Below are positions 1-32,624 of a stretch of DNA of 32,624 nt, piece after piece. The notes under the pieces were generated by a model. The model worked only from the letters and a program-made list of their open reading frames with translations. It did not search any database and had not been told where the DNA came from. Location of the stretch: positions 1 through 32,624 of the forward strand of contig CAJXNM010000030.1 in the NCBI GenBank assembly GCA_913057135.1, read 5' to 3'. The translations under genes were made by a program, and so were the position numbers. Each line of letters starts with the position of its first letter. Position 1 is the stretch's first letter. This DNA comes from an uncultured Halieaceae bacterium (lineage in GTDB: Bacteria > Pseudomonadota > Gammaproteobacteria > Pseudomonadales > Halieaceae).

Positions 1-785
1 CGCTCGGGAGAGCACCACACATGCCCCTCTGACCACAGCACCAAGTCACGTAGCTCTGCAACCTTGGGATGGGTTTCTGTAGTGGTCTACTGATCTTGGA
101 CACTTTTTGAGATGATCAAGCTTCTTATTACCGATTAAACCAGAGCCTCCACAATGGTTCGCCACCACCGTTACGGTGGTCAGCCAGTCAAGGACTGGAC
201 ACAAATTAGTGAGGCCAAGCGCTTAGAGAAAAGTTCTCAAAGCCCGGCATCGGTCAGCCCTAACTTCTTCATCGAGCGTGTAAAGGTGCGTGTTTTGAAG
301 ACCCGTCTTATGCGCAAACCATGCCATTAAGTGCAACGCATTGTTATCAACGCTAAGGGCAAATAAGCCTTAATTTGACGCCTCTCCAAACCGCCGGCAT
401 GCCCATCAATTTCTCTTCAATCTCGCCATCGACAGCAAGTTGTGCGACTGCAACCTCGTGAAGCTAAGGGCAAGTGATGTAGCACATGGTGACCGCGCTA
501 TGAATCGCGCCACTGTCGTGCAGCAAAAAACCCACCAACAGTTCGTTAATGGGTCAACACGCTTACGCTAGGTTCGTGGCCAGCGTGTGGCAGAAGCAGA
601 CACCCTTATCTCGCACAACATTTTCAGCCATCAGCCAAGAGCACATTTTGGTCAGTGGAAAAGTCAGTCGCGAGGTGACACTGAAGGTCCCAGTTTTATT
701 GATATCCTTGGTGATCCATTCGACGCTTCGCTCAACGAATCTATAGCGATTCGCTTGTTTCTTGCACTCATCAACAGGCCCGAAA
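1..785. other. Gene-poor left edge, no recognisable gene
   Basis: No convincing gene is seen here. A rightward frame at 154-330 could encode 58 residues but lacks a ribosome site and resembles nothing I know. A leftward frame ending at 353 reads plausibly protein-like for about 35 residues (EVAVAQLAVDGEIEEKLMGM) and may be the decayed end of a gene. The 11-mer GCTAAGGGCAA occurs twice, at 352-362 and 463-473. The stretch may be the remains of inactivated genes between two chromosomal blocks, but that is inference. Confidence 0.4.
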
Positions 786-1712
786 CTAGTTTTTAAGCAA
801 ATCGGTATAGCCAACAGTGTTGCCGGGAAGGCGCCCTGTATCCCGTAAGAAATTAAACAGCTGCTGGTCATGACGGTCCACTGCCGAGAGCCGGCCCTTG
901 GTGACTGCCGGCTCCCAGCGAGACGGTGCTGCAGCCTCAACACGGTCACCCATAACAGTTGCACGCTGAATGACGCGCTCACCCTCGAAATCATTGAGCA
1001 CATAGTGGCAAGTACAGCGGTTATCCCATATACCAATGCTCCCCGGTCGCCATTGATAACGCACCGTGAAGCGCTCGCTGGAGATAAAGCGGGTTAGGTA
1101 ATTGAGTAAAACCTCGCTTTCAGGCGCGCTTAATTCGACAATTCGGCGTGTGAAATGCGGATTGACGTAAAGAGCTTTTCGTCCGGTTTCCGGGTGCGTG
1201 CGGACCACCGGATGAATTGCCATTGCTTCAGGACGATTGTGAGGTAGCGCGTCGTGTAGGGCCGTTAGCCCCTCACACAAGTCCTTCATGGGTTGACTGA
1301 GCCCGTCGTATGCGGCGTACAAACTTCCCCACATGGTGTCACCGCCGAAGGGTGGACACGTCACCAAATGAAGTACCGACATTAACGGTGGCGACTCGTT
1401 AAACGTGATGTCGGTATGCCACTCGTCTGCGATGCCGCCCTTACTCGCCGCTAACTGGAATAGCTCGGGAGGAAGGCCGTCAGCACCACCCAGATTAGGG
1501 TGGCCCTCTAGTTCACCGAAGTTCCGTGCGAACTCAACATGCTCCTCTGGCGTGGGCGATTGATCGGGCAGGAAAATGACAAGATGTTGTAACAGTAGCT
1601 GTCGTAGCGCGTTGATATCACTTTCTGTGGCATTACGGATATCGAACCCTGAGATTTCAGCACCAAGTGCACCAGCAAGTCGTTTAACAGTCCAGGAGGC
1701 AGGTATGGCCAT
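786..1712 (-). CDS. TauD/TfdA-family Fe(II)/2-oxoglutarate-dependent dioxygenase
   Basis: This 308-residue cytoplasmic enzyme belongs to the TauD/TfdA family, which couples oxidative decarboxylation of 2-oxoglutarate to hydroxylation of a small organic substrate. The iron-binding triad is visible: H99 and D101 in EWHTDITF, and H236 in NRCTCHYVLND. Arginines R246 and R250 follow in ERVIQRATV, where the family binds the 2-oxoglutarate carboxylate. Length is normal for the family. The start has a GGAG about 8 bases upstream. It is the last gene of a leftward operon, 51 bases after the MFS transporter, so the transporter probably imports or exports the same compound. The substrate (taurine, an aryloxyalkanoate, another acid) cannot be read from the sequence. 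Fold and chemistry are secure. Confidence 0.9.
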   Translation of the reverse strand: MAIPASWTVKRLAGALGAEISGFDIRNATESDINALRQLLLQHLVIFLPDQSPTPEEHVEFARNFGELEGHPNLGGADGLPPELFQLAASKGGIADEWHTDITFNESPPLMSVLHLVTCPPFGGDTMWGSLYAAYDGLSQPMKDLCEGLTALHDALPHNRPEAMAIHPVVRTHPETGRKALYVNPHFTRRIVELSAPESEVLLNYLTRFISSERFTVRYQWRPGSIGIWDNRCTCHYVLNDFEGERVIQRATVMGDRVEAAAPSRWEPAVTKGRLSAVDRHDQQLFNFLRDTGRLPGNTVGYTDLLKN

Positions 1713-1763
1713 GAGCGTCGCTCCATTTCAAGTCGTGCGTCGTTGTGTTTGTGTGAAAACTGA

Positions 1764-3098
1764 TTAAGACCACTGCTGGGCTCTTTCCAAGCTACGTCTG
1801 AAGGATTTTCTGCCAACGAATAGCAACAGCGCAGCCACTGCCGTTGTGCTACCACAGACCGATGCCAGCGAGGTTGCCAAAGCATCATCACTGCCAAATA
1901 CAAAGTCAGTTACCAAGGCAACCAGCGTGGGTCCAAAGCCAATGCCCAGTAGATTTACGATGAGAAGGTAGATTGCTGAGATTTGGCCTCTGAGTTCGTT
2001 CGGCGTTATCTGTTGTAGTGCTGACACACCCAGTGCGATAGGTCCGGAAAACGACAAGATGAGAAGACCGAGCAAAACGAACGCAAGCAGTGGGCTCTCT
2101 ACTAACGTGCTGATCGTTGCAGGGATGATGGCAACAACTGACAATCCAGCGCCGACAACAAATGGGCCTCCTGCGCGCTTAGCGCCATCGTATCTGTCAG
2201 CACACCACCCGCCGAATAATGCACCAAGCGGGCCGCAAATCATAAGCAACACTCCGAATACAATGCCTGCCTCAGCCACCTCCCAACCGTGGCTTCTGGA
2301 AAAGAAGGTAGGGATCCACAGCCCCAAAGCATTTGCCATTAACTGAATTAGGCTGAACCCCAAAAAGTGAAAAAATAAGACGTGCCTATTCAATCGTACG
2401 AAACTAATCACATCGGACAGCGATACGCGCCTGGCATGATCGGGATTCATGAGTCCTGTTCTGGCTGGCTCTCGGAGGGTTTTACCAACCAGTAGCATAA
2501 GCAAAATGCCGGGGATTCCGACGATAAAAAAAGCACTCTTCCACGAAGCGATGTCGCCGATGAATGGCACACTTAAACTAGGCTGCTCTGCAATGATTCG
2601 GATAACTAAACCACCAAGCACCAAAGCTAAGCCCGCGCCGAGGTATATACCCATCGTGTAGATACTCAGTGCGAGGGATAGATGTCTTCGGCGAGCTGTG
2701 TCCGTAATGATTGAGTAGGCGCAGGGATTAAGAACTGACTCGCCAACCCCAACCATCATTCGCATTAGGAACAGTTCGAGAAAGTTACGGGTGAGCCCGC
2801 AGGCTGCGGTAAACACACTCCAAACGCCAATGCCCGCCGTGACTAATCTGACACGGTGACTGCGATCAGCGAGCCACCCCATCGGCACTCCGAGTCCGAC
2901 ATAAAAAATCGCAAATGCAAAGCCATGCAAGAGACTGACCTGCGTATCACTAATGCCAAAGTCATCTCTGATTGGCTTTATCAGCAATGTGAGTATGGAG
3001 CGATCTAGGTAGGAGAAAACATAAGCGGTCGTCAACAGGCCGACCGCATACCAAGTGTACAGCGACGATTCTGCATCGCGCTCGACTCTCGAGTTCAT
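1764..3098 (-). CDS. MFS transporter
   Basis: This integral inner-membrane protein of 444 residues has about twelve hydrophobic segments and the major facilitator signature between helices 2 and 3 (GWLADRSHRVRLVTAG), with a related loop in the second half (GGWCADRYDGAKRAGG). It resembles spinster-like MFS carriers common in catabolic clusters of marine and soil proteobacteria. An open frame extends upstream to 3275, but that part is read in another frame by the preceding gene. The ATG at 3098 overlaps that gene's TGA in an ATGA junction, which fixes the start and implies translational coupling. Substrate is unknown; the dioxygenase directly downstream suggests uptake of that enzyme's substrate. 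Confidence 0.88.
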   Translation of the reverse strand: MNSRVERDAESSLYTWYAVGLLTTAYVFSYLDRSILTLLIKPIRDDFGISDTQVSLLHGFAFAIFYVGLGVPMGWLADRSHRVRLVTAGIGVWSVFTAACGLTRNFLELFLMRMMVGVGESVLNPCAYSIITDTARRRHLSLALSIYTMGIYLGAGLALVLGGLVIRIIAEQPSLSVPFIGDIASWKSAFFIVGIPGILLMLLVGKTLREPARTGLMNPDHARRVSLSDVISFVRLNRHVLFFHFLGFSLIQLMANALGLWIPTFFSRSHGWEVAEAGIVFGVLLMICGPLGALFGGWCADRYDGAKRAGGPFVVGAGLSVVAIIPATISTLVESPLLAFVLLGLLILSFSGPIALGVSALQQITPNELRGQISAIYLLIVNLLGIGFGPTLVALVTDFVFGSDDALATSLASVCGSTTAVAALLLFVGRKSFRRSLERAQQWS

Positions 3099-3544
3099 AG
3101 ACTTAACGAGCCCGCAAATTGCCAATCGCGAGAATCTTCGGACGGCATATCGATTGATACGGTGCCGGCGCCCATGATGTTGGCAAAACGACCCGAACCG
3201 CCAATGGCGGTCCATGTACCGTACATCACCGGGTGGATATTGCCCCCAGGTTTGGTAACGCCCCGGCCAACCCATTCAAATTTCAGGTAAGCCTTATCGC
3301 CTGAAGTGTGCTCTGCGACTAATACGCCTCGGCCCTCACCATAGGTCGGCGCTATTTCATGAAGACCCCACTCAACCATCGTGGTACCAGCCAGTGGTCC
3401 GCCGTTCACTGATCCGCCGCGCTGAACGAGTCGAAACGCAATATCACTGCCATCTTCCAATACTACGGAGCGATCACCCATTGGGGAGAGCAGTGCTGAA
3501 AATGTCGTAGGTGTCACGAACGGCGTCGGGCCAGTTTTAGCCAT
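3095..3544 (-). CDS. Small protein of unknown function, possible beta-barrel, first gene of dioxygenase operon
   Basis: This 149-residue protein has no signal peptide or membrane segment. It is rich in glycine, threonine and alternating hydrophobic residues, as in a small all-beta fold. The C-terminal part (GTWTAIGGSGRFANIMGAGT) recalls the GGTGxFxGAxG turn of allene-oxide-cyclase and dirigent-type barrels, but that is only resemblance. It overlaps the MFS gene by four bases and is divergent from the LysR gene, so it is probably the first gene of the regulated operon. Such barrels often bind small hydrophobic molecules, so a ligand-binding or isomerase role alongside the dioxygenase is possible. 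I do not recognise a named family with confidence. Confidence 0.75.
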   Translation of the reverse strand: MAKTGPTPFVTPTTFSALLSPMGDRSVVLEDGSDIAFRLVQRGGSVNGGPLAGTTMVEWGLHEIAPTYGEGRGVLVAEHTSGDKAYLKFEWVGRGVTKPGGNIHPVMYGTWTAIGGSGRFANIMGAGTVSIDMPSEDSRDWQFAGSLSL

Positions 3545-3690
3545 GGTTGTTCTCTAACTATTTTTATTAAGCCGATAGTTTTGCGAGCAGCCAAACATTT
3601 GTCCAATAGATGATAGCTCTAAGTGACATAGATAAACCGTATAGTATGCAAAGCGTTGAGATGCTGATTGAGAAGGAGTGATGTTCGGAA

Positions 3691-4611
3691 ATGGTAGACG
3701 CAGTGATCAACCTTCGAGACATTGATCTGAACCTACTGACGGTATTTGACGCCATCATGCGAGAGCAAAATCTCACTCGCGCGGCCGATCGACTCGGCAT
3801 GACTCAACCTTCGGTAAGTGCGGCTTTGAATCGCTTGCGCCAGGTTTTTGGTGATCAACTTTTCGTTCGTACACATCGAGGTGTCAAAGCAACGCCACGC
3901 GCCTATCACTATGCGCCTCAAATTCGGCGCATTCTTGATCTAGTGGCCTTGATGATGACCGATAGCGAGCACTTCAATATCGAGGCATCCAATAGGCGAT
4001 TTCGAGTGGTTTTAGGTGACTACGGTGAGGTGATCATCTTGCCTTCATTGCTGCAGTTCCTGGAGAGCGCCAACTCAGCAGTAGGTATTGAGGTGCTCTC
4101 GCAACATACCGTCGGTTGTGTAGACGCGCTTCGTGAGGGAACGATTGATTGCGTATGTTCACCGGAACCGTTACTCGGAGAGGGCATTAAGTCGGAATTG
4201 ATCACGGAAGACAGGCTTGTGACTCTGGTGCGACGAGATCACCCCACCGTTAAAGGTAGTTTGTCGCTAGAGCAATTCGTTACCCTACAACACGCTATTT
4301 TTGATTGGTTTGATAGGCGGGGTTTCTTGATCGATCAGAAGTTAAGAGCGCTAGGCCTTCAACGCCAGTGCCCCGTGAGATTGCACACAATCTTCGATAT
4401 GCCGCGCATTGTGGCGACCACCAATCTTGCTTGCACGGTGCCCTTCAGATTCGCCAGACAGGTGGAAAGCTTTCAGTCCCTGAAAAGCTTTCCTGTGCCC
4501 CTAGAAGGACTAACGGTAGGGTTGTATTGCAATTGGCACCAACGTTTTGACAACGATAGGGGTACCTCCTGGCTGCTTGAGACGATACGAAACATTGCCT
4601 CGTTCAAGTGA
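3691..4611 (+). CDS. LysR-family transcriptional regulator
   Basis: This 306-residue DNA-binding protein has the typical LysR N-terminus: INLRDIDLNLLTVFDAIM followed by a winged helix-turn-helix (LTRAADRLGMTQPSVSAALN) at roughly residues 26-46. A periplasmic-binding-like effector domain fills the rest. Length is standard. It is divergent from the small protein/MFS/dioxygenase operon across a 146-bp AT-rich gap, the classic arrangement in which a LysR protein controls its own gene and the facing operon in response to a pathway metabolite. AAGGAG at 3673-3678 lies 12 bases before the ATG, slightly far; a GTG at 3703 is a possible alternative start. It converges with the SDR gene. Confidence 0.93.
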   Translation: MVDAVINLRDIDLNLLTVFDAIMREQNLTRAADRLGMTQPSVSAALNRLRQVFGDQLFVRTHRGVKATPRAYHYAPQIRRILDLVALMMTDSEHFNIEASNRRFRVVLGDYGEVIILPSLLQFLESANSAVGIEVLSQHTVGCVDALREGTIDCVCSPEPLLGEGIKSELITEDRLVTLVRRDHPTVKGSLSLEQFVTLQHAIFDWFDRRGFLIDQKLRALGLQRQCPVRLHTIFDMPRIVATTNLACTVPFRFARQVESFQSLKSFPVPLEGLTVGLYCNWHQRFDNDRGTSWLLETIRNIASFK

Positions 4612-4643
4612 CGTTGGGGGGCAACCCGCAACACTATTCGGCG

Positions 4644-5456
4644 CTACCCATTCCTCGCCATATCAGCCGCAGCCTTAAACAATTGTTCGGGGTGGGTGTG
4701 ACGAAGGCCAATGAAGTCCATTTCAGGACCTGCGCCAACGTGTATTTCTGGAGCGCCACTTTCAAATCCCTCGATGATTACAGCGACGCAATCTTCTACC
4801 GGCATACCGTTTTCAATTTGACTGTTGTCGCCAGTAAAGGCCTGACCGTCGGCACTCGCGACTCGTGATGCAATATCGGTTTTGATAAAGCCCGGTACAA
4901 CCGTCGTCACTTGAATATTGAGTTGATCCACTTCCGAACGAAGTGCGTCAAAGAAACCCATCACCGCATGTTTTGTTGCGCAGTATCCCGTGCGCAAAGG
5001 CGCTCCTACTTTACCTGCAACGCTCGCCGTTACAGCGACATGCCCCGATCCTTGCGCCTGCATAATCGGCAATACCGCCTTGGTCAGAGCAATCTGTCCA
5101 ATCACGTTGACCTCCATTAGTTGCTGGTAGACCTTTAGAGGGGTGTCAAGACAGAGACTTCGTTGGGTAATCCCCGCATTGTTGAACAGCAGGTCTATGC
5201 GCCCGAACTTATCAATGACAGCGTCGACTTTATTGCCGATGTTTTCGTATTGAGAAACGTCTAGAGGCAGCACTATATACCTATCGGGTGCTAGCTCGAG
5301 TTCGTCAGCTATCGCTAGAAGGCCTTCCTCCGAGCGGGCTGACAGTACGATGCGCGCGCCCTTCGCAGCGACTTGCCTAGCCATCTCAGCACCGATACCT
5401 GATGATGCACCCGTGATCCAAACGACGGCATTCTCAAATTTAAATCCCGTATACAT
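4644..5456 (-). CDS. Short-chain dehydrogenase/reductase (SDR)
   Basis: This 270-residue NAD(P)-dependent oxidoreductase of the classical SDR family has a Rossmann nucleotide site (TGASSGIGAEMA), an NNAG motif, a catalytic serine region (VTASVAGK) and the YxxxK pair in GYCATKHAV. The PGFIKTDIA loop after the active site is also typical. The frame opens at 5468 (MGDFM), but GGGAG lies five bases before the internal ATG at 5456, so I start there. The gene converges with the LysR gene and probably has its own promoter. A 10-bp direct repeat TGTAGCTGAC (5476-5485 and 5489-5498) lies just upstream and could be a regulator site. The substrate is unknown; an alcohol made by the nearby dioxygenase is one guess. 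Confidence 0.92.
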   Translation of the reverse strand: MYTGFKFENAVVWITGASSGIGAEMARQVAAKGARIVLSARSEEGLLAIADELELAPDRYIVLPLDVSQYENIGNKVDAVIDKFGRIDLLFNNAGITQRSLCLDTPLKVYQQLMEVNVIGQIALTKAVLPIMQAQGSGHVAVTASVAGKVGAPLRTGYCATKHAVMGFFDALRSEVDQLNIQVTTVVPGFIKTDIASRVASADGQAFTGDNSQIENGMPVEDCVAVIIEGFESGAPEIHVGAGPEMDFIGLRHTHPEQLFKAAADMARNG

Positions 5457-5847
5457 GAAATCTCCCATACATTTTTGTAGCTGACTTATGTAGCTGACGA
5501 GCGAAACTGGGCGGTGAGTTAGCGCGTTGGTGCTGCTTCCCGCCTCTGCCTGAAGCTTTTAGCTTGGGCCTGTAAATGTCAATTTACTTGAGATACCTGC
5601 CTAAGCACGTTACTTGCGCTCACATTTTTACCGAGTGTTCTGTAAGAGCGTGGCGCGCTTGGCTTCTGCTTGAGGGTCGAAAACTCGCGTCCGCCCGTTT
5701 TGTCGCAAGCGCCTGCTTTTTTCCTTAGCGGACGTTCATTACCAAATATGAAGACAGCCGCCTTCGGCCACAAGCAGTCGCTGTGGGTTGCCGTGCCACC
5801 AAAAAGCTATACACTTCGCGTATATAGCACAGTGGGAGTTGCTAACA
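5457..5847. other. Intergenic region between SDR and vapB
   Basis: No gene is supported here. The stretch should hold the leftward SDR promoter near 5470-5560, marked by the TGTAGCTGAC direct repeat with 13-bp spacing, and the rightward vapBC promoter/operator near 5800-5835. The middle has only short frames without ribosome sites. Confidence 0.5.
5808..5824. promoter_or_regulatory. Candidate vapBC operator (inverted repeat)
   Basis: TATAC (5808-5812) and GTATA (5820-5824) form an exact inverted repeat around a 7-base spacer, 24 bases before the antitoxin start. The right arm runs into TATATA, a likely -10 element. VapB antitoxins with AbrB/MazE-type N-termini usually bind such palindromes over their own promoter, so this is a reasonable autoregulation site. 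This is inference from position and symmetry only. Confidence 0.4.
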
Positions 5848-6081
5848 ATGTCTATTGGTTCCGTATTCGTTAACAACCGCACCCAGGCGGTGAGACTACC
5901 TGCTGACACCAGGTTCCCCGATGATGTAAAGCAAGTTAATGTCCGAATCGTTGGAAAGGATCGAGTTTTATCGCCGGTAGAAAGCACATGGGACAGTTTT
6001 TTCACGTCGGATCAACACGTCAGCGATGATTTCATGCCGGAACGCGCGTCGCAGGAGCAGTCAGAAAGAGAGGCTTTTTGA
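5848..6081 (+). CDS. vapB: VapB-type antitoxin (AbrB/VagC-like)
   Basis: This 77-residue antitoxin has an N-terminal AbrB/SpoVT-type swapped-hairpin DNA-binding segment (SVFVNNRTQAVRLPADTRF) and an acidic, flexible C-terminal tail that should wrap the toxin. In such pairs the antitoxin blocks the VapC nuclease and represses its own operon. The start at 5848 has GGGAG nine bases upstream; a longer frame from 5788 adds 20 residues not typical of the family. Its stop codon overlaps the toxin ATG (TGATG), showing translational coupling. The symbol is at family level. Confidence 0.88.
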   Translation: MSIGSVFVNNRTQAVRLPADTRFPDDVKQVNVRIVGKDRVLSPVESTWDSFFTSDQHVSDDFMPERASQEQSEREAF

Positions 6082-6479
6082 TGCTCAAGTACATGCTCGA
6101 TACCAATATTGCGATCTATGTGATTAAACGCCGCCCGCACGAGGCGTTGGCAACGTTCAATAGGCATGCCGGGCAACTTTGCATTAGTTCGATCACGCTG
6201 GCTGAGTTGATACACGGGGTCGAAAAAAGTGCCATGCCGGATCGTAATCTCCGTCACGTTGAGGACTTTGCATCGCGACTAGCAGTGTTGGAGTACGGCA
6301 GTAAGTCTGCCGCGCATTACGGCGACATTCGAGCGGTACTGGAGCGTAAAGGAACACCAATAGGCGTTAACGATTTACACATCGCCGGGCATGCGAGAAG
6401 TGAAGGTCTAACGCTCGTCACCAACAACATAAAGGAATTTGAGCGGGTGGATGGCCTGCGTATAGAAAATTGGGTTTGA
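6081..6479 (+). CDS. vapC: VapC-type PIN-domain toxin ribonuclease
   Basis: This 132-residue PIN-domain protein acts as an Mg-dependent endoribonuclease, and VapC toxins typically cut tRNA or rRNA to stop growth. Conserved acidic residues are visible: the first aspartate in YMLDTNIAIYVI, the glutamate in TLAELIHGVEKS and the later aspartate in GVNDLHIAGHA. The family's LVTNNIKEFERV segment closes the active site. Nothing suggests inactivation. It starts on the ATG overlapping the vapB stop. Such pairs are common in mobile or plastic regions, although no insertion sequence or att site is seen around this one. Confidence 0.92.
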   Translation: MLKYMLDTNIAIYVIKRRPHEALATFNRHAGQLCISSITLAELIHGVEKSAMPDRNLRHVEDFASRLAVLEYGSKSAAHYGDIRAVLERKGTPIGVNDLHIAGHARSEGLTLVTNNIKEFERVDGLRIENWV

Positions 6480-6671
6480 CGAGCTTGGGTCGATAACACC
6501 CTTCCTCCAGTCGGCGACTAAGCACTGCTTTCTCTTCAGCAGACACTCCGTGCACCAGATCCAAGCGCCCGAATTTGGCCAGAAGCAGGCTTACGCAACA
6601 AACAACTTCAAGTAAACCTTAAAGCTAGTTGCCGTTTGATCACATCGCAGAGCCACAGAGTATCAATTGAT

Positions 6672-8861
6672 TTATAATTGTTCCGGTCCCACCATGTTCG
6701 ACTTGGCTGCCTGAAATAACATCCATATTGGCAGGCCTGAGGGTATCTCTGGCTGTGAGGCCGCGCGGAGGGGATCCGACCCTTCCTCAAACTCATCCTT
6801 GTCGGACCACCCGTCCCCATCGGAGTCTCGTTTATTCGGATCAGTGCCTAACAATAGTTCCAAATTGTTACCCAGCCCATCAGAGTCGCTGTCCTGACTC
6901 TCGTCCGAATCATCCGGGAGGTCATAGGTATTATCGCCTACCCCGTCACCATCGCTATCTATCGTTTCATTCGGATCGAATGGAAATGCATCCGCGTTGT
7001 CTCCTACACCATCACCATCGGTGTCGAGAGTCTCCGTAGAATCCAGCGGGAACACGTCCTCGGTGTCAACCACGCCGTCCCCGTCGTCATCTGTATCGGC
7101 GTTATCACCAATACCGTCGCCATCGGTGTCCAGGGATTCGCCGGGATCTAGGGGGAAGGCATCATCAATGTCAAAAACACCATCATTGTCATCATCGGTA
7201 TCGGCATTGTTGCCGGTGCCATCACCGTCGGTATCAACCGATTCCGAAGGGTCGAGAGGGAAGGCATCGCTGATATCGGCAACATTGTCTTCATCACTGT
7301 CTTGCGGTGCTAATGCATAGACCCGCACGTGGCCGGAGGCAGTGCCATTGCCGTCATTCAGCCAAGCACCAATCGCCACCGTGGTGCCGTCGCTGGACAG
7401 GGCGACCGAAGATCCTGATTCATCATCCGCGGCTTCCCCATCAATATCAGTGCCCTGCTGCACCCATGCGCTGCCATTCCATGTGTAGATACGTGCGTGG
7501 CCGGAGTTACTACCATTACCATAAGGGGCACCAATCGCCACCGTTGTGCCGTCGCTGGACAGGGCAACCGACCAGCCTGCCAAATTATCGGCGGCCTCAC
7601 CAACAATATCAGCGCCCTGCTGTACCCATACGCTGCCATTCCATGCATAAATCCGTACGTAGCCGGAGGCAGTGCCATTGCCGTCATTCAGCCAAGCACC
7701 AATCGCCACCGTGGTGCCGTCGCTGGACAGGGCGACTGACGATTCAGGCGCAACATGACCATCTTCAATGTCTGCGCCCTGCTGCACCCAGGCGCTGCCA
7801 TTCCATGTATAGACTCGCGTGTGACTATTGCCGCTACCATTAAAAAGGCCACGAATCGCAACTGTGGTGCCGTCGTTGGACAGGGCAACCGGGTAGCCTA
7901 AGTATTCATTCGCCTTTTCACCATCAATATCTGCGCCCTGCTGTACCCATGCGCTTCCATTCCATGTGTAGATGCGCACATGGCCGGAATCACTGCCATT
8001 GCCGCCGTTATTAAAAGGGGCACCAATCGCCACCGTGGTGCCGTCGCTGGACAAGGCAACCGAAGACCCTGAGTAATCACCCGCGGCCTCACCATCAATA
8101 TCTGCACCCTGCTGCACCCAGGCGCTACCATTCCATGCGTAGATACGCACGTGGCCAGAGTTACTGCCATTGCCGTCGTTCCTATGAGCACCAATCGCCA
8201 CCGTGATGCCGTCACTGGACAGGGCGACCGAGAACCCTGATTCATCACCTGCGGCCTCACCATCAATATCTGCACCCTGCTGCACCCATGCGCTGCCATT
8301 CCATGCATAGATGCGCACGTGGCCGGAGCCACTGCCATTGCCATTATTGAATCGAGCCCCAATGGCTATCATGGTGCCGTCGCTGGACAGGGCAACCGAG
8401 CTGCCTGATGCATCGCCTGCGGCCTCACCATCAATATCGCCTCCGAGTTGGAGCAAATCGTCAATAACCGCGCAACCATTAAGCAAAACATGGCGCCCGG
8501 CAGATGTGTTCGGGCATTCATCGCTGTTATCGCTCACACCATCGTCATCGGTATCGCGCTGGCTGGGGCTGCAGCCTTCGCCGTTGACGTCGGCGATTTC
8601 GCTTACTGGTGTCAAAGGACAAACATCGGTACTGTTCGGCATGCCATCATCGTCGTCGTCATTGATGGCTGCCGACACATTTACAGATGTCGCGAAGGCG
8701 AGCACGAGAAAAGCCTTCATGCAAGCGCAAAAATATACTCTTCCACTGAGACAAGCTGAGCAGCCAAAAGGTAGCAATGACTGCAGACAGTCACTTATCG
8801 ATGACTCAGATTTTTTAGCATTCCTCTGCCTACGGAAGCGGAATTCAGCGTAAAGTGACAT
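6672..8861 (-). CDS. Secreted repeat protein: seven beta-propeller-like repeats plus TSP3-type calcium-binding repeats
   Basis: This large protein (729 residues from the chosen start) appears to be exported. A short N-terminal acidic, cysteine-bearing TSP3-like section is followed by seven repeats of about 55 residues, each with VALSSDGTTVAIGA and RIYAWNGSAWVQQGADIDGE, as in FG-GAP/integrin-type seven-bladed propellers. Then come five to six DTDGDGxGDNADTDDD-type repeats, typical of calcium binding and extracellular linkers. Repeat 4 is the most diverged (VALSNDG, AIRGLF). The start is uncertain: AGGAG sits five bases before the ATG at 8861, but the best signal peptide (MKAFLVLAFATSVNVSAA) begins at an internal ATG at 8720 without a good ribosome site. 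The role, perhaps surface adhesion or scaffolding, is unknown. Confidence 0.85.
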   Translation of the reverse strand: MSLYAEFRFRRQRNAKKSESSISDCLQSLLPFGCSACLSGRVYFCACMKAFLVLAFATSVNVSAAINDDDDDGMPNSTDVCPLTPVSEIADVNGEGCSPSQRDTDDDGVSDNSDECPNTSAGRHVLLNGCAVIDDLLQLGGDIDGEAAGDASGSSVALSSDGTMIAIGARFNNGNGSGSGHVRIYAWNGSAWVQQGADIDGEAAGDESGFSVALSSDGITVAIGAHRNDGNGSNSGHVRIYAWNGSAWVQQGADIDGEAAGDYSGSSVALSSDGTTVAIGAPFNNGGNGSDSGHVRIYTWNGSAWVQQGADIDGEKANEYLGYPVALSNDGTTVAIRGLFNGSGNSHTRVYTWNGSAWVQQGADIEDGHVAPESSVALSSDGTTVAIGAWLNDGNGTASGYVRIYAWNGSVWVQQGADIVGEAADNLAGWSVALSSDGTTVAIGAPYGNGSNSGHARIYTWNGSAWVQQGTDIDGEAADDESGSSVALSSDGTTVAIGAWLNDGNGTASGHVRVYALAPQDSDEDNVADISDAFPLDPSESVDTDGDGTGNNADTDDDNDGVFDIDDAFPLDPGESLDTDGDGIGDNADTDDDGDGVVDTEDVFPLDSTETLDTDGDGVGDNADAFPFDPNETIDSDGDGVGDNTYDLPDDSDESQDSDSDGLGNNLELLLGTDPNKRDSDGDGWSDKDEFEEGSDPLRAASQPEIPSGLPIWMLFQAAKSNMVGPEQL
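7330..8450 (-). repeat. Seven near-identical tandem repeats of about 160-170 bp inside the propeller gene
   Basis: The segment encoding VALSSDG recurs seven times at spacings of about 160-170 bp, with strong nucleotide conservation (for example the GGTGCCGTCGCTGGACAGG block). High DNA identity between copies, not only protein similarity, suggests recent duplication or gene conversion, so copy number could change by recombination. Confidence 0.85.
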
Positions 8862-9574
8862 GTCATCTCCTGAGTTTAGGTGACTTACCACTGAGACCGT
8901 CTATACGCTAACTTTCGGCCTCACGTTGCTTTTAGAAGCATGGCGTATGTGCCGGAAGATTAATCCCGATGACCTCGGAAGCCCTGCAACCTAGACTCAT
9001 CCGGTCCCTTATGCAATTAGCAGACAAATAACATGGAGTATTTTAGATAAATTGAACCCGTTAACGAGAATTGAAAAGCAAAGCCATCTCTACTAACAAA
9101 ACTGCATACCATGCGTCGATATGACAACTTAGTTGTTCCAGTTCGGTTACGTAGCGTTGTGACAACCGGTTTTGCGGGGAGTGGATAGCACTTGATCAGG
9201 TCGGTCGGTGGCTGTGGAGCGACAACTGTAGAGCCTGCTGTCGACATCACAAGGAGTGCAGGAAACTGATCCTGTCGAGTTCAAATTTGGCCGAGGGTCC
9301 GTTTTGGGCCAAGTACGCCACCACTCGCTAGGTCAGGGGGCGTCCGCTTTCTCCACAGCAGGCCTTCCGAGCTGACTCAGTATCTTCAGCTGTCGGCCAG
9401 TTGCCGTAGCCATCTGGGTCACCATGGAAAATCAACGTGCAAATTCGCTATCTATAGCCAGTAGTCGCGTGCGATGAGACAGCGGCATCAACCTAGACAG
9501 AAAGCCTGTACACTGGGCGCCGAGTATCTGCCGGCATCATTGCCAGCAACACCCCTAACCACTGCGAGTCCACC
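8862..9574. other. Intergenic region, no supported gene
   Basis: This 0.7-kb gap lies between the leftward propeller gene and the rightward kinase operon, so it should hold both promoters. A 77-residue leftward frame at 9017-9250 has no ribosome site, membrane signal or recognisable motif. Another leftward frame near 9340-9425 reads MVTQMATATGRQLKILSQLG and then stops, possibly a gene remnant. No clear terminator or operator is seen. Confidence 0.4.
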
Positions 9575-11215
9575 ATGCACCTGCCCGCCAATGCCAGCGA
9601 GAATTTGCAGTTTCTCACCGCAGAGGTGCGAACCCAGTGTCTCACCCTTCGTAGCGCCATCGATCGGGGCGACGCCAGCCGGATTCGGCGAATTGTCGAG
9701 CGCTCGGGTTACGCGGCTAATCTGAAGCAGCGCATACAAAGCGGCTGCTTAACGGCACTGTCGGGGGTTCAAGACGACAAAATCGCCAGTCTCCGTCTTG
9801 CCACCGTGGCCGATATCGCTCACCAACTCGAGCGCATCACCGACAAATTCCGAGATCTTAGTCGCCAGTATCTAGCCATCGACACCTGCGCGGATATGTC
9901 CCTCCGGGGCTTTCGTCCTCCCCTGGCAAGATTGCATACGGGGCTTGATGGCCTGGTCGATGAACTGCCACCCAGTAGCGGTGAGCGCGCTATGACCTTG
10001 GCGGCGTGTGCGCAACGCATCGATAAACAAGCCCGCAAGCTCCACGAGGGATTCGTCGACGAACTAAAAACGCATCCGAAACAAGCTGCGGATTTAAGCC
10101 GATGTGTCTTGATGGCCCATGCACTCCATCAGGCAGGAGAAGCGGTGGCTCGTATCAGTGAACATTTGCTGTCACTACAATTGGGCCAATCCATGAGCTT
10201 CGATCGTTTCCAATCCCTGCAGGCGATGATCGATCGCTATCCCGAGCTCGCGGGTGCTGCCGTTTCAAATCTGGCTGAAACACGCTCTGGCAGTGCCATT
10301 AGCGGTTTAACCCCAAGCCACCAACATCAGCCCGCTGCGGTGTTTAAAGATGGTTTACGTCAAAAGCTCAAAGAGGAGCGCAAAGGGGTTGAAAGCTGGC
10401 ATGAGTTATATCCGGGCCTAGCGCCAAAAATTCTGGCCTATCGAAAACGCGGTGAGTCCGCCGCCCTACTCATCGAACACCTACCCGGGTTCACCATTGA
10501 GCAGCTGCTGCTGCGCGAACCTGAAGCGTTGTGTGAGGACGGCACAAAGGCCCTGTTTAAAACCCTGCAGGATGTGTGGCGGGCCACCCGATCGAATACA
10601 CCGATATCGGCACAGTTCATGACTCAAATCCTTGAGCGATTACCCGACATTCAGGCGGTACATAACGAATTATTTAGCGATACCCTGCGAATCGGGCACT
10701 ACCGCCAGCTACCCTTCGAGCAATTGGTAAAGCGAGCCGCCAAGTTGGAACGTGCGCTGCCCTCACCGTTCTCGGTTTATATTCACGGGGACTTTAACGT
10801 CGACAATGTCATCTATGATCCCGACTCAGGCCGCATTCATTTCATCGACTTGCACCGCTCCCAGTATATGGATTATCTGCAGGACGTATCGGTGTTTATG
10901 GTGTCCTGTTGTCGTTTACCGATCCGTGACCCCAACATCAGCGAACGCGCCCAGTCGGTTATGTTGGCCATGGACCGCGCCGCGCGGCGATTCGCTCGAC
11001 AACAAGAGGACGACCACTACGATGTGCGCTTAGCGCTGGGATTAGCCCGATCGCTGACAACATCGATACGCTTTATGGCCGACCGCCATCAGGCAAGGCG
11101 CTTCATTGAACGGGCGCGCTGGCTGCTAGAGCGCGTATTGGACACGCCGTCACAACGGGTGACGGACTTCAAATTACCTCTGAAGGAATTGTTCCGTGAC
11201 ATTCACTCAGCCTAG
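9575..11215 (+). CDS. PhoU-like domain fused to APH-type phosphotransferase (kinase), GAK-type cluster
   Basis: This 546-residue cytoplasmic protein opens with an all-helical region (about residues 1-215) of repeated amphipathic helices resembling PhoU. A charged linker leads into a kinase-like phosphotransferase domain (about 260-520). The aminoglycoside-phosphotransferase/choline-kinase catalytic loop is intact: H404, D406 and N411 in HGDFNVDN, and the metal-binding D425 in FIDLHRSQ. It should transfer phosphate from ATP to an unknown acceptor. It leads a rightward operon and overlaps the next gene by 20 bases. The ribosome site before 9575 is weak, so the start is likely but not certain. 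PhoU-like bundles bind metal or partner proteins in phosphate signalling, suggesting a sensory input. Confidence 0.85.
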   Translation: MHLPANASENLQFLTAEVRTQCLTLRSAIDRGDASRIRRIVERSGYAANLKQRIQSGCLTALSGVQDDKIASLRLATVADIAHQLERITDKFRDLSRQYLAIDTCADMSLRGFRPPLARLHTGLDGLVDELPPSSGERAMTLAACAQRIDKQARKLHEGFVDELKTHPKQAADLSRCVLMAHALHQAGEAVARISEHLLSLQLGQSMSFDRFQSLQAMIDRYPELAGAAVSNLAETRSGSAISGLTPSHQHQPAAVFKDGLRQKLKEERKGVESWHELYPGLAPKILAYRKRGESAALLIEHLPGFTIEQLLLREPEALCEDGTKALFKTLQDVWRATRSNTPISAQFMTQILERLPDIQAVHNELFSDTLRIGHYRQLPFEQLVKRAAKLERALPSPFSVYIHGDFNVDNVIYDPDSGRIHFIDLHRSQYMDYLQDVSVFMVSCCRLPIRDPNISERAQSVMLAMDRAARRFARQQEDDHYDVRLALGLARSLTTSIRFMADRHQARRFIERARWLLERVLDTPSQRVTDFKLPLKELFRDIHSA

Positions 11216-12101
11216 ACGTATCGGGGTCATCGGCGTACCCGGTAAATGGTCAACCGAGTGTTTGGCCGATGCGCTGGAGTCACTTACCGGCTTTCGGCTG
11301 GTCATCGACATCAGCCGCGTCAGCCTCGACCTGGCCAATCGTGCACTTTGGTACGACGACATGAACCTGTGCACCCTCGATGGCCTGGCTATCAAAAAGA
11401 TTTCGAGCGTATACGGCCCCGAAACCCTCGAGCGACTCGATTTACTGCGTGTAGCGGAGGCATCCGGGGTGCGCTGTTTCAGTCCGGTACGCAGCGTGCA
11501 TGGCCTGGTGGATCGACTGAGCTGCACCATCTCCTTGGGCAATGCTGGCATTAGGATGCCCGAGACAACGATCACGGAACGCATCGATGTCGCGGCCAAT
11601 GCTGTGCGTCGCTACGGCTCAGCCGTACTGAAACCCCTGTTTTCAACAAAGGCCAGGGGGATGGTTGTCCTAGATAACACCCTCGCCCCAGCCGAGCTAA
11701 ATCAGCAGTTATCTGAATTTCATCGGCGCAATCCGATTATGTACATACAGAAGAAACATGAATTATCCGGCGAGGACTACGGTGTTGTGTTCCTGGGTAA
11801 GCGCTACCTGTGCACCTACTCACGGGTAGGCGCAAAGGACACTTGGAACACGACCATCAACAGCGGTGGTAAATACCGCGCCCATGAACCATCAGCAGCT
11901 ATCCTTCAGCTGGCACAGCGCGCGCGGGATGTGTTCGACCTTGATTACACCACCGTCGATGTCGCCGTCACGGAAGAGGGTCCTGTGGTCTTTGAAGTGT
12001 CGGCGTTTGGTGGGTTCAGGGGCGTCAAAGAAGGGGCAGGGCTCGACGCCGCCTCGCTATATGCGGATTACATGCTCGATGAGTTAGGCGCATCAACATG
12101 A
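11196..12101 (+). CDS. ATP-grasp enzyme, GAK-system type
   Basis: This 301-residue protein resembles RimK/glutathione-synthetase-type ATP-grasp ligases, which activate a carboxylate as acyl phosphate and join it to an amine or thiol. The C-terminal metal/ATP site is visible: D255 in TVDVAVTEEG, then E267 in FEVSAFGGFRG. The usual ExN is ExS here (S269). The start is GTG at 11196, preceded by AAGGA at good spacing and lying inside the end of the kinase gene. It shares an ATGA overlap with the HprK-related gene downstream. I recognise it as the ATP-grasp member of the set TIGRFAMs names GAK; substrate unknown. Confidence 0.87.
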   Translation: MTFTQPRRIGVIGVPGKWSTECLADALESLTGFRLVIDISRVSLDLANRALWYDDMNLCTLDGLAIKKISSVYGPETLERLDLLRVAEASGVRCFSPVRSVHGLVDRLSCTISLGNAGIRMPETTITERIDVAANAVRRYGSAVLKPLFSTKARGMVVLDNTLAPAELNQQLSEFHRRNPIMYIQKKHELSGEDYGVVFLGKRYLCTYSRVGAKDTWNTTINSGGKYRAHEPSAAILQLAQRARDVFDLDYTTVDVAVTEEGPVVFEVSAFGGFRGVKEGAGLDAASLYADYMLDELGAST

Positions 12102-13192
12102 ACTACGAGGATGTCGCCCACACATTGAGACGCTCCATCGACCCCAGCGCCTGTCTCGATCTACCGTTTGCCGATGGTGGTATTCGTCTGCGCAGTAACA
12201 GCGCTGCACTGCTTGGTGCTCTCGGTGATTACTTCGACGACTTTCTAGGAAATAGCACGCAGCAAAAAAACAAAGCTCAGCCCATCCTTGAGCTTGAGTT
12301 GATTGAAACCAAGGCTGTTACGCCACCCCTTGTGTTACGTGATTGGCCACGCCCCGCCGACAAAGGCAGAAAAGAGGCCTACGCCGATATCAATGACGCA
12401 CGTGTACTGCAAAAAGTTCGTACGGGGTTGTTGTTCTTACAAGGTATAGAGCGCGGTTTAGCGGTTGGTCCCCTTGAGGCTAACCTCAACCAAGTGGTCA
12501 ATTTTATCAACAATCAGACCATGAACCTCTGGAAGCGACGTGACTGGCAGTTGTGTCACGCGGCAGCGATTGCAGGAGGTGCCGGTGTGGTGGCCTTTGC
12601 AGGATTCTCTGGCGGTGGTAAGTCGACGCTCATGCTGCAGCTTATGTCTGCGGGTGACTATCGCTTCGTCAGCAATGATCGACTGCTGATTGCCCCTTGC
12701 AATAACGTTGTGACGGCGCTGGGTATTGCGAAGATGCCAAGAGTTAACCCGGGGACGTTGCTGAACAATACCAAATTGACCCACCTTCTGCCCGAGGAAC
12801 GCCGGCGCGCCCTGAGCGATCTACCCACCGATATCCTCTGGTCCTTGGAAGAAAAGTACGACGTTCCCATTACTACCGCCTTTGGTGCTCACCGTACCTT
12901 GGAGCAAGGCCCGCTGCGCGCCGTGGTTATTCTCGATTGGCACCGAGATGACCCGGCCCCCACTACCCTGTCGCCCGTAGATATCGATAACCATCCGCGG
13001 CTACTGCAGGCGCTTATGAAATCGGCAGGTCCGTTTTATGCTAATGAAGATGCACACTTCTTGCCCGCATCTGAAATCCTATCGGTGGAACCTTACCTGC
13101 AGGTGTTAACTCATGTGCCCGTCTACAAACTCTCGGGCGCCGCCGATTTTCAGAGGGCGGTAACCCTGTGCCAACCGCTGCTGGATAACTGA
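12098..13192 (+). CDS. HprK-related P-loop kinase (HprK-related kinase B type)
   Basis: This 364-residue protein has a Walker A loop at residues 169-177 (GFSGGGKST) preceded by the HprK-like stretch CHAAAIAGGAGVVAFA. A following FVSNDRLLI (N193, D194) stands where HPr kinase has its catalytic acidic residues. HprK phosphorylates a serine in HPr; these relatives occur without HPr, and their target is unknown. The N-terminal 150 residues are not recognisable. The ATG overlaps the ATP-grasp stop as ATGA, and the next gene starts four bases after this stop, so the proteins are probably made in fixed ratio. I assign it to the GAK-system kinase family from memory of its motif and neighbours. Confidence 0.87.
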   Translation: MNYEDVAHTLRRSIDPSACLDLPFADGGIRLRSNSAALLGALGDYFDDFLGNSTQQKNKAQPILELELIETKAVTPPLVLRDWPRPADKGRKEAYADINDARVLQKVRTGLLFLQGIERGLAVGPLEANLNQVVNFINNQTMNLWKRRDWQLCHAAAIAGGAGVVAFAGFSGGGKSTLMLQLMSAGDYRFVSNDRLLIAPCNNVVTALGIAKMPRVNPGTLLNNTKLTHLLPEERRRALSDLPTDILWSLEEKYDVPITTAFGAHRTLEQGPLRAVVILDWHRDDPAPTTLSPVDIDNHPRLLQALMKSAGPFYANEDAHFLPASEILSVEPYLQVLTHVPVYKLSGAADFQRAVTLCQPLLDN

Positions 13193-13195
13193 ACC

Positions 13196-13879
13196 ATGAC
13201 AGCAATGCCAACACTTGCCCTGGTGCGTCACGCCGACTATCAGCAACAAGCGAATACTCCTAGCGCCTGGCAGCCCTGGCCACTTTCAGAATTAGGCTGG
13301 CAGCAAGTGCAAACAGGGGCTACTGCAATAACCGCCCTGTCACAGGTGTTAGCACTTCCTATCAGCCCAGTGATTCATTGCTCAACTCTGTTGCGCGCTT
13401 GGCAAACTGCCCACGGGCTAACGCAGGCGCTGGGCCTGCCCACCGCGCCCATCGCCTCCGATGCGCTGACCGAGCGCAGTGTCGGTGCTGCTGCCAATTT
13501 AAACTTAGACGATATTTCGCGGGCTATTGAACTTGATCCTCGCCAGCCAAGTCTGCCTACACATTGGAAGAGTGATCCGGACTTTCGGCTGCCGGTTCCG
13601 GGGGCCGAGTCGTTGGTAGAAGCGGGACAGCGCGTTGCCAAACACTGCCAAACCCTCGCCCATGCGCAACGTGGATTTCACGGCATGATTATCATTGTGG
13701 GTCACGGTGCAGCCTTGCGCCATGGTGCAGTGAGCCTTGGGGTATTTGATCGATCGACAGCGATGGGCCTCAGCATGCATCATGCACAACCGGTACTTAT
13801 TCAGTGGCAGCAGGGTCGATGGCAGCATATCGCTGGGGATTGGAAACAACGAACGGAACGGCACCGTGACGTTGACTGA
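13196..13879 (+). CDS. Histidine phosphatase family protein
   Basis: This 227-residue protein of the phosphoglycerate-mutase-like superfamily has the catalytic RHA motif near the N-terminus (LALVRHADYQQ, with R11 and H12, H12 the expected phosphohistidine), an internal acid in LTERSVG and the second histidine H170 in IIVGHGAALRHG. These enzymes remove phosphate from small molecules or proteins; SixA-like members act on phosphohistidine. It lies four bases after the HprK-related kinase and may reverse a phosphorylation made by a kinase of this operon. Its end overlaps or abuts the next phosphatase gene, depending on that gene's start. Confidence 0.88.
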   Translation: MTAMPTLALVRHADYQQQANTPSAWQPWPLSELGWQQVQTGATAITALSQVLALPISPVIHCSTLLRAWQTAHGLTQALGLPTAPIASDALTERSVGAAANLNLDDISRAIELDPRQPSLPTHWKSDPDFRLPVPGAESLVEAGQRVAKHCQTLAHAQRGFHGMIIIVGHGAALRHGAVSLGVFDRSTAMGLSMHHAQPVLIQWQQGRWQHIAGDWKQRTERHRDVD

Positions 13880-13883
13880 TGCC

Positions 13884-15203
13884 ATGCCCGTCGCTACCTC
13901 GATGACCGATGGACCATGGCTGAAGGCCCGTGCACCCAGCGGTGAGACACCCTGGCTCAACGACACCCAGGGCAGCATTGACCCGAGTACTGACCCTGCG
14001 ACACTGGCCAGTGTCCTGCAACAGCTAATGCAAAGTGGCAAGCTAATCTTCCCAGCCTCACCGGTGCATTTCATCAGTGATATCCATGCGGATGCACGGG
14101 CATTGCTTGAATCTCTGGTATTGGCGGGGGTCGCAGTACAAACGGGCCCAAAGCTCAAACATTTTTCCATTACGGCTTCGGGTCTCGCATCGACGGTGGT
14201 CATCGGCGGTGACTGCCTCGACAAAGGGCCAAGTAATTTGAAATTACTGGGCTTAATTCAGCGCTTGCGCAACGCTGGGCTGAAGCTGCGTTTGCTGGCG
14301 GGCAATCATGATTTACGCCTAGCCCTGGGGCTACAGTGTTTCAATGCCGAACGTCACGTGATGAACGAGCATCTGTTTGTGCGCATGGGGAGTAAAACCC
14401 TACCGCTGCTAGCCGAGATATGGCGCTCGCGCCTGAAGAAGCAGCCAAACCCCTTAGCCCAGATACCCACTAAACAACAGTGTTACCAGCGTCTGTTACC
14501 CGATGCCGATTGGGCGCAGCGTTTCCGGAAAGCCGCAGTGGATATTCCGGCCCCCGCCCTAGAGCGGGAAATTACTCGCATCGAAGAAAAAACCGCCACA
14601 TTCCGCGCTGCCTGTAAAGCCGAGGGTTTGAGCATACGTAAAGTGTATGCGGCTGCCACTGAAGCACAGCGCTTATTTATGACCCCCAGCGGTGAGTTCG
14701 CTTGGTTTTTACCTGCCTTAGATTTGTTTTGGCGCTCTGGCAGCTTTTTGTTTGTGCATGCAGGCTTAGACGACGACACGGCAGAAACGCTAGCCAGCCA
14801 AGGCAGCGATGAGCTCAATCGACGCTATCGGCATGCGTTCAAGCAGAACCCGTTTGCGTTTTACGCCAGCCCTTTGGGCAGCAGTTTGCGCACCAAATAT
14901 CGGCCGGTGGATTTTCCACTAACCCCCAAAGGTGTCGGGGCTGTGCACGACGCGGGTGTCCACGCCATTGTGCACGGCCACAGAAGCCACGCTTACGGAC
15001 AGCGGCTGGCGCTGAGGGCGGGGCTATTACACATAGAAGGGGATGTCACCTTAGACAGAAACACCCGCGCCAAGGAGGGACTCACTACCCGAGGCGCTGG
15101 GGTCACCAGTTTGCTACCCGATGGCCAAATCCTGGGCATGAGTGCTGATTATGCGCAAATAAAGGTGCTGACGACCCGCCCGTTACCCGCCCAAAGGGGA
15201 TGA
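13884..15203 (+). CDS. Calcineurin-like metallophosphatase
   Basis: This 439-residue phosphatase has the complete dimetal motifs of the calcineurin/PP2A/ApaH fold: D66-I-H68 in FISDIHADA, G-D110-C-L-D113-K-G, G140-N-H142-D143, a histidine in FVHAGLDDD and the final GH in VHGHRSHAYGQ. It probably hydrolyses phosphoesters, and ApaH-like nucleotide or PPP-like protein phosphatase activity both fit. The start is ambiguous: the frame is open to 13737, a GTG lies at 13866, and I chose the ATG at 13884, four bases after the previous stop. A central insertion (about residues 170-290) is larger than in ApaH. Two phosphatases of different folds in a kinase operon suggest a reversible phosphorylation circuit. 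Confidence 0.86.
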   Translation: MPVATSMTDGPWLKARAPSGETPWLNDTQGSIDPSTDPATLASVLQQLMQSGKLIFPASPVHFISDIHADARALLESLVLAGVAVQTGPKLKHFSITASGLASTVVIGGDCLDKGPSNLKLLGLIQRLRNAGLKLRLLAGNHDLRLALGLQCFNAERHVMNEHLFVRMGSKTLPLLAEIWRSRLKKQPNPLAQIPTKQQCYQRLLPDADWAQRFRKAAVDIPAPALEREITRIEEKTATFRAACKAEGLSIRKVYAAATEAQRLFMTPSGEFAWFLPALDLFWRSGSFLFVHAGLDDDTAETLASQGSDELNRRYRHAFKQNPFAFYASPLGSSLRTKYRPVDFPLTPKGVGAVHDAGVHAIVHGHRSHAYGQRLALRAGLLHIEGDVTLDRNTRAKEGLTTRGAGVTSLLPDGQILGMSADYAQIKVLTTRPLPAQRG

Positions 15204-15232
15204 TTCAACCGATAACGTCTATCTTGAGCATG

Positions 15233-15251
15233 TCGAGATTAAGTATCTCGA
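15233..15251 (+). other. Perfect hairpin upstream of amphi-Trp gene
   Basis: TCGAGAT (15233-15239) and ATCTCGA (15245-15251) form a perfect 7-bp stem with a five-base loop between the metallophosphatase and the amphi-Trp gene. There is no T-tract, so it is not a classical terminator. It could be an mRNA processing or stability element that sets a different level for the last gene. Confidence 0.4.
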
Positions 15252-15306
15252 GCTGAAGTGTATCGAGGACTGCCAGCCCTCGCAGGCAAAGCAGAAGGAA
15301 CACAGA

Positions 15307-15573
15307 ATGGCTACGGACAACAAAAAATTTCACCACAGTTCACTGCAAGACGCCGACAGTATTGCCGAACTGCTCGAGGCCATTACCGAAGGCATAAGCA
15401 AGGGCAAACTGCAATTGAGTGACGACAACGGCGACATTCAGCTGAGACCGCGGGGATTGCTAGAACTCAGTGTCGATGTCGAGGAGGACAGCGGCAACAA
15501 CAGCTTGGCGATCCGTCTTCGCTGGAGCGATGCCGCACGCAAGGTCGATAGAAAAACCCTTAAGATACGCTAA
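15307..15573 (+). CDS. Amphi-Trp domain protein, end of GAK-type operon
   Basis: This 88-residue acidic protein has an N-terminal helix (SIAELLEAITEGISKGKL) followed by short strands ending in a tryptophan-containing amphipathic strand (LAIRLRWSD). This matches what I recall of the amphi-Trp domain that accompanies GAK systems. A good ribosome site (AGAAGGAA) precedes the ATG. It lies 103 bases after the phosphatase, further than the other gaps in the operon, behind a perfect hairpin, so it may be produced at a different level. Its role is unknown; as a small non-catalytic protein it could be the substrate or adaptor for the kinases. Confidence 0.8.
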   Translation: MATDNKKFHHSSLQDADSIAELLEAITEGISKGKLQLSDDNGDIQLRPRGLLELSVDVEEDSGNNSLAIRLRWSDAARKVDRKTLKIR

Positions 15574-15577
15574 CTCG

Positions 15578-15655
15578 CCATGAGTCTGTTTAGACAGCCA
15601 TGAGCGTGTTAAACAGTCTTGAGCCCATCTAGATAGCCTTAAACGTGTCAGACAG
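15578..15655. repeat. Degenerate 19-20 bp tandem repeat, four units
   Basis: Four head-to-tail units of 20, 19, 20 and 19 bp start at 15578, 15598, 15617 and 15637. Units 1, 2 and 4 share CCWT-start and a GTNTnAnACAG end, and a partial fifth starts at 15656. The array fills the gap between the convergent amphi-Trp and S41 genes. It is too degenerate and short for a CRISPR array, and no strong terminator is seen beside it. Confidence 0.55.
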
Positions 15656-15661
15656 CCATAG

Positions 15662-17236
15662 TCATTGCTGCCAAACCGAGCGACCACCTGGGAGCGGTTT
15701 CACCATAGGCGCGTTGGAGGGCCCTCGGTACAGACCACGTAGTTGCGATCGAGACGAAGCTGTACTGTCACCACATACACCTGAATTCAGCCAATCGAGG
15801 GCCACTTGCAGCGAAGCCTCCTCTGGGTCACCAAAACCACGGGTGTAATCGTCCTCAGCTGGGCACAGGGTAAAGCGGCCTGTCGCCGCCAAACCCTCAT
15901 ACCACCCCCCCAAACCTTCACCATTAACCAGCTCGAAAGATACGAGTCGCAGCAAGGTGTCACAGCCCGTTTGAGAGAACGCATATTGCCCGACGGCTTT
16001 ACCCAAGGTGTCCTCCCCCACCAAGACAACTTCGAACCAGGGTTCTAAGCTATTGATAATCATCTCACTGGCAGAAGCCGAGCCGCCGGTTGTAATAAAC
16101 GCAATACGCAGTGGGTTCATTGAACCTGTGCGAGGCTCGAAAAAACGACTGATATCTTCTGCCTGGGCTCGTAAACGATTGTGGGCAAGACGAAAACTCT
16201 CTTCACCTTGCGCCGCAATACCACCGATAAGATCTAACAAGAGATACGCTTCTTCGATGCTACCGCCACTGTTGTAACGCAAATCGATAACCATATCGGT
16301 CACACCTGCTTCGGCAAATAGTGTGGTGGCTTCGATGAGGGGTTGCGTCGCGTTATCTTGAAAGCCGCGCAAATGAAAATAACCGACGGGTGATAAGCCC
16401 AAGCGCTCGATCAGCAGGGGTTGGCCTGCCAGTGGCGGGGTATCGAGCTCTCTTTTCACCAGCGTTACTTCTTTAATGGACTCCCCTTCACGGACCCGGA
16501 ACCCACGTTCAACACCTACGTCGGAAGGACCGAAAATCTCGGTTATCGTGGCATCTCTGGCGGTTAGCTCATCGACCGTTTCAAAGCCACTTCCCGTGTC
16601 GATGGCGAGTATCTGTTGACCCCGCGTTAACCCCGCATCACCTGCGGGAGAGCCTTCTAACACGTCGAGAAACCACCATTGCTCGCCGGCATTAAAGGGC
16701 TCTTGGGTGTAACGAAAACCAAATCCAATATAAGCACCGGTGGCAAAGCTAGCCTGGTCTTCCTGTTGGGTGGTCACATAAGAAAACCTTGGATCTCTTC
16801 CATCGAGGAACAGGGGCTCAATAAGAGCGTCGAGGTAGGCCTGGGCCGTTGTATAATCGGCGGGATCCGGATCCGCCAATTCGTCGACCCACAGATACCA
16901 GCTTTGAGCGACATCGCGCACAAACGCCTTTTGGCTGGTCACACCACAGACGCCGTCATCGACCGACGCGGTGGCATCATCGCTGCTGATACCGTCATCG
17001 ACCGAAGCACTGGAATCATCGCTGCTAATAGCGTCATCGACCGATGTATCGGTATCATCATCGCCGCTGATACCGTCATCGACCGAAGCACTGGAATCAT
17101 CGCTGCTAATAGCGTCATCGATCGACGCAGTGGCATCATCGCTGCTGCTACCACCACCGCCACCACAAGCCATCAGCAGTAAACCTGCGACGCATATCAC
17201 AAACAGTGCTCGACTTCGCTGTATCAGCCCGCGCAT
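15662..17236 (-). CDS. Lipoprotein S41-family (C-terminal-processing type) protease
   Basis: This 524-residue protein has a lipoprotein signal (LLLMAC, acylated cysteine C24), so it should be anchored in the cell envelope facing the periplasm. An acidic, Ser/Asp-rich linker (about 30-95) leads to a PDZ-like domain (ending near ILAIDTG) and an S41 peptidase domain. The Ser-Lys dyad is visible: S388 in GGSASASEM and K413 in TLGKAVGQ, 25 residues apart as in Tsp/Prc. A conserved RYNSGGSIEE segment is also present. It probably degrades periplasmic or outer-membrane proteins. It faces the GAK-type operon tail to tail, so functional linkage is not implied. Confidence 0.9.
   Translation of the reverse strand: MRGLIQRSRALFVICVAGLLLMACGGGGGSSSDDATASIDDAISSDDSSASVDDGISGDDDTDTSVDDAISSDDSSASVDDGISSDDATASVDDGVCGVTSQKAFVRDVAQSWYLWVDELADPDPADYTTAQAYLDALIEPLFLDGRDPRFSYVTTQQEDQASFATGAYIGFGFRYTQEPFNAGEQWWFLDVLEGSPAGDAGLTRGQQILAIDTGSGFETVDELTARDATITEIFGPSDVGVERGFRVREGESIKEVTLVKRELDTPPLAGQPLLIERLGLSPVGYFHLRGFQDNATQPLIEATTLFAEAGVTDMVIDLRYNSGGSIEEAYLLLDLIGGIAAQGEESFRLAHNRLRAQAEDISRFFEPRTGSMNPLRIAFITTGGSASASEMIINSLEPWFEVVLVGEDTLGKAVGQYAFSQTGCDTLLRLVSFELVNGEGLGGWYEGLAATGRFTLCPAEDDYTRGFGDPEEASLQVALDWLNSGVCGDSTASSRSQLRGLYRGPSNAPMVKPLPGGRSVWQQ
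16985..17121 (-). repeat. 81-bp direct repeat encoding acidic linker of the S41 lipoprotein
   Basis: The 56-bp blocks 16985-17040 and 17066-17121 are identical and offset by exactly 81 bp (27 codons), with shorter related blocks on either side. They encode DDAISSDDSSASVDDGIS-type peptide. In-frame copy changes by slippage or recombination would alter linker length without breaking the gene. Confidence 0.85.
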
Positions 17237-17411
17237 TTCATCATTACTCCAAAAGCTAGCCCTGCCAAAGGGTTAACGGTGTCACGAATCCGTCACGTGC
17301 AACTATACAATCAGCAGCAACAGCCAGCACACTATCCATCATCAACAACGAGATACACTAGCAGCAATCACAAAACCCTTACGGGTAACTGAGGAAAATA
17401 CAGGAACTACC

Positions 17412-17672
17412 ATGAACCCCCGCGCCCACCACACAACCAATAGCGAGCAGCGCGGGCGGCTTCCTGAGGTGCCCTTCGGCTACGAGGCACTTTTGACACG
17501 CGAGCAACGGCAGCAAGTTGATTTGTGCCGTGGGATTGGCTGGGTTCTGCAGTTTATTCGCCGCCCCGAGTTCCATTCCCCTGTGGTGGTCATGCAAGAC
17601 GTGGCCAAAAAAAGCTGGCAGGTTCTCGATAACGGCTACCTGGAAGCGTTCCACAACTTAAGGGGCTGCTAA
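17412..17672 (+). CDS. Small protein of unknown function
   Basis: This 86-residue protein is predicted soluble, with no signal or membrane segment. The middle (EALLTREQRQQVDLCRGIGW) reads like a helix pair, and the end (VVVMQDVAKKSWQVLDNGYL) like a short strand and helix. An AGGAA-like site lies upstream of the ATG. Its codon use and composition look genuine, and the opposite-strand frame over the same region is its shadow. It stands alone between the divergent S41 gene and the M14 peptidase gene. I do not recognise a family and assign no function. Confidence 0.65.
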   Translation: MNPRAHHTTNSEQRGRLPEVPFGYEALLTREQRQQVDLCRGIGWVLQFIRRPEFHSPVVVMQDVAKKSWQVLDNGYLEAFHNLRGC

Positions 17673-17783
17673 TCACGATCAACGGCTACTACTAACAGAC
17701 ACAGACAGGCTACACTCACTAGGCTGCCTTTGCTGCAGCAACGACTATTCTTCCCCCACGTTGCCACGCACGAGTTACCGTCC

Positions 17784-20648
17784 ATGCTGAGTAAAACCGC
17801 AGTTGCGCTAATCGCTATCCTGGTCTTTGGGGCATTGCCCAGCCACGCGGCTCTACTGATGAGCCCTACCCAAAATACCGATCTGATCTACAACGGCGAA
17901 CTTCTGGATCACAACTATGATCCTGCAATAACCCCCCCCTCGATTTTACTGGGGTTCAATGTCGGCGAGCGGGTTGCCACCCCCGCGCAAATCAGCGCCG
18001 CTATTACTGCGTGGGCAAAACAGTCCGATCGATTGACGCTCATCGAGTACGCACGTTCCCATGAGGGCCGTCCACTCTATGCCGCCTTCATCTCCTCGGC
18101 GCAGAATTTAAGTCGACTCGACGCGATTCAGGCCGACATCGATCAACTATCCGATGCGCGTCAGCTAAGTGAACCCGAGGCACAAGCCATCATCGAGCGA
18201 CTCCCCGCCGTGGCGTGGATGGCCTACTCAATACACGGTAACGAGACATCCGGAGCCGACAGTGCCCTGGCCAGCATCTATCACCTCATCGCTAGCACCG
18301 ATGCCAATATCCAAACCATGCTCGACAATATGGTGGTCGTCATTGACCCAATGATGAACCCTGATGGGCGAGCCCGCTTCGCTAAATCCTTGGAGCAATA
18401 CCGTGGCACGGCGGCCAATGTTGATGACCAGTCGCTGCTACACACCGGAGATTGGCCATTCGGGCGCACCAATCACTATTTCTTTGACTTAAACCGTGAT
18501 TTCTATTTCTTGACCCAACCCGAGACCCGGGGACGAGTCGCTATGATCAATCGGTGGCGCCCACAACTGATGATCGATGGCCATGAACAAGGTCCACAGG
18601 ATACCTATCTGATGGGACCACCCCGGGAGCCCCTCAACAAAAACATTGATACCGATCTCCAAAAATGGGCACGGGTATTCTCTGAAGACCAAGGCGCTGC
18701 CTTCGACAGTCGAGGTTGGCGCTATTACACCGGTGAGTGGTTTGAAAATCTGTATCCGGGCTACTCTAATTACGCGGAGTACAGGGGCAGCGTACACATA
18801 CTGTATGAACAGTCGCGTATGGCTGAAGACGGGGTGCGACGACCAGAAGGCACAGTACAAACGTATCTTGAATCGGTTCACCATCAGTTTGTCAGTACGC
18901 AGGCTAATTTGCGTACGCTGGCAAAGCATTCGAAGGCCATGTATCAGGATTACTGGGATGGTCGACAATACAATGTCTCTGACAACAGCAGCTTTGCCGA
19001 TCGTAGTTATGTGATCTTGGCAACGGCCAACCAGGGGCGCATGAATGCACTGGTCGAACTACTCACTGCTCAGGGCATCGAGATCTTCACCAACGAAAAG
19101 CCCTTGACCATCAAGCGCGGCATCAACCTACTAGGGGAAACAGAAAAAGACATCACGCTGCCTACAGGCAGTCTCGTCATACCCAACCGTCAACCGGATG
19201 CGCCCCTGGTGGCTGCCATCATGGAATTCGATGCCGCCATAGAGGAATCCGTATTTTTAGAGGAGCGGCAGAAGCTATTAAGAGATGGGTCCTCCTTGCT
19301 GTACGACACCACGGCATGGAATCTAAGCATGATGTTCGGCTTACCCTCTCTCACCGTACCCAGCAACCTGAGCAAAGGGCTTAACCCCTGGCAACCATCA
19401 TCACCCACAGTGACAGTCGAAGCCGAAGCCAACGCGTGGTGGGTGAACGGCGAGGACGATCGCTCGGTAGCGTTTGCTGCTCGGCTGCTCGAGCAAGATG
19501 TCCAAGTACGCATTGTTGACAAAGCCACCGTCTTTTCCGGTTTAAGTGTGCCCCGGGGCAGCGTATTTGTGACCGCCATGGACAACCCCAAACATCCGAA
19601 CATCGCCAGCGCTGTTAAAACAGAAGCGGAGCTTCTTGGACTGGCGGTGAGTTCGACATTGTCCGGCTATGGTGCCGGTGATCTACCCGACTGGGGTGGC
19701 GAGCACTTTCGATTACTGAACAAACCTCAAATCGCGATTCTCAGTCACACGGGCTTCAGCAGCTACGATGTGGGGGTCAGCTGGTGGGCCCTAGATAGCG
19801 CGTTAGGCATTCGACACAGTCAATTGAATGCGGCTTACTTGAGCGGTGCCGATTTAAGCCGCTACAACACCATCATCATGCCCAGTGGCTATCGAACACT
19901 CACTAGCGCAGAGCGCACAGCTTTGCTCGATTGGGTTAAGCAAGGGGGCACACTGATTGCTCACGGACAAAGCGCTGGGGCGGTTGCCCAGGACGAGGGA
20001 TTAGGTAGCGTTCGCACGATCGCTGACACCTTCGATAAAGCCCAAGACTACGATATTGCGCTGCAGCGTCAGCGCTTAGCGAGCGACAGCACTGTCGATA
20101 TGGGGCTCGTCAATGCCAATACGCTGAGCGGTGAGATCAGCTATCCGTGGGACAGCGACCTCGATCGCCTCGATGAAAAAGAGCTTGAGAGACGCGATAA
20201 ATGGCAGACCCTCTTCATGCCCTCGGGCGCTATGGTCGCCGGACGTGTCGATGAGCAACATTGGTTGACCTTCGGGACACCTGCCGAGCTGCCCCTGTTG
20301 TATGCCAAGCAACCCGTACTAATGACTGATGGCGCTGCGGAGGCTGTAGTGCGCGTCGGGGTACTGAGGGACAACGATGAGATCACAGAAGCGACCGTCG
20401 TTAACTGGTCAACCCTGCCCAAAGGGGTGGAATTAAAAGTCCGTATGAGCGGTATGCTGTGGCCAGAGGCAGCGCAGCGGATTGCCAATTCTGCCTATTT
20501 GACACGGGAATCGGTGGGCAAGGGTCAGATCATTTTGTTCTCGGGACAGCCTAATTTTAGGGGCGCGGCGCGTGGTACCAACCGTTTGTGGCTCAATGCG
20601 GTCATCTACGGCAGTGGTCTAGGCACGGACCCACGTATTGCCCTGTAG
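17784..20648 (+). CDS. Secreted M14-family zinc carboxypeptidase-like metallopeptidase
   Basis: This 954-residue protein begins with a clear signal peptide (MLSKTAVALIAILVFGALPSHA), which decides the start at 17784 over the upstream start at 17730. The M14 zinc ligands are present: H151 and E154 in SIHGNETSGAD, and H267 in IDGHEQGPQDTY; E342 in HILYEQSRM is a good candidate for the catalytic glutamate. M14 enzymes trim C-terminal residues from peptides. The C-terminal half is much longer than in classical carboxypeptidases and includes a segment resembling a glutamine-amidotransferase/ThuA fold (RTALLDWVKQGGTLIAHGQ). It probably acts in the periplasm or outside. The next gene follows after only six bases. 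Confidence 0.9.
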   Translation: MLSKTAVALIAILVFGALPSHAALLMSPTQNTDLIYNGELLDHNYDPAITPPSILLGFNVGERVATPAQISAAITAWAKQSDRLTLIEYARSHEGRPLYAAFISSAQNLSRLDAIQADIDQLSDARQLSEPEAQAIIERLPAVAWMAYSIHGNETSGADSALASIYHLIASTDANIQTMLDNMVVVIDPMMNPDGRARFAKSLEQYRGTAANVDDQSLLHTGDWPFGRTNHYFFDLNRDFYFLTQPETRGRVAMINRWRPQLMIDGHEQGPQDTYLMGPPREPLNKNIDTDLQKWARVFSEDQGAAFDSRGWRYYTGEWFENLYPGYSNYAEYRGSVHILYEQSRMAEDGVRRPEGTVQTYLESVHHQFVSTQANLRTLAKHSKAMYQDYWDGRQYNVSDNSSFADRSYVILATANQGRMNALVELLTAQGIEIFTNEKPLTIKRGINLLGETEKDITLPTGSLVIPNRQPDAPLVAAIMEFDAAIEESVFLEERQKLLRDGSSLLYDTTAWNLSMMFGLPSLTVPSNLSKGLNPWQPSSPTVTVEAEANAWWVNGEDDRSVAFAARLLEQDVQVRIVDKATVFSGLSVPRGSVFVTAMDNPKHPNIASAVKTEAELLGLAVSSTLSGYGAGDLPDWGGEHFRLLNKPQIAILSHTGFSSYDVGVSWWALDSALGIRHSQLNAAYLSGADLSRYNTIIMPSGYRTLTSAERTALLDWVKQGGTLIAHGQSAGAVAQDEGLGSVRTIADTFDKAQDYDIALQRQRLASDSTVDMGLVNANTLSGEISYPWDSDLDRLDEKELERRDKWQTLFMPSGAMVAGRVDEQHWLTFGTPAELPLLYAKQPVLMTDGAAEAVVRVGVLRDNDEITEATVVNWSTLPKGVELKVRMSGMLWPEAAQRIANSAYLTRESVGKGQIILFSGQPNFRGAARGTNRLWLNAVIYGSGLGTDPRIAL

Positions 20649-20654
20649 GTTAAT

Positions 20655-21950
20655 ATGCTAGCGAACGTTCTCAAATGGACTTTGTTCGGTGCCTTTGCCG
20701 CCTTGTTGTTGGCAACAGTGGCCTTGGTCGTCGTTGTGCAGCCTACGCCCATTGTCAAAGAACAGACGCCACCCAGCCCCACCGATGTCCAACAGGCCAA
20801 ACGCTTTGTCCGCGGCGTACGCCTAGCACTTAATACCCAAACCGGTGAGCCAGCGCCTTTTACTACCGATTTAGCGGCGCTGAACGGGACGCTGAAGTTG
20901 GGAGCTCGACTTATTCCCGGCTTCCGTGGGCAAATGGAGCCATCCTTCGATGAGGTCATTGGACATGCATCGATTCCAGTCCCCTTCACGGGTAGCGGAC
21001 AATGGCTCAACGTTACACTGGCGGCCCCCTCCTTTGAGGGCGACTTCAAATTATCCCGTGCTCAGGTGGGGCCGATACAGTTACCACCGAGCGTAACACT
21101 TGCCGTGCTTCGAACAGGTGCCAATCTCGTTTTTGGTAATCACCTTGGCGACGCCGTAACTTCCGCTGCGAAACAGATGACCATCGACGGGTCAAACTTG
21201 CGCTTCGTACTGGCCATGGATCAAGTCGGTGGTAACGGTATTATGCGCGGCGTTTTCGGTACATTGCGCGGACGAGCAATGCCGAGCGTTGATGAAATCA
21301 CTCGCTATTACTACCTTATTCGAGAGGCCATGGAGAATGGAGAGTTACCCACAGAGGGTAGCTACCTGCCCTATTTGGCATTCACCTTAGCGGCAGCAGA
21401 AGACGGTGCCGAGCAAGAAAGTGCCGATAACGCCTACACCTCGGCGATGTTCGCGCTGACACTGATTTGCGGTGCTAAAGACTTTTCGATGTTCGGCGGG
21501 CTGGTGACGGGTGATTTAGACAACGGCAGAGCCTGGACTAAAAATTGCTCAAATCTGACCCTCAACGATCGAATCGATAGCAGGCGCCACTTCACCACTG
21601 CTGCCGCGATACAAGCGGCTTCAAATCGGGGTTTTTCCGTGTCTGTCGGCGAATACAAGGAGCTCAATGACACCCTCAAAGCCGGAGGCTTTGATTTCAC
21701 CGATATCGCAGCCAATAATTCGGGGATTCGCATGTCCAACCTGTTCATGGGTGCCAGTCTTCAAGATTGGCCGGCACTACGGGCTCGAGTGCAGGCCGAG
21801 CGTGACGTCATCGTGTCTTACGATGGCATTCCACAAATAATGAGTGAAGCTGACTTTAACCGCACTTACGGTGATATTGACGACCCGAGATATCTGGCCA
21901 TGCTCAACCAGATTGAACGTAAAATCGACCAATTATCGCTGCATCAATAG
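20655..21950 (+). CDS. Membrane-anchored protein of unknown function
   Basis: This 431-residue protein has one N-terminal membrane helix (about residues 5-28, LKWTLFGAFAALLLATVALV) and a large probably periplasmic domain with no motif I recognise. Two cysteines (LICGAKD and KNCSNLT) about 35 residues apart may form a disulfide. It starts six bases after the M14 peptidase, so the two are almost certainly co-transcribed and may act together at the envelope. Its last 18 bases overlap the tail of the convergent acyl-CoA ligase gene. Confidence 0.8.
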   Translation: MLANVLKWTLFGAFAALLLATVALVVVVQPTPIVKEQTPPSPTDVQQAKRFVRGVRLALNTQTGEPAPFTTDLAALNGTLKLGARLIPGFRGQMEPSFDEVIGHASIPVPFTGSGQWLNVTLAAPSFEGDFKLSRAQVGPIQLPPSVTLAVLRTGANLVFGNHLGDAVTSAAKQMTIDGSNLRFVLAMDQVGGNGIMRGVFGTLRGRAMPSVDEITRYYYLIREAMENGELPTEGSYLPYLAFTLAAAEDGAEQESADNAYTSAMFALTLICGAKDFSMFGGLVTGDLDNGRAWTKNCSNLTLNDRIDSRRHFTTAAAIQAASNRGFSVSVGEYKELNDTLKAGGFDFTDIAANNSGIRMSNLFMGASLQDWPALRARVQAERDVIVSYDGIPQIMSEADFNRTYGDIDDPRYLAMLNQIERKIDQLSLHQ

Positions 21951-23597
21951 TTCGTGCCTCAGCACTTTACCCAGTGGATTTCTCGGCAAAGAAGCCATGA
22001 CATGAAGTCGCTCTGGCCACTTGAACTTAGCCACTCCCTTGCTCTGTAAAAAGCGGCACAGTTCTGTCAGGGTAGGCTCAAGGGCGCCCTCTTGCATAAC
22101 CACACAAACGGCTACCCGCTCACCTAACTCCTCATCGGCAACGGCACATACCGCCAACTCAGCGATCCCGGGATACCCCTCAAGTAAGCTATCCAACTCG
22201 GCAGGGGATATCTTCATCCCGCCCCGGTTAATAATGTCTTTCAAACGCCCGACTATGCGGTAGAACTCGCCCGCCTCACCTGATATTTCCACCAAATCGC
22301 CGGTGCGAAAAAATCCATCGTCGGTAAATACCGATGTGCTCTCTAGCCCTAAATAACCGTCAAAGACCGTAGGCCCCGACACACAAAGCTCACCAGTAGC
22401 CCCGGGAGTGTCAAGTTCTGTGCCCGTATCAGGGTCGATTACCTTGGTTATGAGCGAGGACATGATGGATATCGGGTCTACATTGTTACAAGGTCCGTGG
22501 CAAAACATGACGGCGCGCTGCTCTGGGTCTGGCACAAGGTCGGGTGCTGTTATAAACGCGATACCCTCATTAGAACCATAGATGTTGTACACCGATACGC
22601 CGTAGTCGCGCTCAAAGGTCCGAATCATGTCGGGGGAAAGGGGGGCGGAGCCAGATCCGATGGCTCTTAAGTGCGGGAAATCAAAACGACGCCAAAGCTC
22701 GGGCATCTTTGCAAGGCGATTAAGTAGCGCCGGTGGCGCTATGGTGAAGCAGACACTCTCTTGCTGAATCTGTTGCAGAAACACCGGCACATCCAAGGGA
22801 TGGTGCAGTACCAATGTGCAGCCGTTGGTGGTGGCGGGAAACAAAAACCCGCCCAGCGCCGACATATTCACCATCGGAAATGGGTTCAGCAACACATCAC
22901 CAGCTTTAAAGCCAATGCCCGCAGCGGTGGCGTCCCCCGAAGATAGCCACATGTTGTGTGACCTTGGTACACCCTTCGGTGTTCCAGTGGTACCCGAGGT
23001 CCAACACACGGTAAAGATGGCATTGGCATCGGTGGGGTGTGCTGCACGATAGAGCGCTAAACGAGCGCTTTCATCGCTGCTTAAGCCACTTTGCGCGCGC
23101 AATCGAATATCAATACCGATGCTAATGATGCGATCAGAAGAAGCCACCGCAGCAGTGCCATTCGACGCCAGATTGACGCCTTTAAAATCGTTGAGTCCGA
23201 TAAACCAATCGGCACCGAATACCTTCGACAGGGTGCTAATTTCATGGGCTTGGTACTGCACGGGCAGGGGCGAAACAACCACACCCAACTTACTGAGTGC
23301 GAAATAGCAAACCACCAACTCCACCACGTTGGGCATTTGTAGCATCACGCACTGTCTATGACCCACGCCCCAGTCAATAAGGTCAAGCGCCAAGGCGTCG
23401 CTGGCGGCATCTAACTCGGCATAGGTGAGACGAAGGGGATCACCCTGAGTCAATTCACTGCGGTTGGCCGGATCGATCACCGCTAGCTGCTGAGGGCGCA
23501 GGTCGACTTGCAAAGCCAAGTGATCGCACAAGGTCCGATCACCCCAGAGGCCTCGGTTAACCCACTGGGTTATGCGATGGTCTAGTGTGGTGTACAT
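21933..23597 (-). CDS. Class I adenylate-forming acyl-CoA ligase
   Basis: This 554-residue enzyme of the AMP-dependent synthetase family activates a carboxylic acid as acyl-AMP and transfers it to CoA. Core motifs are all present: the phosphate loop TSGTTGTPKGVPRSH, the NIYGSNEG segment, FRTGDLVEI, the hinge RLKDIINRGGMKISPAE and the C-terminal catalytic lysine in PRNPLGKVLRHE. Length is standard. A GAGGTG ribosome site precedes the start. The sequence looks like aryl- or medium-chain acyl ligases but the substrate cannot be read. It stands alone and ends by overlapping the unknown membrane-protein gene. Confidence 0.93.
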   Translation of the reverse strand: MYTTLDHRITQWVNRGLWGDRTLCDHLALQVDLRPQQLAVIDPANRSELTQGDPLRLTYAELDAASDALALDLIDWGVGHRQCVMLQMPNVVELVVCYFALSKLGVVVSPLPVQYQAHEISTLSKVFGADWFIGLNDFKGVNLASNGTAAVASSDRIISIGIDIRLRAQSGLSSDESARLALYRAAHPTDANAIFTVCWTSGTTGTPKGVPRSHNMWLSSGDATAAGIGFKAGDVLLNPFPMVNMSALGGFLFPATTNGCTLVLHHPLDVPVFLQQIQQESVCFTIAPPALLNRLAKMPELWRRFDFPHLRAIGSGSAPLSPDMIRTFERDYGVSVYNIYGSNEGIAFITAPDLVPDPEQRAVMFCHGPCNNVDPISIMSSLITKVIDPDTGTELDTPGATGELCVSGPTVFDGYLGLESTSVFTDDGFFRTGDLVEISGEAGEFYRIVGRLKDIINRGGMKISPAELDSLLEGYPGIAELAVCAVADEELGERVAVCVVMQEGALEPTLTELCRFLQSKGVAKFKWPERLHVMASLPRNPLGKVLRHELLMQR

Positions 23598-23649
23598 CGC
23601 TCACCTCTTATTATTTTTCCGTCAAGTGCGCACTATGACAAAGAAAAAT

Positions 23650-23666
23650 ACGGTGAGCTATACCGT
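23650..23666. promoter_or_regulatory. Candidate operator upstream of acyl-CoA ligase
   Basis: ACGGT (23650-23654) and ACCGT (23662-23666) form an exact inverted repeat with seven bases between, about 55 bases upstream of the leftward ligase start. TetR- or MarR-type repressors of acyl-CoA ligase genes often bind such palindromes, but no regulator gene is nearby to confirm it. Confidence 0.3.
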
Positions 23667-23705
23667 GAAAAAAACCGCGGTCAGACTAAATATGCGCCGT
23701 AAAAA

Positions 23706-23734
23706 GCAAAAACCCCCGAGCTCTCGCTCGAGGG
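23706..23734 (-). terminator. Rho-independent terminator, original terminator of tRNA-Ala
   Basis: Read leftward, CCCTCGAGC (23734-23726), a four-base loop and GCTCGGGGG (23721-23713) form a 9-bp stem with one G-T pair, followed by TTTTT. It lies eight bases beyond the displaced tRNA 3' fragment, so before integration it would have ended the tRNA-Ala transcript. Confidence 0.8.
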
Positions 23735-23741
23735 TCTGTGA

Positions 23742-23792
23742 TTTGGTGGAGCCAGGCGGGATCGAACCGCCGACCTCAACACTGCCAGTGTT
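23742..23792 (-). repeat. attL: attL: 51-bp direct repeat of tRNA-Ala 3' end
   Basis: These 51 bases are identical to 32548-32598. They correspond to tRNA-Ala nucleotides 28-76 (anticodon arm through encoded CCA) plus two following bases. The match stops at the next base on either side. This is the displaced original 3' end of the tRNA gene. Confidence 0.95.
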
Positions 23793-23827
23793 AAAAATTT
23801 ACACTATTTAAAGGGTTTTTGAGGATC

Positions 23828-23846
23828 TGGGTAGCTTCTGGGTAGC
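23828..23846 (+). promoter_or_regulatory. Paired TGGGTAGC motif, candidate integrase arm-type site (left)
   Basis: TGGGTAGC occurs at 23828-23835 and 23839-23846, one helical turn (11 bp) apart, 36 bases inside attL. The same pair with the same spacing and orientation occurs at the other end (32413-32431). Tyrosine integrases of the lambda class bind such arm-type sites, so this is the probable left arm. Confidence 0.6.
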
Positions 23847-24015
23847 ACATTTGCAATCCAAACTAGGACAGCAATGCTTTTAAAATGCGCAGTACACGCA
23901 ATCCGCGCTTTACCTACTTTTTCTGCTAGCCTTGCATTTCACCGACTAATTCACCTTAGTTTGGTGAAAAAACTTATCTTGAAAAAAACGGGTGGGCTGT
24001 AGCCAAATATCAATA

Positions 24016-24573
24016 ATGTGGAAGCTAGCCATATTACCGCTGGTATTCATCGCCGTAACAGGATGTGGAGAGAAAAACTCCTACGGAGAGCACGTACCAA
24101 AAAACCTCAAACCAAGAGTGCTTAAGTTTCTTGATTGCTACGCGGCACCTATCTTTGTCGGCTATACCATGATCGAGAGAGAACCGATGTTCGAGCAAAA
24201 GCTGCTAGTCTTTGACACCGCTAACACCGCGATGCATTTCTCTTACTTTAGCGAGCGTGACAACGCTCAATCTTTCCAGCGCCTCGATCTAAACTCGGAG
24301 TGGCGCTACATGAACGTCGATAAACTTGACTCAAACTTACTTCGATCTCAAAACTTCTTTGAAGTAAACGGCCTGCTCTCAACAGGTATTGAGTTTCGCC
24401 GAGATACACTTAAGGTCCAAGAATTCGATCAACATCGTCGCTCTCAAAAGTATGGCTGCGAAATACTTCCCACGCCTGAGGCCGTGGAAGCTAAGCGTCT
24501 AGAAATCTTGCAAAAGCAGAAAAAATACGAGGCCGATGAGGTAGCGAAGCAAGAACAGTCGCGGCAAATTTAG
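24016..24573 (+). CDS. Putative lipoprotein of the mobile element
   Basis: This 185-residue protein has a lipoprotein signal peptide (MWKLAILPLVFIAVTGC, lipobox VTGC), so it should be acylated and placed in the envelope. The mature part is charged, has two further cysteines and ends in a basic/acidic helix (EAKRLEILQKQKKYEADEVA). The ATG at 24016 gives the signal peptide; a GTG at 23992 would add eight residues that weaken it, and neither has a clear ribosome site. It is on the strand opposite most element genes and near the left end, the usual place for accessory cargo. Phage-borne lipoproteins often block superinfection; that role is only a suggestion. Confidence 0.72.
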   Translation: MWKLAILPLVFIAVTGCGEKNSYGEHVPKNLKPRVLKFLDCYAAPIFVGYTMIEREPMFEQKLLVFDTANTAMHFSYFSERDNAQSFQRLDLNSEWRYMNVDKLDSNLLRSQNFFEVNGLLSTGIEFRRDTLKVQEFDQHRRSQKYGCEILPTPEAVEAKRLEILQKQKKYEADEVAKQEQSRQI

Positions 24574-24600
24574 CTAACTAACGCAAGTTAAGAGGCGTGT

Positions 24601-24786
24601 TTACCATTTCATTTCAGCTTCAAGCGCCTTGCTATCGAGTTGATCTTGAACAGCATCACCAGTGATACCGCGCTCCTTAAGCGCTTCTGCCAGCTTCTTC
24701 ATCGCGCTACGCTCTAACTGCTGAACTCTTGCGCGGCTAATCCCCATCTCACGCGATATTTCTGCGTGGGTCATTGCATAGTCCAT
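24601..24786 (-). CDS. Stand-alone sigma-70 region 4-like DNA-binding protein
   Basis: This 61-residue protein is almost only a helix-turn-helix: MTHAEISREMGISRARVQQL followed by ERSAMKKLAEALKER, matching region 4.2 of RpoD-type sigma factors, which reads -35 elements and meets RNA polymerase. No region 2 is present, so it cannot be a full sigma factor. AAGGAG lies six bases before the ATG at 24786, fixing the start; a longer frame from 24825 is unlikely. It sits downstream of the capsid gene and converges with the lipoprotein gene. Such fragments may act as transcription regulators or compete with host sigma for polymerase. The fold is confident, the role is not. Confidence 0.8.
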   Translation of the reverse strand: MDYAMTHAEISREMGISRARVQQLERSAMKKLAEALKERGITGDAVQDQLDSKALEAEMKW

Positions 24787-24949
24787 CGTTCTCTCCTTTC
24801 GAAGAAAGCTCCTTTGCGCCACCACCAGCGGAGCAAACTGGTTGGCTCACCCCAGCACCGGCCCGTATTCCGGCTGTAGGCGTGTGGCTTCCGCGTTTTG
24901 TGCACCGAGCGGTCATCGGCTAAGGAAGGGCTATGTCCGGCCCCGCACG

Positions 24950-24983
24950 AAAATAAATGCCGGCTTTTGGCGCAGTGCCGGCA
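24950..24983 (-). terminator. Terminator after capsid gene
   Basis: Read leftward, TGCCGGC (24983-24977) and GCCGGCA (24964-24958) form a perfect 7-bp stem with a 12-base loop, followed by TTTATTTT. It lies 29 bases after the capsid stop and should separate capsid from the sigma-like gene. Confidence 0.75.
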
Positions 24984-25011
24984 ACTGCTGCTAGCCCTTG
25001 CGAACTAACTC

Positions 25012-26712
25012 TTACAGGCTCACATCCGCGTCGGGATGGAACGCAAATGCTTCTGTATGGCGTAAGCCAATATCACAGTGCATAAAGGCCGCAACCCGTA
25101 TGGTGCTGGTCTGTAGGTCGGTGTAGGGGTCGACGATAATTTCCAACCCCCCCCACTGGCCGAGCAATACATGGCTCAGATCGCCATAGATGATCGCCGA
25201 CAGATCAGTACCAGCGCCCTTGGTGAGATCGCTGGGGACGTTGTTAGAGACAATCACCTCACGCCCAGCGATACCCTCGCCGCTAGTGCTGTCCAGCACA
25301 AACACGCTATCGGTAGCGGCGATGCGCTGCTTTTGGCGGAGATATGCCTCGGTGGCACTGTTGATAATGAAAGCGCCGCCTGTATCAGCATTGGCTGAAG
25401 CAACAGCCTCGATCAGCCGTAGCAATCCAGTCCAGCTGGGCTGACCGCCGTCTGGTGTTCCCAACGCAATAGACGTCACGCCGGCAGTATTCAAAATGCC
25501 AGTCGGCTCATTGTCGATGCCGCTGCCGTTGATAACAGCCCGCTCCATCTCGAGAGATAGAACAGTGGCTAAGTCTCGGCGAACGATAGATTCGACATTG
25601 GGTTGAGACTGCGCGAGTAGCTTGCGTGAGTAGCTCACCATCGCTGCTAGCACCTCTGGGCGCAGCACCACGTTATCAAAGCTAGGTGTACTTGCAGTGA
25701 TAGTGCCTTGTTCGCTGTACCAGCCAGCAGTGGCCGTGCCTGCTAACCTAGGGATCGCAATATCACCGCTTAAACCAGACATCACAGTACAGCGTCCAAG
25801 CACTGAACTCTGCTTGTATAGGAAGTCGATGAAGCTGGATGCCATATGGTCTGTTCCAACCATTGACGGTGCCCCCGTCTTGGTAATGTCGCGCGTCAGG
25901 ATTTCATTAGGCACGACAAAGCTATTCGAGCGGGTTGTCTGGTTGCGGGTCTCCCGCAGGACTGCCTGCTCAAAGCTAGCGTCTGACCAATCGCCGGTGG
26001 CTTGTGCAGTGATCGCCCGAGCAAAACTGAATTGTTGCGCCTCTTGTCTTGTAAGGCCCAAGGGGGATTCAAACGAAATACCAAGAGCTCCTTTGCTCCC
26101 AATCTGATCGAGTACAAATGATCTGAACTGCTCAATGCTTTCACCATCGCGCAGTGCTTTTACACCCTCGTTGGTTAAATTGTGTCGCGCTGCGAGCTCC
26201 ATGATCTCAGCAGCGTTACGTTGTACGGCCTTTACATCGCCGCGTGATTCAGACTTGTTTTCCATTTGGCGTTTACCTCTCTTGGAAATTCTTGCGAATG
26301 GATCGGCTGGCACTGATACAACCGACAGCTCGTGTGGCTGCCATTTCGTAACCCGTGTCTCGCCATCCGGCCCATTTTGTGTGTCTTGAATTGAATATCC
26401 GACGCTGACATGCTGAAGCACGCCGTCGGCAATATCTTTGCCTACCCGCAGGGCTTGCTCTGAATCTGATAGATACACCTCGGCGCGAAGTTGGCCATCG
26501 GCGATTGTTGGATTGCGAGCCACACCGATGGGCAGCTGCTTCATCTCATGAAGCACCAGCACAGGCAGCGGGAAGCGTGTGAGATCGACAGCATCAGCAG
26601 TAATTGCAAGAATCTCTGATCCGTAACTGCGTGGGACGGGATATTCCGTCGCAATTACAGCGTCAAAGACACCATCCTGTAATGCGCGATTTTCTTTCGA
26701 TTGGTGGGGCAT
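25012..26712 (-). CDS. Prohead protease-HK97-type major capsid protein fusion
   Basis: This 566-residue phage head protein has an N-terminal HK97-type prohead protease (about residues 1-150), with the catalytic histidine region PVLVLHEMKQ and serine region LQHVSVGYS. A linker/delta-like helical region (about 165-240) is followed by an HK97-fold major capsid protein with typical segments (AAMVSYSRKLLAQS, LEMERAVINGSG, EPTGILN). The protease would process the capsid during prohead maturation. AGGAGGAG lies before the ATG at 26712, fixing the start. It is the only structural gene in the element: no portal, terminase, adaptor or tail gene is seen. Its own terminator and upstream gap suggest separate, probably induced, transcription. 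Confidence 0.93.
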   Translation of the reverse strand: MPHQSKENRALQDGVFDAVIATEYPVPRSYGSEILAITADAVDLTRFPLPVLVLHEMKQLPIGVARNPTIADGQLRAEVYLSDSEQALRVGKDIADGVLQHVSVGYSIQDTQNGPDGETRVTKWQPHELSVVSVPADPFARISKRGKRQMENKSESRGDVKAVQRNAAEIMELAARHNLTNEGVKALRDGESIEQFRSFVLDQIGSKGALGISFESPLGLTRQEAQQFSFARAITAQATGDWSDASFEQAVLRETRNQTTRSNSFVVPNEILTRDITKTGAPSMVGTDHMASSFIDFLYKQSSVLGRCTVMSGLSGDIAIPRLAGTATAGWYSEQGTITASTPSFDNVVLRPEVLAAMVSYSRKLLAQSQPNVESIVRRDLATVLSLEMERAVINGSGIDNEPTGILNTAGVTSIALGTPDGGQPSWTGLLRLIEAVASANADTGGAFIINSATEAYLRQKQRIAATDSVFVLDSTSGEGIAGREVIVSNNVPSDLTKGAGTDLSAIIYGDLSHVLLGQWGGLEIIVDPYTDLQTSTIRVAAFMHCDIGLRHTEAFAFHPDADVSL

Positions 26713-27140
26713 AAGAAAACTCCTCCTAGCTGCGCCCACATAAAAAAACCTACTCTTAATCGAGCAGATATCTGTGTTTTCGCAGCCGTCGGCGTCCCCA
26801 CCTAGGCGATCGGTCCTTGCCAGAACCCAGCCATATTAGTATCGCTGGCCTATCGGGCCATTCAAGTAAAAAGTTGTGAATAACCCAGTGCAAAACCCTG
26901 TGTAGCCATAATCTCTTTTTCCGATTTGCGGCTACCCTTGCAGTGTCAAAATCCTGCGCCAGCTACGACCCCGTAATGGAAACGCTGGAAAGTAACTGGC
27001 AAGCGGACCGTGCGTTTTACCAACCACATAAGCTAATAGCGTATTCCGTTGAAAAACGAGCCCGTCTATACTGCTCTGAGAGCATGGCGTTAAAAGCAAG
27101 CGCCTCGGCATTGAGTAAAAAGACTTTAAAGGAGAAAGCA
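26713..27140. other. Divergent promoter region between capsid and second lipoprotein
   Basis: This gap should hold the leftward capsid promoter and the rightward lipoprotein promoter. It includes a small inverted repeat TGGCC-N5-GGCCA (26846-26860) and one TGTGAATAA (26875-26883), which matches the DnaA-box consensus on the other strand, though a single copy proves little. The open frame from 26943 is not supported before the ATG at 27141. Confidence 0.4.
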
Positions 27141-27587
27141 ATGTTTTCGCGTGAGGCTTTGCGATACTCGATCGTAGTGTGCACCCTAGGAATTTTTAGT
27201 GGTTGCGCAGCCACGCGTCAGGCCGAAGAGTATGGATCTAACACTGCGGAAACTATCTTTGCGTGCCCTGGTGAAAATTGGACATCTAAAAAGTTAAATG
27301 AAACTTTTTGCTTAATGACTAGCGTGAAGAGCCCGTATAACCATGTATTAGCAGAGGACACGGCCGAAGCATATGGAGACTCTGTACTCGTCGGTGTAAC
27401 GCTAGGCATATCAACGCTCTTTGACGGGGATGTCCAAGAAAAATGGCTTGCAGCTGCCAAGGAGTTTGCCAACGACGAGTACGGCGACGGTGCTCGCGTA
27501 ATCAATTTCAGACAACACAATCAATATAAGTCTTATGCTTTTGAAGTGATTCCACCACCTGATTACGAAAATGATACTGAGAAATAA
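27141..27587 (+). CDS. Second putative lipoprotein of the mobile element
   Basis: This 148-residue protein has a lipoprotein signal (SIVVCTLGIFSGC, lipobox FSGC) after a short basic N-terminus. GGAG six bases before the ATG at 27141 sets the start. The mature domain is small, with two cysteines (FACPGENW and NETFCLMTS) that may pair, and an acidic end. It lies alone on the rightward strand between the leftward capsid and replication genes, which marks it as accessory cargo with its own promoter. No family is recognised. An envelope role such as exclusion of other phages fits its type and place, but nothing in the sequence proves it. Confidence 0.75.
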   Translation: MFSREALRYSIVVCTLGIFSGCAATRQAEEYGSNTAETIFACPGENWTSKKLNETFCLMTSVKSPYNHVLAEDTAEAYGDSVLVGVTLGISTLFDGDVQEKWLAAAKEFANDEYGDGARVINFRQHNQYKSYAFEVIPPPDYENDTEK

Positions 27588-27602
27588 GGGTGTTCAAAGC
27601 GC

Positions 27603-27764
27603 CTAAATAGCGAGCCAAACCCAGCAGAAGTTAATGCGGCCATCGGGGGCGAACTCGCGGTGCATCTGTTGAAGCGCGATCTGGGCGTACCCCACTGTTG
27701 GGTCGATCAGTTGTCTCGCCTTCTCGACCATTGGCTCTAGGTCATCTCGGTATTGGTAGTTCAT
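27603..27764 (-). CDS. 53-residue protein at the end of the replication operon
   Basis: This short leftward gene (start MNYQYRDDLEPMVEKARQLI) has an AGGAAA ribosome site at good spacing before its ATG and ends in a natural stop at 27603. The sequence is mixed and plausible: one amphipathic helix, then a C-terminal segment INFCWVWLAI. It lies after the candidate origin and the primase-helicase gene and converges with the lipoprotein. No family is recognised. Confidence 0.6.
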   Translation of the reverse strand: MNYQYRDDLEPMVEKARQLIDPTVGYAQIALQQMHREFAPDGRINFCWVWLAI

Positions 27765-27871
27765 GTTCGTTTCCTACATTGGATTGTTGTTTCTTGTTCC
27801 CGTCGGTGTCACCCCCGATAGGTGCCATCGTTGGGGTTTGCAACAATTTGTTTCGTCGGGGTCTAAAAGAT

Positions 27872-28009
27872 GGGTCGGCCAAATGGGCCAAGTGGGCAAA
27901 GTGGGCAAACTCTATAGCGATAGGGGTTTTAGCCGTTTTCAACAAAACTGCGCAGGCGCTGGGTTGCCCAGTTTGCCCGTTTGCCCCACCCCCTTTTTTT
28001 GTGGGCAAA
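27872..28009. other. Iteron-like cluster, candidate replication origin
   Basis: Tandem 9-mers of the form AARTGGGCM run from 27881 to 27907, preceded by a weaker unit at 27872. GGGCAA occurs at 27894, 27903 and 28003 on this strand and three times inverted (TTGCCC at 27964, 27973 and 27981). Between the two arms lies about 55 bp with A/T runs. Direct and inverted iterons beside a primase-helicase gene are typical of satellite and plasmid origins. This is inference; no initiator binding is shown. Confidence 0.5.
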
Positions 28010-28013
28010 GTGG

Positions 28014-30113
28014 TTAGCAAAACTCGCTGACCCATTTTGTTGACACTCGGAACACGGCGGCGTTATTGCTCATTCGGTCATATGTCTGGGTGAGTAATCC
28101 GACTTTTACAAATTGGCTGAGCGAAGTGCGCAGAACCTTCTCTGTAAGACCATTCTTATTCAGAGATTTGTCATCTAACGCGCTCAAAAGCTCTTGCCGA
28201 GATGTGTTGAGATTCGCATGACCGATTCGATCTTTGATAAACAGCCACTCATCCTTACGGCGCTCGATGGCCTCCCTAACCTTCGCCTTTGCGAGGGCAT
28301 GATCTGCCCCCGCCTCGTCAACGAAATGAACGCTGGCCAGCATTTCTTCGTAGGTGTGAAACTCAGACTTGGTGTACTCGACAGCGAACTTCATCATAAC
28401 GCGCCCACGATCTTTCACGTTCGAAATGACAACTTGTTGCCTTGATTCAGTGCGATCAGTAGCGGCCTGAAAGGCATACATGATGTCGATGTCATTGGCG
28501 ACATCCTGCACACCCTCAAAGACAACATTGCCATCAGCATCGAGGTGTTTATTCGCATGACCGAGTAAGATCACAGTGCCCCCGTTAGCTGTTATTCGCC
28601 TCAGCACCGTGAAAAACTCCTTGGTGCGGTCCTTGTGCATCAGGTCGCAGAATTTCTTGAGTGTGTCGAAGATGAAGAGCTTACCCTCGCACTGCTTGTG
28701 GTCAGCCATCGCCCGCAGCGTTTTGACGAGATCAACTGGACCCTTGATCGGCGATTCAGCAGGGGCAAAGGTCGAACTCAATTGGTTGATGCCCCAATCT
28801 TGGGCCAGATCAGCCTTTTGGTCGTAGCCCTCTAAGCTGTCATCTTCGTTAATGTAGAACACATTGTCGGGACGTAATCGCCCATCGTTAATCTCTCGCC
28901 GCACTAGCGCGAGCATGACAAGCGTTTTCCCAGCGTTTGGTTTGCCATACCAAACTGACATCGAACCGCCTGGTGCGATGTCCTTTATTGCAAAGTCTGT
29001 GTTCGTGACGAGACGCTTGATCTCGTCTCGATTGGCAGTCGAGGTAATCGCCAACAAGCGATCCAGCGGTGTTAGCTCGCCTACAAGGCCATCGGACGCA
29101 TCCTTGTTAGTCTCATCATCGAAGTCAGTATCGCTGTAGTCACAGCACACCGGCTTATCAAGGCGCAGCGCATTGAGTGCCGCATCACGATCATTTCCGT
29201 ATTCGTAGAAGCAAAATAAGTCGAACGCATCGCCGTAACAGCCAGAGGTGCAAGGTGCGCCTAGCCCAGCGGCTGAATCGCTGCCTGACAAGCTGACCCA
29301 ATAATCGCCGAAGTCTCTCGTCGCGAACGATCCACTCTGCTGCTGTGGTGACTGCCAGCTTGATGACTCACCTTTGCGTCTGTAGCCATACCCCTCAAGC
29401 AAGTTAGCAATAGCGTTTTTCTTGTTGAACGTATCAATGGGACTATCTGACTTGTGGGACGCTAGCTGCCTATTGGCAATCTTGGCTGCGGCCTGTTGCT
29501 TCGCCTTTTCTACCGCTCTCACTTCTTCTTCGCGCAGCACTAGAGCCCGCTGATAGAGATTCGATTGCTTGAGATCAAACACCTCTGCCGTGACGATCTC
29601 ACTTTTATAGAAGCCGCCCTTTGCCTTATTGGGTAGAAAGACTGGTTGGCCTGTGCACTCCAGCTTTCGGTCACATTGAATTCCCTGCTCAGCCATTGCA
29701 TCGAATGCTGCTCGCTGGACGAAGCTATACATATCGCCACTGAGTGGCTCACGAAGTGGTACTAAATAGCGCCATTTCCTGACGATCTCACTCGCTCGGC
29801 GACTGCTGTAGATGTAGCACAGCACGTTGCCGTAGACCGAAGCGATGGCGCGTTTCACCTCATCAAGCGCTGGACTTCCGACATCAATGTCGCCCGCCAG
29901 CATGACGTAATGTCCATGCTCGCTCTGAACGGCATGAACACGCCCATCGAACTCGTGATAGGTCGATGGAATGATGAATTTCGCTTCATTCTTTCCGACG
30001 GACTGGGGATTCTTCAGCATCTCCTCTATCTCCAGAATAGAGATGGTGTCATAGGGTGCGTTCGCTTCTATGTGCGTATCGTACAAGCCATAAGCGAGTA
30101 GAACGTCACTCAT
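28014..30113 (-). CDS. Primase-helicase-type replication protein
   Basis: This 699-residue protein likely starts element replication. The N-terminal half resembles an archaeo-eukaryotic-type primase: D75-I-D77 in LAGDIDVGSP could hold the metal ions, followed by YSSRRAS and KWRYLVPLREPL. The C-terminal half has a RecA-like helicase core with Walker A at residues 390-397 (GKPNAGKT), a Walker B-like LFIFDTLKKF and an ILLGHANKH segment, as in RepA/DnaB-like hexameric helicases. A winged-helix-like tail ends the protein. GAGGAGG lies six bases before the ATG at 30113, which also overlaps the upstream gene by eight bases; the open frame to 30251 is not used. Helicase is confident, primase moderately so. 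Confidence 0.88.
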   Translation of the reverse strand: MSDVLLAYGLYDTHIEANAPYDTISILEIEEMLKNPQSVGKNEAKFIIPSTYHEFDGRVHAVQSEHGHYVMLAGDIDVGSPALDEVKRAIASVYGNVLCYIYSSRRASEIVRKWRYLVPLREPLSGDMYSFVQRAAFDAMAEQGIQCDRKLECTGQPVFLPNKAKGGFYKSEIVTAEVFDLKQSNLYQRALVLREEEVRAVEKAKQQAAAKIANRQLASHKSDSPIDTFNKKNAIANLLEGYGYRRKGESSSWQSPQQQSGSFATRDFGDYWVSLSGSDSAAGLGAPCTSGCYGDAFDLFCFYEYGNDRDAALNALRLDKPVCCDYSDTDFDDETNKDASDGLVGELTPLDRLLAITSTANRDEIKRLVTNTDFAIKDIAPGGSMSVWYGKPNAGKTLVMLALVRREINDGRLRPDNVFYINEDDSLEGYDQKADLAQDWGINQLSSTFAPAESPIKGPVDLVKTLRAMADHKQCEGKLFIFDTLKKFCDLMHKDRTKEFFTVLRRITANGGTVILLGHANKHLDADGNVVFEGVQDVANDIDIMYAFQAATDRTESRQQVVISNVKDRGRVMMKFAVEYTKSEFHTYEEMLASVHFVDEAGADHALAKAKVREAIERRKDEWLFIKDRIGHANLNTSRQELLSALDDKSLNKNGLTEKVLRTSLSQFVKVGLLTQTYDRMSNNAAVFRVSTKWVSEFC

Positions 30114-30498
30114 AAAACGCCTCCTCATTCGATGCATCAACGACACGCCATTCGCTTTTTGGATCCATCGGGATAAAGCCGTCGTGCACCATTTCTTTAA
30201 TGGGGCGTTTGAAGTGACGCGAGCCGCTGTAAAGGAACAGAGGGGAGCCATTGCGTCTCTTTACAAGCATGATTGCCTGTCCTATCGCATCGCTGACTCT
30301 GTGCATTGCGGGCGCGTGGTAGTAGCTCCAAATTTCTCGCTCAATGTCGAACACCATGACAGTAGCAATGGCTCGCACCTTGCGCCCAGTTTTGACCCCT
30401 ATCTTCATTGCTGGCTCTAAGTCATGTCGGGCCTTTTTGTTGCGGTATTTCGCCACCTCGAAGATGTAAATGGGGCACAGTGTTTTTTCATCACTCAT
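30106..30498 (-). CDS. Replication-operon protein of unknown function
   Basis: This 130-residue basic protein has no membrane segment. Its sequence (ARHDLEPAMKIGVKTGRKVR, RPIKEMVHDGFIPMD) suggests a compact alpha/beta nucleic-acid-associated domain, but no motif is recognised. GGAGG lies seven bases before the ATG at 30498, which overlaps the previous stop as ATGA. It ends inside the start of the primase-helicase gene, so the three genes are translationally linked and probably work together in element replication. Confidence 0.75.
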   Translation of the reverse strand: MSDEKTLCPIYIFEVAKYRNKKARHDLEPAMKIGVKTGRKVRAIATVMVFDIEREIWSYYHAPAMHRVSDAIGQAIMLVKRRNGSPLFLYSGSRHFKRPIKEMVHDGFIPMDPKSEWRVVDASNEEAFYE

Positions 30499-30743
30499 GC
30501 TCGATCCTCCATCGCTTGCATAGCCTCCGCGATGACGAACTCGCGGTACGTACAGAGCCAGCGCCACAGATCGGGGTGGTGTTGATGAACGAAAGGGTTA
30601 GTGCACAGCCATAGCAAATATGATGGATCGCTATCCAGAAGCGTCCAAAGCGTTTGGCCTGCGTGTTTGCCGAAGCTGATCGTGGTGTAACGATCAGTCG
30701 GGCGATGAGTGGGGGTATGCCACTCTGATGCTTTACATGTCAT
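30495..30743 (-). CDS. Small protein with FGKHxGxTL...YLLWL motif (DUF3820/ExoX-C-like)
   Basis: This 82-residue protein contains ISFGKHAGQTLWTLLDSDPS followed by YLLWLC. It resembles the small domain found in DUF3820 proteins and at the C-terminus of ExoX-like exonucleases, which usually reads FGKYKGKxL...P.YLxWL. Such domains occur in phage and plasmid replication modules and may bind DNA or a nuclease. AAAGGAG precedes the ATG at 30743. It is the first gene of the leftward replication operon and is coupled to the next by an ATGA overlap. Confidence 0.75.
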   Translation of the reverse strand: MTCKASEWHTPTHRPTDRYTTISFGKHAGQTLWTLLDSDPSYLLWLCTNPFVHQHHPDLWRWLCTYREFVIAEAMQAMEDRA

Positions 30744-30852
30744 CTCGTGACTCTCCTTTTAAGAGAGCCGCGCGGAAGCATCTAAGCGGGTTGGCTGCTA
30801 GAATTGACGGGCAGATTCGTCCTCTGCGTCGCCGAAGGTCATGGCATCCAAA

Positions 30853-30890
30853 GAGCCGCGTTACGGACTGCTCCCGTAGCGCGGCTTTTT
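30853..30890 (+). terminator. Strong hairpin with T-tract, between alpA-like gene and replication operon
   Basis: AGCCGCGTTACGG and CCGTAGCGCGGCT form a 13-bp stem with one G-T position, followed by TTTTT on the rightward strand. It therefore terminates best rightward, although no rightward gene precedes it. Leftward, it lies directly after the AlpA-like stop and may act weakly. It could end a small regulatory RNA. Confidence 0.65.
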
Positions 30891-31092
30891 ATTGGTGTGG
30901 GTTTGCTTCAGCTAGGCTGCTGTCGATGTCGATAATGTTGCCGCGCTGCCCGAGCGAGATCACTTTAAAGCGACCTTTGTATATACGGTTGCGGATGGTC
31001 TGCTCGGTCATATCCAGCAGGCACGCCGCTTCGCGCACCGACAGATAGCGTTTACAGCCGGGAAACAATTTAGATTCAGGAATCACCGCCAT
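30889..31092 (-). CDS. AlpA/excisionase-type helix-turn-helix regulator
   Basis: This 67-residue protein has a MerR-like winged helix (RYLSVREAACLLDMTEQTIR, then NRIYKGRFKVISLG) as in AlpA and phage excisionases of the HTH_17 class. In satellites such proteins control integrase or excision and switch on the replication operon. GAGGA lies about nine bases before the ATG. It sits between the integrase and the replication operon, the standard place for such a switch. A perfect inverted repeat upstream (31255-31272) may be its binding site. Confidence 0.85.
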   Translation of the reverse strand: MAVIPESKLFPGCKRYLSVREAACLLDMTEQTIRNRIYKGRFKVISLGQRGNIIDIDSSLAEANPHQ

Positions 31093-31172
31093 GACGTCTA
31101 ATCCTCATTTTGAGGGCCACGGCTTCGCCTTTCAGTTCGACTAGGAGACAACCGAGACCCTAATTAAAAAAG

Positions 31173-31256
31173 TCATCGTTTTCTCTCCAATTTCTTGTTT
31201 AGGGCTTCTTTGCGGGAGTTCAACCACGTCTCAGCGGTGGCTGCGCGTCTGCCCAC
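31173..31256 (-). CDS. Possible 27-residue peptide or gene remnant
   Basis: This very short leftward frame has a GTG start and GGAG five bases upstream; it reads like real coding sequence (ATAETWLNSRKEALNKKLER). It lies between integrase and the AlpA-like gene. It could be a small peptide gene or the tail of a lost gene. I rate it low. Confidence 0.25.
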   Translation of the reverse strand: MGRRAATAETWLNSRKEALNKKLERKR

Positions 31257-31272
31257 CTCGACTCCACGAGGT
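31255..31272. promoter_or_regulatory. Candidate operator upstream of AlpA-like gene
   Basis: ACCTCG (31255-31260) and CGAGGT (31267-31272) form a perfect 6-bp inverted repeat with six bases between, about 165 bases upstream of the AlpA-like start and just downstream of the integrase stop. It may be a regulator site for the excision/replication switch, or the stem of an RNA hairpin. Confidence 0.35.
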
Positions 31273-31316
31273 CAATCAACACTCTACACGACGCCATGAT
31301 TCCCAGCAACATCTCA

Positions 31317-32399
31317 CTATTCCACTGAAGCGCCTAGTGCTTTGTATGTAGCTTCTATGTCAAGCAGCGCCCGTCGTAACACGTCGTCATCGGGGCGACC
31401 TTGGTAGCCTGACGTTACTGTCGACAACGCACTGCGGTGATTCAGCAAGTGACTGACCACATGCTGTTGGACTCCGGCCATTACTGCGGTGCTTGCAAAA
31501 GTGCGGCGGCAATCGTGCGGCGACAAAGTAAGGCCAGTCTGCTTCTTCAAAAACTTTGTCATGGGCTTTGCACATTTCACACCAAAGCCACCGGCCCAAG
31601 CGGTCATTGCTGCATCGGTGGCTGGTATACGATGCGTCGTGCCATTCTTGGTGTCAGGCACAACAAACTGATCACCCAGCTGCTCTGCCCTAAGCGCCTC
31701 GTTACGCCTGAAGCCAGTAAGGAGTAAAAATCTGAGCAAGCGCCCCCACGGCTCTGGTAAGTCTGCATTCCAAGCTGGGGCGATCTCGGTCGCAGTCAGT
31801 CGCCGATCTCGCGGCTGCTCTTTGTGCCACGTCTTAGCAACACTAACCGCCTCTGTAGGCCATTCGGGAATATCGTGACCCATTGCTCTTCCGAAACGAA
31901 TGACTCGGCGGGCTACTTTTAGTGCGGTGTTCGCTGCACTGGGCCCGTAATCAAGGGTAATGCTGTGATGGATATCTGAAATCTCTCGTGGCGAAGCAGG
32001 CGCTTTGTCGTAAGTGTGTTCGGCCACGCGCTTAATCGCTGTTCGGTAGTTTGTTATGGATTGGGTCTTGAGGTCTGACCTTTCCAGCATATCCTCACAC
32101 AACTTCGTAAGACTTGGCGCTAATACCGGTTTCTCGATCTTTTCGCTCCAAATGCCGTCGATCATGTCATTCAATTCGCTGGCGTTGGGGACGTCTCGCT
32201 TGTTGATAGCAATCGACGCTCGGCGCTGTTTGCCCTCGTGTCGGCGGGTAGCTGTGAGCGTCACCTTGTGCTTGGAAACCCGCAGTCTGATATTGGGGAT
32301 TGGAAACCCATTCCTATCGAGTAGCTTGTACTCCACGCGATCGTCTCCAGCGGAGTTAATAGCGGCCTCGATTGACGATTTGTTGACCTTCAATTCCAT
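31317..32399 (-). CDS. int: Tyrosine-recombinase integrase
   Basis: This 360-residue site-specific recombinase carries an N-terminal arm-binding region (about 1-70), a core-binding SAM-like region (about 80-170) and a catalytic domain. The active-site residues are visible: arginine in LLTGFRRNEALRAEQL, HxxR in LSPHDCRRTFAS, and the nucleophilic tyrosine in STVTSGYQG. It would catalyse integration into, and with an excisionase removal from, tRNA-Ala. GAGG eight bases before the ATG at 32399 supports this start; a GTG at 32408 overlaps that GAGG and is unlikely. The start lies about 150 bases from the tRNA, and the right paired TGGGTAGC motif overlaps its leader, so the integrase may repress itself. 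Confidence 0.95.
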   Translation of the reverse strand: MELKVNKSSIEAAINSAGDDRVEYKLLDRNGFPIPNIRLRVSKHKVTLTATRRHEGKQRRASIAINKRDVPNASELNDMIDGIWSEKIEKPVLAPSLTKLCEDMLERSDLKTQSITNYRTAIKRVAEHTYDKAPASPREISDIHHSITLDYGPSAANTALKVARRVIRFGRAMGHDIPEWPTEAVSVAKTWHKEQPRDRRLTATEIAPAWNADLPEPWGRLLRFLLLTGFRRNEALRAEQLGDQFVVPDTKNGTTHRIPATDAAMTAWAGGFGVKCAKPMTKFLKKQTGLTLSPHDCRRTFASTAVMAGVQQHVVSHLLNHRSALSTVTSGYQGRPDDDVLRRALLDIEATYKALGASVE

Positions 32400-32412
32400 C
32401 AGAAACACCTCA

Positions 32413-32431
32413 TGGGTAGCTCGTGGGTAGC
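32413..32431 (+). promoter_or_regulatory. Paired TGGGTAGC motif, candidate integrase arm-type site (right)
   Basis: TGGGTAGC occurs at 32413-32420 and 32424-32431, 11 bp apart, in the same orientation and spacing as the pair at 23828-23846, and is followed by the same AC. It lies immediately upstream of the integrase ribosome site, so binding could both form the recombination complex and block integrase expression. Confidence 0.6.
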
Positions 32432-32497
32432 ACCAAACGAGTATATAGGGTGTTTTCGGGTGCTCTCAAGCAGTGTTGGGGTCGGCTCAAAAGGGCA

Positions 32498-32520
32498 CAA
32501 AAAAAGCCGCAAAAGCGACT
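32498..32520 (-). terminator. Element-borne terminator downstream of tRNA-Ala
   Basis: Read leftward, AGTCGC (32520-32515), a TTTT loop and GCGGCT (32510-32505) form a 6-bp stem with one G-T pair, followed by a run of Ts. It lies 29 bases after the encoded CCA of tRNA-Ala, inside the element, and would replace the native terminator displaced to 23706-23734. Confidence 0.75.
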
Positions 32521-32547
32521 CAACATGTTGTTTTTTCAGAAGTTTTG

Positions 32548-32598
32548 TTTGGTGGAGCCAGGCGGGATCGAACCGCCGACCTCAACACTGCCAGTGTT
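32548..32598 (-). repeat. attR: attR: 51-bp repeat within intact tRNA-Ala
   Basis: These bases are identical to 23742-23792 and supply the 3' part of the functional tRNA from the anticodon arm to the CCA end. The identity starts next to the anticodon loop, a usual crossover region for tRNA-targeting integrases. Confidence 0.95.
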
Positions 32599-32624
32599 GC
32601 GCTCTCCCAGCTGAGCTATGGCCC
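32550..32624 (-). tRNA. tRNA-Ala (anticodon GGC), first base outside the window
   Basis: Read leftward, the cloverleaf is complete except for one 5' base that would lie at 32625. The acceptor stem pairs GGGCCA with TGGCTCC and keeps the alanine G3-U70 pair if that base is G. The D stem is GCTC/GAGC, the anticodon stem CAACA/TGTTG with loop CTGGCAG (anticodon GGC at 32590-32592), and the T arm GGCGG-TTCGATC-CCGCC. CCA is encoded. It is the integration target of the element, which restores its 3' end. Confidence 0.95.

Follow-up and report, generated by a model that had tools for sequence, protein, structure and literature searches.

The window analysed here, a stretch of 32,624 nucleotides from an uncultured Halieaceae bacterium, contains an 8.8-kb element bounded by exact 51-bp direct repeats at a tRNA-Ala gene. 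The left copy (attL, 23742–23792) reproduces the 3' part of the tRNA, and the right copy (attR, 32548–32598) overlaps the intact tRNA-Ala(ggc) gene, located by ARAGORN at 32550–32625 on the minus strand. Chance is ruled out as the source of an exact 51-bp repeat in the window. Another contig of the same genome (C52) shares its first 75 bases with the end of the window and continues beyond the intact tRNA, and an empty site is seen in three relatives (G006, G002 and G100), where an uninterrupted tRNA-Ala gene is accompanied by the terminator of the left flank.

Between these tRNA-derived repeats, the genes for an integrase, a small HTH regulator and a replication protein share one direction with a region of short repeats. 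The tyrosine integrase (363 aa, 31317–32408, minus strand) matched PF00589 (E 6.9e-7) and phrog_1 (E 5.9e-24), and its combination with an att site is a trait of Gram-negative PICIs. A 67-aa small HTH regulator (30889–31092, minus) stands in a PICI-like position; we call it AlpA-like on the grounds of its HTH and its position only, since its matches to Sigma70_r4_2 (1.4e-4) and HTH_17 (4.4e-4) are both below the Pfam cut-off and that to phrog_66 stands at 0.015. A PF05930 match (2.3e-12) in the Pfam tally fits the same-place gene of a related element, L021. Two further minus-strand genes encode an ExoX-like C-terminal domain protein of 82 aa (30495–30743; PF20600, 4.6e-4, below cut-off) and a 153-aa protein with no assigned function (30106–30567), which matched no Pfam family and PHROGs only at 0.29. 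The replication protein (28014–30251, minus) contains an AAA_25 helicase-type ATPase above cut-off (PF13481, 7.6e-7; phrog_6357, 1.9e-19) and a weak primase part (phrog_239, 0.008). At the end of this gene, three copies of TGGGCAAA together with an imperfect inverted repeat (27893–28009) are suggestive of an origin, and the ORF that crosses the TGGGCAAA copies (27742–28035) is probably not a gene.

The remainder of the element is organized around a 575-aa fusion of a prohead protease (S78) and an HK97 major capsid protein (25012–26739, minus), identified by PF05065 (3.4e-40), PF04586 (1.4e-5) and phrog_617 (1.7e-100). A 53-aa ORF (p53, 27603–27764, minus) resembles the first half of the 120-aa pre-capsid gene of L021 (blastp E 2.9e-6; alignment A4), which is akin to genes of 129–130 aa in the related elements L020 and L019; the ORF of the window is shorter. 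An opposite-strand gene of 214 aa (26943–27587, plus), lipoprotein-like by eye and without a family, occupies a cargo slot that is also used in L019 and L021. A sigma-70 region-4-type HTH protein of 74 aa (24601–24825, minus; PF04545, 4.8e-9) has a counterpart 3' of the capsid gene in L021 (blastp 1.6e-8), and a second opposite-strand gene (193 aa, 23992–24573, plus), again lipoprotein-like by eye and without a family, adjoins attL. In Pfam and PHROGs scans of ten window ORFs, nothing apart from the fusion matched a family of portals, large terminases or tail proteins, the sole packaging match being a TerS profile on the AlpA-like HTH protein at noise level (E 0.09). Rescanning of p53 and five other window ORFs revealed no virion family (Pfam tally complete; PHROGs as the best 25 of 31 families). 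No gene of the element other than the fusion is recognisable as a virion gene. The original prediction of exact tRNA-Ala att repeats, an integrase and a protease-HK97 capsid fusion as sole virion gene is thus borne out by the repeats, the family matches and the ORF scans. Its AlpA-like switch survives as an HTH protein in the right position whose Pfam matches all lie below cut-off, its primase-helicase as an ATPase with a weak primase part, and its 'FGK-domain' gene as one in which only the sub-cut-off ExoX-like_C match was found.

A match to the fusion at 1e-20 was present in 6 of 140 Halieaceae genomes. Seven Halieaceae loci had usable context (the window, L019 and L020 of the same genome, L021, L023, L025 and L048), and in all seven the fusion occurs without a detected portal, large terminase or tail gene; L022 (a 4.2-kb contig lacking the protease part), L026 and L028 (capsids of other types) and L027 (a prophage by eye) were excluded from this count. 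A reference panel run against all ORFs from 30 aa in the seven loci gave no portal, TerL or tail match. In family scans of 51 selected ORFs (25 from the window, L019, L020 and L021; 26 from L023, L025, L048 and L026), small terminases were the only virion families among the matches listed (Pfam tallies complete; PHROGs as the best 25 of 31 and best 25 of 27 families). Integrases, capsids and the helicases of L019 and L021 lay outside these scans, and the assignment of families to ORFs is partly inferred, as the tallies carry no member names. The window's group yielded no TerS. The original prediction had proposed looking for the same gene order in relatives and had regarded portal, terminase and tail remnants there as the mark of a decayed prophage: the layout indeed recurs in all seven Halieaceae loci, portal, large terminase and tail genes were not detected in them, and two tail-type genes, part of that mark, appeared in a more distant relative, L117. 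We interpret the locus as an integrated satellite-type element and not a prophage remnant; its arrangement is repeated in relatives in which no portal, large terminase or tail gene was detected.

Att repeats of 24–62 bp flank five of these seven elements, and the sister elements with att repeats measure 7.5–9.9 kb; no repeats were found for L021 or L048. ARAGORN called no tRNA in L019, whose att site is tRNA-like by eye only, nor in L048, whose contig stops 968 bases beyond its capsid gene. The three elements of the one genome (window, L019 and L020) lie at different sites, and two of their capsid fusions are near-alike and one is diverged, while their replication genes differ. Between L019 and L020 the capsid gene is under purifying selection (dN/dS 0.06–0.07 at dS about 0.8) and is preceded by an identical 70-bp leader, and the DNA match in the replication region is limited to a 76-bp stretch; comparison of the L019 leader with six other elements gave only a 13-base chance-level match. 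Among the integrases of eight elements, identity reaches no more than 37%, and that over part of their length. Some decay of individual elements is possible, as suggested by the short pre-capsid ORF of the window and by the L019 helicase, which is split across two frames. A bSEFIR/TIR defence-type gene is carried by one sister element. An AlphaFold model of the capsid-adjacent gene of L020 (pLDDT 70) gave no PDB match at E 0.001.

Order and class searches outside the Halieaceae retrieved 12 loci, and the same panel detected both portal and TerL in seven of them (L024, L049, L050, L051, L053, L054 and L116). Among the other five (L052, L117, L118, L119 and L120), L119 has a TerL match and a capsid in several frames, and L117 combines the fusion with two tail-type genes, one for a short tape-measure protein and one for a minor tail protein. 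L052 contains a cf-PICI-like module, recognized by eye, that the reference panel missed, so the absence claims made here rest on the family scans, which covered part of the ORFs. A scan of genome contigs with the window capsid confirmed nothing, and with alignment A1 it returned only the L021 contig of Halieaceae again. In IMG/VR, alignments A1 and A4 also confirmed nothing; the L019 capsid retrieved one weak phage-like contig (L073, 26%) and the L021 capsid 22 loci, 17 with a portal match. Two of the IMG/VR contigs (L077 and L082) start within the capsid gene or shortly ahead of it and were rejected as lone-capsid elements, head-tail and tail genes being present; L091, with large upstream ORFs resembling terminase and portal, and L092, near-identical where listed, are phages by eye, and L094 is cut upstream. 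No lone-capsid satellite was found in IMG/VR among the matches to alignments A1 and A4 or to the L019 and L021 capsids; in phage records and in most IMG/VR matches the fusion homologs are phage genes adjoining a portal. Portals of PF05136 and PF04860 were not found in the genome of the window (controls were positive in 3 and 4 of 14 genomes), nor was a helper phage, a packaging site or a particle.

The two domains of the fusion protein were compared with those of phages. Residues H64, S112 and E137 are invariant in 37 of 37 aligned rows and constitute a candidate catalytic triad of the protease. The linker between protease and capsid spans 123–137 aa in the four members of the window's group, compared with 152–224 aa in 29 phage rows (Mann-Whitney p 0.0017, with the relatedness of rows left uncorrected), and at 137 aa that of the window is shorter than all 29. 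Residue 31 is Thr in 8/8 satellite proteases and Ser in 39/39 phage or prophage rows, some of which are near-copies. A tree of the protease alone separated the 8 satellites from the 29 phage rows with 99/97 support (136 columns, with long-branch attraction possible), whereas the satellite domains were scattered over several places in the tree of the capsid alone; the two trees conflict (AU p 0.031 and 0.036, the tests being post hoc), and a single clade of the seven Halieaceae capsids was not rejected (p 0.115). Trees of the full-length protein grouped the satellites (94/95 for 26 rows, 99/98 for 35 rows after removal of the long row L054, and 100/98 for 37), at first sight a capsid clade; that reading was dropped because the domain split places its signal in the protease and not in the capsid. 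These patterns hint that satellites may retain the protease and swap capsid domains. Four solved structures are related to the capsid, one of them listed as Rcc01687, which we take to be the Rhodobacter gene transfer agent capsid.

P4-like satellites carry Sid and Psu and are not known to have a capsid gene; the window element differs from them in possessing one, and no Sid or Psu family occurs among its Pfam and PHROGs matches. The original prediction had also assumed that classical PICIs encode no capsid, an assumption that published accounts, drawn on here in extract, show to be wrong in part. A major capsid gene is reported in 21 of 29 reference Gram-negative PICIs, capsid genes being their commonest late gene and the PICI capsid gene reportedly dispensable for transfer (PMC10111431). 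PmCI172 and EcCICFT073 carry capsid genes, and in EcCICFT073 interference persisted when the capsid gene or the decoration gene was deleted (PMC6092414). In SaPIbov5, redirection of the helper shell requires no SaPI protein other than the capsid-protein homolog Ccm (PMC8569155). Judging from these extracts, lone capsid genes are already known to be common in Gram-negative PICIs. Gram-negative PICIs such as EcCICFT073 and PmCI172 also have int, AlpA-type regulator, replication gene and origin in succession in a mostly unidirectional layout, often with a lone capsid gene; the window element resembles them with its integrase, AlpA-like HTH protein, replication protein and candidate origin. The window element differs in the fusion of its capsid to an S78 protease, in having no TerS found in its group, in its marine Halieaceae host group and in its 8.8 kb, below the 10–20 kb quoted for Gram-negative PICIs (PMC10111431). 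Ccm, from a cos-type SaPI, is likewise a single capsid homolog of HK97 type whose N-terminal segment is shorter (87 versus 128 residues removed; PMC8569155), a trait paralleled by the short linker of the window. It belongs to a Gram-positive SaPI and the extract describes no fused protease; mixed shells have been demonstrated for Ccm, whereas the window fusion is known from genes alone.

Other marine or capsid-bearing satellites resemble the window element in part, as far as the available parts of their descriptions go. PISP TG93, a Vibrio satellite-plasmid, is small, marine and without tail genes and carries a capsid and a head maturation protease, but its capsid is of the capsid E (PF03864) type, its protease is separate, and it has a small terminase and no detected integrase (PMC13230959). 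The cf-PICIs encode their own capsid, of PF05065 in published examples, and head protease, but also portal, connectors, TerL, TerS and HNH, a gene set not found in the window. PICMIs are small marine satellites with an AlpA regulator, but they lack capsid-remodelling genes and their concatemers are packaged. Charybdis elements were set aside as having no HK97 capsid in the published extract (PMC12324425). What is apparently new here is the protease fusion, the short linker of the window's group, the satellite Thr as opposed to the phage Ser and the hint of capsid-domain exchange around a retained protease.

Four rival readings of the element were weighed. Reduction of a tailed prophage to integrase, replication genes and capsid could be read from the portal-adjoining homologs in phage records and IMG/VR, from the truncated look of the 53-aa ORF, the split L019 helicase and the tape-measure and minor tail genes retained in L117; we nevertheless judge it very unlikely, given the identical reduced set in all seven Halieaceae loci with context, the three copies in one genome at different sites with divergent integrases and different replication genes, the purifying selection on the L019/L020 capsid and the lack of a resident PF05136 or PF04860 portal. 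That selection also speaks against a spare helper capsid that was acquired in the late zone and does little or nothing for the element, as do the shorter linker and the satellite-specific protease residue, which favour a satellite role. Such a capture would agree with the prevalence and reported dispensability of the PICI capsid gene (PMC10111431, in extract), with the other late genes of L117 and with the scattered satellite domains in the capsid-only tree, and we regard it as improbable.

The fusion might instead poison head assembly of incoming phages and play no part in transmission of the element, much as capsid redirection by Ccm suppresses its helper; the bSEFIR/TIR gene of a sister element would suit such a weapon. 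However, a mobile layout and integration on separate occasions imply that the element is transmitted, and a poison would not clearly need the conserved candidate triad, so that this role seems unlikely, if somewhat less so than capture. Least credible is use of the shell by the host, as an encapsulin-like or gene-transfer-agent-like compartment: no second virion gene is recognisable and Rcc01687 is among the four solved relatives of the capsid, but the fusion is found within integrase-bearing elements, five of seven with att repeats, and few Halieaceae genomes (the 6 of 140) have a match.

We consider it probable that the window carries a PICI-like satellite and that its fusion protein diverts or replaces the helper head shell, with Ccm as a precedent for how a lone capsid gene can work. 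Counting against this reading are the negative searches for a helper phage, a packaging site or a particle and for such a satellite in IMG/VR, the reported dispensability of a PICI capsid gene (PMC10111431), the interference that persisted in the EcCICFT073 deletions (PMC6092414), the signs of partial decay in single elements, the tail-type genes of L117 and a size under that quoted for Gram-negative PICIs. Infection by a helper phage would be followed by excision and replication of the element, and the fusion protein would join or replace the helper shell, with portal, terminase and tail supplied by the helper. This helper is predicted to possess a lambda-type portal and a fused protease-capsid with Ser at residue 31. 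The resulting heads would suit an element of roughly 8 kb, fewer helper genomes would be packaged, and the fused protease and short linker may allow shell subunits to be assembled and matured on the element's own terms. A more specific proposal, which we put forward tentatively and hold to be rather doubtful, is that the satellite-type protein comprises one protease lineage (Thr31, shorter linker) whose capsid domain is exchanged with phages as helpers change, each element building its own small shell round the helper portal, a whole replacement by one gene. Should the protease prove to stay while the capsid is swapped, this would separate the portion of a head protein that has to fit the helper from the portion that marks the satellite. 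The genome studied offers a natural experiment, with three elements at three sites whose fusions are near-alike or diverged, and with it the range of lone-capsid satellites would reach marine Halieaceae.

Analysis of the stretch between positions 23742 and 32598 confirmed a real element, 8.8 kb in size and bounded by exact 51-bp copies of the 3' part of tRNA-Ala(ggc), which encodes an integrase, a replication protein that contains an AAA_25 ATPase, and a protease–capsid fusion (25012-26739). These genes lie on the minus strand, together with a small HTH protein in the position of AlpA, an ExoX-C-like protein, an unknown 153-aa protein, a 53-aa ORF and a sigma-region-4-type HTH protein; a short repeat region follows the replication gene in minus-strand order. 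Of two opposite-strand genes, both lipoprotein-like by eye, one separates the 53-aa ORF from the capsid gene and the other adjoins attL. Three of the compared genomes (G006, G002 and G100) carry tRNA-Ala uninterrupted, together with the terminator sequence of the left flank, and in G006 it is followed, by eye, by the same right-hand neighbour gene.

Capsid matches at E 1e-20 or better were retrieved from 6 of 140 genomes of the family. Two further such elements are present in the window's own genome, namely L019 (7.7 kb, 24-bp att at 83%, no tRNA called by ARAGORN) and L020 (7.5 kb, 45-bp att at 96%, tRNA-Gly), and another, L021, adjoins tRNA-Ser in a same-genus genome (Halieaceae bacterium isolate AG-901-J11). 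Three other genera yielded L023 (8.8 kb, tRNA-Cys, 45-bp perfect att), L025 (9.9 kb, 62-bp att at 95%, at tRNA-Ala(ggc), the same tRNA type as in the window) and L048. The helicase of L019 (7548-8563) is spread over two overlapping frames, which may reflect a true break or an error of assembly. On the far side of its tRNA-Ser (283-3498), the L021 element is directly adjoined by another integrase-like gene (by eye) and another helicase, which resembles that of the window (blastp 9.5e-20); these are possibly a neighbouring satellite or a remnant. Two opposite-strand ORFs of L021 (7871-8215 and 11592-11948), one inside the element and one near it, are the apparent source of two matches to Rap1a-type immunity proteins. 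L025 has a bSEFIR/TIR-type defence gene close to one att copy (12107-12877, PADLOC bSEFIR 3.9e-76) and, around 7187-8382, an insertion that looks IS3-like by eye.

The original prediction held the fusion to be the sole virion gene of a satellite rather than what is left of a decayed prophage. In line with this, a gene set free of portal, large terminase and tail genes, as searched with our panel of virion genes, recurs in these seven Halieaceae loci, and the Pfam/PHROGs matches listed for their selected ORFs include no virion family besides small terminases, Nu1-type TerS being present in L023 and L025 by both approaches. An eighth satellite, L117, is a mixed case, with two tail-type genes. 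This 8.95-kb element from another family of the same class has a perfect 47-bp att at tRNA-Arg and carries an integrase, two HTH-type genes (one by eye), a helicase and the fusion, plus a minor tail Z protein and a 415-aa protein (7851-9098) matching chiefly the first part of tape-measure families. L117 may be a satellite that has captured late genes or an element in partial decay, the 415-aa protein being a possible tail-length modifier or remnant.

The original prediction was nearly right but overestimated the distance from known systems, as lone satellite capsid genes are already in print. Of 29 reference Gram-negative PICIs, 21 have a capsid gene, which is reported to be dispensable for transfer (PMC10111431); EcCICFT073 and PmCI172 carry capsid genes, with small heads in PmCI172 (PMC6092414); and the small isometric shells made with SaPIbov5 Ccm have been shown to have Ccm in their pentamers (PMC8569155). 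Published work likewise describes PISP with capsid E, a head maturation protease and a small terminase (PMC13230959), cf-PICIs that encode their own head and packaging set (PMC10690885) and PICMIs without capsid-remodelling genes (PMC10803314). Among the papers listed in our searches of the partly accessible literature, none describes satellites of this kind with a prohead protease or from Halieaceae. Its most likely mode of action is that of a capsid-redirecting PICI whose capsid protein processes itself. As the element fits the PICI definition incompletely, its 8.8 kb lying below the size given there and its HTH and replication proteins being candidates for the PICI regulator and primase, we file it as a PICI-like satellite.

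The fusion combines S78 protease and HK97 capsid domains (PF04586 1.4e-5, PF05065 3.4e-40, phrog_617 1.7e-100). All 37 aligned rows share H64, S112 and E137, a candidate S78 catalytic set; this count excludes the divergent row L054, in whose alignment two of the three residues are missing. At residue 31 there is Thr in all eight satellites and Ser in all 29 phage rows, Ser being also present in 10 of 10 additional rows, some of them near-copies. The linker between the domains measures 123-137 aa in the four satellites of the window's group, 159-176 aa in the other four and 152-224 aa in the 29 phage rows, so that only the window's group departs from the range of the phages. The redirecting capsid homologue of SaPIbov5 likewise loses a shorter segment than the helper capsid protein (87 versus 128 residues; PMC8569155). 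The eight satellites stood apart from the 29 phage rows in the full-length tree (support 100/98) and grouped together in the protease-only tree (99/97); in the capsid-only tree they were scattered, L117 grouping with two IMG/VR phages (95/92). In these trees the two domains disagree. In AU tests of groupings picked post hoc, a single satellite capsid clade (p 0.036) and the L117–phage grouping in the protease (p 0.031) were rejected, and a single clade of the seven Halieaceae capsids was not (p 0.115).

Among the signs of activity, the L019 and L020 fusions share 93% protein identity, with dS about 0.8 and dN/dS 0.06-0.07; the DNA match between their replication regions is limited to one 76-bp stretch, and the integrases of eight elements are at most 37% identical, over partial stretches. 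A terminator-like block lies 3' of the L019 and L020 fusion genes, and a leader of about 70 bp ahead of the capsid gene (L019:10723-10793) is identical between the two and more conserved than the coding DNA; a promoter, a packaging site or an RNA element are candidate roles. The portal families PF05136 and PF04860 gave no match in the window's genome. Two of the 140 family genomes have PF05136, and these do not belong to the six with a capsid match. From this we infer that infecting phages probably serve as the helpers.

Searches at the levels of order and class, with matches in 9 of 390 genomes (1e-40) and 6 of 369 (1e-30), own genome counted, provided 12 loci outside the family. Portal and TerL were present in seven of these and a TerL match in L119, the rest being L052, L117, L118 and L120. 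L052 (5500-15400, genome G456), missed by the panel, is an island at tRNA-Ser that looks cf-PICI-like by eye and carries genes for capsid, protease, portal, HNH and terminase, likewise read by eye. Two small elements kept apart from the seven Halieaceae loci have a lone capsid of a different type. In L026 (7500-17000) it is accompanied by a TerS of the P27 type and a kinase of the zeta-toxin type (by eye and Pfam/PHROGs tallies), and in L028 (2040-8401) by what looks by eye like a serine recombinase. Satellites with a lone capsid may have emerged with several types of capsid.
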